DNA of 64,000 nt from Anadara kagoshimensis. Taxonomy: Eukaryota > Mollusca > Bivalvia > Arcoida > Arcidae. The translations under genes were made by a program, and so were the position numbers. The stretch spans positions 35,275,997 through 35,339,996 of the forward strand of contig CM037871.1 in assembly GCA_021292105.1 (NCBI GenBank), given 5' to 3'. Shown here piece after piece: positions 1 to 64,000 of the stretch. Under the pieces are notes generated by a model. That model was given only the letters and a program-made list of their open reading frames with translations. It did no database searches and was not told the DNA's origin. Position 1 is the first letter of the stretch. Every line of letters starts with the position of its first letter.

Positions 1-539
1 ACAATTAAGGGTTTCCATTATAGAATTAGAAAGAAGTTATGACATTGAATTATTTTTTCTGCAACATGAACGTCATTTGATGAGGGTGTATCCTGAAAGT
101 TTATTCACCTGTCAAGGTCGTTTGTGTGAACTAGACTACATTTACTAAATCCACTTATAAAATTATGTAAGCACTGTTAAGTAGCACTTGATTTAATGTA
201 ACCACAAACTCGAACAGGTGTAATGTAACATACAAGTAGTACATAAATCACTATTGTTATATTTAAGTCTCAAACAATTATTTCTGATGTATAAAGATTC
301 TGGAAGTGTTTGACGTAAAATCACCACACAATGCGAGACACCATTTTAGGCTGTTTCTCTTGGTTACGTTGGCTGTTTCCAAGTACATTCATTTCACTTT
401 TAAAAACTTTTTTTTCTACATGTAGTTCAATACACACCTAAAATGTAACTACATCGAATAATGTGGAAACTAGACACCCCACAAGTCTTATATAGTCTTG
501 TGAATGAGTATGCATATTTGTGGGGCCAATTATCGATGG
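1..539. other. Intron 3 of follistatin (partial), no feature seen
   Basis: This stretch lies downstream of follistatin exon 3 on the minus strand, so it should be intron 3. I see no further follistatin-domain exon, RNA gene or clear repeat in it. Confidence 0.5.
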
Positions 540-775
540 CAGACCACTACGTTAGCTAATCTGTTAGAGTGCTTGTGTAAATGGGAAATCGGAGTTCAAC
601 CCAGGCCAGACCGGGTCTGACCAAGAATTGAAAATAAGTTAATGGCTGTTCTTTCACCAAGCACTCTGCATTTAGAAATGAAAGTCCCAGGGTCATTCGA
701 AATAAAACTTGAAAACTGATGCCCCGTTTCACGGAAGGCGTGGCATGCTTAAGAACCCTTCTTGCACTTTGCCCT
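540..775 (+). repeat. Degenerate tRNA-derived SINE copy
   Basis: The start resembles a tRNA-like head (TTAGCTAATCTGTTAGAGTG as degraded box A, GAGTTCAACCC as degraded box B). It is followed by the family's central segment (CTGTTCTTTC, CAAGCACTC, GAAATGAAAGTC) and by the CGTGGCATGC..AAGAACCC part of the tail. It matches the better copies at 20845-21184 and 12140-12484 in order. It is the most diverged of the long copies. Confidence 0.75.
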
Positions 776-887
776 TAGCGCACTGGATTGGGCGATTTCT
801 CCCACTTTACCATTTACTGCTGACGTTCCGATATAAGCCAAATATTCTTGAATGGGACATGAAACCAAATACAATGCGGTCAATCAT

Positions 888-888
888 C

Positions 889-966
<78 letters not shown>

Positions 967-1056
967 GTCAATCAACCAACTAACACATCAATCAATCAAT
1001 CAATCAGTCAGTCAATCAACCAACTAACAAATCAATCAATCAATCAATCAATTGAA
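888..1056. repeat. (ATCA)n tetranucleotide microsatellite
   Basis: About 16 pure ATCA units are followed by interrupted units (CAGTCAATCAACCAACTAAC). The 135-residue open frame across it (709-1116, INQS repeats) is a by-product of the repeat and the upstream SINE tail, not a gene. Confidence 0.95.
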
Positions 1057-1138
1057 TCAATCATCGATAGCATGCGTTTCACAGAGCTGAAATCAAAATT
1101 TGACTTCATTTTATAAAACTACTTTCATTTATACTTAC

Positions 1139-1357
1139 TTTTACATTTTCCAAAGTAAGCTATTTCAATTTCTCGATTTCTTTTACAGTTATGTCTGAGC
1201 AGACGACAGTAGTTTTTATAATTCCTTCCGTCTGTACCACAGAGATTGCCTTTCAGCCTAACAACTGTTGGACATCGAGGTTTACAAACACATTTTGGTC
1301 TTCCTTTTCTCATCCGACAAGCCTTGTCTTTTGGACATGTTATGGACTCACAGCTAT
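1139..1357 (-). CDS. FST: Follistatin exon 3: first follistatin domain (FOLN + Kazal)
   Basis: Internal exon of 219 bp (73 codons, phase 1-1), encoding one follistatin domain. It starts SCESITCPKDKAC (EGF-like FOLN part), continues RMRKGRPKCVCKPRC and then a Kazal module with the signature LCGTDGRNYKNYC and the closing GKC. Splice acceptor: a pyrimidine-rich tract ending CTCGTAG at 1358; donor: A|GTAAGTAT at 1138. Read past the donor, the frame meets a stop at 1125, but both splice signals and the symmetric phase argue for an internal exon. Known of the family: follistatin secretes into the extracellular space and sequesters activin/myostatin-type ligands. The basic stretch ACRMRKGRPK matches in position the heparin-binding segment of vertebrate follistatin domain 1, which FSTL3 lacks; hence I infer a true follistatin. 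Confidence 0.95.
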
Positions 1358-1467
1358 CTACGAGAAAGAAAAGTCTTTGTACTGTTCATATATGTACTGA
1401 AAGTATTATAAAGATTGTAGGTTGTGCTTAAAATTTAATAACATGCTACATCAGTTTTATCTTCAGT

Positions 1468-1511
1468 ACACTAGACGGCCGTTTCGGAATACAATTCCTC
1501 ATCAGTAGTGT
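1468..1511 (-). ncRNA. Hammerhead ribozyme, intact core (PLE type)
   Basis: On the minus strand the order is stem I ACACTA, core CTGATGA, stem II GGAAT / loop TGT / ATTCC, core GAAA, a very short palindromic stem III (CGGCCG), cleavage triplet GTC, then TAGTGT closing stem I. All conserved hammerhead positions are present and both stems I and II pair perfectly. Predicted cleavage is between 1474 and 1473. Such minimal type-I hammerheads with tiny stem III are established in Penelope-like elements and are thought to work best as dimers. It lies in intron 2 of follistatin, sense strand, 111 nt upstream of exon 3. Confidence 0.9.
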
Positions 1512-1945
1512 TTGCACCAAAATTGTTAAACCAATTTTTTTTTCAAGATGTTGATAAGATACTAAGGGACTAAAGTATTTTTTTTTACCAAAAGCTAAGG
1601 GGTATACCATAGGTTTTGTGGAAGTTTAGATTTTAATCAGCAACAAATTTAGACAATTGTATATTTTTGACAATAATACACAATTTTTGCCTTTCTGAGT
1701 TTGTGATATATTTGACCAAATAGTGTAACTAAAATACTCATTTATGTTTCAGAAAGCCATAAGGTATAGACGACAATATTTAAACTTTATGTCACATCAA
1801 AATCACAATTCCAAAAAGCAAAGTAAAAATTTTGAACTCTTACAAATTAAGTCAAACACGTGAACTTCCTCCACGGAAGTGAGACCGGATGCTCCGGGAG
1901 TGTAAGCACAACCTATCTAGCTAGAAGTCCACAAGCCAAAAAAAT
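1468..1945 (-). mobile_element. Penelope-like element, 3' end fragment
   Basis: Matches other PLE 3' ends in the window: from high to low coordinate, the CTAGCTAGATAGGTTG / CACTTCCGTGGAGG segment, the region RC to TCACAATTCCAAAAAGC, an AT-rich spacer (CTAAGGGGTATACC part) and the terminal hammerhead. No coding part remains, so the copy is 5'-truncated. Confidence 0.8.
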
Positions 1946-2513
1946 GCAAATATTGTAGTTCCAAAGCATCACGCGAACCATTTGTCGCCAAAGCGAGACC
2001 TTGTTTGGGCCTGAAAACAACATGTACCGTTTTTTCTATTTGAACTGTCATATTTAGACCACCAACTACGTCTAGTGTAAAAGCAACAGAAACCCTTTTC
2101 AGATCCGGTACCTACAAATCACCAAGCATCCAGAACTTTGCCCGACATTAAAAAAAAACGATACCCACGCATCGTGAAAAAAAATTCCATTCACAAACGC
2201 AGACATTCTATATTATGCTCTTACCAATACATGTAGGATGTACTTTATGTTCAAACATAGGCATACATATGATAATTTAATAGGACACATATTAACCACA
2301 ATAGATGAAGTATATTATTTGATATTTTTACATCAATACGTGTTGATATGACTGAATGGACTAAAGATCATACATAATGTATTTTATTCTAATTAAAGTA
2401 CATGGTAAATATTTGGAATGTAATACCTTTCAATTAACTACTGATAAAAAATCAACTTTGTATTTATTTAAAAAATAGAAACACGTCTGATGTGATATAA
2501 TCAGTGCCTACAG

Positions 2514-2730
2514 TACAGTACTGTCGAAAGTTTAACACTGGAAAAAACGAAAATAATTTAAAGCTTGGCTGCCGAGGTAACCAAGATATGGATAGCTAGT
2601 GGCAGAAAAGGTGGCGATAGATATATGACAGCTGTACATGTCGACAAGCTGTCAAATAGCTTACAGGAAGTGAAATTGATGTGCTGATGCTGATTTGTTA
2701 GCTAAGTGTTAAACTTTCGACAGGTCTGTA
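2514..2730. mobile_element. Short TIR element (CTGTCGAAAG family), copy 1
   Basis: 217 bp. The left end TACAGTACTGTCGAAAG..TTAACACT and the right end AGTGTTAAACTTTCGACAG..TCTGTA are inverted repeats of about 26 bp. TA dinucleotides at both edges fit a TA-target MITE. No coding capacity. The interior keeps GCTGCCGAGGTAACCAAG, shared with copy 2. Confidence 0.85.
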
Positions 2731-2839
2731 TCGCACCTTGCATGTTTGATTGAATTATATATAAACTTAGATCTGTTTTGACAAAGATGACTTTTTAGAG
2801 AAAGAAGGTCTGTCTTAGACTGTGAGAAGTAAACATTAT

Positions 2840-3075
2840 GAAAGGGGGTACAAATTCGAGACATTGTAGATCAAAGGAAAGGGGGGGGGGGTTACAAATC
2901 TGAGACATTGTAGATCAAAGAAAAGTTATAATACTAACTTTAGCTTATTTATTATATAAATAAAGTTTACTCTCAAATTAATGATTCAAAAATCACAACA
3001 ATAGTTGAAATATTTATTATCTAAATAAAATTTAAGCACAAATTAATGACTAAAGAATCACAAATTGTCTCCAAT
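2840..3075. repeat. Two short tandem duplications
   Basis: A ~45-bp unit containing GAGACATTGTAGATCAAAG occurs at about 2858 and 2903, separated by a run of G. A ~63-bp unit containing TTTATTAT..AAATAAA..CAAATTAATGA occurs at about 2950 and 3013. Both are diverged two-copy duplications in intron 2. Confidence 0.7.
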
Positions 3076-3249
3076 GTTGTTGCAAAAAAACAACATAAAA
3101 TGCAGTTATATTGTCACAGATATATTTTTTATCTTTAGAAGATCAAACGGCATTACAAATCATTTTCTTTGTGGAGATTTCGTAACAGTTGACACATTTT
3201 GTACCTTATAAGCTCGTAGTATTCAATAGCTTAGCCTTGACAAATACCG

Positions 3250-3458
3250 TACATACATGTCGAAAGTTTTACACTGAGCTAACGAAAAGGTGTCGAAGCT
3301 TTGCTGCCGAGCCACCGAAATATGGATAGCTAGTGTTTATAAAGCTACCGAAAGAGATATCAAGCAAATGCCGGCAGTCTGACGAAATATTAGGTGAGAT
3401 AAGTTGTCGATTTGACACTTATTCGTTATCCTGGTGTTGAACTTTCGACAGGGCTGTA
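3250..3458. mobile_element. Short TIR element (CTGTCGAAAG family), copy 2
   Basis: 209 bp with left end TACATACATGTCGAAAG and right end GTGTTGAACTTTCGACAGGG..CTGTA. The interior (GCTGCCGAGCCACCGAAATA, GATAGCTAGTG) aligns with copy 1. Confidence 0.85.
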
Positions 3459-3745
3459 CTAAGACTATTTTGGTGCAATTTGTTTATTATGTAAAATCAC
3501 ATATTATGTCTGTGTGTGAGAATAATGATATTTTTATCCTTCAAGTACAGTAATTATCATGCGTCTTCAATAGGTGAACGATTTAAGTAAACTATCAAAT
3601 TGGTAAAATTGTTTAAAATTATACATTTGAAATTTCAAAAAGAATTTTAATCTAAATATTTGAAATACTACATATTTGAAAAAAGTACATGTATGTATAA
3701 TTGAAATAAATGTTTTATTTGACATCCTGTCTGAATAATTAAAGT

Positions 3746-3748
3746 TAT

Positions 3749-3826
<78 letters not shown>
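3746..3826. repeat. (TA)n microsatellite
   Basis: About 80 bp of nearly pure alternating TA, broken once by AATA. Confidence 0.95.
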
Positions 3827-3828
<2 letters not shown>

Positions 3829-3926
3829 GCAAAGTATTTCTAAGTTTGGTTCGGTAATCTCCCTACTGTCTGTCCGTTATATAGGTGATAATTTTTAATT
3901 CGCCTAGTAATATAATCTACATACAG

Positions 3927-4127
3927 TACAGACCTGTCGAAAGTTTGACGGTAAACTAACCAACCAACAGCTAATCTTGTCTCCTCGTTGGCCATATCTT
4001 GGAAGCTTTTTGGCAGCCATTATCTACCAGTTTTTCAGGTCACTAGCTGTCCATATCTTGACCACTCGGTAGCCGAACTTCGACTCCTTTTTCGTTAGTT
4101 CAGTGTTAAACTTTCGACAGGCCTGTA
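3927..4127. mobile_element. Short TIR element (CTGTCGAAAG family), copy 3
   Basis: 201 bp, ends TACAGACCTGTCGAAAG and CTTTCGACAGGCCTGTA. Its interior holds single copies of the two segments that are amplified in the neighbouring copy: a CAGCTAATC..TCCTCGTTGG..CATATCTTGG part and a GGCAGCCATTATC..GGTCACTAGCTG part. This makes it a good proxy for the unexpanded state. Confidence 0.88.
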
Positions 4128-4203
4128 CTGTACATGTACGTATGTAAACTAGAGTACAGACTTGTCGAAAGTTTAACTCTGACCAAACGAATTAGTGCCG
4201 AAT

Positions 4204-4738
4204 CGGCAGCTCATCTCGGTCCCTCGTTAGCGACATCTCGACAGATTTTCGGCAGCTCATCTCGGTCCCTCGTTAGCGACATCTTGACAGATTTTCGGCA
4301 GCTCATCTCGGTCCCTCGTTAGCGACATCTTGACAGATTTTCGGCAGCTCATCTCGGTCCCTCGTTAGCGACATCTTGACAGATTTTCGGCAGCTCATCT
4401 CGGTCCCTCGTTAGCGACATCTTGACAGATTTTTGGCAGCTCATCTCGGTCCCTCGTTAGCGACATCTTGAAAGATTTTCGGCAGCTCATCTCGGTCCCT
4501 CGTTAGCGACATCTCGACAGATTTTCGGCAGCTCATCTCGGTCCCTCGTTAGCGACATCTTGACAGATTTTCGGCAGCTCATCTCGGTCCCTCGTTAGCG
4601 ACATCTTGACAGATTTTCGGCAGCTCATCTCGGTCCCTCGTTAGCGACATCTCGACAGATTTTCGCGACATCTTGACAGATTTTCGGCAGCTCATCTCGG
4701 TCCCTCGTTAGCGACATCTTGACAGATTTTCGGCAGCT
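4204..4738. repeat. 46-bp minisatellite inside TIR element
   Basis: About 11.5 copies of a 46-bp unit beginning CGGCAGCTCATCTCGG and containing CCCTCGTTAGCGACATC. Units are almost identical (scattered C/T changes such as ATCTC/ATCTT); one unit near 4664 is truncated. Low divergence implies recent amplification or homogenisation. Confidence 0.95.
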
Positions 4739-6140
4739 ATTATCAATCTCTCGGCAGCTTTAAGGCCACTAGCTATTATCAATCTCTCGGCATCTTTAAG
4801 GCCACTAGCTATTATCAATCTCTCGGCAGCTTTAAGGCCACTAGCTATTATCAATCTCTCGGCAGCTTTCGGCCACTAGCTATTATCAATCTCTCGGCAT
4901 CTTTAAGGCCACTAGCTATTATCAATCTCTCGGCAGCTTTAAGGCCACTAGCTATTATCAATCTCTCGGCAGCTTTAATGCCACTAGCTATTATCAATCT
5001 CTCGACAGCTTTAAGGCCACTAGCTATTATCAATCTCTCGGCAGCTTTAAGGCCACTAGCTATTATCAATCTCTCGGCAGCTTTAAGGCCACTAGCTATT
5101 ATCAATCTCTCGACAGCTTTAAGGCCACTAGCTATTATCAATCTCTCGGCAGCTTTAAGGCCACTAGCTATTATCAATCTCTCGACAGCTTTAAGGCCAC
5201 TAGCTATTATCAATCTCTCGGCAGCTTTAAGGCCACTAGCTATTATCAATCTCTCGGCAGCTTTAAGGCCACTAGCTATTATCAATCTCTCGACAGCTTT
5301 AAGGCCACTAGCTATTATCAATCTCTCGGTAGCTTTAAGGCCACTAGCTATTATCAATCTCTCGACAGCTTTAAGGCCACTAGCTATTATCAATCTCTCG
5401 GCAGCTTTAAGGCCACTAGCTATTATCAATCTCTCGACAGCTTTAAGGCCACTAGCTATTATCAATCTCTCGGCAGCTTTCGGCCACTATCTATTATCAA
5501 TCTCTCGGCATCTTTAGGGCCACTAGCTATTATCAATCTCTCGGCATCTTTAAGTCCACTAGCTATTATCAATCTCTCGACAGCTTTAAGGCCACTAGCT
5601 ATTATCAATCTCTCGGCAGCTTTAAGGCCACTAGCTATTATCAATCTCTCGGCAACTTTAAGGCCACTAGCTATTATCAATCTCTCGACAGCTTTAAGGC
5701 CACTAGCTATTATCAATCTCTCGGCAGCTTTAAGGCCACTAGCTATTATCAATCTCTCGGCAACTTTAAGGCCACTAGCTATTATCAATCTCTCGGCAAC
5801 TTTAAGGCCACTAGCTATTATCAATCTCTCGGCAACTTTAAGGCCACTAGCTATTATCAATCTCTCGGCAGCTTTAAGGCCACTAGCTATTATCAATCTC
5901 TCGGCAGCTTTAAGGCCACTAGCTATTATCAATCTCTTGGCAGCTTTAAAGCCATTAGCTATTATCAATCTCTCGGCAGCTTTAAGGCCACTAGCTATTA
6001 TCAATCTCTCGACAGTTTTCGGCCACTAGCTATTATCAATCTCTCGACAGCTTTAAGGCCACTAGCTATTATCAATCTCTCGGCAGCTTTAAGGCCACTA
6101 ACTATTATCAATCTCTCGGCATCTTTAAGGCCACTAGCTA
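4733..6140. repeat. 36-bp minisatellite inside TIR element
   Basis: About 39 copies of a 36-bp unit (CGGCAGCTTTAAGGCCAC followed by TAGCTATTATCAATCTCT). Variants (CGACAG, CGGCATC, CGGCAAC, TTTCGG) are interspersed, some in higher-order blocks. It adjoins the 46-bp array directly. There are no unique spacers, so it is not CRISPR-like. Confidence 0.95.
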
Positions 6141-6482
6141 GTCATATCTCGGTCGCCGAGCTTAGACTCTTTTCGTCAGCTTACTGTTAAACTTTCGACA
6201 GGTCTGTACTTTAATTAATATGATCTAGTGAAGACAGTTTTACAGACAATTTATTATGGTATTTAAAAAGAAAAATGGTATGTAACAATACAAATTTGTA
6301 TTCTAGTTTAGGTCAGTCAACTTTACATATAGTACATGCGAATGCCATACTAGTGCATTTTTAGGGCAGGTAAGGTGAATACCGAAACCAGGTTCAAATA
6401 CGTTTACCTTCAAACTCATATAGTCATATAAGTATATAGAAAAAGTAGACACAAACTTACACAACCCATAAATTTATGTATA

Positions 6483-6630
6483 CAGTCCAACCTGCCTTAA
6501 AGGCAACCGCTATATAATGACCACCTGTTTATAAAGGCCAGTAGAATTGTATCCCAATTGTTCTTTATTCATATTATTTGAACCTGTATATAAAGGCCAC
6601 CTGTCCATAAAGGCCACTTTCACTGGTTCC
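6483..6630 (+). mobile_element. CAGTCCAACCTG MITE, 3'-truncated copy
   Basis: Begins TA-CAGTCCAACCTGCCTTAAAG and shares the interior GTAGAATTGTATCCCAATTG and TATAAAGGCCACCTG with the complete copy at 17492-17670. The right terminus is missing; it continues into CGACGTTAAACAATAAGC (6670-6710), which looks like the tail of another repeat. Confidence 0.8.
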
Positions 6631-6860
6631 ATCGGATCACACCATGTCTCGTCGCAGATATCTAAAAAATTGCTGATGCGACGTTAAACAATAAGCAATC
6701 TCGACCCACAAACATTTCCCATAGAAATAGCAATGCTTCTCTACGAATAAATACAAAACCCCTTCCTACGTACTTTTAATGCAACAATTACATCAGCAAT
6801 GGATCATTCATTGTAGACATCGCGTCTCAAACAACTTCCTTACTGCCCATGTGTAATACG

Positions 6861-7084
6861 GCACAGATCTTTAAAAAAGTTTAACATTGAACGAAATGGA
6901 AAGGAATCACGGCTCAACTACCGAATGTCCAAAATTTGAATAACTATTGTGACCAAAAAAGATACAGGGATACAGACAATAGTTGCTAAAAACCAGACAA
7001 GATATACTTAACGAGGTGCTGACATGAGCTGTCGACTCGGCACTAGTTCGTTAATTTAGTGCTAAACTCGTCAATTGACAGATC
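6861..7084. mobile_element. Short TIR element (CTGTCGAAAG family), degenerate copy 5
   Basis: Left remnant GCACAGATC..AAGTTTAACATTGAACG, right remnant GTTCGTTAATTTAGTGCTAAAC..CAATTGACAGATC. The interior (GAGCTGTCGACTCGGCACTA) fits the family. Heavily mutated. Confidence 0.7.
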
Positions 7085-7334
7085 GCCGACCACGCCCACA
7101 ATGTTCCGACAAAAGCCCGACATGTTGAATTACAAACAAATAGAATGAAAACTTGACCCGAATTGTGTCTTTTCATGATGTCACTAACACTAATACGTCA
7201 TTAGTTGCCGTGACGCTGCTTTGGTACCATGATGGCGGCCAATGTCGGAGCATAAAAGGCGTGGCTGGCGATACGTCAATTCGATAACTTGTACTGTAAC
7301 AACCCCCTACAGCTCAATTTAAAATTAAACTTAC

Positions 7335-7532
7335 TATGGCACTGATTACACTCCGGTGCCCCTCCGACTAACGCCTCCCAATAAAATAATTTTCCTGATG
7401 ATGGCCGATCGTGTGGTGACCATGACACTGACGGTATATCCGATATTGAACAACATTCTTCTTTGCTCATATTAAGACTGAGAAAGTTTCTACACAGATC
7501 TTCCTTTGACTTCTGGAACCAGCAAATACCAC
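7335..7532 (-). CDS. FST: Follistatin exon 2: N-terminal six-cysteine domain
   Basis: 198 bp (66 codons, phase 1-1). The six cysteines are GIC-W, DLC, the adjacent pair in SKEECC, PEC and QC, the pattern of the vertebrate follistatin N-terminal domain. Also kept are the Trp after the first Cys (CWFQK), the Trp in SVSW, the LF-W segment (KLFYWEALVGG) and the GGAP-C-C end. In vertebrate follistatin this domain packs against the type I receptor site of activin. Acceptor: TCTATTATCTAG at 7533; donor CATA|GTAAGTTT at 7334. Joined to exon 3 it reads CNQCH-N-SCESITC, matching the vertebrate domain join. The frame past the donor, down to 7276, is intron. Confidence 0.96.
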
Positions 7533-7559
7533 CTAGATAATAGACAATAAATAACAATA

Positions 7560-9540
7560 TTTAATATGTAAATTTGATAGTGTATCTTCTGAAAAAGAAG
7601 TAAAAAGTAAAAAGTTAGACGTTCTGTCTATTTCACATTCGAAATGAAGACTGATGTTGTCTATGTCTAGTTAATGTCCAGATTAGAAAATTGTCAATGC
7701 ATTGGAACCTTATACGTCCAGGGAGACAATATCCTGTCTTAGAAAGGCATACGATATGTCAATCTAATATTTGACCTTGAACCTAGACCTACACATCTGA
7801 ACATGCGTCGCATTGTCTCTTTTTGTATACATTTGTTCCAAGTTTGATCAAAATCTATTCAAAGTTTCATTTCGCTGTTTTAAGACCGTGCCAGTGTATA
7901 GCTGCCATGTAAGTAAGCCGGAAGTAGCTGTAATTTACAAAAGTTTTTATTCGTTTGCAAAGAAAATATCCAGGAATGCTTCATATAATAATTTAAATAA
8001 CTTTCTCTATTTGTATTGGATTTTGCTTTTGATGTATGTACATTTGTGATTACTTCTTTCTTTCCCTATACTAATGGCTTTATTGCAACTTTGATTCAAG
8101 ACTGATACAAATCAGCGAAATTTAGGTATTTGCGCGGTTTACTTTAGTCGAATCATGTAATACAATTTTTCTTGATGGTAAATGAGGTCTGTAATTCCTG
8201 GGTCCCTCTTGGTCCATGTCATTCACATACAGATTATATAAAGTGACGCTGGCTTTCAACTGCGACCAAGATTAGTCTACACAATATCATTTGCTCTTGA
8301 CATAATCGGCTCAAGGTCAACGTCAAGGTCAGTGTTTGGAACAAAACCGTTAGCCTTTAATTTGCCAACTTTAATTTTTACATCACACGGAAATTTTATT
8401 ACATATAACGCGAAACCTTGCTTTATTACATTACAATGTGTTATAACATTACACGTCGACGAAAATTATCACACTACAAGGTAGGTATTACATTACTTGC
8501 CATATATAACATAACCCGGCATAACATGGACCCAGTATAAGAAAATTAAAATGTGTTTATGTTGTCGTTTTGTCAAAGCTATTTTACACACTTAAATGGT
8601 CAATAAGTTCTCTTAAAAAGAATACAAAACGTGTTATAATGACACATTGACACTTCACTTATCCCAACATTATTTTAAGGAATTAAAACTTGTTTTTCTT
8701 ACATGTTTTCCTTATAAAACTCCTAATTTATCGCCAAACCCCATTTGAAATGAAAACAAATGACCGAATAATTGTGGCAATGAATTGAGGTTTATTTAAA
8801 AAAAAAACTACACGATATTGTATGTAAAAACTCATCTACCCGTAATTTTGTGTGTAAAAATCATCAAAGTTATTAACATGTCTTTATAAAATTATAAGAT
8901 AAGTTGATAAAGTCAACATGTGAAGTTCGAGGTGGTTTAATTATCAAGTTTGATGGCAATCTAACTTTGCATGTATTTAGATAATTTTATCATAATAAAA
9001 ATCTTTAAAAAACTAAACAGACACAAAGATGAAGAATCAATAAAGAATTAACCTAGATCAAAGATTACATTAACATATATCTTTGAGCAATTTACGATGC
9101 ACCCCCGTGACACTATCAGACGACGGTAATAAACACAGGGGGTACATCTGTTGCATTGTTTAGAATACCAATTAGTGTAATAGTTATGCATTAAATATGT
9201 GCATATCATCGTCACAACGATTAAACTATGTGTGATAATTAGTAACCTAATATTAAAACGCATTATCATTGTTGATACACTATTCTGGGGTGGGTAATAT
9301 ATTAACATTCAAATATATCGGTAATGTAGAACGGTGGACTAGGTTAGTATCTTTGAACTGAGATACATAACACACACCAAGTTGTCAAGGTTACACAAAG
9401 TTTTCATGGCAATATTACGCTAGTGAAATATTCCTACATCATAAAGATTCACCTTAATCTATCAGTAAAAAGATAAGACAAAGGCATAATAAATCAAGAT
9501 AATGCATATAAAGCCGCCAATATATAACAAACCAATAAAC
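7560..9540. other. AT-rich intronic stretch, no feature seen
   Basis: No repeat, RNA or exon that I can support. Short open frames (7813-8049, 9048-9308 minus) have no recognisable domain or splice context. Confidence 0.4.
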
Positions 9541-9544
9541 TAAG

Positions 9545-10115
9545 ATAATACAAACCAATATATAAAGGTACCACAGGCCAATACATCAATGTATCACAGA
9601 TCAAGTCAAGATATCACACAGCAATACATCAATGTATCACAGTCCAATACATCAAGGTACCACAGACCAATACATCAATGTATCACAGATCAAGTCAAGA
9701 TATCACACAGCAATACATCAATGTATCACAGTCCAATACATCAAGGTACCACAGACCAATACATCAATGTATTACAGATCAAGATATCGCACAGCGATAT
9801 GTCAAAATATCACATACCAATACATCAATGAATCACAAGCCAATACACAAAGATATCACAGACCAATGAACAAACCTATCACAGACCAATACATCAAGGT
9901 ATCACAGACCAATATACAAAGATATCACAGACCAATGCACCAACGTATCACAAACAAAGTCATCAATGTATCACAAACCAAGTTATTAATGTATCGCAAA
10001 CTAATACATGAAAGTATCAAAGATCAATACACCAATGCATCACAAAACATCAATGTACCACAGGTCAATACATAAAAGTATCAGAGACCAATACATCAAT
10101 GTTTTACAAACCAAT
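9545..10115. repeat. 23-bp minisatellite, diverged block (AATACATCAATGTATCACAG)
   Basis: Roughly 24 imperfect copies of a 23-bp unit around AATACATCAATGTATCACAG. Within 9590-9780 a higher-order repeat of four units is duplicated. Related to the block at 10385-11345, from which it is separated by 270 bp of non-repeated sequence. Open frames here are repeat artefacts. Confidence 0.9.
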
Positions 10116-10384
10116 ACACCCAGAACCAAAATTAATTAATTTATAACAATCATCTCATTATGGTTTTACAAACTAAGTCAGCATTAAGTTACGGAAACCA
10201 CATCGATCTGCAAAATTTTACAAACTGCCATAATACCACAGTCAAAGTAGCTATAGTACAACAATCCAAGGGTCAAGGTTGCACAAACCACGTTGTCACT
10301 GCAAACATTCACAAAACAAGTACTGAAGATAAACTACAATAGAACAAGTCGTCAAAAATATAAACCGAAGTTTCGTAAAGGAAG

Positions 10385-11345
10385 TAGTGAATACAAAGTA
10401 TCACAAACCAAATCATCAAGATATCACAAACCAAAACCAAATCAACAAGGTATCACAAACCAAATAATCAAGGTATCACAGACCAAATAATCAAGGTATC
10501 ACAGACCAAATCATCAAGGTATCACAAACCATAACCAAATAATCAAGGTATCACAAACCAAATCATCAAGGTATCACAAACCAAAACCAAATCATCAAGG
10601 TATCACAGACCAAATCATCAAGGTATCACAAACCAAACCATCAAGGTATCACAGACCAAATCATTAAGATATCACAGACCAAATAATCAAGGTATCACAG
10701 ACCAAATCATCAAGGTATCACAAACCAAATCATCAAGGTATCACAGACCAAATCAGCAAGGTATCACAAACCAAATCAAACCAAATCATCAAGGTATCAC
10801 AGATCAAATCATCAAGGTATCACAAACCACACCATCAAGGTATCACAGACCAAATCATCAAGGTATCACAAACCAAATCAGCAAGGTATCACAAACCAAA
10901 TCATCAAGGTATCACAAACCAAATCATCAAGGTATCACAGACCAAATCATTAAGATATCACAAACCAAATCATCAAGGTATCACAAACCAAATCAGCAAG
11001 GTATCACAAACCAAATCAGCAAGGTATCACAAACCAATCAGCAAAGTATCACAAACCAAATCATCAAGGTATCACAAACCAAATCAGCAAGGTATCACAA
11101 ACCAAATCAGCAAGGTATCACAAACGAAATCATCAAGGTATCACAAACCAAATCAGCAAGGTATCACAGACCAAATCATCAAGGTATCACAAACCAAATT
11201 ATCAAATTATCACAAACCAAATCATCAAAGTATCACAAACCAAATCATCAAGGTATCACAGACCAAATCATCAAGGTATCACAAACCAAATCATCAAGGT
11301 ATCACAAACCAAATCATCAAGATATCACAAACCAAATCTTCAGGG
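10385..11345. repeat. 23-bp minisatellite, main block (AAGGTATCACAAACC..)
   Basis: About 40 copies of a 23-bp unit, AAGGTATCACAAACC followed by AAATCATC. A few units are extended by insertions of AAACC or similar, or shortened (CCAATCAGC). CAGACC/CAAACC and ATCATC/ATCAGC variants alternate. Strong purine/pyrimidine strand asymmetry: very few T outside GTATC and ATC. Confidence 0.95.
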
Positions 11346-12106
11346 CATAAGTCAAGTTCTCAATACAAAGAGCAGCAAAAGAGTATCCAAGGCAAAAGAA
11401 ACCAAGTCAGCAGCAAAATATTACAAACCAAGAACCAAGTCATTAGGGTATCACAAGCCAAGTCCTAAATGCAAAGAACAGCAAAAAAAAGTCAAACAAA
11501 TAACAAATACGACATTACTAACCAAATAATCTTGTCTTGTAAAAATCGTTTAGTACACTTCCACTTGAAAATGTATGGCGCCGATAGGTTTATAAAAATA
11601 AAAAAAACTATATTTTCCGTTTTAAAAACTAGCTCTTAGATCTGGAAAATCAAGCGACAGAAGTGAAAATTGCTGGCTGGATTTTATATCTAGCCAATGA
11701 TTAAGCTATTTGTTCGACTATAATGTTAACACTTAATTTTTATTTTATCGTGTGTGATTTTTATTACTTCTGTTCTTTTGATTCTGTTTGTAACTTTCAA
11801 TCTTCACACACTAAAAATCAAATAAAACACATCACATCGCTTATTTTATAGTTGTTTCAATCCGAAAGAGACTGTTTTTGTTTGAGTAATTTTTAAAATT
11901 CAAACATTTTGAATCACTTAAATAAAATTCAGAAATTGTAACTTTACAAAGGGCTGGAGTGTAATTAGCGTTCTGATGTTCTGGCTGTGACGTTAATATT
12001 ATATTAAAGAGTTGTGTTCCAATTACGACAATGACTCAAATTAAAAATGAGAGAAAAAATGATAAAGTGAAATTGCTGGCAGTCATCTGTAGTACAGTAG
12101 ACAGTA
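11346..12106. other. AT-rich intronic stretch, no feature seen
   Basis: Decayed remnants of the 23-bp unit persist to about 11500. Beyond that I see nothing I can name. Confidence 0.4.
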
Positions 12107-12669
12107 TACAGGTCAGTCGAAAGTTTAACACTGAATTAATGAGTTGAGTTGAGTAATGAAATTTAACGTCCAAGTCAAAAATATATCACTTATATCGAGA
12201 CGTCGTGAGCTGTAGGCGAAGATGCAGAAATTTTGCCTGTGCGTTGCGCTGATGACATTATAAAGCAGGGTTCTTAATCGTGGCACGCCTACCGTGACAC
12301 AGGACCTCGTTTATTTTAAGTTCCCACCCGAAAGAACCGTGACTTTCATTTCGTAATGCCGAGTGCTTGACGAAAGAACAGTCATTACCCACTTTCAAGT
12401 CTTGGGTCAGACCCGGTCGCGGTTCGAACCCACGACCTCCGACTGACGGAGCCAGCACTCTACAAACTGAGCTACCGCAGTGGTCACATTGAGTTAACGG
12501 ATAAGTGCCGAATTGGGAGCTCATCTCGGCCCCTATATATCTCAGCAGATGCTATCTATCCCTCGGTAGCGTTTCATAACCAGTTACTAGCTGTCCATAT
12601 CTAGAACACTTAAAAGTTCGAGCCTTAACTCGTTTTTTCTCACAGTGTTAAACTTTCGGCAAGCCTGTA
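12107..12669. mobile_element. Short TIR element copy 6, interrupted by a SINE
   Basis: Left end TACAGGTCAGTCGAAAG..TTAACACTGAATTAA; right end ACAGTGTTAAACTTTCGGC..AGCCTGTA. Without the SINE at 12140-12484 the element would be about 215 bp, as its relatives. The interior GTGCCGAATTGGGAGCTCATC and CGGTAGCG matches copy 4's flanks. Confidence 0.88.
12140..12484 (-). repeat. tRNA-derived SINE, near full length, nested
   Basis: 345 bp. On the minus strand: tRNA-like head ACCACTGCGGTAGCTCAG with box A and box B (GGTTCGAACC), central segment (CAAGTCTTGG, GACTGTTCTTTCGTCAAGCA, GAAATGAAAGTCACGG), tail CTCGATATAAGTGATATA ending in ACTCAACTCAACTC. It sits inside a TIR element; flanks CACTGAATTAA and CACATTGAGTTAA look like a decayed target duplication. 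The tRNA part is RNA polymerase III promoter, not a working tRNA (no acceptor-stem pairing). The open frame 12258-12524 is incidental. Confidence 0.92.
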
Positions 12670-13928
12670 CTGTATTTTGGAGGTTTTAGAAGGCTAGACA
12701 TCATTTGATACGCTTGGGGTTTTTCATAATAATTTCAAAAAATCTAGTATATAAAAATGACTGATAGAAATCTTGTTATGTCATTATCGATTATTCATCG
12801 ATAAATGGGCATTCAAATGTGGTTTCATTAATAAATACTTAATTAAAGTCTGCATGGAAACAAATGTGGTAATTGTCTGTCGACAAGTCGGATAAGTTTT
12901 ATATACTAAAAACACCAGGTTACGAAAGAACCGCTAAATTAATGAGATGGGTTTATCATAAAAAAATGAGCTTCCGTTTTGTGAGCCATTAAAAGTTTAA
13001 GTTAGATTTTTCGGAATATAGAATGTTGCCGTTTAAAAATTAAACATGTACTCAGCAATAACCAAAGCGACCAAAAACAGGACACAACAAACAGACAGAA
13101 TAAAAGGCAAAATAACAAAAACCCATCAGGGAATAATGGGGCTCAAGGGAAGGCACAAGGAGTGACGAACAAACGTTTCATTGACTTGAAAATCATGTAC
13201 GCCAACGCTGATTAAAACATCATTTAGAATAGTAATGTGTGTGGCGTATGTAATAACCTAATATATATGCGAAGGCTCTGAGCCGTAACACACACAACAC
13301 AACACACACGCCCGCGTAAGAATATAATTTTTGGGTTTTTTCCGGTGAAAAAATAATAAAATATAAAATTGAAATAGAGAACTTTCGGTCAGTTCTTTAT
13401 GGAACATCTTCAATGCAGGTTGAATGATAACAAATCTTTACTATAAAATTGAAATGTGTGTCCAGTATATGCAGGAAAAAAATTGTAACAGTTCTGCGAT
13501 TCAGTATTAACATACTGCTTCCATTTGCCCGGCGAATGACTGTGTCATATATCTTTTTTTTTTTAAATTAAAGCATATATTAAATTCAAAAAGTGGTATA
13601 TGACAATGTATTTTATGATTAAATTTAAAAAAATGGTATATGACAACAGCAATTAACATACATCACACTTTCTGCGAGTCAAACAGAGCTTATGGTACTA
13701 TGTTCTGTGAAAACTCAAACGTCGGCGCTGGGGGATTCAGAGGGCGTATGTAGTCTGAACAACCCATTATATATTAAAAAAGTCCTGTTTCCCAGTGGCG
13801 GGCAGTTTCTTCATTCTAATTTCTTGTGACTCAGACACACAGTGACATTTAAGTGTGGGAAATCGGGGTGAATAATGATTCCGTGTAAGTTCAAAACAAT
13901 AATTCCATCACTAACCTTGTGTTCTGTA
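12670..13928. other. Intronic stretch with a short local duplication
   Basis: A ~60-bp duplication containing GGTATATGACAA occurs at about 13590 and 13632; the same GGTATATGACA motif recurs at 15051 and 26010, so it is probably a decayed dispersed repeat. Short CA-rich tract at 13290-13310. Nothing else supported. Confidence 0.45.
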
Positions 13929-14014
13929 CAGTCCAACCTGCCTTATAGACCACCTCCTTATAAAGGCCACTTTTACTGGTTCGCTTTGATAGTCTTTATA
14001 GACAGGTTTGACTG
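13929..14014. mobile_element. CAGTCCAACCTG MITE, internally deleted copy
   Basis: 86 bp. Starts TA-CAGTCCAACCTGCC and ends TATAGACAGGTTTGACTG, inverted repeats of the family; a TA precedes the left end. The interior lacks the GAATTGTATCCC part of the full copy. Confidence 0.8.
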
Positions 14015-15067
14015 TTTTTATAATCTAGTTAATTAAGCTTAATCAGATATTGTATTATGATGCATGTATATATTGTAAATCCAATAAGTTGTAATTAACT
14101 TACGGAATAAAGAAAATTGAAAAAAGATATAGTTTTTTTTAAATCCAAGAATGCAGGGTATGCGTATACTAAAATATTAATCGTCAGTTTTTTCAAAGGA
14201 GGACAAACACATGCAGTCCCTAATTAAGACACGTCTGAGTCGAGGAATTGTGCTTACGTTATGCTATGTACATGTATGGATTTACTTTACCTTTCAATTT
14301 CCTGAATTTGTCAATGAACTTGCCTTTTCCAGTCTGGCTCATTAAAATATTTTCCAGTTTAACATTTTCCACGTGTATTAAAACTTTAATATATTACAAA
14401 GCAACATGCATGTTGCAAAACGAAATCGCCATGGCACAAGTAACATTGGCGTTCTCATCAGTAAAATGAAACTGGAACGGCCACGCATGCTCCATGTTTG
14501 GTTCAATTTTCTTTCTTTCTTTCTTTTTTTTTTTTTTTGTTTGTTTGTTTGTTTATTTCAAATCAATTTACAGTTCGAAATTACAATAAAAAATTTGACA
14601 ACCATAATATTTAAATATTATATTACAGTCCATATTGTCACCTCGAGAAATTCCATTGTCAAACGAGGCGAAGCCAAGGTTAACAATGAATTTCGAGGGG
14701 TGACAAAAAAAAAGATCAAATGGGCGCATGAAACCTAATTATGCAAATTTAGATAAATTGCAAGTCGCTGTATCATGTATGTATGCACGCGTATATATGC
14801 ATTTTTAATATTGCATAAACAGCATTAACCGGTGTTGTTTTTCTGTAGCACAAACCCAAAGCTTAAGTATGATATTTTTATCATTTGTTTAATTGGCCAG
14901 CAGAAAGTGCCACAAATTCTTAAAATTTGCAAAAATAACCGTAAAGTTTAATAGAACAAGAAAACACAATTTATTGATCTGTGTAAGCTTTATCTATATA
15001 TAGTAATAGTAACTGTCATATACCTATTGAATGATAAAATTAAAAATACCATGGTATATGACATAAT
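14015..15067. other. AT-rich intronic stretch, no feature seen
   Basis: A T-rich tract with TTTC and GTTT runs lies at 14506-14556. Open frames 14248-14738 are low-complexity and unrecognised. Confidence 0.4.
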
Positions 15068-15713
15068 CACTAGAAGGAGGTTTTACCGGAATAATTGCGA
15101 AATTCCGGAATAGTAAGACACTTTCCGTAATTTTTTGTGAAAATCCGAAATATTTAGATCAAATCCGGAATTTTTAGACCAAATCCGAAATAATCAGACA
15201 AAATCCGGAATAATGGGTCAAAATCCGGAATAATAAGAATATTTTTACGGTAAATTTCACGGATTCTAAAAATTCCGGTAAGTGTCTGATTATTACGGTA
15301 ACTTGTCCGATTATTCCGGTAAAAGACTGATTATTACGGTAAAAATCTAATTATTCCGGCAAATGTCCAATTATTACGGTAAAAATTGTTTAACAAATTA
15401 TTATTTTTTAGAAAATTTCCCGTAATAATTGGACATTTGCCGGAATAATTAGACTTTTTCCGTAATAATGAGTCCTTTTCCGGAATAATCAGACACTTAC
15501 CGTAATTTTTAGATTACGGAAAACTTACCGTAACCAAATAGTACAATTATTCCGGATTTTTGCCTGATTATTCCGGATTTTGCCTGATTATTCCGGATTT
15601 TACCGGTTTATTCCGGACTTTACCTGATTATTCCGGATTAATTTGGTTTATTCCGGATTTGGTCTGATTATTCCGGATTTTCGCAATTATTCCGGTAAAA
15701 CCCCCTTCTAGTG
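15068..15713. mobile_element. 646-bp foldback (palindromic) element built of CCGGAATAAT units
   Basis: Left end CACTAGAAGGAGGTTTTACC..GGAATAATTGCGAAA; right end TTCGCAATTATTCC..GGTAAAACCCCCTTCTAGTG. The arms consist of ~20-bp modules alternating ATTATTCCGG or ATTACGGTAA with variable linkers (TGTCTGATT, TTTGCCTG). The two halves are inverted about a centre near 15400, so the whole can form one long hairpin. No coding capacity and no clear target duplication. Family unknown to me; the termini begin CACTA, but the rest does not resemble a CACTA transposon. Confidence 0.85.
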
Positions 15714-16135
15714 TATATAACTACCCTCGGCAGACAAACTGGTTATATACTATTTTTTTTTATAGTAAGTCACTACATAATTATATATATATAATTCTGA
15801 TAATTTTTTCTATAAAAGGCTTATAGAAAAGTTGAATTTGTAATCCATTGCACATTTTAATATCTCTACATCATAACCTTAAAATGAAGACAAAAAAGCT
15901 ATATTATGGGAACAATATAGAGATACAAGAAAGATTCCATGTTATATGTCTTGATATAACCTTACCCTACCCATTTTAACTAACATAAAAATCGGTCCTC
16001 ATGTGGTGGTGTCCTGAAATTGTAAATTTGTCATAGACCATTTTTTAAAGAAAAAATGTGATAAATGCTTAATTTAATTAAAGGTAATATAATAGGTTTA
16101 AAAATGACTTGAACCATATTTGCGGTTTTATAAAA
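15714..16135. other. AT-rich intronic stretch, no feature seen
   Basis: Nothing supported beyond a short TATATATATA tract near 15785. Confidence 0.4.
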
Positions 16136-16262
16136 CTCTCTCTCTCTCTCTTTCCCTCTCTCTCATTTATGCAGTCTATATATAGCTATAAGCTTTTAAT
16201 TATATCGTAATGTGTTATTTTAACAAGAAACAAGTCAAACTATACTGTTTGACAGAGATTAC

Positions 16263-16307
<45 letters not shown>

Positions 16308-16313
16308 ACACAC

Positions 16314-16350
<37 letters not shown>

Positions 16351-16470
16351 ATTTTCTCATTTATTCCAGTCTTTAAGTTTTTTAAAACTATTTAAATTTA
16401 TATCTTAATGTGTTATTTTAACAAGTAGCGAGTCAAACTGTACTGTTTGACAGAGACCGCTAATACAGTT
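16136..16470. repeat. (CT)n and (AC)n microsatellites in a duplicated segment
   Basis: CT tracts at 16136-16162 and 16314-16350, AC tract at 16270-16312. Each CT tract is followed, about 50-80 bp on, by TAATGTGTTATTTTAACAAG and then GTCAAAC..TACTGTTTGACAGAGA (at 16208 and 16406). So a segment of roughly 190 bp has been tandemly duplicated, probably seeded by the CT runs. Confidence 0.85.
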
Positions 16471-17009
16471 TTACGTAATTACGTCTGGGTGAAGCTCAAT
16501 TGTTCTAGCGCGGGTTCATATAGTGTATTTATCTCCGTTTATTCAGAAAAACCTTGTTCCAGACACATTACTGAGACCGACACATCTATTTAAACACAAG
16601 TAATTGGACTTCATCACCCTTCGTTAACAATTTTGATGATCGTAGATTTGTGTTTTATTCATTTATGCTTCTCCAGTAACGTAAATATAAAAAAATTACT
16701 CATTCAGTCGTTTCAAGTAAATTGTCTTGTGGTTTATGTATACGTTTTGTTTTATCATTCCAGAGATTAATCGGTTAAGAACAGTTTTATAGTTATACCT
16801 AAATTTATTCTACCGTTAAAGTGTTCTACTAAGTACCTACTATTGCATAAGATACTTGTATGTGCAGTAATGCATATTGCACTTAGAGTTCTTATCCTAA
16901 CTATAAGCTATTGAATCCCATCACTATTGCGTTGTCAAAAGCGGACGCTAATGAATCCTAGCGCCTATCACTGCTTGGGTTTGAACGACCCACTCAAGCA
17001 GACGCTGCC
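16471..17009. other. Intronic stretch, no feature seen
   Basis: A ~60-bp phrase around CTATCACTG..TGTTTG..CACTCAAGCAGA occurs here (16967-17004) and again at 17213-17250, flanking the SINE at 17010-17200. It could be a long target duplication or part of another repeat. Confidence 0.5.
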
Positions 17010-17200
17010 ACCACTGCAGTAGATCAGTTGGTACAGTGCTCGCTCCGTAAGTGGGAGGTTGTGGGTTCGAACCCCCGACTGGGTTTAACCCAAGACTTGA
17101 AAGTGGGCAGTAACTGTTCTTTCGTCAAGCACTCGGCATTACGAAATGAAAGTCGCGGTTTTTTTGGGAAATTAAAATAAACTAGGTCCCGTGTCCCTTA
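17010..17200 (+). repeat. tRNA-derived SINE, 3'-truncated
   Basis: Head ACCACTGCAGTAGATCAG with box A (AGATCAGTTGGTACAGTG) and box B (GGGTTCGAACCC), central segment AAGACTTGAAAGTGGGCAGT, TTCTTTCGTCAAGCACTCGG. Ends at ACTAGGTCCCGTGTCCC, before the tail present in the full copies. Confidence 0.92.
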
Positions 17201-17491
17201 CGAAACGTAGAGCCTATCACTGTTTGTGTTCGAATGACACACTCAAGCAGATACTATTTTGAGAAAGTTTGTCAGTTCGCTAGCCGAAGGTAGTTGGCTT
17301 TACTGGGCACTAATATCTACGGACAGTGTCCTCACTATCCCTGAACAGACCGCCTCGATATAAGTGAAATACTCTTGACTGGGGCGTCAAATATCAGTTC
17401 ATCACTCCACTGCAACTTCATGCTTGTTTGGCGGATACCTCAAATAGTTTCAGCTATGTCTTTGGTCATCAATAAAATCAGTTTTCAAGTA
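17201..17491. other. Intronic spacer
   Basis: Contains the second copy of the CACTCAAGCAGA phrase (17213-17250). Nothing else seen. Confidence 0.4.
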
Positions 17492-17670
17492 CAGTGAAAC
17501 CTGCTTTAAAGGCCACCTCTATATAAGGGCCACCTGCTTATAAAGGCCAGTAGAATTGTATCCCAATTGTTCTTTATTCATATTATTTGAACCTGTATAT
17601 AAAGGCCACCTGCCCATAGAGGCCAATTTTTCTGGTTCCCTTGGGTGGCCTTTATAGACAGGTTGGACTG
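17492..17670. mobile_element. CAGTSMAACCTG MITE, complete copy with TA duplications
   Basis: 179 bp, left end CAGTGAAACCTGCTTTAAAG, right end CTTTATAGACAGGTTGGACTG; flanking TA on both sides (17490-17491 and 17671-17672). TIR and TA target resemble pogo/Tigger-type Tc1-mariner non-autonomous elements (inference from TIR style only). No coding capacity. Confidence 0.88.
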
Positions 17671-17679
17671 TAATCGAAG

Positions 17680-17947
17680 AGTTGAGTTGAAGAATAGTGT
17701 TTAACGTCTCAGTCAAAAATATTTCACTGATATCAAGACGTCGCCAGCTATATGCGAGGGTGCAGAATTTGTGGAACATCGTTTCTTTTAAGTGACTAAC
17801 CTTTAGAACCGTGTCTTTCATTTCGTAATGCGAAAGAACAGTCACTACCCACTTTCATGTCGTCTTGGTTCTGACCCGGTCGGGGATCGAACACACAACT
17901 TCCCACTTACGGAGCGAGCACTTTACCAACTGAGCTACCGTAGTGGT
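17680..17947 (-). repeat. tRNA-derived SINE with internal deletion
   Basis: 268 bp on the minus strand: head ACCACTACGGTAGCTCAG, box B decayed (GTTCGATCCC), central segment shortened (the CAAGCACTCGGCATT part is missing), tail with GACGTCTTGATATCAGTG. It begins 8 bp from the end of the MITE at 17492-17670. Confidence 0.9.
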
Positions 17948-18842
17948 ACAAGTATTTGAAGTGATAAATAAACAATTTATTACTAGCATTACAGAGGAGA
18001 TTTTTAAGCTGGAACATAATTACATTTATTTGGTAATAATCATAACCAGAAATAAAACGAAATCATTGAGACATGTGTTGAGAGAATATCAAAAACTTGG
18101 CCTTAAAACTAACGATTTTAAAGGCCGCAGGAGGACGCAATGACAAAATGCTACCCCAAGTACTACTCTTGAGCTTCAACTCTACAATCTTAACAGCAAC
18201 ATCATAAGTATGATGTATCTTTACATTGATTATATCGAAAACTCAAGATTAAGTAATACAGATGTCTACAACAAGGGGAAAAACCAAAGATTTTCAATAT
18301 GAAAGACGTAAAAAGTGAACACCCACACGGTGTACCATGCTAACCTCCCACGCGGTAGTCAAAACACTTCAGACATGATGCAATCATTTCATAATTAAGA
18401 TATATACTTGTATAATGCGTATATAATATTTATACCTGCACTCGCTAACTTCAAATGTACATTAATACCTTCGCACTACGGCCCATTACTAGAATGTTTG
18501 ATGAAATAATAAAAAAAGTATCTTTTACATTTTCCATAATTAAATTAAAAACTCCTCATGACAAGATTTACAGTGAAATATTTACCTGTGCTTCACTGAA
18601 ATCATTAAGTTCCATATCCAGGTGTTGTAATTACTTCACAAGTGAGTACATATGTCTCATAGTTAAGATTAATTCTCGTACTATGATATACTTATCTAAC
18701 AGAAGTTGTAGTTGTATCAAAGAAGTTACTATTTCTATAAAGAGTTTTCATATATTAACGAAAAGATTAGATTTGGCGTAAAACCTTAATCTAATTAGAT
18801 ATAACGACTATAAAATCATTCATCATGTATACACGGCGTTTT
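17948..18842. other. AT-rich intronic stretch, no feature seen
   Basis: The open frame 18455-18781 has no recognisable domain, is AT-rich like its surroundings and shows no splice context. Confidence 0.4.
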
Positions 18843-18912
18843 ACTAATGAGTTGAGTGATTGAGTTTAACGTCCCAGTCACGAATATTTCACTTATATCG
18901 AGAAGGCGAAGT
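18843..18912 (-). repeat. SINE tail fragment
   Basis: Only the 3' end of the SINE family remains: GAGTTGAGTGATTGAG..TTTAACGTCCCAGTC and ATTTCACTTATATCGAGA. Confidence 0.8.
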
Positions 18913-18974
18913 TGCATTCCATTTTACTGTACGTCGGGAATGCATAGGATGTTCATTTCACCGCAAAATGACGT

Positions 18975-19240
18975 CATTATTATACCCCCCGCTTAAAAAA
19001 TGAGGGGTATATAGTGATAGGGGTGTCCGTCCGTGTGTCCGTCCGTCCTTCCGTTACACCTTAGGGTACCTATCTCTTATCCGCAACTCCTTCTAAACCC
19101 TTCAATGGATTTTCATGAAACTTTCACACAATGTTTGTGATATAATGTAGATGTGCACTTCCTATTTAAAAATTTGATCCGATGGATTTTTGGGAGCGGG
19201 GGGTATTTTTTGTGAGCTTGTGGCTCACAGTTTTTCCAGT
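18975..19240. repeat. Dispersed repeat, ACCCCCCGCTTAAAAAATG type
   Basis: Begins ATACCCCCCGCTTAAAAAAT with the near-palindromic partner GAGGGGTATA, then a GTCCGTCCG-rich segment, TTTCATGAAACTTTCACACA and a GGGGGGTATTTTTTGTGAGC end. From general familiarity this looks like an abundant molluscan interspersed repeat; I cannot verify the family here. Confidence 0.55.
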
Positions 19241-19309
19241 TTATTGATTGTCAGAGCGTTATCATGTTCTTTACTTTATAAGTTCATACGTTTATTATCG
19301 CATTTACAA

Positions 19310-19608
19310 ACAGGATATGTTTACCCTTCCGGAGCACCCGGCCCCATTTCCTTTGTGAAAGTTCGCGTGGTTAACTGAATTTGTCTGTTTTAAAGTTTTT
19401 ACGTTGGTTTTGAGATTGTAATTTCAACATTGAATGGAATTTTGTGTCACTAACACCCTCTAGCGGAGCATGACTTAAAAGTAAAGTAAACGGTTACAAT
19501 TGTTATTTCTAAACATGTTTTAATTTTGCAGGACTAGACGGCAATTTTTGAATATAAATCCTCCGACCAAACTTATGGAAATCCAAGTATTTTAAAGACG
19601 TTGAAATA
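19310..19608. mobile_element. Two PLE 3' fragments in opposite orientation
   Basis: 19310-19445 is the + strand UTR segment (TTACCCTTCCGGAGCACCCG, TTGAGATTGTAATTTCAAC). 19524-19608 is a minus-strand remnant of the hammerhead end (GGACTAGACGGC) followed by ATTTTAAAGACGTTGAAATA. The hammerhead core is destroyed. Confidence 0.7.
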
Positions 19609-19611
19609 AGA

Positions 19612-20630
19612 ACAAGAGGCCCATGGGCCTGATACGCTCACCTGATAACTAATGGCTAGCTGATAGATTTAAAGAAAACATAAATACTAAACCGCAATGA
19701 CTTTTTTCTTTACATTATAATGACCGTTGTATCAATACCTACAATATTCTAATGCCTATACAAAAAATTTATAGTTTTCGAGATAATTAACCATTTCGGT
19801 ATTGTTTCGCATCTGTGACCTCGCCCTTTGAACCCATGACCTTTTTCTATACATCAAAATGATCGTTGTATCAATACCTACAACATTCTAATATACATGC
19901 CTATACAAAAAGTTTCTAGTTTTCGAGATAATTAACCATTTCGGTATTGTTTCGCATCTGTGACCTTGACCTTTAAACCCATGACCTTTTTCTATACATC
20001 AAAATGATCGTTGTATTAATACCTACAACATTCTAATATACATGCCTATACAAAAAGTTTATAGTTTTTGAGATAATAATTATAATCAGAGGTAAAAAAA
20101 AATTAGGTCACGACCTTCACAATTGACCTTGGCCTCATTTTGAAGATATTAACAAGAAGATGTCATAACTGAAAACCCCATGTCATTATCTGGTCAAATA
20201 GTCAAGTTATAACAATTTGAAACTATTTTACGATTTTTTTTCAAAATTAAACGCAAAAACGCGTAACCTATTTTTCGCCCGAATTTCACAAAATGAACAA
20301 ACTATATTCTTAACACCCTAGAGAAGCGAAATATCACATCAGATTTTTTCTCCAATCAATACTTTCGGATAAAAAGATTTTTTAAGATTTTTGCACCCCT
20401 AGGTCACCTTGACCTAGTTATGGTAGCCATGGCAATGCCACGAACAAATCTGAATTGCACCGGCCCATATATACTTCTCACCAAGTTTCATTGAAATTTG
20501 TCATGTAGTTTCAGAGGAGATGTCGAAAATACGTGTTAACGACGCACACACACACGCACGCACACACTCACATACACACGCTGCGCTATGCCATAAGCTC
20601 ACATGACCTTTCGGTCAGGTGAGCTAAAAA
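19612..20630 (+). mobile_element. Non-autonomous element with tandem core (AAGAGGCCCATGGGCC family), copy 1
   Basis: Starts ACAAGAGGCCCATGGGCC..GCTCACCTGA and ends GGTCAGGTGAGCTAAAAA, so the termini share an inverted GAGCTCACC-like motif. The core has three copies of a ~145-bp unit (CATGCCTATACAAAAAGTTT, TAGTTTTCGAGATAATTAAC, GTGACCTTGACC). A CA-rich tract with CACGCACGCACACAC lies near the right end. It is inserted in a PLE remnant. The terminal palindrome GGCCCATGGGCC recalls Helitron-like or 'pearl'-type bivalve elements, but no CTRR end is evident. Confidence 0.8.
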
Positions 20631-20844
20631 TAGAGGGGCCTATTGTTATTTTTCCAAATCCACCTGACAATATTTTGAACGATTAAGCATAGCTTAGTTT
20701 CTGAGAAGTGCAAATCTAAACAGCTTAATAGCTCCAGTATTTTAACAACGTTCATCTTGTCGACCACTATGGAATCTGCTATACACATAAGTGCGCTTGA
20801 CCACATAGTCAGCGCCTAGATGTGGTCTAGCCTTAAAATTTAAT

Positions 20845-21184
20845 CGAGTTGAGTAATGGTGTTTAACGTCCCAGTCAAGAATATTTCACTTATAACAAGA
20901 CACCGCCAGCTATAGGCGAAGGTGCAGATATTTTGCCTATACGTTGCGTTGATGGCATTATACAGCAGGGTTCATTAGCGTGCCAAGCCCACCGTGACAC
21001 TGGACCTCGTCTATTTTAAGTTCCCATCCGAAAGAATCGTGACTTTCATTTCGTAATGCCGAGTGCTTGACGAAAGAACAGTCACTACCTACTTTCAAGT
21101 CTTGGGTCAGACGTGGTCGGGGATCGAACCCACGACCTCCCACTTACGAGGCGAGCACTCTACCAACTGAGCTTCCGCAGTGGT
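20845..21184 (-). repeat. tRNA-derived SINE, full length
   Basis: 340 bp, the best-preserved copy. Minus strand: ACCACTGCGGAAGCTCAG, box A AGCTCAGTTGGTAGAGTG, box B GTTCGATCCCC, central segment GACTGTTCTTTCGTCAAGCA and GTCACGATTCTTTCGGATGG, tail CTGCTGTATAATGCCATCAA, CGCCAGCTATAG region and final ACTCAACTCG. Confidence 0.94.
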
Positions 21185-21529
21185 TCCTTTAAAGTTAAGC
21201 AATGTTGTCAAAAATGAAAATAAGAATTGATATCACATCTCAGAAGCATTTCTTTATAATCTACCGTCATAAACAAGCTCCGAAACAGCGCCTACCTCCT
21301 AGCTCCGTATGTCATTAAAAGATATACGAATGTAAGCCGCTGTTCGGAGCTTGCGCCTTAAGAAAGAGTAAAGCTACTTGCACAACCCAGATGGGACGAA
21401 TGAAAACGAACGTAAACCAGGACTCCGTATTGATTAAATGTAATAATGTAGTATTTCATTTTAAATAATTCGAAGTTACTCTTTGTTTCAATTTTAGTTA
21501 CACACATGAAGGATGAAGCTAGCTAAATT

Positions 21530-21645
21530 GGAAACGTTTAACTTTCCGTAGCACCCGGTCTCATTTCCATGATGGAAGTTCATGCGTTTAACGTGATTTG
21601 CCAGTTTTTTTTAAATTTAGATTTTGGAATTTTGGAATTGTGATT
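21530..21645 (+). mobile_element. PLE 3' UTR fragment
   Basis: Contains AGCTAGCTAAATTGG, AGCACCCGGTCTCATTTCC, GATGGAAGTTCATGCG and GGAATTGTGATTTTGACATT, in the order of the PLE 3' UTR. Confidence 0.75.
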
Positions 21646-23560
21646 TTGACATTGGTCTAAATCATTCTTTGAGAAATTATTCTATTTACAGATATGTAAT
21701 AAAAATTAATTCTTAAAATTAAAAAGCAGATCATAAAGTATTATATATATATCAGATTCACAGCTGATTCTGTTAACATGTACAATAATATAATTTTTAT
21801 TGAAACATTGCGCATTGTGTGCACGTCATTTAGCTCATGTGTACGTTTATGTTCTATAATGACATATGTTTCCGACATTAAGGAGGATAAAAATGGTTAT
21901 TTTTACGTATTTTGACAGCTTTTAAATTTTTGCGTTTAACATAACATATAAAAACTGTCCAACTTACAGGTGGTTTGAGTGTTCAATTCAGACATTATTC
22001 GAGTTTTGATATGTTTCTACTGTCGCTACAGGACGTTAACATCGACGTTGTGGTGGAATTATTACACCTCCCTTACAACAATACAAACCAGCATACACTA
22101 AAAAGCTTTAAACTTCAACAAACAGACTTTTAGTATTTCAATAAACTGTGATCTATTGTTGCTTGACACTCTATTTTTGAATATATTGTATATGTGTAAT
22201 TCAGAGATCCAGTAATTAAAATATTACAGACTTTATCAGTAACTTAATTACGTTTTCTGTTTTATACAGTCAGTCTTAGTAAGGAAAGGTTAAATTTTGA
22301 ATATAACTTTTAGCAATTTTATAAAAAAAAATCTACTTCTTTTTTAAGCTTTTACAGGTGACCGTATGAAATACTAAAACATCTAATAAACCCGAAAACA
22401 GTCTTTTTAAAATTTTTGCTAGTTTTATGCATCCGGTCCAAAACATTTTCATTTCTTGCTCTTATATCAGTCATTGACGGTCGGTCGATAATCGCATTTT
22501 ACTTGAATGCTGTACGATCAAAAACAAACATACCGATCCATGTTCAAATCACAATCCCACCTAAAGCAGAAACAAAAATATAAAATAAAAACCTTGAAAC
22601 TCGCAAAATTATGTAATTATTTAAGTTTAAAAAATATGCTAAACCCTTGTATATTAATACAGTAAGTACAAATCTGTCTCATCAATACATTTACGAAGCT
22701 AAGCCAATATGAGATGAACTTGGCTAAAACCGAGCCAATATGAGAAGTGCAACGGTTCTGAAGAACTTCAGCTAAACAATAAAAAGTAGGGGAAATTACA
22801 AATTAAAATTATTTCCTGGTTACAAAGTACATGTCTGGTTATTTGATGTGGAAAAGTTGCTTTTGCGCGAAAAATAGCATGATTATATGAAAATTAATTA
22901 ATCAACACAAAATTAATTAATCCAAACGTTTTAACTCGCTCGTTGCACTTAATTTGTTAGCCTTTCTATGACGTCAATCTTCGCCCACGTCCCTCGGTCA
23001 GCAAAAATGCAACAAATGTCAAGTGTGCTTCAATTATTTATACTATATGTTTGGAATATTAAGTAAAAAAATAATCTTTATTAATCAGTATTTCATATTG
23101 TAACATAGGATCAATATGAAATTAATAATAAAATACTTCCAAAAAAAAAATCATTCAGATTTTGACCAAATGTTATGAATTAATTTCTAAAAGACTGCAT
23201 ATATCTTGAATCAATAATCCAACTTTTTTATACATGTATATAAGTGTATCATAAGCCAATGATGTGTTTTTTATTAACTATTTATTTTGTGTTCATTATC
23301 TGATGTTCTATTTGTAGATATGATATATAAATAGAAACAAGAAATATAAATAAATAGAACGAGCAAATAAAACAAAGATAACAGTATAAAGATATCACTG
23401 ATGATAAAACTCATGTCGGCCAACTGTACACGGATACTTCCATGACTTATTTGTATTGTTAGATTTGTTTAAAAAAAACAAGGTCAAGATAACAAAGCTA
23501 GAAAAATAACACACATACTAGTTCATGTCCAATTACATATTATACCAGTGTTAATTTTAC
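21646..23560. other. AT-rich intronic stretch with one small PLE fragment
   Basis: 22530-22610 (minus) carries the AAAAACAAACATACCGATCC..AAATCACAATCCC PLE segment. A GCCAATATGAGA phrase is repeated at 22703 and 22735. Otherwise nothing supported. Confidence 0.5.
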
Positions 23561-23606
23561 AGCACTAGACGGCCGTTTCGGAATACAATTCCTCATCAGT
23601 AGTGCT
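23561..23606 (-). ncRNA. Hammerhead ribozyme, intact core (PLE type)
   Basis: Minus strand: stem I AGCACTA / TAGTGCT (7 bp, perfect), CTGATGA, stem II GGAAT / TGT / ATTCC, GAAA, palindromic CGGCCG, GTC. All core residues conserved. Predicted cleavage between 23568 and 23567. Sense orientation in follistatin intron 1. Confidence 0.9.
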
Positions 23607-23780
23607 TGAACCATAATTAAGAAACCAATATTTGTATCAAGATGTTGGAGATACCATCAAGACCACAATTTAGCTAAGGCAATACTTTGCATGATTGAGT
23701 ATACCTTAGTTTTTGAAGAATTTCAAGTTTTAACTAGCAGCAAATTTAGACAATAAATCCAAAAGGAAAACCCTTGAAAT
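23561..23780 (-). mobile_element. Penelope-like element, 3' end fragment
   Basis: Terminal hammerhead plus the spacer shared with other copies (RC of CAAGATGTTGGAGATACC, TAGCTAAGGCAATACTTTGC, GAGTATACCTTAGTTTTTGA). The copy stops before the UTR and coding segments. Confidence 0.8.
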
Positions 23781-25029
23781 TGACAAATTAAATGAAATAC
23801 GTATATTGCAATCATTATCATTTGATTGTAACTTAAATATGTCTAAAAAAGCAAATTAATTGTTTTATCTAAAACTAGAATGAGGAGAATTTTTTATTTT
23901 GAAGTAAAATTTTGTTTAGATACAGACAAGCGCTCTACTTATTTCACTACTACTGCTTGTATATATATTGGATTTAAGAAAAGAGGAAAATTGGGATTTT
24001 AAAGGTTTAAACATTTTATTAAGATGCCAAAATTAGTCATAAATAATTAATACAAAATGCTGTAATCACTTGCCTCATTTACAGTATACATATTTCAAGA
24101 AGCGTCAGGACATAATTGGTTACTATTCAGCTTTACTTGCAAGGTTAGGGGGCGCCTAACATCTTGGTATTGATCGTGTATTTGAGATTCCATAATTACC
24201 GACTAGAAATAAATAAACATTGGATGAAAATGAAAATAAATCATTGATGGTAAGCTATTAAGTTTACGGTACCAGCTGTAGTTCTGGTCCATTAAACAAT
24301 TTTCAGATCATTTTACTTATTAAAATTCAACGAAACGGATAATTAAATATCTAAAATCTAAATAATAAAATAATAACATTTATAACTTTTGCATTCAGTT
24401 GTTTTGTATTCGTGTTTTCTTGATGCAAAAACAGTTTATCGGCAATGAATTAAATATAAATAAATAATTTGATAACTATACTTTATGGATTGTTTCTTCG
24501 ATATTCCGGTACACGATTTCCCGTAATACATCTATTTTCAGAACTACACACCTTTCAAGTTATATAAAAGTGCATCTCCAAAGGTGTTGCTAAAAGTGCA
24601 TTATTTCATGTTTGATAGAAATCTATACTGACAGTTTATTATATATTTTATAGTCACTGTTATCACTAACGGTAACGATATTAAATTATTAATTGGTTTT
24701 TTATTTGTGTTCTTGTTAACACGCCCATGATTTTAAACGGATCGCTGCTGTAATTGATAATATAAACTAATTTTTAGCACATCATTGGTGAATCTATTTA
24801 TTACACATTTTATATATGTATATAGTTAGCTTATATAACTATAGTAAGTGAACTTTTAGAACTTTTGTCTATGAGAACTTTTCAGAATCAATAAAGAAAG
24901 CGATGAGTTTAGTTGTGCGCCATATTCTCATTTATGAATAAATTAAAACATGCTCTTTACAGAACTCTCAAATATATGTCGAAGATCTTCAACTGTTTAA
25001 ATTACATATTATACCAGTTATAATTTTAC
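23781..25029. other. AT-rich intronic stretch, no feature seen
   Basis: Nothing supported. Confidence 0.4.
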
Positions 25030-25195
25030 AGCACCAGACGGCCGTTTCTGAAAACAGTCTTGGACCAAAATTATGAAACAAAAATATTTTTAAAATGTTG
25101 AAAAGATACCCAAAGGACCAAAATATATTTTACCAGATTTAGATAAGGAAATGCTTTGAATGAGGGAGTTAACCTTAGTTTTTGAATGTCATTTA
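25030..25195 (-). mobile_element. PLE 3' end fragment with deleted hammerhead
   Basis: GCACCAGACGGCCGTTTC is present but the CTCATCAG core half is lost (jumps to CTTGGACC). The spacer (AAAATGTTGAAAAGATACCC, GATAAGGAAATGCTTTG) is that of the other copies. Confidence 0.75.
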
Positions 25196-25493
25196 TCATT
25201 ACTTATATGAACAGACAAAAAGATGGACTAACATGACAATGTGATAGATTAGAAATGACTTTTCTCAGAGTGCAAAATTTCAAGGCACTAAACGTTTTTG
25301 TTCCAACAAAGAAAACATTATTGTTTTGACCAGAAAGAAAGAAGATATAATAAAAGAACGAAGAAACTGCTGTTAAAACAGCAAACACAGAATTTTAAAA
25401 CATGTTTTCTTGTGAAGTTAAAAAAATATTTCACAGGAAAAAAGTTATGGACAAAATTTTGTTGTAACTTTTACTAAACCTTTTTAATATTGC

Positions 25494-25690
25494 AGCACCA
25501 GACCGGTCGTTTCGGAATAAAATTCATCAGCAGCAGTGCTTGGACAAAAATTGTGAAAATCTAATTATTTTAAAGATGTTGAAATAAAATGAGAAATATA
25601 GGACAAACATGGTTTTTATTTTTACCAAATCCGCCTAAGGCAATGCTTTGAATGATAGAGCATAGGTTTATAAACACAAAATTGATACAA
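25494..25690 (-). mobile_element. PLE 3' end fragment with damaged hammerhead
   Basis: The minus strand retains CTGATGA and GAAAC but one stem II arm is shortened (ATTTTATTCC), so the ribozyme should be inactive. Spacer AAGATGTTGAAATAA and GCCTAAGGCAATGCTTTG follow. The 62-codon open frame at 25203-25388 lies between this copy and the previous one and shows no domain. Confidence 0.75.
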
Positions 25691-26449
25691 CCATAATTAC
25701 ACCTTTTAATATTGTGAAATGTCATTTTTGCATTTTCCTTAAATACTTAAAATCGTTGTAGATATTAACAAAAATTACTTCTCAAAATGCATGTATCTTA
25801 CCAGCAAGAAAACCAATTTCTCTTTCCCGTTTATGTCTGTCCTCGTCTAACATAGATTTCTAGACAAGGCAATGTCAAAAGACGAATGTCGTATTATCTT
25901 CGAAAATAGGGCTAAATTTTGACATATGTTGAAGTATGTACTACTTTTGACTTGATTTGCAATTTTGAACGATGTAATTAAAAAAATTAAATGCAAAATT
26001 TACATTTAAAATGGTATATGACAATCCATTAATTAAAATGTTATTTCATTGTAACTGAGTAACCGAACCAGACAAAATAATTTTGTCCTAAATGTCAAAA
26101 TTTCTTTAAACACCACAGATCTACCAGTAAACTTTTCCAAGTCGGAGGGAGGTTGTTCTATCATATTCCAGACAAAATGTCCAAGGTCAAAGTTGATATA
26201 GTGATTCACAGTAAAATGCTTGGTACATGTTAAATTCCGACCAGGAAGTATCCAAAAATATTTACCAATATATCATCACAATGTTTGACATGCTGATCTA
26301 GCACTTTGATCTGTTATAATTAACAACACCATATCTGAATATATTATGTAATAACTGTATGATTGACACATAATTAGAGATGATTTCTAGCCCTCACATT
26401 GGTCATTATATATAATGACAATGATGCAGTATATCTGACTTTAATACAC

Positions 26450-27790
26450 TCATGAAATAATCTGACTTTTTGAATTTATGGAAATGTTTAGTCGGTCATG
26501 TTGAAAATTTTCAATAAAAGTAGCAAAAAAGGTTGCAAATATCAAATGTTTCGTAAAATTGTTTTTAAAGATAAATAATTTGAAAAATTATATTTCTTTG
26601 GTTTTTTAAAAAAAAAATGTCTAATTGAATTTCAATTTTTCAATTATCAAGATTGAAGGTTTGATCACAATCTGCTTTTGTGGCAATACAATGACCCTAA
26701 TGCACTCTGGAAATAATCTGAAAACTTTATGAATCTGAGGATTTTTGAAAAAATTTAAGTCGGTCAGTTTTGAAAATTCTAATGAAAGTATTGAAATCAT
26801 GTTGCCAAGATTGAATGTTTTGTAAATTCCATTTTTTGAAAGAGAAATAACCTGATAGATTATGTATGTAAGATTATTTGGAAAGTTTGGTCGATCAGTT
26901 TGGAAATTGTAATTGAAAAATAGATCAAAATAGTTGCCAATATTTAGGGTTTTGTAAATTCATTTACCCATTATAAGGGTTTTGCATTAAACATTTTTAT
27001 TATTTTGAAATTTCAAAGAAAACATGTTGCCTAGTTTCAAATTAAAGTCACCATTTTGATTATGATGCAGTAAAACCTTAATACATTAAACTAATTTTGA
27101 AAGAGAAATAATCCCACAAAATTATATTTATTTGTCTGGTCGGCCAGTTTGAAATTGTTTTCAATAAATGTGTAAAAAGAGATTGCCAAGATGGACAGTT
27201 TTATTAATTCCTTTTGTAGAAAGGAAAATACATGTAATTTGAAATCATTATGCATCTGATGTTTTTTTGAAGTGTTTAGTCGTTTAATTTGTAATATTAA
27301 ATGGAAGTACAGACAATAAAGACTTTCAATATTGAGTCCATTTTGTAAAAGAGAAATAATCTGGCAAATTATGTATCTGATGCTTTAGGGAATGTTCGTG
27401 TTCGGTCAGATTGAAAATTTCAAGATTCAATGACAGTATAAAAAAGAGGTTATCAATATAGAGGGTTTGGTCACCAATCTGATTATGTGGCAATAAATTC
27501 ATATTAATACTCTTAATATTAATACATAGAAATATTCTGACAATTATTTTTGATTAGAATTTGTTTAGTCAGGCAGTTTGAACATTTTCAATGAAAGCAT
27601 AGAAAAAAGGCTGCAAATACTGAAGGTTTTGTAATTCCTTTTGTGGAAAAAAGTCGAAATAATTAAGCCTTTTAGGTTTTTTTGGAATGTTTGTCAGACC
27701 TGTCAGTTTGAAAATTTTCAGTTAAAGTATAGAAATGATGTTACCCAGATTAAAGGTTTTGTAAATGCATTCAATTATTATCAGGATTTG
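26450..27790. repeat. Ancient diverged tandem array, ~130-bp unit
   Basis: About nine units share the phrases TTTAGTCGGTCAGTTTGAAA, TTTTCAATGAAAGTATAGAA, GGTTGCCAAGATTGAAGG, TTTTGTAAATTC and GAAAGAGAAATAATCTGA. GGTCAGTTTGAAA-like phrases recur near 26490, 26760, 26890, 27140, 27280, 27405, 27565 and 27690. Divergence is high, so this is an old satellite or an expanded internal repeat of a lost element. Confidence 0.8.
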
Positions 27791-27827
27791 TCTTCAAAGA
27801 TCTTTCTTATCTAAATTCATATTGTAA

Positions 27828-27915
27828 ATACAGTCAAAATTGTTTTATAAAAGCCACTCATGGGAACCTATAGAAGTGGCTTTGATGGATAGGTGGCCCT
27901 TATAAATAGGTTGAA
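27828..27915. mobile_element. Degenerate CAGTCAAACCTG MITE
   Basis: Begins TACAGTCAAAATTG and contains TATAAAAGCCAC..GGTGGCCCTTATAAATAGG; the right end is decayed. Confidence 0.55.
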
Positions 27916-28369
27916 AAAACCTGAATAAAAAGTGATTGGAAAAACATTATACTAGCCTTAAATACAGAGTATCCTAATATGTCTTTAGGCAGGTTGAATT
28001 GTTAAGATTTTGTCTGCAACAGAAACCTTTTAAAAATTCAAATTTGAGAACAAAAAGATGTAATATCTGAAATATAAAATTCAAATCCTGACAAACGACT
28101 TGGTATTTCAGGCTTTGCATATTGATCAGAATCGTCAACTGTTACAAATTATATTTGAAAACAGTGCAAAGTGCAAAGATAGAATGAAAAGCACGATTGA
28201 CCAAACCTATTTAACTTGTATGTAACAGAGACCAAAACAGAAGGCTTGGAATCAAGCATGCGAGTTTTTTTTTAAATATGATATTTCAGTTTTACCGCTT
28301 TGACCGAAGTCCGTCTAATACGCTAGTTTTATAATTATACAATTACATATTATACAAGTTTAACTTTAC

Positions 28370-29145
28370 AGCACTAGGCGGCCGTTTCGGAATACAATTT
28401 CTCATCAGTAGTGCTTCGACCAAGACGTTTTTCCCCAGACATTGAAAAGATGCCTAAAGGACCAAATTATACCCCACCAAATCTAGCTAAGGGGATATTT
28501 TGCATGAGGGAGTACACCCCAGCTTCAGAGGAATTTCAAATTTAAATAGAAACAAATCAAAAACAAACATACTATGTCCGAATCACAATCCAGAAGCAAA
28601 GTAAAAACTTTGGAACTGACAAGTTGGGTTAGACACGTGAACTTCCACCAGGAAAGTGAGGCCGGGTGCTCCGGAAGGGTAAGCACCTCCTGTTTATCTA
28701 GTTACACCCGCCACGTGTGTAATTAAAATTGTGTGGAAGGAACATAGAACTATGAGACGTCAAATATATCCAGGACAATCCTGAACACAGAGACATCAAA
28801 CTTATCAACAATACTCTGATGACGGCCATAAAACGTTTTGAGGGCCTTGATAAGCCTAGGCTTGCAATATCCCCGAGTCAACAATTTATTTGCAAGCAGC
28901 CTACGTCGTTGTACAAAGTCCCCGTAGTGGGAACAAGCTCTACCATAGCGTATTAATTGGGAAACAAATGCACCGTAAGCAGGAGAAGCAGATATATTGC
29001 TGCATAAAAAAGGAAAGTTGACAATAGAAAAATTGAAGTCATCACGTTTGTCATAAAGTTTCAAATGTAGCCTTTCGTGCGCGTCATAATTCAGGTATAA
29101 GTCTAAATATGAAGCAGAACTTGAGGAATCAGTCGTGTCTTTTAT
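28370..29145 (-). mobile_element. Penelope-like element: end of RT ORF, 3' UTR and hammerhead
   Basis: The longest PLE copy. From 5' to 3' on the minus strand: C-terminal coding part (see 28750-29143), the CACACGTGGCGGGTG and GAGCACCCGGCCTCACTTTC UTR segment, the spacer with GGTGTACTCCCTCATGC, and a terminal hammerhead (28370-28415). The ribozyme's cleavage triplet is GCC instead of GTC and one stem II pair is lost, so it should be dead. 5'-truncated near 29145. Confidence 0.85.
28750..29143 (-). pseudogene. PLE reverse transcriptase ORF, C-terminal fragment
   Basis: Open frame of about 130 codons with no ATG of its own. It starts KDTTDSSSSASYLDLYL and continues with KLYDKRDDFNFSIVNFPFL, SPAYGAFVSQLIRYGRACSH and RGYCKPRLIKALKTFYGRH, ending at a stop 3' of DIFDVS. 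YLDL, YDKRDDFNF, YG-F-SQLIRY and FYGRH are recurrent in the RT C-terminus of Penelope-like elements in invertebrates (recognised from family knowledge; no search done). The catalytic palm is missing because of 5' truncation. The linked hammerhead 3' end supports the PLE assignment. Confidence 0.8.
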
Positions 29146-30624
29146 TTAGACAAAAACACATTTTTTACAAAATTACATAACCCATGAATTTTGTTATTTT
29201 ATTCAGTTATTTATTATAACAGGTTGGTAGAATTTCTGGTAATCGTCAAATGCATGTTACAGCATATGTTTCGTATTTTATATAAAGAATAAAGACCACA
29301 GAGCAATCTGATGCTCGAAACAATTACTTTAAGCCTTGTTAATAAACGTATGTCTGAACAGTATATTTAGCGAAAAGACAATTATTACTTAGTGCATATA
29401 TGTCAGTAAACTAACGACGTCACTGGTAATTCTATTTTAGAAAAAACTAAGAAATATATTAAAATCTATATTACTGCAATTACATAATCCTTATACAAAA
29501 ATAATCTACACGTCAATAGTATGGCTGTGTTTGCCTTTATCTGACATTTCTTAATATGTGACTACTTCAATATCACTATTCCCATAGGAGTATCGCCTTT
29601 AAGCATTGCGAATTAAACACTTTCCTTATAGACAGAGAAAGCAGATTATACAAAAATGAGAAAAAATACCAATCAAATTATTCAAGTCTGTCGTCTGCTA
29701 TAGCAACTATTCTCATACAATCAAACAAAACGTAATTGATTTGGAACAAGAGGAATCCTTATATGTACCGGTGGACATGCTTATTTTTATCTTCATGTGT
29801 AAATAGTGTCAACTTATCGATCTAGACTGTTGATTGGAATTTATGTCGTCTGCTATTTTTATTTAAAAAACCGTAAAATAAGCAAAAGTTTCGTGTGCAG
29901 ACGGTCATTAACAACAGACATTCCTTAAGCATGTAGTTAAAGCATGTGACATAAATTTTGGGCTCAATTGATTATTGTTCGTCTGGAAGCACGTTTATTG
30001 TATTATTTTTCATCATAGTAAACAGACGATTGATATTTAAAGGTCCTACAGTGTATAGATATTAACTTTTTGCTTCAATCATTTACTAAAACTATATGCC
30101 TTTAGCATTTTTCTATTATGTCGAAACAGCTTCGATGCGTAACAATATGTAGAACTGACAAAAAGATCTATTTTGCTTGATAAAAATAGGTTGCTGTATC
30201 ATAACTTTGACAGTCTAATTTTTTTATTGGATTTAACATTACAATCACAATCTCCTAATTATATCTAATTATTCTATAAAGGCATAAACATTCTGATTAA
30301 CAAAGAATAATGATTTTTTTTCGAAGTGCATATATAATTCATTTTGTTTTATCGATTTGGAATTTGGTAGTTTGATTTCGTTTAAAACTAAAAAATGCAT
30401 TTCAAAATACATGTATACATGCTCATGTTGAATAATATATGGTATATTTATAATTTACAATTCAGCTTTCTAAAGGGGGTTCTAATTGTTTATGGAAAGG
30501 AAATATCAATACCTGATTTTAAAAAAAAATAATTCTATTTTAGAATTCTTTAATTTGGACAATGTAACTTTAGCGATTATTCTTTCTGAGTAGAGAAGAT
30601 GAGATGAGAAGATGCCTGGTTCAA
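29146..30624. other. AT-rich intronic stretch, no feature seen
   Basis: Nothing supported. Confidence 0.4.
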
Positions 30625-30990
30625 TAAAACACAAACGTACTTGTTCATGATCAAATCACAATCCCAAAAGCAAAGTAAAGACTATAACAATAGACAAATA
30701 GTTTTACACGTGAATTTCCACCAGGGAAATGAGACTGGGTATTCCGGAAGGGTAAGTGCCTCTTGTCTAACAAGCTACAACAACCAAGTGCAAAATCAAA
30801 TTTGAGATTGAAACAATTGTTCGACTATGGGACATTAAATATATCCACGATAATTTTAGATAAAGAAACATCGCACTTACGGGAATATTGTGATGACGGC
30901 AATAAAACTTTTTCAGTGTCTTGATAAACCTAATTTTACAATTTCCCTGAATCAACAAATTATTTAAAGGAATTTGCTTCGTTGTATAAT
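30625..30990 (-). mobile_element. PLE fragment: RT C-terminus and 3' UTR, decayed
   Basis: Minus strand: degraded RT end (the phrase around TTGATTCAGGGAAATTG and CATCACAATATTCCCG), the stop-proximal ATATATTTAATGTCCCATAG, then the UTR with AATACCCAGTCTCATTTCCC. Open frame 30767-30958 is a remnant of it. Confidence 0.75.
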
Positions 30991-32209
30991 GTGATATTCC
31001 GTTTAATAATTAGAAATACAACCTTATGTAAATGTTATATAGCTATATTTCGATTTAATTATATGCCAGAAGCTGTTTAATATATCGCAATCTAATTCAT
31101 GCTCCAGTTTCATAATAAATTTCCTAAATCTGGATATAATTAATTCGAGAGTGCATATCTTGACTAAGAATTTTTCAAAAAAAGCTTCTAATTTTTTTCA
31201 TTTTTGCTAACATTGTGTCCCAACTTGAACGTCTAGGGGTTATAACTTGCTATCGGTGGTATGCCTTAGGTATATGAAGATTTCATGAAGCGATTAGATG
31301 AGTGTTTCCAATCAAAATGAAGATAGTGATATACATGTATTTTTTTGTCATTATTTGCTATCGTTGCAGTCCACAAGAATCTGAACCATTTAAATATACA
31401 TTTTCTGAAATAACAGGCATTTCAAACCTCCCGTATTACAGTGTATATACATGTAGATAAAGAATTCAATCTTATTCGATCCTGTTATGTTCGTTGGTTT
31501 AGGTATTTAGGTATACACTATTATGGATACTTTCTTTAGTGCTCAATCGCTGAAGCAGTTGCTATTGCAAAATGTATAATTTTTACATTTTAGTAAACTT
31601 TCAAATTGGAAAATTATAAACGTGACAATAATTAGAGATTTCTTATAGAATTAAGATGATACATAGCTTTGTTAAGTATGCTATAGAAATAGTCATTTTT
31701 TTGAAAAAGTAAATCTATATATATGGACTTTTATTCTATTTAAAGAGCTAAGAAAATTTGAAATAAGGTCACCATAATAGTTCTTACACCACTTGGTGTG
31801 TAAATCATTCTTACCTTGCATTGAGCTATTCAAACCTCTTTAAAATGACCATATTCATATAACATAACGCTAATTGTGCTTGTAAAGATGAACAATATAC
31901 ACAGATTCATAAATTCCTATTGATCAAAATACAAAGTTAGATTTGAATTTCAATTTTAAAAATCTCGGAAAATTGAAGTTTCAATATTTACAGCTTTTTA
32001 GTTTTACTTGTAGTTTATAACGCGCAGATGACCAGAAAAAGCTTCTAAGAATTTTGATTTATTTTTTTAAAAACGTTTACTTCAATTCTAGTCTAGGACG
32101 TCGAAATTGTTTGCTATGGAATGGACGTAATTGTATCGCAAATTTAATGTGGAGTGACTTGATGAACATCTCCAATTATTCTGAAGAATGTAAGCTTTTT
32201 GGGTTTACC
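30991..32209. other. AT-rich intronic stretch, no feature seen
   Basis: Nothing supported. Confidence 0.4.
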
Positions 32210-32590
32210 TTTACACAGCTTGTTCTCAAATTGGAATCTTTATACGCCAGAGGAAGCTGCTTTCAAATAAATTGTTGGCCCAAGGACATTGCAAGCCCAG
32301 GCTTATCAAGGCCCTAAAAGTTTTATGACCGTAATTACAACAATGTTTATTAGTTTTACGTCTCTTAAGTCCAAAATTACCCAGGATACATTTGACATTC
32401 AAAAGTTCCAAGTTACTTTAATTTTCAATTTATAATAACACACGTGACGGATGTAGCTAGCTAAACAGAAGACACCCACCTGGTGAAGTTCACGTGTTTG
32501 GCTTAGTTTCCTAGTATCAACATTTTTGCTTTGCATTTGGATTGTGATTTTAGCATAGTCTGATTTGTTTGTTTTTGATTGATGCAACAT
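32210..32590 (+). mobile_element. PLE fragment: RT C-terminus and 3' UTR, decayed
   Basis: Plus strand: TTTCAAATAAATTGTTGGCC, TTGCAAGCCCAGGCTTATCA and AGGCCCTAAAAGTTTTATGA are the nucleotide equivalents of the RT end in the 28.4-29.1 kb copy. They are followed by CACACGTGACGGATGTAGCT and GATTGTGATTTTAGCATAG of the UTR. Confidence 0.78.
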
Positions 32591-33144
32591 CATAAGGCAA
32601 CAAATATTTAGAAAATGGTTGTGAAACTGGGGCCAGGTAGCAAGGGAATTAGTGTTACGTGTATAGTCTAGTAACAACATTACAAGGCAAGTAATAAATG
32701 CAAATACATGTACGTATGTACGTATTTTACTGTTACAAGTTTACATTATACGAATTATTTTATAAGAATTATGTAATGTGTACTTAAAAGTAAAGTTCAG
32801 AAATTACTGACCTGAATGACCAGTCTTGCGTATCAATATGATTATTTTTGATGTATCAAATGAATTCAAATTGGGTCCATATTAAGAGAAATTACATAAT
32901 ATTGGAAATTTTTAAAATCCTTTTTTGAATTTTATTACCTCTAGACATGTTATTAAACGATTGAAAATCATAAAATTGTAATGATTTTAACGAAAATCGT
33001 AATTATATCTTTAAATTGACAAAGTGGGTCCTCTGCGGTAAGATGATGTTTGACTCAGCAATAATTAAAGTTTGCCGATATATGGACAAAGGATTCTTTA
33101 AGTACATTTAGGATTTGTATTTTAAACACATATCAGAATTAATG
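32591..33144. other. Intronic spacer, no feature seen
   Basis: Nothing supported. Confidence 0.4.
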
Positions 33145-33360
33145 AAGTCAAAAACAAACATACTAATCAATGACCGAATCACAATCCTGAAGCAAAGTAT
33201 AAACACGTAAACTTCCACCGGGGGAAGTGAGACCGCGTACTTTGGAAGGGTAGGTCCCTCCTGTTTAGCTGGTTGCAACCACCACGCCTGCAATCAAAAT
33301 CGAAAGAAAGGAATCTGGAATTATGGGGCGTCAAATATATTGTAAGGCAATTACAATCCG
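33145..33360 (-). mobile_element. PLE 3' UTR fragment
   Basis: AAAAACAAACATACTAATC, CGAATCACAATCCTGAAGC, CTTCCACCGGGGGAAGTGAG and CTCCTGTTTAGCTGG mark it; it ends at GGGGCGTCAAATATATTG. Confidence 0.78.
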
Positions 33361-33482
33361 ATCGGACTTACAATAAACAAAATAAAACAACTTAGGTTAT
33401 TTTGGTAAAATTACGTTTGCTCCTTCTATTTTTCTAATTTTTACATCTTAAAAATATTGGTTTTCCACAATTCTTGTACAAA

Positions 33483-33526
33483 CACTACTGATGATAAATT
33501 TTATTACGAAACGGGCGTCTATTTAA
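33483..33526 (+). mobile_element. PLE hammerhead remnant
   Basis: CACTACTGATGA..CGAAACGGGCGTC: both core halves and the cleavage triplet survive, but stem II (TAAATTTTATTAC) no longer closes with a G-C pair and stem I is weak (CACTA/TATTT). Activity is doubtful. The strand is antisense to follistatin. Confidence 0.65.
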
Positions 33527-34069
33527 AAATTACAACATGTTTAGTAATCCCTTCGAGGGCAGGATATGTCGATTTTTTTGCCTTAAGTTTTATGAACTGC
33601 TGCAAGAGGAAACCGTTTGATTAAAAACAACTTATCCAATCACGCAACGTGTAGACATTCGTTCAGTCTCTGGTGTAAATCATATCCGGGTATGATAAAT
33701 TTCTTTGCGTTCTAAATAAGAACGTAAACTTGTTAAAGCATCAGATAAATCGTTATATACCGATATATAGTACAGTACCAATTGAAATACAGATCTCATG
33801 TGAGATATTCATTTTCATAAGTATTCATTATAATCAATTACACAGTTACAAAAATATGATAACGTCAATAATAAGTTAATTGATTTAAGATTTAAGGTAT
33901 ATATATATTATCATTGATATATACGCAAAACAGACACCATGTATCAGTTAAACATATGTTTGCAACGGCCATTAGAAATAACTTCCCCAATAAAAATAAA
34001 TCAATTCAATAAATTGTTATTTGAGCATTCTTTTTGACCAAAAAGTTGTTTGTGTCTTTCGTCAACATT

Positions 34070-34398
34070 AACTACTGTTGGCAGAGGGCTCGCTACGTAA
34101 GTGGGAGGTTGAATTCGTACCCCTACCAAGTCTGACCCCAGACTTGAAAGTGGGTAGTGACTGTTCTTTTGCCAAATACTCCGCATTACGAAATAGTAGT
34201 CACGGTTCTTTCGGATGGGAACTTAAAATAAACGAGATCTTGCGTCACTGTAGGTATGGCACAACAAAGAACCCTGCTTTATAATGCCACCAGCGAAACA
34301 CAGGAAAAAATTCTGCGACTTTCGCCCATAGCTGGCGGCGCCTCGGAATAAGTTAAATAAATTTCACTGGAACGGTAAACACCATTCTCAACTCAACT
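34070..34398 (+). repeat. tRNA-derived SINE, head damaged
   Basis: Box A region deleted (ACTGTTGGCAGAGGGCTCGC), box B decayed (GAATTCGTACCC), central segment well kept (GACTTGAAAGTGGGTAGTGA, TCACGGTTCTTTCGGATGGG), tail to CTCAACTCAACTC. The promoter is probably dead. Confidence 0.88.
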
Positions 34399-34849
34399 CC
34401 TCTAACATTATTGGCATCATTGTAATCAGTGACAAAATCAACATGCCAGTTTTTAAAATTCAGGTTATATTTTATTTTTCCCTTTTAGAAATGTGAAAAT
34501 ATAACGTTTTTACGCAAAACGAAGCAAGAAGATGACTAGGCACAGTCAATAAACGTCCAGAGTGTAAACTATTTTAAACTCGACTTTAGAACCTCTTTTG
34601 CTTCATCAATCAATCAGATGTAGAAAGAATCAACTTCGTTAGTTTCCTGTCCTCGCGGTTTCATCGTAAATCATACAGAACCAAGGCTAGACTTAGGATC
34701 TTTATAAAGGTTTACGTGCAACTTTTCATTACAGAAAATAAACAGTGTATCTATCATGGAATTTCCAAGTCAAGATTTTATAGATTTATTTTATACATCA
34801 GTCAGTGTAAGTGGACTTCATCTCCTTGAAGTCTTTTCGTTTACAATCT
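34399..34849. other. Intronic spacer, no feature seen
   Basis: Nothing supported. Confidence 0.4.
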
Positions 34850-35070
34850 TTATTTTAGGTGAATTTGGTAAATCTTCTGTTAATATCTTAAAAAATAGGA
34901 TTTTTATAATTTTATCCCGAGCACTACTGATAAAGAATTCAATTCTGAAACAACCGTCGAGTACAGCACATGGTCTCACTTTCCTGGTAGAAGTTCCCAT
35001 GTTTAACCTAACTTACAGTTTCAAGGTATTTACTTTGCTTCTGGATTGTGATTCGGACATGGATTAGTAT
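34850..35070 (+). mobile_element. PLE fragment in permuted order (hammerhead, then UTR)
   Basis: Spacer (GTGAATTTGGTAAATC), then a hammerhead remnant (34921-34963, CTGATAA core mutated), then directly the UTR segment (CATGGTCTCACTTTCCTGG to GATTGTGATTCGGACATGGA), which in all other copies precedes the hammerhead. The junction carries an AGCAC shared by both joined parts. Open frames at 34756-35067 and 34818-35000 are incidental. Confidence 0.75.
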
Positions 35071-36884
35071 ATATTTTATTACGCAGTTTATATAAACTTA
35101 TATAGAAAGTTCTCTTTGAAAAGCCAGTGCAATCTAGAGAACAAAACAATTGTTGATTAAAAAATACCTAAGCAATAAAAGAAAACAAATACGTATTGGG
35201 ACCACAACAACAATTAGTAACAACAATTCTATAGTACGATAATGTCCTATAGAATGTACCTTTAAAGACGTGCAGCAAACGTGGCTTGCGCTTACTTAGA
35301 CATGGATTGGTATTCTTTTTGTTAGGAATATACTCAACCTTTTTTATTTATGCATTATATCTTATACATGAATTACTAAACTCTTTCATTGGATATCTGC
35401 AATTTAAAAAGTTAAAGAACCTCGTAACAGGTATCAATGTTTGAAGTAATCAGTAAATTGAAGCTCTGTATTTTATTACATCATTAGTTCAGCAAACATT
35501 TTTTACAAAAATACTTGTAAACACGCAACCTTTCTTTAATTACTGCGTAATAGCTCACTCAAACAATTGATATTTTTTAAAAACTCCATCAATACCACCC
35601 AGTTGAATACAGCAGAATGGATGTGCAGCCTGCGTGTCTTGCGCTTACACAATATAGTTTAAGTTCACAAGTCCTTATTGATCATAAATATGTGCATGTT
35701 CAATGTTATGCTTGTATTTATGATATATTCAGATCACAGAGATCTACTTTAATTTTCTTAAGTTCTACAACGTTTTGTTTTTCAGTTCATTGCTACTTTT
35801 ACTTTGTAATACTTTAAATCGGGAAATTTTCGCGCTTGTTTCATTTCCGCGTAAGTTCGCGAGATTAATACGCAACGAAAATACATTTTTCGCGAATATT
35901 TTTTTGATAACATTTACTAGTATGTGCACTGATCATCACGCGATGACACAAAAATAAGAATACGCGGATATCCTGAAATGATGATCCTCGAGGAAATTAA
36001 CACACGCGAAAAAATACCTGATTTAAACAATTAACAATGTAGGATTATATATCTAATGATTTTTATGTAGGAAACATAATAAGCTAATGTTATGTGACAG
36101 GATCTGCTAATAGTTGAAAGAAACCTATATAATCTATTACCTATGTAATCATTCCTTGTACAGATATTGACTGGTAAAGCTGAACAAATCAATGACGGGC
36201 CCACCCTTAAACGCTACGAAAGTGTGTCGTTCCTGATGTCTACCCCCTCTCTCAATCGGTGCGACTAATCAAATTTTTAATAGAATAATCAGAACTTCAA
36301 ATATCTCAAATAACAGTATCCACTATGTGTAGATTTTTTTTAGAATAAGACTATTCTTGGCTTGCCATTTACCTTGGCATATTAATATAAAAACGGAATT
36401 GTTTTTTATTTCAAAATATAGGAATACGTGTATATTTATATTTTGTATGTTTCTAATCTTTGTGGTTTAAGTAATTGTAGCCTAGTGCTTCAAAATCAAT
36501 AAATGCATACATTTTTACAAATACTCTACATTTATCAACATTGACTTTAAAAATAGTTTGAGTTCATTCAAAAATGATGTCGGACTACGATTATATACTT
36601 TTTATGATACATCAATGAACAATCGTTTCTTAAACAGTTGTGAAATGTGAAATATTGTATAAAAGCTCAAACTTGATATTATAATTGCTGCTTAGTATTC
36701 TGTTCATAAACACGAGGCGTTTCTTTAATTTAGCTGAATAACGGACCATTGTGGAATGGAGTCGTATGGTTGTGCGGACTATCTTGTCCTTGTGCAATGA
36801 ATGTGGGTACACAAGCCCTTATGGGACATAAAGAGTTTATTATTGACACATGAACTAGTCTGCGTATTAAATAATATAAAACCA
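35071..36884. other. AT-rich intronic stretch, no feature seen
   Basis: A stretch around 35820-36010 is richer in CG (TTTTCGCG, CGCGAATATT, AATACGCGGATA), hinting at a decayed repeat I cannot name. Nothing else supported. Confidence 0.4.
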
Positions 36885-37510
36885 TCCCAGACCACCGGCC
36901 TCACTTCCCTTGTGGCAGTTCACCTGTTTCACTTCATTTTTCAGTTTTACGTCTTTGCTTTGTGATTGTGAATTGGACATGGGTTGGTATGATTGTTTAA
37001 GTGACTTGATTTCCATTACAAATTTAACTGGATAGAGTAAAACATTTGATTGGCATTTAACTTAAATGATTAAACCCATCAGAACTGATTTACGTGATTA
37101 TGTTTAATTTGATTTGCCAGTTTTCACAGTTTTTACATGCTTTTGAGATTGTTGTTTGGACATGGATTGGTATGTTCATCTTTGGATTCATTAGTATTTA
37201 ACGAAATGATTTTTTTTTAAAACAATGAAAAAAAAAATCGTGGTCTTGGTATGTCATCTATTTGGATACGTTCGCTTGCTGATCTATTTGACTGTATCTT
37301 AATATATGTATATATCCGAAGACCCAGCAATGTCTTACTAATATCCAATTAATAAAATATGTGACGGGTGTAGATAGCTTAACCGGAGGTGCTTACCCTT
37401 CCGCAGCACACGACCTCACAACTCAAGTTCAAGTGTTTAACCTAACTTGTCATTTTCAAGGTTTTACTTTGCTTCTGGATTGTGATTTGGACATAGATTA
37501 GTATGTGTGT
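36885..37510 (+). mobile_element. Three PLE 3' UTR fragments in a row
   Basis: At 36885-36990 (CCACCGGCCTCACTTCCC to TGTGAATTGGACATGG), 37105-37180 (TTGATTTGCCAGTTTTCAC to GGACATGGATTGG) and 37370-37510 (GTGACGGGTGTAGATAGC to GATTTGGACATAGATTAG). Same strand, same UTR part, separate breakpoints. Confidence 0.75.
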
Positions 37511-38096
37511 TTCTAATTATATAGCTGCTTGTAATGTCAATTATTCTTTGCATAATTTCAAATAATAATCACGAGTTACGGCATCTATCAGGCAGCTCAT
37601 GAGTAGTGCCAGGAATTACATTTAAGTTAAAAGGGTTTAAGTAATCTCTTTAACAACTAAGAACACGTGTAAACTCAATAAAGGAAAATGAAACCAGACA
37701 AAAAATAACACACACTAATATCACTAAATGCATCAAATAAGATTGAAACATACTGTTAGCCACTTAATGTATTGAATTTATGAATAAGCATATTAGTTCT
37801 ACAAACATTATATCTATTCGAATTAAAATTAAAAATGGTCAGCAATAAATACTTTACTTACTACATACAGTATGGATACAGTTAAAAAAACTGGGTAACG
37901 GGTTAAGACAACAGTGTACAAAACACCAAGATTGCATTTCTTTCATTTAAACTTATTGCAAAATGTTTTTGGAATACGCTTTCCTTGTTAAGTTGACATT
38001 AGCAGGGAACGTAACGCCTATACGGAGAATCTTGGTATGTAACAAAAGTCATTGAATAACCATTCATTGACGACATATTGTATGTAAGGTATAATA
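37511..38096. other. Intronic spacer, no feature seen
   Basis: Nothing supported. Confidence 0.4.
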
Positions 38097-38290
38097 AGAT
38101 ATACTCCCTCATGCAAAGTATTTCCTTAGCTAAATTTGGTAAAATATATATTTGGTCGTTTGGGTATCTTTTTTTCTTGATAACAATTTTGTTATCATAA
38201 TATAATATGGTTTTATAATTATGGTCCAAGCACTACTAATAAGCAATTGATTCCGAAACGGTCGTCTAGTGCTGTAAAATTAAAACTTGT
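38097..38290 (+). mobile_element. PLE 3' end with mutated hammerhead
   Basis: Spacer CCCTCATGCAAAGTATTTCC, TTAGCTAAATTTGG, then 38229-38273: stem I AGCACTA/TAGTGCT perfect, GAAAC and GTC kept, but the CTGATGA core is CTAATAA, so it should not cleave. Followed by the family terminus GTAAAATTAAAACT. Confidence 0.82.
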
Positions 38291-38587
38291 AGGTTTCATG
38301 CAATTTATTAAAACAACGAAAATAAAAGAGATATTTTCTAAGTTTATTTAAAAAAAACATTTTTGTTTTTCTAACACAAAGTTTGCCTTGGTGCGTCATT
38401 AAATATTTGTTTCACATTTTAAACAAATATTTTTATGTCATTTAAACTGCCAGGTGATGTTTATCAAATAAATAATAAAATAAGTGATAAAAATAAATAA
38501 TAAAATTTATGAATTAGTAATTTAGTGCGTGTAAGGATACTATGTTGAATGTTTTTCATTTTATGTGTCTTCAATCATTTTATACCA

Positions 38588-38631
38588 ACACTACTAATGA
38601 ACGATTGTATTCCAAGACACGTGTTTAGTAC
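38588..38631 (+). mobile_element. PLE hammerhead remnant, strongly decayed
   Basis: AACACTACTAATGAACGATT then GTATTCCAAGAC: recognisable by position of the halves, but core mutated at several sites. Confidence 0.55.
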
Positions 38632-38799
38632 AAACTGATTATGGTATACTTGTTTTTTCATTGTTGGGATATTGTTTAAAGGTTACTAAGGTTACTAAGT
38701 TTAGTAGTTATAATTAATTAGATGCATAAAAAATCAACACATTAGAATAACTAAGGTTAATACGCAAATAAATAATGAATTTAAATATTATGTGATTTT

Positions 38800-38975
38800 A
38801 ATAGCCAAAACAACTATAAAAATAAATGAAATAAACACACCATTACATGTCCAAACAAAAATCCCAAAGTAAAGTAAAAACATTGAAACTGGCAATTCGG
38901 GTTAAACATGTGAACTTCTACCAAGTAAGTGAGACCGGGTGACCCAGACAGGTAAGCACCTCCGGTTGCGCTAGC
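38800..38975 (-). mobile_element. PLE 3' UTR fragment
   Basis: CATGTCCAAACAAAAATCCC, GTTAAACATGTGAACTTC, AAGTGAGACCGGGTGACC, AGGTAAGCACCTCC. Minus-strand orientation. Confidence 0.78.
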
Positions 38976-40670
38976 AAAAACTCGCGGAAAATCAGAAACA
39001 AAGAAACAAAGCACAAACTAACACACATTGAGATCACCGATTATTAAACCAATAGATAATTACCTACAAACGATATGTAATATATCAACGATCCTACTGG
39101 ATTGGATTTCCTTGCAACAGAAATTATTTGACAACATGCGTTTTTTCTTTAGGAGCTTTAAAAGTGTAATTTTAACCATGCCGTAGAGTCTGTTAATTAT
39201 CAGTATAACTTAAATAATGCCTAATGTCTAATAAAACTATTAAGTAAAAAAAACAGTTATGCCAATCTCTGTCGTCCAAATCACAATCCCGAAGCAAATT
39301 AAAACCTTTTTAATTGGCAAATTAAGTGAACGATTAGCAGTTCTGTGAGGATGGGTTTTAAGATACGATTTCCTTGTTAATTTGACAGAAGAAGATGACA
39401 CCTATGTAGGGAATCTTGGTAAGTAGTGGAATTCATGGAACATTCTATTGCCTATGATGTAGATTTTCATCAATACAATAACACGATCATATCGGTCCAT
39501 GTTCATATTCAAATCCCAATAGTTATGCAAAATCTATGAAAACTGGTAAATTAGGTAATAAATTACTTTATTCGTATTAAAACAGTTTTTACTGATTAAA
39601 TGTATTTTATAACTAGCACAATGAAGAAAAAATCATTTTACAGAAGATATGAACTGACACGATATTAGGACAGCAAGTAGGCCAGACAAATGACAGCGTG
39701 ATTACTATATACGAGGGTTGTTCGATATGTAATGTGTTAATCTTCTGGCATTGATATAATCTAAATGAAATGCTGAAGTGTTCTAGCCCTAATCATACTT
39801 ATCACCTTGTGAATTTTTTAATCTAATTTTACAATCCCTTATTTTTTTGGAATTTAATGTAGTAACGTATTTCAGACTTTTTATTGCCTTCCATTGATAT
39901 TCATTACCCATTATATACCTTGTGTACGAGTGACTACTCTAATTTAAAACAATTATATATTTATAAATTCTTTGGATTTTGATTATTAAATTCCAGTCTC
40001 ATATTTTTATTCAATGTAAGTTTTATTTATGCATCTAAATAAATACTTAATGATATAACGGACAGAACTAAATGAATTACCCTCGTATAATCTTGCTAAG
40101 TATAAAGTTTGATTCACGACTCGTATTTAATAAGTTGTGATTATTTAGTGATCAAGGTGATACGTTCGATTTTTTATTGGATTTTTATCGGCGGCAAAAA
40201 CAAAATCCAAAAAATCATACATTACGCATTAGTTAAAACATTATTATCAATTTGAAAACAAAATCAATCAGTTATGGAAAGATACAATGCTAAAAGTACT
40301 TGGACCTATCCTGTATACTAAATTATTCGTTTATCAGACTAAACACATCTAATGCACTTTTTATGTAGAGGAAGTAAACAATGATTAGATTAGGCAAAAT
40401 TTGAAAACTTTATCAACATTTTGATGATACACTCAATGATATATATAACATGTTAACATTATTTTTAGTATTAATATTAAACATGTGTAACTGGCGATAA
40501 ATGTTTTTTTTAATATATATATGATTATTCAGAACAAAACCGCAAACTGCTTTAAAATTAGAGTGTTTACTTAATTCTGTAACGTACTAATAACTCTTAT
40601 GAAGTGTTTTGTAAACATTTGATTAAAAAATAAAATAATAAAAAATTAAAAAAAAGTTAATGCAATAAAT
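38976..40670. other. AT-rich intronic stretch with two small PLE fragments
   Basis: 39265-39335 (CGTCCAAATCACAATCCCGA) and 39490-39560 (GATCATATCGGTCCATG, AATCCCAATAG) are short minus-strand PLE UTR pieces. The rest shows nothing I can support. Confidence 0.5.
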
Positions 40671-40686
40671 GTTTAAAGACACTTAC

Positions 40687-40780
40687 CTGTAGCTATGTGT
40701 AATACATTAATAAACGTTAACACTACCAATGCATTCTTAAGGTGAAGTAAATACGTTAGTGACACTCGTACTTTCTCCAT
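40687..40780 (-). CDS. FST: Follistatin exon 1 (coding part): signal peptide
   Basis: 94 bp coding: 31 codons plus one base. The peptide starts MEKVRVSLTYLLHLKNAL and continues VVLTFINVLHIAT: a basic N-terminus followed by a hydrophobic stretch, a typical secretory signal. The donor is ACAG|GTAAGTGT; phase 1, so the split codon gives Gly and the join reads HIAT-G-GICW, matching the vertebrate structure in which the signal peptide exon ends just before the first cysteine motif. ATG context CCCATGG is favourable. No upstream in-frame ATG is needed. Too short to show as a long frame; found by scanning for a phase-1 donor preceded by a hydrophobic peptide. The alternative, that another exon 1 exists further upstream, cannot be excluded. 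Confidence 0.9.
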
Positions 40781-40874
40781 GGGTAACACATGCAACGCGG
40801 TTCTCCCATATGAATAAAACTGATTGCAAATGATAAGTTTCACATATTTCAAAGTAGGCTTTACGTGTAACTAC

Positions 40875-40882
40875 TATATATA
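40875..40882 (-). promoter_or_regulatory. Putative follistatin TATA box
   Basis: TATATATA followed by G on the minus strand, 95 bp upstream of the ATG. This predicts a start site near 40850 and a 5' UTR of about 70 nt. Position fits; the AT-rich background makes chance occurrence possible. Confidence 0.5.
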
Positions 40883-40910
40883 CTTATCAATGAATGGATT
40901 ACTGATGACT

Positions 40911-40915
<5 letters not shown>

Positions 40916-40962
<47 letters not shown>
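40916..40962. repeat. (AT)n microsatellite
   Basis: About 23 AT units, roughly 35-80 bp upstream of the putative follistatin TATA box. Confidence 0.95.
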
Positions 40963-40964
<2 letters not shown>

Positions 40965-42339
40965 CAATAAAATCGTATTGAAGTCACATGCCACATGGGG
41001 GTTGGGCATGTGGTCAAAAGAGAGGAGGGCCATCAACAAAATTTTCACACCTGTTAAAGAGTAGGTGTGTCGAAAAGTTTGCATAATTCAGGTAGATTAA
41101 TATCATTGGTTGCATGATATATAGTAATACCTGTGTTTTATTCGAGTGTGCATAAAGAGATAATCATAATAAATACCTAAGCAACGGAGAATTTATTGTC
41201 AGTGATCTTACTATAAAATTTACTATAAGGTCAAGTTTGAGAGGATAGACAAACAGTATTTTAACACGAGATAAAACCTATTCTGCCTGCTAATACACAT
41301 GTCTGCATATTTCACCTGAGGTATGTTAAAATTTTAAATGTTCCCTTATTTAGAATCTTTTCAATAAGTTCAATAAAATTAAACATTTGTTGTGAACGCT
41401 TGGAATTTTTTAGATGACATTTCAATAACATACCGTTTTGGGTATATGCCAGTATTGACTAATAGTTGTGTAGACGTAGTGTACAGCCAGCAGCTATCGC
41501 ATTACTCGTAGAATATTGATTTACTTAAAGTTGTCGTCTATTTGCTTTTTATCACGTTTCATTAAAGTTAAATCAGACTCGTTTGAAAAGCGATAGATGC
41601 ACGCTATATCGTACACAAACGTAACACTGACCTATATTGTATTCTATTTTTAGAAAACAGAATTGTTTTTATACAATTGCGTCTAGAGCAGCTGGTTTTA
41701 GTGTAGTGATTATAGAGCACGCCGTCTAGAAGATAATCACTATTTTATACGAATTCTGACGATTTGTGAAGTGTTATTAAGTACGGCAAGAATATTCATA
41801 AGTCGAACCATCAAGAATTTGGATTTAGACATGTCTCGTGAATTTTCTATGACTAGTAGCCCTATGTTTCCGTGCGAGTTGAAAGAATTGTCAGTGAGAA
41901 GTAGTAATACTTTTCCTTGTCGATCATTGAACATTGCAATCAGACATCGTAAAAATGATTTTATATTGACTAGTATAAGTCTAAAAAGGTGTTTATGTAT
42001 TAAATAAAATAATTATAATTATGCAGAAACTTGATAAATCTGGAAAGAAGACTGTCTCAAAATCATTCAACATCCCATACAGATATATAGATTATGTTCT
42101 ATTTCTTACTTATCCCATATTTAGAGACTTTAATATGAATGTAGTCTATCCTGAAAGATACCACTAATTTTACAAGTTCTATTTCATATTTTGACTTTTT
42201 CCTCAATTATGGCACACGCAAAAGATTAGATCTAAAGTTGTATGACACACTTATGATTTATTTTTCCATTGTCAACTTTATTGTCTATACAAGAATATAT
42301 CGGCTTTTCCTGATCATGGGGTATTTTTCTTTTATAGTT
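40963..42339. other. Upstream region of follistatin, no gene recognised
   Basis: At 41740-42007 both strands are open for 64-78 codons. Neither frame (MLLSTARIFISRTIKNL.. plus, MFNDRQGKVLLLLTDNS.. minus) matches a family I know, and I see no splice context. Nothing else supported. Confidence 0.4.
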
Positions 42340-42700
42340 GACCTTGTTTACACTACAGAAACTTTATACAACGAAGCAAGTCATTAACAAAATAGTTGTG
42401 AACTCGGAGATAATGCATGTCTAGTGTTACCAAGGCCGTTATTATAATTTTTTTCGAAAACTTGTGATGCTTCTGTATCCAAAATTATCCCGGATATGTT
42501 CCTTATTTTCCCGGATATGATGTATATATATATAAAAAAAGCCAATGTTTCTTTAATTCTCAATTTTGTTTTCACATGTGGTGGGCTTAGCTGGCTACAT
42601 AGGAGATGCTTACCTTCCTCAACACCTGGGCTCACTTAATTCGACAATTTTTACATTTTTAATTTGCTTCGGTGATTGTGAATTGGACATGGACTGGTAT
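42340..42700 (+). mobile_element. PLE fragment: RT C-terminus and 3' UTR, decayed
   Basis: TTATACAACGAAGCAAG (RT end), CCAAAATTATCCCGGATATG, then CACATGTGGTGGGCTTAGCT, GAGATGCTTACCTTCC and GATTGTGAATTGGACATGG of the UTR. Confidence 0.72.
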
Positions 42701-44149
42701 ATTTGCCTTTAATTTAATTACAGACACAGAGAAAACTCTGAAACTGAATTATTTGCATTATTTACGTGATATGGTTTTTGAAAAACTATAATTTGTCACA
42801 CATTCTATTTCTGAAAGAATCCTAAAAATACAAATAATAACATAATTATGTCGAAGTCAGTCTTATTAAATAGACGATTCTATAATTACCGATAACATCT
42901 AGACATATTTGAAAACTTTTTTATCTACCTGTTGTTATATATTTCTCACAGGTAAAAATGTCTCCGTGTAAAATTAATTTCAAGAAATGTTTTTGCAAAA
43001 ATCGTGATGGTGGATTACAAATGAGAAAACTGAATCGTGGGGATTAAAACATTAAAATTATGTTATATAAAAATCATTTACTACCAGACTGCATGGAAAA
43101 GAAATAGATCTTTGCAACATTTCTCGTATAGGTAAACAACATTGACATGTCCGTCTGACCTTTCATTATGAATATTCATATAGAAGGATCCAATCAATAA
43201 ACGGGTTGTAGTAGGACTCACTGTTAATAGTATGTACTCAAGGTACATGATAAGTGTTCACATTATGTAGACAAAATAAACACATGTGCTCCCTATACAT
43301 GGATGCACTTGGTCCGTGATAAATATTTAAATCAATGGTCAAGCGGACAGGTCAAAGCTGTTTACCTATACAATTACAATTGTCGGTATATTATATGGAT
43401 AAGTTATAGGGTGACTACAGAGGTCATAACTGACGACTTTACATAACTCAATACTCGCACTCTAATGAAGCATTTCATTTGCACAAACCTTAGTTCTGAC
43501 CAAACAAATTCTATACTTACTAAGGTTAAAATCATCTCTAAAAAGCGACATTTAGGTGTGTGTATAATTCTGTTACATCAAACCTACTTCTAAACTACTT
43601 GATAATTTTGGTATATCAAAAACGATTTCAAGGTTTTTAGTTTGCTTTTGAGATTGTGCCTAACACATCTAAACTCGGTATACATAAATATCAGGATATG
43701 ATATTTTGTGTGCTAGAAAAAGGCATATTTTGTGCTAATTTCTAAAAGTTGTGTACCTTTGAAATTTAAATCATAATCATATTTTCGGGATCTTTCTTGT
43801 TTAAATGGCAAGAAATGTAAACGGACGTATATTGCACCTTACTGCGCTCGTTTTTAAATTTTTAAACTTATGACATTGTTCGATTGAGATTTCGTCGCAT
43901 ATGCTTATGCTCATTCACTGCTAAATTCTTTTATATTTCTACTTAAGTTTTAAACATGACATTCTTTTACATGTATATGTATCAAGATTATACATCAACC
44001 GTACTATTTGCACGTTTTAAATTATTTTCTAGCGAATGCAATTAGATAAGCAAAAAGTCTCTAAAATGTTGAAGGGATGTATCCATTTCAGTGTTTATAG
44101 TCAAAACATTGACAAGCACTTATTAAAAAACATCAAAAGGTATATATGA
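42701..44149. other. AT-rich intergenic stretch, no feature seen
   Basis: A short PLE-like phrase (TTTCAAGGTTTTTAGTTTGC) lies at 43627. Nothing else supported. Confidence 0.4.
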
Positions 44150-44345
44150 AAAACAAACATATGAACACATGTCCGAATCACAATTACAAAGAAAATTAAA
44201 AACTTTAAAAGAAACACCTTATTTTTCACCAGGAAAGTGACGCCGAGCATCTCCTGTTTCGCAAGCTACATTCGCAACGTGTGTAATATGTTGGAGGATC
44301 GGGATTTTTTTGCTACGTCAATAAAGTTCCAGATTTTGGAGTAAC
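44150..44345 (-). mobile_element. PLE 3' UTR fragment
   Basis: AAAAACAAACATATGAACAC, CATGTCCGAATCACAATTAC, TCACCAGGAAAGTGACG, ACGTGTGTAATATG. Minus-strand orientation. Confidence 0.75.
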
Positions 44346-44372
44346 ACTATTTGAAAAAATTGCCGGGATATC

Positions 44373-44375
<3 letters not shown>

Positions 44376-44415
<40 letters not shown>

Positions 44416-44450
44416 TATATATATATTATATATATATATATATATATATT
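44376..44450. repeat. (AT)n microsatellite, compound
   Basis: AT runs interrupted by AATATT; partly palindromic. Confidence 0.93.
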
Positions 44451-44539
44451 GTAGATGTAATTCAAGTATGATATTCTTTAAAATATGAACGTTTCCACAA
44501 AAAGGAATTCGTATTCCTAGGTATAAACTTACAAGTCGC

Positions 44540-45475
44540 TTGGTCTCTTTCATTCGTTTTTACTGTACGGTACCTAGATATAGGAGGTATGTGATTCCTC
44601 ATCGCTATTTATTTAGGTCGTGTCTTGTATAATCCTTCAGACAGTTCCCTCCCGTTTACTCGTTCTTTATAGTACGGATCCTTGGAATCGAGAGATATGT
44701 GATTCACTTTATATTTGGTTTATGTCTTGTTTCTTCCTTCCGTTAATACTGTACAGATTCTTGCTATCGGGAGATATTTTGATTCGTGGTCGCTATATAT
44801 TTAGGTTGCATATTGTTTCTTTCTTCAGACCGTTTTGATCCGTTCACTCGTTTTTTACTCTTCGGATCTTTGCTATCGGGAGATTTTGATTCGTTGTTGC
44901 TATATAATTTGTTTGCAGAGCGTATTCTTTCTTCCTTCAGGCCGTTTGGATCCTTCACTCAGTTTTTACTCTATGGATTCTTGCTATCGGGAGAATTGTG
45001 AATTCCTTATCGCTATATATTCAGCTCGTGTCTATTTCTTTTCATCAGACAGATACCTCCCGTTCACTCGTTCTTTATAATACGGATCCTTGGAATCGGG
45101 AGATACGTGATTCACTCTATATTTGGTTTGTGTCTAATTCATTTTGTCGGACAGTTTGATCCCGTTCACACGTTTTTACTGTATGGATTCTTGCTATCGG
45201 GAGATTTTGATTCGTGGTCGCTATATATACTAGTATAATTGTTCTTGCTTCAGAACGTTCGGTCCCATTCATCCGGCTTTTAATGTTCGGATCTCCGCTA
45301 TCGGAGGATATTTTATTCATAGTCGGTATATATTGAGATCGTCGTGTCTTGTTTCTTTCTTCAGACCGTTTGGTCCCGTTCACCATTTTAACTGTACGAA
45401 TCCTTGCTACCGGGAGGGTTCATGATCCCTATATATTGAGATGCTGTCTTGTTTCTTCCTTCAGTGTTTGTGCCC
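44540..45475. repeat. Diverged tandem array, ~100-bp unit (GGATCC..TGCTATCGGGAGAT)
   Basis: About nine units. Shared phrases per unit: CCGTTCACTCGTTTTTACT, GGATTCTTGCTATCGGGAGA, TTTTGATTCGTGGTCGCTAT, TGTTTCTTTCTTCAGACCG. Two unit types (CTTGGAATCGGGAG and CTTGCTATCGGGAG) occur. Open frames 44620-45386 on both strands run along the repeat and are not genes. Confidence 0.88.
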
Positions 45476-46224
45476 AATACTATTCAAGATTTTATGTACA
45501 TTTTTTTTAAATTGAGATAGGTTGTCCCAAATGCACATAGGTATAAACGTGACCTTGTATGAATAAGATTTTTTTCTACATCGCGTGGGTGTGCGAGATA
45601 AGGACTATGTTAATAGCAACAGGTATAACATTTTTACGTCTTATCTTCCTTACAAACTACTTAAGAAGTTACGCGAGTTTGCTTCATTATGATATTAGTT
45701 TGACGTGATATTTCATTCTTTTAAACAAAATCCGACTTACTATTTTTATTTCGATAACGTATAAGGCTAGACGTTTTTCATAAGTTTATAGAGAGTTTAC
45801 TAGGTACAAATTATTCTCAGACGATGTCTAGCATAATTTAGAACATAAATCGCTATACTCCGTCTGAATTTATAATTCAAATGAAAAACTTTGTTATCCT
45901 AAGGTATATATCATTTATAACGATGTAAAACCGACACTATAGTATACGTAAACGTGCTTTCTTTCTGTAGATTACTTATCCATTGCGGGTTTTCGTGATC
46001 ATGATTCTGTTACTAAGAATATGTTTAGCCGTAATTATGTTTCTTAACATTGTTTAAATGTATTTTTAGGTATATAGTTTTCTGAAAGAAGTAGGTATAT
46101 TGCTGCAGTCATTACCTGTTTGTGATTATCATGTGTTGCCATTATAACTGATGATGAACCAGTCACGATTCCTCATGGTTTATCTACCCAGTGTTACCTT
46201 TACAAAATTTTTTTGCGCATTTAC
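45476..46224. other. Intergenic spacer, no feature seen
   Basis: Nothing supported. Confidence 0.4.
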
Positions 46225-46460
46225 CCAAAAACAAACACACTAATCCATATCCAAATCACAATCCTGGAGCAAAGTAAAAACTTTGAAATTAACAAATTTG
46301 ATAAAACAGTATGGAAGTGAGGTCGATAGCAACGAAAGTTAAGCAACTCCTGTTTAGCTCGCTTCATCCTCCCAATATGTAATCAAAATTGAGAGTGAAA
46401 GTTATGAAAGTTCCCATGGAACTATGGGACGCCAAATATATCAAGGATTCTAAATGATTG
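46225..46460 (-). mobile_element. PLE 3' UTR fragment
   Basis: AAAAACAAACACACTAATCC, ATATCCAAATCACAATCC, CTCCTGTTTAGCTCGC and GGGACGCCAAATATATCAAG. Confidence 0.78.
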
Positions 46461-46716
46461 AAACAATTTGCAACAGAAAAACATGAAAAGATAAAAATTA
46501 TTCAAGATGACAATAACTATACAAGAAAATGGAAGAACGGTGAACAGTGACAAAAAAAACCCTACTTATTTTGGAGTAAATAGCCAATGATGTGGTTATA
46601 GTTCTATTCGCATGGAATTAAAAAATAAAACAAAACTAAAAAGGTAAACTACCTTTTTTACAATGTAGTACATTTAACTAAATTGAGTATTTATTTATAT
46701 TTTTCTTTCATTTTTA

Positions 46717-48429
46717 TTAGCTCAGATGATGGTTCACCGTCCATCGTCTGTCGTGCGTCGTGCGTTAACTTTGTACATTTTAATCATCTTCTCTGAAACT
46801 ACCAAGCCAAATTTGATGAAACTTAGCGATTATGATGCCTAGGTGAAGGCCTTTCAGATTTGCACAAATGAAAGGATTATGTCCCCTTGGGGCCCATAAA
46901 GGGGGAAATTGTGAAAATCTTTAAAAATCGTCTCCTCTGAACTTACAAGAGATATAGCTTAGATATTTCATGTGAAACATACTTAGGGCACCTAGTTTCA
47001 GATTTGCACAAATAGTAACTGTTGAGGCCAAAATGGGGAAATGGCAAGGTACTTAAGGGGAAAATCACTAAAATTAATGTATTTGTCAATATATCTTAAA
47101 AACTATAAACTTTTTGTATAGGCATGTATATTGGAATATTGTAGGTAATGGCCTAACAATCATTTTGATATATGAATGAAGGTCATAGGTTCAAAGGTCA
47201 AGGTCATAGCTGCGAATGAATATTTAAATGGTTAATTATCTCAAAAACTATCAACTTTTTGTATAGCCATGTATATTAGAATATTGTAGGCATTTGCACA
47301 ACGGTCATTTTGATATATGACTGAAGGTCATAGGTTCAAAGGTCAAGGTCATAGACGCGAAAGAATACTTAAATGGATATTATCTCAAAAACTATAAACT
47401 TTTTGTATAGGCATGTATATAAGAATATTGTAGGCATTTGCACAACGGTCATTTTGATATATGAATGAAGGTCATAGATTCAAAGGTCAAGGTCATAGAT
47501 GCAAACAAATACTTAAATGGTTAATTATCTCAAAAACTGTAAACTTTTTGTATAGGCATGTATATTGGAATATTGTAGGTATTGGCCTAACGATCATTTT
47601 GATATATAAATGAAGGTCATAGGTTCAAAGGTCAAGGTCATAGACGCGAATGAATACTTAAATGGTTAATTATCTCAAAAACTATAAACTTTTTGTATAG
47701 GCATGTATATTGGAGTATTGTAGGTATTGGCCTAACGATCATTTTGATATATAAATGAAGGTCATAGGTTCAAAGGTCAAGGTCATAGATGCAAACGAAT
47801 ACTTAAATGGTTAATTGTCTCAAAAACTATAAACTTTTTGTATAGGCATGTATATTGGAATATTGTAGGCATTTCTAAACGATCATTTTGATATATGAAT
47901 GAAGGTCATAGGTTCAAAGGTCAAGGTCATAGATGAAAAGGAATACTTAAATGGTTAATTATCTCAAAAACTATAAACATTTTGTATAGGCATGTATATT
48001 GGAATATTGTAGGTATTGGCCTAACGATCATTTTGATATATGAATGAAGGTCATAGGTTCAAAGGTCAAGGTCATAGAATTGAACGAATACTTAAATGGT
48101 TAATTATCTCAAAAACTATAAACTCTTTGTATAGGCATGTATACTGGAATATTGTAGGTATTGGCCTAATGCACATTTTAATATACAGATGTTTTAGCTG
48201 TTTATAAATAATATATTGTAGCTAGACTTTAGATATATTATATATAGCATACTTATATAATAATTATTATAATTAATTTGCAAAAATACTTGTATATTAT
48301 TGGCCCTTACTGCTGAAAATTTTGATATTCTCTTTTATTAATGTCATTGACCATTGAACCTCTGCATAAGATTGCATAAGATATGTACTCTGCCTTAGGT
48401 GAGCGTTAAGGCCCATGGGCCTCTTGTTT
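46717..48429 (-). mobile_element. Non-autonomous element with tandem core (AAGAGGCCCATGGGCC family), copy 2
   Basis: 1.7 kb, opposite orientation to the copy at 19612-20630. On the minus strand it starts ACAAGAGGCCCATGGGCC..TTAACGCTCACCT and ends GGTGAACCATCATCTGAGCT. A unique part (46717-47080, with CCATCGTCTGTCGTGCGTCG and CCCCTTGGGGCCCATAAAG) is followed by about eight copies of a ~145-bp unit homologous to the three-copy core of copy 1. Termini and unit are shared; copy number differs. Confidence 0.85.
47080..48175. repeat. Tandem core with repeated AGGTCA half-sites
   Basis: About eight ~145-bp units: TTAATTATCTCAAAAACTAT, AAACTTTTTGTATAGGCATG, TTGGAATATTGTAGG, GATCATTTTGATATATGAAT. Seven of them contain the block GGTTCAAAGGTCAAGGTCAT, that is three AGGTCA-like half-sites: GGTTCA-A-AGGTCA (DR1-like) overlapping AGGTCA-AGGTCA (DR0) and the extended TCAAGGTCA motif. 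Confidence 0.9.
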
Positions 48430-48859
48430 CAGATTATAAGTGTACGCACTAAAGTGTTTATACCGTTTCCTTGTTAAATACGAATGTGCAGAATGTACAT
48501 TTATTTTTTTAAAATAGCGTTTTATTAAAAACATTCCAATTAGAAATATAAAATAGGTTCAATGTCCTAGATGAAAGTGAAATGTAGGTAATAAAACTAC
48601 AGGAAACATGTCACATAAAAACGACACGTGTTTACATGTAAGCGATAATCATAAGATGTATATTTAGCGTAATTCATAAAAATATTTTAAACGTCTGCCC
48701 TAAATAAGTAAAATATGATGTATATTTATTTATATGAATAAACAACTGTTTACTTAATATTTCCGTAAAAATATGACATGTCAGTTTGTACCATTTCTTT
48801 TTGTAATGACGTCATGAACACAAAACAACGTTTCGTATAATTATTGATATACGCAATCA
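48430..48859. other. Intergenic spacer, no feature seen
   Basis: Nothing supported. Confidence 0.4.
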
Positions 48860-49125
48860 AAAACAACCATACTAATCCATATCCGAATTACAACCCAGCA
48901 GCAAAGTAAACATTTGAAACTGACAAGTTAGGTTACACCCGTAAACTTCCACCAGGTAAGTGAGCCCGGGTGCTCCGAAGGGTAAGCACCTCCTGTTTAG
49001 CTAGCTACACCCGTCACGTGTGTAATCAAATTGGGTGAAAGGAACATGGAACTATGGGACGTCAAATATATCCAGGGCAATCCTGGACACATGGACATCA
49101 AACTTATCATCGATACTGTGATGAC
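48860..49125 (-). mobile_element. PLE fragment: 3' UTR to stop-proximal coding part
   Basis: One of the best-kept UTR copies: AAAACAACCATACTAATCC, CCACCAGGTAAGTGAGCCCG, GGTAAGCACCTCCTGTTTAG, CACCCGTCACGTGTGTAATC, then GGGACGTCAAATATATCCAG and GACATCAAACTTATCATCG of the RT end. The hammerhead end is missing. Confidence 0.82.
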
Positions 49126-50209
49126 ATATAATTTGTAGAAATAGGTTAAATATTACACATTACAATATAATGCGTGAAAATAGGGCAAAATTAATGATTT
49201 TTTTCTCGAAGAAACTCGTTACATATCATAAATGTAAATGGCCTGCTTTTTAGGATTAACAGTTACGCACGGACGCATGCACATTTCGTCATTCCATAAG
49301 CTCTTTGTGCTATATACTGTTCACTTTAAAAGGTAAAGGAATTGTGTAAAATTAGAACAAATACTGATAATTCCGGTTACAAAATGTACATCTATGTAAT
49401 TTATAGTACGGGGCGGTTAGTCACTAAGACTGAAAACTTCATAATGACTGACTAGATAGGTATCTCCAATCAAGCCAGAGACAGGTTTTGTTCAGAAATC
49501 TTTTTTTCTTTTACACGGTATAAACAAAATACAATTTTTAGACAATTTTTTGTAGTTGCCTAATGTCCTTAACACACAAAATATACACTATTCTTGGGTA
49601 TACCTGCTGATACCTTACAGTGTTCTACGATACTGCTGAATAAAGCACTGTTTTTTCAAAGGAATTTTCATTGTCATTAATGAGTCAAATGATTTGAGGT
49701 AGAAATGTTGATCTTCTATGCATTTGTGCTGCCAGCAATGGAAGGTTTGGTATCCAGTGAAGGAAATGCGGTATTGAGATCAATTTCCCTTAACGTTCCG
49801 TTTCCTCGCCTTTCAGCTATTTAAACAAATTCAGTTAACATTAACACTTCATTATCGCCATTGATGGTGCTATACAGCTGACAATTGCGTAAAGGGCGTC
49901 TAATTCGCTTGAAAAACAAGTTAATTTTGAGATATGTGACATAAACGTAAGTTTTTTCCACTTAAATTGATAATTATAAAATACACACGAAGTCGCATTG
50001 AAGACTTCATATAGTGACTGATCAGATTACCAATATAACAAGAGACACGGTAAGCTGTTTTATTTGATAAATATTTCCTAGTGTTCCATCAAACACTTCT
50101 CTGAATTCTAGTTGCTTACGTACATATAACATGCATAGTTTTCTTTGGAAATTTGAAAAGAGAAGAAACATTGATAAATTAAATAACATACAACTATAAG
50201 TGCTTATTG
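49126..50209. other. AT-rich intergenic stretch, no feature seen
   Basis: Nothing supported. Confidence 0.4.
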
Positions 50210-50413
50210 TGAACACATTCGATTTACAATAATTATCATATTCCTAAAGTGCCTATTGTAAGCATACTTTGTACAAGATACATTCATGAAATGCTTATCT
50301 GGGACATCTTTTTTATAAAAGTCTACATTCATCAAGTGTTTGTTGTGGGCATAATTTTTAATAAAAGACTAAATTCAAAAAGTGCTTAGTGTGGAATATT
50401 TTGTAGAACATTT
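50210..50413. repeat. Degenerate ~60-bp tandem array, left half (split by LINE)
   Basis: Units around AAAGTGCTTATTGTGGGCAC followed by ATTTTGTA..AAAGTCTACATTCAT recur about every 60 bp. The same array resumes at 55277-55450 beyond the LINE. Confidence 0.72.
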
Positions 50414-50424
50414 TACATTAATAA
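50414..50424. repeat. LINE target-site duplication, left
   Basis: TACATTAATAA, identical to 55266-55276. Confidence 0.8.
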
Positions 50425-50581
50425 TAATAATAGTATTTATGGCATAAAGCAAAAACGAGCTTATAACCAACATATATACATAATAAATACGATAGCGGCA
50501 GAATACAGTATTAACATTGAAGGTGGTCTTAGCATTAAACAAAATAATACAATACAAAAACATAATTACGAATAAACATTA

Positions 50582-51857
50582 TCAATTTGTCAATAACTCT
50601 GTTCTATGGTTCCAAGCAGCATGAATATATTTTGATAATTTTGATAATAAACATTTAGAATTAGAACTAAGTAAAGTATTAAATTTATATAACGATGGCC
50701 AGCTATTAAAATATTTTGGTAAAAATCGTAAACGTAAATGACGATATGCAGGACACACTAGTAAAAAGTGGAACTCATCCTCAATCATTTTCATATTGCA
50801 TACTGTACATAACCTACAATGTCTTGGTACACTCGTATATCTACCCGTTTCAATATTAAGCTTTAAATTACCACATCTGAATTTTGCTAGCATGTTAACA
50901 AACTTTTGGTTTATATATATATTTAGGTCCAAATAACATTCATATTGAAAATATTGTTGAAACTGTTTATATAATACAAGCTTTGAAGAACTTTCAATTG
51001 AATTATACCATTGTTGTATGAACTGGTCATATAACCTCTGCTGTAATAGAGCAATGTTAATACAAGATACATCATGACAATACCAATATTGTGGAAAACC
51101 TAAATTAATTAAAATATCCCTAATCTTTGATGCCCAGTTGACTTTACCACTGTTAGCATCAGACACCAACAATAAATAAACATTGTGCATAATACTATGA
51201 GGATTTTCGAGTAGTTTTACCCAATATTTAAGTATTCTTTCTTTGCGTTTGATGCAAAGTGGAAAACGACCTAATTCGCCATACAAAACATCATTTGGTG
51301 CAGATTTATTTACATTTAATATATACCTGTAAAATTTATTTTGTACATATTCAACTTCTGTAGCCTTGTGAAACCCCCATATTTCTGAACCATAGAGTAA
51401 AACAGGAACAACCATAGAATCAAACAGATCACATTTCTGTTCTGCCGGTAGGTAATTGTTTCGGATAACACTTAATAAATTATATAAGGCCTTAGAACCT
51501 TGGTCTGCAAGCTTTTTCTGAGTATGGTTAAATTTACCATTTCTGTGTAGTAAAACACCAAGGTAAACAACGTAAGAGTCAACCTGTTCAATAACAACAT
51601 TACCATATTTACAGTCACAGTTACATCGCCGCCAACCATTCTGAAACACAACGATCTTAGTTTTATCGATATTTACTTCAATGTTCCATTTCAAACAGTA
51701 AGAGTGAAGCTTATCCAATAAGGTCTGTAACATTTCTGGAGATTTAGCAAACAAAACAGTATCGTCCGCAAACAGAAGTAAGTATAGTAGATAGCCGCCT
51801 ACATCAATTATATTGGCACCGGTAGTATGTAAGTCCGAAACTAAGTCATTTATAAAA
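50582..51857 (-). pseudogene. LINE ORF2, part 3: RT active site to C-terminus
   Basis: Frame continues from INDLVSDLHTTG through the catalytic LLLFADDTVLFAKSPEML (RT motif with FADD) and thumb (KWNIEVNIDKTKIVVF) to a C-terminal segment with CRLCTVC..EDEFHFLLVCPAY, the Cys/His motif common in such LINEs. Ends at a stop near 50582. It is offset by one base from part 2 at a T run (TTTTTATAA, about 51852); one more T would restore the frame. Confidence 0.88.
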
Positions 51858-53223
51858 ATGTAAATAACAAGGGTGACAAAGGTTCACCTTGTTTAACGCC
51901 GACATAGTTATTGAAATATTCAGAATAGTTCCCATTAGACTTAATACACATGCTCACCCGACTATACACAGATTGGACCATGTCGATCATTTTTGAGCTA
52001 CAACCACTTCTGAATAATTTATACCACAACATCCTCCTGTCGACTGTGTCGAATGCACGCTTAAAGTCAACAAATGCACAGAAAAGTTTTTCTTTCTTCT
52101 GTAAGGTGGGAGTAATAAGTCCATGGAGTGTGAAGATTGCATCCACAGTTGACTTTCCGTGTCGGAATCCAAACTGGTTATCACACAATTTCTCATTATT
52201 TTCTGCCCATGACATGAGACGTTCATTTAGAAGTGCTGTAAAAATTTTGGAGAATACGCTCACAAGTGTTATAGGTCTGTAATTATTTGGGTCTCTCAGT
52301 TTGCCTTTTTTAGGAACTGGGACAATAATACCAGAAGCCCACGAATCCGGAAATTCACAATTGTCGAACATATAATTAAAGAGTTTACATAAAACATGAC
52401 ACAGTAATTCCGCCACTGAAGTGAACATTTCACTAGTCAAATTATCAAAACCAGAACTTTTACCGCGCTTCAACTTTTTGATGATTCCTAAAACTTCTTT
52501 TTCTGTAAATGGAGAATCTAGTTCGTCAATAAACGCACTTTGCGCATCCAGATTACTGTTATCAATCAATCTTTGTGTATTATGATTCAGTTCTGCCAAA
52601 TCAGAACCTAACACAGTTTTGAACATGTTGTAAAACTCTTCCAAGTTTACCGGAAGGTTACTTTTGGATTTGGGTTTTAATGATTTCCAAAATTTCTTAG
52701 GGTCAGATTTAGAAAGTTCCTTTAGTTCTTGTCCTTTTTTTACCCTATACCTGAATTTTGCCTTTCGTTTCACTTTATTATACATATTGCGCGCATTCAC
52801 AAAAGTCCGCCTATTGTTATCATTCGGATGTCTGTTATACTCATTCCGTGCCGAGTTAAATAAACGTTTATGGATCTTACATTGAGTATCAAACCAATAA
52901 TTTTGATGAGTTATTTTACCATTCGATGGAAAGTTTATATAGGTTCTGCCATTTACTTGAAATGATGAAGTATATATAACATCCGTAATGTAAGAAACAC
53001 AAGAGTTTATATCTATATCAGTGTCAGTTCCAAGTCTATCTACCATGTTATGTAACTCTGGAATTAACGGTCTAATAACATCTATATATTGTCCCTCTTT
53101 CTCTACATCCCACTGTATAATTCGGTGTGAAGTGATCACATCATCACTGTTTAAATTACCTGTAAATATACTAAAACATAAAGCAGCATGATCTGAAAAT
53201 TCATTTAAGGACCTTAAAATCAA
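51850..53223 (-). pseudogene. LINE ORF2, part 2: reverse transcriptase
   Basis: About 450 codons with RT blocks in order: GKSSGFDNLTSEMF, PNNYRPITLVSVFSKIF, NQFGFRHGKSTVDAIF, CAFVDFKRAFDTVDR and VGVKQGEPLSPLLFTF. The preceding linker (NEFSDHAALCFSIFTG) is the end of the endonuclease (SDHAAL motif, catalytic Asp-His). The upstream join is broken by a one-base shift near 53223, the downstream join at about 51852. Confidence 0.9.
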
Positions 53224-53986
53224 CAATATTATCAAAATGTTTAGCAAAAGTTAACAAATAGTCAACAACACTTGATCCATTATCATTACTAAATGTGAAA
53301 ATACCATTTTTATCACCTTGTATACGCCCATTTACCACATTTAATTAAACCAGTTGCTTTACATATATTCAAAATTTTATGTCCAAAAACATTAACAGTT
53401 TTATCACAAGATTTTCTTTCTGGTAAATCAACATTGTCGATACTTGAGATATTACGTAAAAACCTGTCCAACTTATCATCATCAATACAATCATTTTCCT
53501 GACCAATTCTGCCATTCATATCACCTGTAATAAAACACTTTCCTTTGGATTCATATTCATTCACCATATCAAAAATCTCTTCAAAAAAATCAATATCTAC
53601 AATTTTGTAAAATTCAGATTTAACATGCGGTATGTAAACAAGACAAACATACATATCTTCATTTAAATTAAAAAAGTTTTGTCAAATTTTAGCAAAATAA
53701 TACCATGTAATATCCTTTTTTCAACACTTATACCATTCAATAAATGAGATTTGCAATATACTGCTAGACCACCTTCATTACGCCTACCAACATTATTTTT
53801 TCTATTTACAAAATCAACTTGAACAAAATTGTCTAAAGTAACTTTTTCTTCTCTTTTCAACCATGTCTCTGAAAACAGAAGCACATCATAATCCTTAATA
53901 AAATTGACAAAGTCCGCATCCGATGATTTACTCCGAAGTCCGTGAACATTCCATGAGAGAAATTTAATGTATCCTCCGCGTGACCC
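53224..53986 (-). pseudogene. LINE ORF2, part 1: endonuclease
   Basis: Endonuclease/exonuclease/phosphatase-type domain: FLSWNVHGLRSKSSDADFV (53974-), DVLLFSETWLKREE (catalytic Glu), GGLAVYCKS, VYIPHVKSEFY, CFITGDMNGRIG (Asp-x-Asn) and GSSVVDYLLTF. Frameshifts occur at a T6 run (about 53675), at AAGGTGAT (about 53312) and near 53223. There is no ATG before the conserved start: the frame follows directly, without shift, on the TAG that ends ORF1. Confidence 0.88.
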
Positions 53987-54967
53987 CTATGCCGGTTTTA
54001 CATATTCCTTTCCATTGAGAAAAAGACAATCTCCCTTAAAATAAGGTTTGCCGCCTTTTTGAACCATTTCATCAAACACGGGTTGGAGTTCCTTTCTTCG
54101 GTCCCTAATTTCTTTAGGTATTTGTTGTGCAATTCTGAAAGTCTTTCCATTCAGTTTTTCCTTTCCACGTTTCCTTATTTCTTCACGATCTCCGTAATAG
54201 TTAAACTTAACGACTATTGGTCTCGGTTTTCCGTTTAATTTACGTCCGATGCGGTGTGCACGATCTATTTTCATATCCTTGATATCACTTATGGCTAGCT
54301 CTTTTTCACAAAACTGATGTATTACGTTTATACAGTCCTCTCCCGTGGTTTCTGCAATGCCGAAAAAGAGCAGATTGTCGCGCATTGATCTTGTCTGTAA
54401 GTCTACAAGTCCTTGTTTTAAGCGATCGTTTTCCTTTTTCATCTCAACAAATGCTTTTTCAAAATTTTCTGACTGATCGTTTATTCGTTTAGACGTCTTC
54501 TTAATGAAATCTTGTATTCCGTCAATGGACTTTTTTTGGTCATCAAAAAACTTACTTATAGAGTCAGTGCTTTTCTCAATGTCTTTTATTTTACTATCAA
54601 GTCTTTTATTTTCCATATCAACAGTGCTTAATTTAGATTTAATAACAGTAATATCATCTCTTATAGTACTTAGTGCAGTTAGTTTAGATTCCATACCGTC
54701 AATACGATGAAACAATTCATTAACCCAGTGAGGCATGACTTGATTACCTGAGTGACCACTCTGACCATCTAACATACCTGGCGCACTTGAGGTAACTGGG
54801 GTACCTAAAGGGTATAACACATTTGGTTGCACATTTTGCATCTGGTGCATTATTGGCGCAGGCGATTGTGTGGGATTTGACATGCAGTTAATGTCCTGTT
54901 GTGGGATTGAATACTGAAACTGCGTCGGAGAATTCAAGTTCATATTTGTGTTACTATTCACACTCAT
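53987..54967 (-). CDS. LINE ORF1 protein (coiled coil + RRM)
   Basis: 326 residues, uninterrupted. Gln/Pro-rich N-terminus (residues 1-75), coiled-coil region about 85-195 with heptad-like hydrophobics (MESKLTALSTIRDDITVIKS, NDRLKQGLVDLQT), then an RRM-like domain from MRDNLLFFGIAETTGEDC with DRAHRIGRKLNGKPRPIVVK, and a C-terminal domain (FRIAQQIPKEIRDRRKELQP). This is the architecture of L1 ORF1p-type nucleic-acid chaperones, which coat the element RNA as trimers. The start ATG overlaps the stop of the small upstream ORF (ATGA). Its TAG stop is followed in frame by the endonuclease sequence. Confidence 0.92.
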   Translation of the reverse strand: MSVNSNTNMNLNSPTQFQYSIPQQDINCMSNPTQSPAPIMHQMQNVQPNVLYPLGTPVTSSAPGMLDGQSGHSGNQVMPHWVNELFHRIDGMESKLTALSTIRDDITVIKSKLSTVDMENKRLDSKIKDIEKSTDSISKFFDDQKKSIDGIQDFIKKTSKRINDQSENFEKAFVEMKKENDRLKQGLVDLQTRSMRDNLLFFGIAETTGEDCINVIHQFCEKELAISDIKDMKIDRAHRIGRKLNGKPRPIVVKFNYYGDREEIRKRGKEKLNGKTFRIAQQIPKEIRDRRKELQPVFDEMVQKGGKPYFKGDCLFLNGKEYVKPA

Positions 54968-55149
54968 ACCTGTTGTCTTATGTTTTCCCTTTTTTGTGGC
55001 CCGTTTTGTGTACTGTCATTTATGAAGTTTAACACCGAGTCTATAGAATCATCACTAGATTGAGATTTTTTGCTCTTTTTACGTTTACGTTTTTTATCAC
55101 TTTTTGTAACTTTGCCATCCTTTGGTGCAGAACTGACTCTCTGTTCCAT
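54964..55149 (-). CDS. LINE small upstream ORF (basic leader)
   Basis: 61 residues, MEQRVSSAPKDGKVTKSDKK at the start and a Lys/Arg cluster (KKRKRKKSKK) followed by Ser/Asp (SQSSDDSIDSVLNF). It ends at TGA overlapping the ATG of ORF1. It could be a genuine short leader coupled to ORF1, or the true N-terminus of ORF1 separated by a one-base shift. The basic patch could serve nuclear or nucleolar targeting or RNA binding (inference). Confidence 0.6.
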   Translation of the reverse strand: MEQRVSSAPKDGKVTKSDKKRKRKKSKKSQSSDDSIDSVLNFINDSTQNGPQKRENIRQQV

Positions 55150-55225
55150 TTGAAATCAAATTTCATTGTTCATTACAACTGTAAGATCTTAATTCTCTTG
55201 GGCGATCTACACCCCGTCCGACACC

Positions 55226-55250
55226 TGCCGCCATCTTGATATAATCTTTA
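55226..55250 (-). promoter_or_regulatory. YY1-like motif at LINE 5' end
   Basis: CAAGATGGCGGC on the minus strand, near the element's 5' end. It resembles the YY1 site at the start of mammalian L1 that positions transcription start. Inferred by analogy only. Confidence 0.5.
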
Positions 55251-55265
55251 TCAAAAGAGATTATC

Positions 55266-55276
55266 TACATTAATAA
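55266..55276. repeat. LINE target-site duplication, right
   Basis: TACATTAATAA, identical to 50414-50424. Confidence 0.8.
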
Positions 55277-55450
55277 AAAGCTTATTGTTCACCTAGTTTG
55301 TTCAAAATATCAAATTCATACATGCGTAGAGTACTTATTGTCAACATATTTTGTTGTCACAGTGAAGTTTACATTTAATAAGTGCATATCGCGGACGCAT
55401 TTTGTAGAAAGTTGTACTTTTTAAAAGTGCTTATTGTGGATACATGTTAG
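55277..55450. repeat. Degenerate ~60-bp tandem array, right half
   Basis: AAAGCTTATTGTTCACC, GAGTACTTATTGTCAACATA, AAGTGCATATCGCGGACGC and AAAGTGCTTATTGTGGATAC continue the array found left of the LINE. Confidence 0.7.
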
Positions 55451-56272
55451 AAAATTTAGGACACCCTTTTTATTAAATTCTATAAAATATATATTCAAGC
55501 CATTCTGTTGTTTGATTCTCAGCTAAAATGTAAACTTGAGTGGAATGTTATCGCTGCTTTAAAAATCATAATAATCGTCTAAAAGCTGGGTCATGAAAAG
55601 CAAAAGATACATGTATGCGTTCATTCTTCAACTTGTGAGCTGCTTTCTTAAAAATGTCATTTTCCCTTTCACAATATGCGTTCAGCAGTCAGCCACCGTA
55701 TACAACACTGGAGATTTTAACAAAGAATTAAGATTTCCTGCAAGTCGGTACTATTTTGAGATTGTACTTATGCTCAAAGGGCCATAACTCCAAGGAAAAT
55801 TAGCAAAAAAACTGGGATCAATGAAATGCACATATATTAATATTGATGTTTTGACCATTTTTCGTAAAATAGTCTTCATAGTTTTAATATTATACCACCT
55901 TTTCTTCGAAAGGTAGAGACAAAATGTGCAATACAATTAAATTTCCATTGTTACTCTGTTTTCTGTTGATCTAAAAAGTGGGTCAATATATCTTTATTCG
56001 ACTTGCACAGCTCAACAGACAGTGCATATTTGCTTCGTAAGTACAGACGTGGGATTTTTTTCCTTTTATTTTAATTCATTTACGTTTTTGTAGAAAAAAA
56101 GAATACAATGCAATATAAATTTTCTCGATTGATTTTATATCATTGAAAACGGTCTGGACGTAATTATCCATACCTTGAAATAGGATAACGACAAAAATAT
56201 CGGAAGCTTTGTATCCGCAAGCTAAGTGAATCTATACATTAGAATTTTAATACAATACTCCTACAAATACAA
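55451..56272. other. Intergenic spacer, no feature seen
   Basis: Open frames 55593-55787 and 55751-55936 are unrecognised. Nothing else supported. Confidence 0.4.
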
Positions 56273-56476
56273 TACATACCTGTCGAAAGTTTGACGCTAA
56301 ACTAACGCATTAGTGTCGAATAGACAACTGATCCGGACCTTTCGTCTGCCATATCGCCAGCTTTCGTTATAGCTATATGTCTCTTGACAGTTTTTTCGCA
56401 CTAGTATCCCGGCAACTTGGCAGCCAAACTTCGACTTCTTTTCGTTAGTTAAGTTTTCAACTTTCAACATAGCTAC
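56273..56476. mobile_element. Short TIR element (CTGTCGAAAG family), copy 7
   Basis: Left end TACATACCTGTCGAAAG..TTTGACGCTAAACTAACG; right end CTTTTCGTTAGTTAAG..TTTTCAACTTTCAAC. Interior AGTGTCGAATAGACAACTGA and CTTGGCAGCCAAACTTCGAC fits the family. Confidence 0.82.
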
Positions 56477-57299
56477 ATGTATTGTTTTCAACACGATATA
56501 CGAAAAGTATCATATTTACCATTTAATATTAATGTTGCTGAATTTATTTTGCCTTTCTCTTTTTTTATTAATACAATTCATTGGGTTTCGACAGCGATGA
56601 GGTTTGAAGGTCGGTTTACAATTTTGTTGGAACTCATCCCAAGTATGTAATACAGATAGCTTATAGTAAAATTGGATAAAAACAGCAAGATTAGTTGTTT
56701 TATTATCGCTTTACAATGGAAGTTTTGTTGTGGCAAGCCTCATCTTATCATCTTACACCTACGAAAAGAAATTTAAAAATATATTTGCAATTTAAAAAAT
56801 AACGAGGGGGCGAAGGATTGCATACATACGCTGTAGTAATAGTAATAACACGTTTTATTGGTTTATTTGTTATGTCTTACTTTATTTTTTGAAAAAAAAA
56901 ATCAAAAACAAATAAAAATTTAATTGTCAAGATTATGTAGCAAAATAATTTCTGTCTGATATGTTTTATATAGACAGTCTGAAAAAGAGAAGGATTGTCA
57001 TAATTGTGAATCGAAAAAAGATAAAAATCAATTTTGTCTATAAAGTTGTTATGATTTTTTTATCTATTCCATTTAAAAATAGACACCGTGATTTTTTGTA
57101 ACAAAACTCCGCTGGAACTGAACTTGATCGTGTATCATTTGAAAAAAGTAAGAGATAGCAATTCATTAAACCCGATTATATTTTAATCCGAAAATAAACT
57201 GATTGAGATTTCTATTTTGGGTTTAGCAAAGGTTATTATCATACTAACCCTGAACTTGTTTCTTTTCTTTTTTTTGTAGCAAATATAATACGAATTTTA
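56477..57299. other. AT-rich intergenic stretch, no feature seen
   Basis: Nothing supported. Confidence 0.4.
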
Positions 57300-57560
57300 T
57301 TTTGCTGCAACCATACTTTGAAGAGGTGTGGTCATTTAATTTTAATCCAGACGAAAAATTTATAATGCAACAATCGACAAAATGTTTCAGGATGAAAACT
57401 GTATTAATTTTTATGGTGTATTTGTTTTCCCGGTTAATATGCTATGGTAGAGCTAGTTTCCATTACGGAACGGAAACGTTATACAATGAAGCAAGCTGCT
57501 TACAAATAAATTGTTGCCCTGCGATATTGCAAGCCTAGGCTTATCAGCGCCCTTAAAAAT
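57300..57560 (+). mobile_element. PLE fragment: RT C-terminus, decayed
   Basis: TTCCCGGTTAATATGCTATG, GTAGAGCTAGTTTCCATTAC, TACAATGAAGCAAGCTGC, ACAAATAAATTGTTG and TTGCAAGCCTAGGCTTATCA align with the RT end of the 28.4-29.1 kb copy (SQLIRYGRACSHYG part, here SRLICYGRASFHYG). Confidence 0.78.
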
Positions 57561-57835
57561 GAAGTACAAATATTGAAAACGTTTAGGGTCAGTGGATATA
57601 GGTCTTGACCTTTAACCTTTAAGGTATGAAGCACTATTTGTACCACGCTAGCCTCTTGCTGGTCCTGGTAATTAGAAGTTATCTTAAAAATTACAAATAC
57701 GTAACTGTATGTACAGTATATAGAATGAGAAGCAATATTGTGTAATTAATTACAAAATATTACTGTTCATAACATATTATAGTGTTAATGCAAGTACAAA
57801 TGTCGAAATAACGAGGGAAAATGTGTCGGATTTTC
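57561..57835. other. Intergenic spacer
   Basis: Nothing supported. Confidence 0.35.
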
Positions 57836-58055
57836 AGTTCAATAACCTTTTTACCAAATAACAAACTACATAAACTCGTGCAAATGTCGAGCAAACTCGG
57901 GACAATATTGAAAAAAACATCAGTTTAATAACCTTTTTATTAAATAGCAAAATACATAAGCTCGTGCAAATGGCAAGCCAAATCGGGACAATGTTGAAAA
58001 AAAAAACACCATCAGTTCAATAACCTTTTTATTAAATAGCTAAATATATTTCATT
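57836..58055. repeat. ~88-bp tandem repeat, 2.5 copies
   Basis: Unit: TCAGTTCAATAACCTTTTTA, CTCGTGCAAATG, GCAAACTCGGGACAAT, TTGAAAAAAA; starts near 57838, 57926 and 58014. Confidence 0.88.
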
Positions 58056-58719
58056 TACTTCCCACTAGCGAACTCCGTATATAATCTTCTATCTCTAAAA
58101 TATGACGACGATGATGATGATATAGCTACGAGTTACCAAGCCATACTTCGTAAACAAGAATCCTCTTACTCAAATGCACGACATTTTTAATAATAAAAAA
58201 ACCGAGATATTTTATTTAGTACAGGTAATAAAATACTACTGTTTCCGGAAATTAATTGGGTAGTTTTGTAGCGAAGGACCTCCTAGGACTAGTTTATGTG
58301 AACAATCAACTGTTTTACCAATGAATTACATTACTCAGTATGATTGCCGATTAGAAGTCTGATGTAATACTTGTATAGTGTATATAGCTGTATATTACTG
58401 TGATTGACCTTAATTTAAGATGATTCCACTGACTGGGCAGGATAGGATATTTGGACAGATAGTGTAGAGAGGATGGACAGAAGAAATGGCGGGATGAACT
58501 GACCGGATGAAATATGGCTAATGAAATCGCCGACAACAACCTTCAATTCTTCGAAAAGATCTAAGTTGTAATCATACATACTAAATACATGTTTATTTTA
58601 CAGGCCGCGTACATATATTTAATTCCGGGCAGTTTAAATTATAAATTAAATACTAAAAGATGGACAGAATCTTTTAGACCATAGCAGCTCTTTAGTTGAC
58701 CCGACCTTGACAGCAGAGA
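58056..58719. other. Intergenic spacer before the Gypsy LTR
   Basis: Nothing supported. The true LTR start could lie slightly upstream of 58720. Confidence 0.4.
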
Positions 58720-58777
58720 TGTGTATCGATCGATAATACACATCACCACACCGCAGTGTGGGGCTAATTATATTCAG

Positions 58778-58837
58778 CCAATCAGAATGCAGAATTAGCC
58801 GATCACGTGGTGGTCAGCTAGAGCAGGGGTATATAAG
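58778..58837 (+). promoter_or_regulatory. LTR promoter: CCAAT and TATA boxes
   Basis: CCAAT at 58778-58782, an E-box CACGTG at 58804-58809 and TATATAAG at 58830-58837. Predicted start near 58860. Confidence 0.75.
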
Positions 58838-59062
58838 GAGGCAGAGAGCTGCAGATTTCGCATTTGATGTTTGTGTTAAGTGCCAGCAGTATCTTACTGA
58901 ATAAGAAGATATTGGCTTTAGGTAAGGGTGAATAACCTGGATTACCTGACAGATCGACAGTGGACAGTAGCTTCTCTGTGTGGTCCAGACGGAGAAGAAT
59001 ACAAACCACTGGTATTGGCCGTGGTAATTCACTTTGTGAATTGCGGTAAAATCGGCTGTGGG

Positions 59063-59200
59063 TTGACCGTGCGTCGTGACCGTGCGCTGGTCGTGCGCGG
59101 TGCATGCGTTGACCGTGCGCGGTGCGTGCGTCGTGGTCGTGCGCGGTCCATGCGTTGACCGTGCGCGGGCGTGCGTTGACCGTGCGCTGCGCAGGGCTTG
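59063..59200 (+). repeat. GC-rich tandem repeat in LTR (GCGTTGACCGTGCGCGGT)
   Basis: Imperfect ~18-36-bp repeats of GTGCG, TCGTG, ACCGTGCGCGG type. Open frames on both strands here (58814-59382) come from this composition. Confidence 0.85.
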
Positions 59201-59941
59201 GTGGATTTCCAAGTGCCGTGCGTAAAGGAGAGCGAAGTGGTAATACACACAGCAGTCCAGTTGAAGTAACTTTGGTTTAGACCAGTGGCGTGCACAAGGT
59301 CCTGATCAGTGGCGTGCGCCAGATAACTGATCAGAGGAGTTGGCCAGGTACATTGGTTTTGGTACTGGCTAGTGGCGTGCACCAGGTCCTAGGAAAGGCT
59401 TCGGGCTGTTGGTGAAATACACCAGGGAAAACTCACGCTGTGGAGGCTTTAGTAATTGTGCCAGGTACATGTGAGGAGTGCGGTCTACTCTGACACGTGT
59501 TCTGTGGTCAATTGGTCAAGTAGCACAGTGGATGTGAGAATTATTGGTGTACTTTCCATCCTGTCCAGTCAAGTGAAGTGTACATATCCAATCAACCAAA
59601 TCATATGCCAGGCAGGCATACAATATTTATTAGTTATTTATAATATAAATACTACGTGCCGGCGTCGACAGCACGGGTGCGCCCTGCTGTTGTACTTCGG
59701 TTTTATTAAGAGTCTACGTCCACAGCGCCGTTTCCGCAGGGTTTGGTCGGACCCAGATCAGCCCGGCGGCGTTTACCTTGTAATTAGACTACGTCCACAG
59801 CGCCGTTACCGCAGGTGTGTCTTATTGTTTGGGCATTCCGGCGGCGCGCACAGCTACCAAATAAAGAGAATAATCGGCGACGTGAGGCGCGTTTAGTTTA
59901 AAGCAAGGTAGGCGGTGAGTGATACCCCCGGTCGCGTTACA

Positions 59942-59970
59942 TAAAGATTGGTGGCAGCTTTGCGGGATTA
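59942..59970 (+). other. Putative primer-binding site region
   Basis: Directly after the LTR: TAAAGATTGGTGGCAGC followed by TTTGCGGGAT. Position and the TGGTGGCAGC start suggest a tRNA primer site; the tRNA is not identified. Confidence 0.5.
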
Positions 59971-60083
59971 TCACCATAGAATAACGGTACCTACCAAAGT
60001 GCTGTTGTGTACAAGAGCCGCGTCTTAGTAAATATGGCTTCATCTGATGAGGGGAAGTTTATTTTAAAGGCGAGATAGGAAGA

Positions 60084-62300
60084 ATGGACTCAGCTGAAGC
60101 TAATATAGAGAAACAATTAAGCTGTTGGGCGATAAATTAAATGCAACTCGTGCAAGGTTACAAGATATGCGACATGGTTTGCACGGGGATTTCAAAACAA
60201 CCGATACAGGGATAGGTGGAAGTTTGTCCAAAACATCACAATTGGTTAGCGGAGAGACTCAGCAGAGCGATACACAGAACACTGTGAAAGAAGAAAATGA
60301 CTTTGGGGATTTATCTGGATTTGATTATAAACATCCCCCGCGATATTCTACTCCAGCTATGTTGAGCGAACAAATACTTCGTAAACCGCACGAATCTAGA
60401 CTTGAATTTGAAATTGAAGAACAGAATGCTGTTTTTCGAAGTGAAATGCAGGGACAGATCACTCAGCTGAAAGATACAGTTTGTACATTGATTTCTGATA
60501 TTCGCCAGGAAATGACGAATAACATGGATTCAATGCACAATGATATTAGAAAAATGGCAGTAGAAAGCGCACCGAGAGAGAAGATGGAAAAGAAGGTCAG
60601 TATAGCCGAATCAGTACCTCCTGAAATTTTGACAGTGGTACAGATTATGAGAGTCCCAGAACACCGGGACACAGACTACACAAGTGAAGATAAAACAGAG
60701 CAACAGGAGAGAAAGAGCATTCAACGATGAAATTAGGTATCTCAGAGAGAGCTTGGAATCCCAGAAGAAAGCCTTACGTGCAGAAAATGAAGCATTGAGG
60801 CATGAATTACATGCGTGCACAAGGCGTGAAAAAGATTTCACTACAGAGGTATCTAGAGTCACCGAAGCTAAAGACAAGGCGTATATGCAAGAAATTGAGT
60901 TACTGAAGTCGGAGTTAAGAATGCGTTATGAGGAAAGAGAAGAAATGGACAGGCAGTTACACCTTGTGCGCAAGGACAAAGAAGATTTGATACAGAGTGT
61001 TCGGGATATGAAACGTTTATTGGCAGATACACCGCGTAGCCAAGCAGACGTTCCGGAGAAGCATGTATCAATAGACAAAGGTAAATTGGACACTGAACGG
61101 ACAGAGGCGCGCACATCGGTGAAAGATAAATTTAGTATTGAGCGGGACCGGGTTGGACGAAGTGTGTCTAGACTACCGGAAATGTTGCCGCCAAGGGCGA
61201 ACTTAATAAGATTTAAGGGATGAAGAGACAGACATGGCATCGACTCGAGAGAACAGACTCCTGCAGGAAATTGATAAATTACGGGAGGATATGCACGCAT
61301 TACAGTCACAAATGGAGTTAAATGAAAGCCGGAGTAAAGCGGACGGCAAGTTACCTTTGCATAAGGTGGACCAACACGACAAATCATTATCACCTAAAAG
61401 TAGTTTAAGAACACCTCGGCATTATTTCACGAGTGTGGGTGACCAAGCAAAGTCAGGTAGTTATGACACGCAAATGTCGAAACCAACTGAAGGTAGACAC
61501 CGTGTAAAACCTGATAAATTTGACGGTAAAAACTCCTGGATTGACTATAAGACTCATTTCGAGTTGTGCGCAGCGACTAACAGATGGGATGATACAGAAA
61601 AAGGTCTACAACTGGCCGTGGTATTACGAGGCCAAGCACAGAGTGTACTGTGCAATATGAAAACAGAGGACAGGCAAGATTATAAAGCGCTGGTGAAAAC
61701 ATTAGAAGAGAGATTTGCTCCGCCAAATCAGACAGAGTTGTATAGGGCAGAATTAAAAGACAGAGAGCAACGACCAGGAGAGAGTCTACCAGAACTTGGA
61801 CAAGCTATATTGAGATTAGTCTGTCAGACGTATCCTACGGCGTCAACAGATGTCCAAGAAACACTGGCTAAACAAAGTTTTATAGATGCTTTGCAAGACA
61901 GAGAAATTAGGCTGAGGGTTCAGCAGACGCGATCAACTAATTTAACAGATGCTGTTAGACAGGCGGTAGAATTGGAAGCGCTATTTCGGGCAGAACGAAG
62001 ACGACGACGGGAAGAAGGGGCATTTAGAGGTGTGCACTGGTCAAACCGCGATAATAACAGTAGAGACGAATGTTCCAAGACCCGAGAATGCTGATAATCT
62101 GAAAGGGGAAATAGCTAGAATGCACCGCGAAGTTACCGAGCTGAAACGACAGCTTAAGCAACAGAACCAATCTCTGGTAAATTCAACAAGTAGCCGGTGA
62201 TCAAATACCATCAGAAGCTAGTAAACAGACCTTTCCTCAAAATAAGAGAGCCAAATGGGTCAAGTGTTACCTCTGCCAGAAGACTGGTCATATAAAGTGA
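60084..62300 (+). pseudogene. Gypsy gag (capsid precursor), frameshifted
   Basis: Likely start ATG at 60084 (MDSAEANIEKQL), shifting into the 60125-60730 frame (LGDKLNATRARLQDMRHG), then the 60684-61223 frame (long Lys/Glu coiled coil, NDEIRYLRESLESQKKALRA) and the 61234-62094 frame. The last carries the capsid-type domain: HRVKPDKFDGKNSWIDYKTH, LAVVLRGQAQSVLCNM, LEERFAPPNQTELYRAELK, LRVQQTRSTNLTDAVRQAVE. Beyond 62085 a shifted frame gives an incomplete zinc knuckle CYLCQKTGHIK at 62264-62300; a small frame loss just before its last Cys breaks it. Gag would package the element RNA. The long coiled coil ahead of the capsid domain is notable. Confidence 0.85.
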
Positions 62301-62331
62301 CTGTCCACAAAGAAGTGAGAATGACCAAAAT

Positions 62332-62934
62332 ATGATTCCGGAAAATACAGAAACGTTTCAAAAGGAACCAAGTAGTAACACAAATGGGACAGCCGGAACA
62401 AACACTTCTACTCCAGGTCACAACAGACAATTTAACACAAAGGACAAAATCTCAATAAACTCAAACGCGAATGCCGTTGAAGGTGGTATTTATGTAGATG
62501 CCAAAGTACAGGGAGTAAAATGCAGACTTTTAATAGACACGGGCGCCACGGTAACCCTTCTGTCAAAGAAACTAATAGACAAAGTCGCTGAAGAATCACT
62601 GCCAAGAATACGCCATGCAAAACAAGACATTGTTGCAGCCGGAGGAAATCTCCTCTCCCTCTATGGGCTTGGAGACTTTAGTGTACAGTTAGGAGAGAAG
62701 ATCTATTCGTGGACTATGATAATAGCAGACATCAGTATAGATGGAGTGATAGGGTTAGATTTTCTTAAGAAGAGAAATTGCCAAGTAGACGTAACGGCAG
62801 AAGTTTTGACAATTGATGGGAAACACATCCCTTTGTTTTTGCAAGGACCACTAGGTTGTTTAGGATTGCTACACAGGAAAGGGTTAATATACCACCCAAG
62901 AGTGAAGTTGTGGTCATGGGAAAGGCATGTGTAG
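62332..62934 (+). pseudogene. Gypsy protease (retropepsin)
   Basis: Ser/Thr-rich N-terminus, then an aspartic protease domain: GIYVDAKVQGVKCRLLIDTG with the catalytic DTGA, LSKKLIDKV, VAAGGNLLSLYGLGDFSVQL, and ADISIDGVIGLDFLKKRNC (the ILG-like GLDFL flap end). After QGPLGCLG (about 62860) the frame is lost; the continuation is in the 62856-63149 frame. Confidence 0.88.
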
Positions 62935-63149
62935 AAGACCCTGAAGAGATACCCGACATTGATGGAATAATTGAGCCAACCAAAGAATTTATTAAAAGTG
63001 ACCGAGCATTAATCGCCAGAACGCTCGTGCACGGTCAAGCAGAACTACCAGTTAGAATAATGAATCCATCAGAAAAGCCACAGATTATTAATAAGAGCAC
63101 GATAATTGGTGAATTCCATCAAGCCGACCCGATCGTTACGGAGAAATAA
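62856..63149 (+). pseudogene. Gypsy pol linker between protease and RT
   Basis: VNIPPKSEVVVMGKACVEDP, GIIEPTKEFIKSDRALIART, LPVRIMNPSEKPQIINKSTI: the spacer with beta-rich repeats found between protease and RT in many Gypsy elements. It ends at a TAA (63147) one frame away from RT. Confidence 0.75.
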
Positions 63150-64000
63150 CGGGTGATGTGACACAATGTCAACGCGTAAGCGCCTTGGAAGAAGCTTTGT
63201 TAACTGAAGCCAGGCCCAGATTGACAGAAGAGCAATATCAAAGTGCTAGGAATCTCATTATGAAATATGAGGCGTTGTTTGCTTTAGAGAATGATTCGTT
63301 AGGGAAGACGGATGTAGTGAAACATGAGATTAACACTGGAACGGCTGTTCCGATTAAACAACCGCTGAGGAGAGTTCCAGAGGCTTTGGTCCCTGATGTT
63401 GATAAAACTTTAAATGACATGCTAAGTCAAGGTGTGATAGAACCATCTGCGAGTCCTTGGGCATCCGGGATTGTGTTAGTGAAGAAGAAAGACGGCAGTA
63501 TGAGGTTCTGTGTTGATTACAGAAAAGTCAATGATGTGACATTAAAAGATGCATATCCGTTACCCAGAATAGATGACGCGTTAAACCAATTACAGGGGAA
63601 TAAATGGTTCGGGACATTAGACCTGCTTTCTGGCTATTGGCAGGTGGAAGTTGCTGAGAAGGACAGACCAAAGACGGCATTTTCCACCAGAAGGGGTTTA
63701 TATCAATTCAAAGTCATGCCTTTTGGACTTTGTAATGCCCCAGCGACGTTCCAACGCTTGATGGAAACGGTCCTTAGTGGTTTGAATTGGAATATTTGTC
63801 TCATCTATCTGGATGATGTGATTGTCGCAGGACGCACATTTGATGAAATGCTGCTCCATTTAGAGATGGTTTTTAAACGTTTTGCTGAATCGGGGTTGAA
63901 GTTGAAAGCCAAGAAATGCCATTTATTCGCAACAGAAGTTACATTTCTAGGCCACCAAATAAATGGAGCAGGTATCAAAGCTGATCCCGAAAAAGTGAGA
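63140..64000 (+). CDS. Gypsy reverse transcriptase (partial, open at window end)
   Basis: The frame is open from about 63113 to 64000. Motifs in order: ALEEALLTEARPRLTEEQYQ, VIEPSASPWASGIVLVKKKD, MRFCVDYRKVNDVT, WFGTLDLLSGYWQVEV (catalytic Asp), RRGLYQFKVMPFGLCNAPAT, and IYLDDVIVAG with the YLDD active site, then KCHLFATEVTFLGHQI. A full RT palm is present and undamaged; thumb and RNase H lie outside the window. Confidence 0.93.

Follow-up and report, generated by a model that had tools for sequence, protein, structure and literature searches.

Minimal type I hammerhead ribozymes are reportedly carried by Penelope-like retroelements (PLEs), as described by Cervera and De la Pena in 2014 and by Lunse in 2017. 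According to a published passage, minimal PLE hammerheads may cleave themselves as dimers, and a study of the PLE ribozyme of Anolis describes cutting only in the presence of its protein and an absence of RNA-seq ends at its cut site. In Mytilus, non-LTR retrozymes with units of 350-390 bp are present in ~5,000 copies (Cervera and De la Pena 2020, PMC7229834). Hammerheads located in introns of protein genes have been reported as well, namely in RECK, CTCL and DTNB of amniotes and in the mucin genes (SmPoMuc) of Schistosoma, with proposed roles in transcript processing. Minimal PLE hammerheads, mussel retrozymes and intronic hammerheads are all already published. Literature on the follistatin locus or on hammerheads of ark shells was not among the matches listed in our search, whose coverage leaves most subscription journals outside.

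In this article, we describe a hammerhead in intron 2 of the follistatin gene of Anadara kagoshimensis, found in a stretch of 64,000 nucleotides that we refer to as the window (Table 1). We consider it a relic of a Penelope-like retroelement that is largely inert as a monomer, rather than a co-opted switch, with a probability of roughly 0.8. The proposed explanation is that the ~490-bp 5'-truncated 3' end of a PLE, bearing a minimal hammerhead of the dimer type, inserted in the sense orientation into the intron. Within the element, neighbouring tandem copies may join via the palindrome ACGGCCGU into a double hammerhead, which would cut multimeric element RNA into units. The follistatin intron holds a single copy, so that a stem III of 2 bp would be too weak, the core would be expected to misfold and cleavage would probably be too slow to compete with splicing, which should proceed normally.

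Table 1. Features of the hammerhead, its retroelement family and the host gene, in window positions.
Feature	Position	Strand	Basis
Type I hammerhead motif	1468..1511	-	Sequence and structure check
Palindrome ACGGCCGU; stem III of 2 bp in the monomer, 8 bp in the dimer	1475..1482	-	Cofold minimum is a double hammerhead; lost in duplicate L038
5'-truncated retroelement 3' end: post-ORF block 1924-1797, spacer, hammerhead unit 1657-1434	1434..1924	-	blastn to other window copies; nearest-copy search
Second perfect-core copy, outside intron 2	23526..23733	-	nhmmer, alignment
Copy downstream of the RT ORF; cleavage triplet GUC -> GCC	28328..28545	-	Hammerhead at 28408
C-terminal piece of reverse transcriptase (RT) ORF, ~340 nt upstream of the 28408 hammerhead	28750..29145	-	75% identity to Tegillarca granosa protein P0001
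Follistatin exon 3 (FS1 domain)	1139..1357	-	Kazal_2 E 5e-10; PDB follistatin FS1 60 bits; donor GTAAGT
Follistatin exon 2 (N-terminal domain)	7335..7532	-	tblastn E 5e-10; splice-site letters
Follistatin intron 2, 5,977 nt, phase 1	1358..7334	-	Exons by homology; splice-site letters read directly

Read on the minus strand from 1511 to 1468 and checked for both sequence and structure, the motif is ACACTA CTGATGA GGAAT TGT ATTCC GAA AC GGCC GT C TAGTGT. Stem I (ACACUA/UAGUGU) has 6 bp and stem II (GGAAU/AUUCC) has 5 bp and the loop UGU, while stem III consists of just 2 bp (A-U and C-G) with the loop GGCC. The core formed by CUGAUGA and GAAA is complete, with every conserved letter in place, and C17 (H17) falls at 1474, which puts the predicted cut between 1474 and 1473. 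Judged from its letters, the motif is a hammerhead ribozyme of type I, with the core CUGAUGA...GAAA...NUH, stems I and II, and the open end in stem I. What the first-pass annotation had claimed for the motif itself is confirmed, i.e., the conserved letters CTGATGA, GAAA and GTC at 1468-1511, the pairing of stems I and II, and a cut leaving a 5' end at 1473. The hammerhead was reported neither by an Rfam search of the window at the gathering cut-off nor by an Rfam scan of positions 1000-2500 at E<=10, possibly because stem III is very short; a search with RF00163 across the genome gave 0 matches and equally 0 in its 14 control genomes, which makes that search uninformative. The stability of the 44-mer RNA is ordinary (z -0.88, with 33 of 200 shuffles equally good). 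Since the folding energy is unremarkable, the evidence for the hammerhead is the motif together with its family.

The host gene is recognised by homology. When exon 3 is compared with PDB follistatin 2p6a, the phmmer domain scores are 60 bits for FS1, 30 for FS2 and 18 for FS3. The whole-chain score of agrin is higher (123 bits), yet it is the sum of nine domains, each of which scores at most 25 bits, and by these scores the exon at 1357-1139 is most like follistatin FS1. FS2- and FS3-like exons are found in the adjoining 10 kb, just outside the window (L036, 8153-7932 and 7054-6833, minus strand). The follistatin introns are of phase 1 by splice sites read in the sequence. With exon 2 at 7532-7335 and exon 3 starting at 1357, intron 2 spans 7334-1358, and the hammerhead is therefore both intronic and in the sense orientation. 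There are 110 nt between the motif and exon 3, and 116 nt of intron between the cut site and the exon; the sense location in intron 2 and the short distance to exon 3, both claimed in the first-pass annotation, hold. A homology search with nhmmer found no second hammerhead copy within intron 2. As no exon 1 was found, intron 1 might extend to further same-strand copies, for example the intact 23599 copy. Intron 2 also contains repeated ends with ...CCTGTCGAAAGTTTAACACTG... in both orientations (2508-2747, 3244-3475, 3921-4209 and 6172-6225), which look like a family of small inverted-repeat elements, as well as 46-nt and 36-nt minisatellites between 4113 and 6040.

The insertion that carries the hammerhead includes the same block that blastn finds directly after the RT ORF piece at 28750-29145, a piece that has no Pfam match of its own. 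Ten family copies, each comprising the motif and its flanks, were detected by nhmmer on both strands of the 64-kb window, and a perfect 42-nt core is present in two of them, 1505 (the intronic copy) and 23599. The origin from the 3' end of a PLE, which had been proposed from the letters of the window, agrees with this connection of the repeat to an RT-bearing, Penelope-like element. A 13-bp inverted repeat lies near both edges of the insertion, at 1915-1903 (TAGGTTGTGCTTA) and 1430-1418 (TAAGCACAACCTA), and both are present in the duplicate locus described below. The window contains pieces of other mobile elements, including the RT of another, probably LINE, element at 51853-53250 on the minus strand (RVT_1 E 2.5e-22) and gag-like and aspartyl protease pieces of an LTR-type element at 61210-62931 on the plus strand. 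A weak tRNA match at 21115-21176 on the minus strand (30.1 bits against a gathering threshold of 29) overlaps a stretch repeated within the window (12146-12445 / 20846-21145) and is for this reason probably a SINE.

The pattern CTGATGA-N6..20-CGAAACGGCCGTC occurs at 4,707 places (2,428 + 2,279) in the genome of 1.115 Gb, and the reversed-pattern control at 0. A chance match was considered for the motif at 1468-1511 and ruled out on these counts and on the ten related copies in the window. Assuming that introns make up 20-40% of the genome, 470-940 intact cores would probably be found in the sense orientation in introns by chance. The family was compared using the first 30 of the 4,707 places, which are consequently loci chosen by the core pattern. 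Of these 30 anchors, 11 are accompanied within their 3-kb locus by a further intact core in the same orientation, the remaining 19 being without one. Locus L031 (4195-7395) contains an RT ORF piece, its post-ORF block and then five cores spaced 338-339 nt apart, and opposite-strand hammerheads adjoin RT pieces in L032 and L033. The tandem or inverted pseudo-LTR repeats with hammerheads that characterise Penelope-like elements are found in the L031 array, L032 and L033. The retrozyme organisation, in which short units of 170-400 nt with type I hammerheads are repeated in tandem, is found in the family (L031) but not in the solitary follistatin copy.

The family resembles the Mytilus retrozymes in abundance and unit size (~5,000 copies versus 4,707 cores here; 350-390 versus ~340-nt units in L031). 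It differs from them in that an RT ORF piece precedes the array of L031 and in that the follistatin copy lies outside any array. The likeness to the minimal PLE hammerheads extends to the type I topology, the tiny stem III, the link to an RT element, the tandem copies and the predicted action as dimers; the differences are that the follistatin copy is a lone 3' fragment within an intron of a host gene and that the RT relatives examined here end without a C-terminal GIY-YIG and have a CxC block before the RT. Longer RT relatives carry RVT_1 weakly, above the Pfam cut-off in one of the 13 scanned (P0263), and a PDB profile search with the RT family returned no RT. GIY-YIG was not found by Pfam in seven RT relatives (543-654 aa), the N-termini of which may be incomplete. 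In all four long relatives examined (P0263, P0333, P0294 and P0239) the CxC block, CTC or CSC, precedes the RT and the C-terminal GIY-YIG is absent. The CxC block is a mark of Naiad PLEs, which to our knowledge are described as being without canonical hammerheads, and the RT family of these four proteins may be Naiad-like. Should this assignment hold, the presence of a hammerhead in a Naiad would merit attention in its own right. The membership of the element among PLEs is suggested by the motif, the architecture and general background rather than by a tree.

A duplicate of the follistatin locus at C15:36107544-36108082 (L038, L067), on the same strand of the same contig at a distance of 830 kb, shares both exon 3 and the insertion. 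It is similar to the window over positions 1-3465 (the reach of L038), then from 7466 to ~10,100, and on into the minisatellite beyond. The duplicate may be a paralogue that arose by segmental duplication or an unpurged second haplotype. Mismatches amount to 77 of 3,315 positions overall (2.3%), 10 of 490 in the insertion and 1 of 44 in the hammerhead (2.3%), and the exon 3 stretch has a single mismatch in 222 positions, which is silent and leaves the protein unchanged. The comparison of 1/44 with 77/3,315 and with 1/222 in the exon indicates that the hammerhead has diverged as fast as the region as a whole, in contrast to the conserved exon. Retention of the intronic hammerhead beyond the neutral rate is thus not apparent between the two loci, one change in 44 nt being a small number. 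The sole change in the hammerhead of the duplicate is in loop III and breaks the palindrome ACGGCCGU. A large minisatellite with a period of 23 nt, open in several frames, occupies 9495-11530 of the window.

Energy models of the 44-mer prefer an inactive fold in which the core letters CUG are paired with the stem III letters CGG. Compared with it, the active monomer fold is less favourable by 4.5 kcal/mol at 37 C and by 6.8 kcal/mol at 20 C, with predicted probabilities of 1.5e-4 and 3e-6, respectively (0.0003-0.015%); a control for the method, given a longer stem III, adopts the hammerhead fold with P 0.24-0.27. When native flanks are added, the probability of stem III is <=0.01 throughout 12 context and temperature settings and that of stem II is 0.5-0.97. 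With upstream RNA alone, stems I and II are both predicted to form well (~0.5-0.97), which speaks for some monomer activity, but stem I no longer forms once the full stretch to exon 3 is included. For two copies, the cofold minimum corresponds exactly to the double hammerhead, in which ACGGCCGU forms an 8-bp stem III, with an association energy of ~-9 kcal/mol (-9.3 at 37 C) and an affinity of ~0.3 micromolar predicted from ensemble energies. The intronic copy is, as modelled, a minimal hammerhead of the PLE type in having a very short stem III and a dimer that forms a double hammerhead. With the change found in the duplicate, the predicted association at 37 C is -4.8 kcal/mol instead of -9.3, and the double hammerhead disappears from the dimer minimum. 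Because energy models leave out the tertiary and non-canonical pairing by which hammerheads are stabilised, monomer activity may be underestimated. Covariation was assessed in 62 copies (30 core-pattern loci, 29 nearest copies and 3 of the 10 window copies, namely 1505, 23599 and 28408), from which those with >8 core mismatches were dropped; this removed L046 and left 61 copies with 37 distinct sequences. The covariation is weak: one pair occurs as G-C, G-U and A-U (29 of 37 paired) plus five A-C, and changes in the remaining pairs mostly affect one partner.

With all catalytic letters there and stems I and II able to pair, the monomer could be active co-transcriptionally, cutting intron 2 at 1474/1473 and lowering follistatin mRNA by competing with splicing. 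The HDV-like ribozyme reported in an intron of Cpeb3 (PMC10919898) offers a precedent for an intronic ribozyme tuned to splicing, and roles have been proposed for the hammerheads in amniote and Schistosoma introns. Both the Cpeb3 ribozyme and the follistatin hammerhead are self-cleaving motifs in an intron with possible splicing competition, but the former belongs to another ribozyme class, is shown to be active and has 9.9 kb to the next exon, as opposed to 116 nt. With so short a distance from cut to exon, the ribozyme probably has only a brief interval in which to act before the 3' splice site is transcribed, and in the models the 2-bp stem III does not form and is outcompeted by the inactive fold. 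Taking into account also that no partner was found in intron 2 and that the motif of the duplicate changed at the surrounding rate and lost the palindrome, we regard cutting by the monomer as unlikely, and the cutting of the pre-mRNA considered in the first-pass annotation is not favoured by these predictions.

Reports on related ribozymes bear on the inert-relic reading in both directions. It is weakened by the mussel retrozyme hammerheads that still cut at ~0.1 per min without the usual loop contacts (PMC7229834), by the statement that most invertebrate type I hammerheads cut as monomers, and by earlier PLE hammerhead self-cleavage at 3-25 mM Mg, mentioned in the methods of the Anolis paper. 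It is strengthened by the possible self-cleavage of minimal PLE hammerheads as dimers, by the protein-dependent Anolis ribozyme and by earlier work, summarised in the Cpeb3 paper (PMC10919898), in which splicing was unaffected by slow intronic ribozymes.

The same dimer models raise the alternative that the intronic copy is cut conditionally in trans, i.e., that abundant element RNA acting through the palindrome, or an element protein, activates it, so that follistatin splicing drops only during element activity. The predicted dimer affinity of ~0.3 micromolar would allow such pairing, mussel retrozyme circles reach high levels (PMC7229834), and the PLE hammerhead of Anolis is reported to be assisted by a protein. 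However, pairing on a nascent transcript has to outpace splicing and the palindrome is lost in the duplicate locus, and we consider cutting in trans very unlikely.

The divergence of the family provides a further view of selection. The intronic copy differs from the majority of the 30 fetched copies at 0 of 42 core positions and at 30 of 126 positions of the upstream flank (Fisher p 1e-4), and its identity to the intact copy 23599 is 42/44 in the core and 108/162 in the flanks (p 4e-5). Scaled by the other nine window copies, the probability of such core retention is ~0.011, or ~0.11 for at least one of ten copies. The intronic core thus appears to be kept better than plain decay predicts, which mildly favours selection. 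A perfect 42-nt core beside an upstream flank 24% diverged from the family majority is what would be expected if the insertion had been co-opted and kept by selection as a conserved regulator of follistatin splicing or decay. Perfect cores are, however, also found in L010, L012, L016 and L018 despite upstream flanks diverged by 27-46%, these loci being chosen by the core pattern, and among the 28 next-nearest relatives by DNA similarity (after the locus and its duplicate), a set not chosen by core alone, three have a perfect core and nine have all catalytic letters. The perfect cores of these diverged copies and relatives point to selection in the lineage of the element. Considering also that divergence in the hammerhead of the duplicate matches that of its surroundings, and that the exon 3 stretch of that locus has a single, silent difference, co-option for follistatin regulation seems extremely unlikely. 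The intronic hammerheads of amniotes and SmPoMuc genes, to which the follistatin copy is similar in being a hammerhead within the intron of a protein gene, are described as conserved across species or within the gene family, with G12 kept in one SmPoMuc group only; the follistatin copy is unlike them in that the one available comparison, with the duplicate, revealed change at the surrounding rate.

The relic reading also places the locus within what is already published. The novelty claimed for it in the first-pass annotation was overstated, given the intronic hammerheads of amniotes and Schistosoma mucin genes (their orientation is taken here to be sense), the known PLE class and the 4,707 cores of this genome. 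What is new is one further location in a host gene and the number of copies in the genome of one bivalve. It is highly doubtful that the intronic copy is a conditional hammerhead, silent alone and completed in trans by element RNA via ACGGCCGU or by an element protein; if this were true, a retroelement burst would cut follistatin pre-mRNA and thereby modulate a TGF-beta antagonist, a response that would be shared by the hundreds of other introns in which sense copies lie. In a genome with 4,707 cores, of which by our estimate hundreds are probably sense-intronic, the family could show whether host introns purge self-cutting motifs, and such purging would be readable, given gene annotation, from the counts of sense versus antisense copies in introns.
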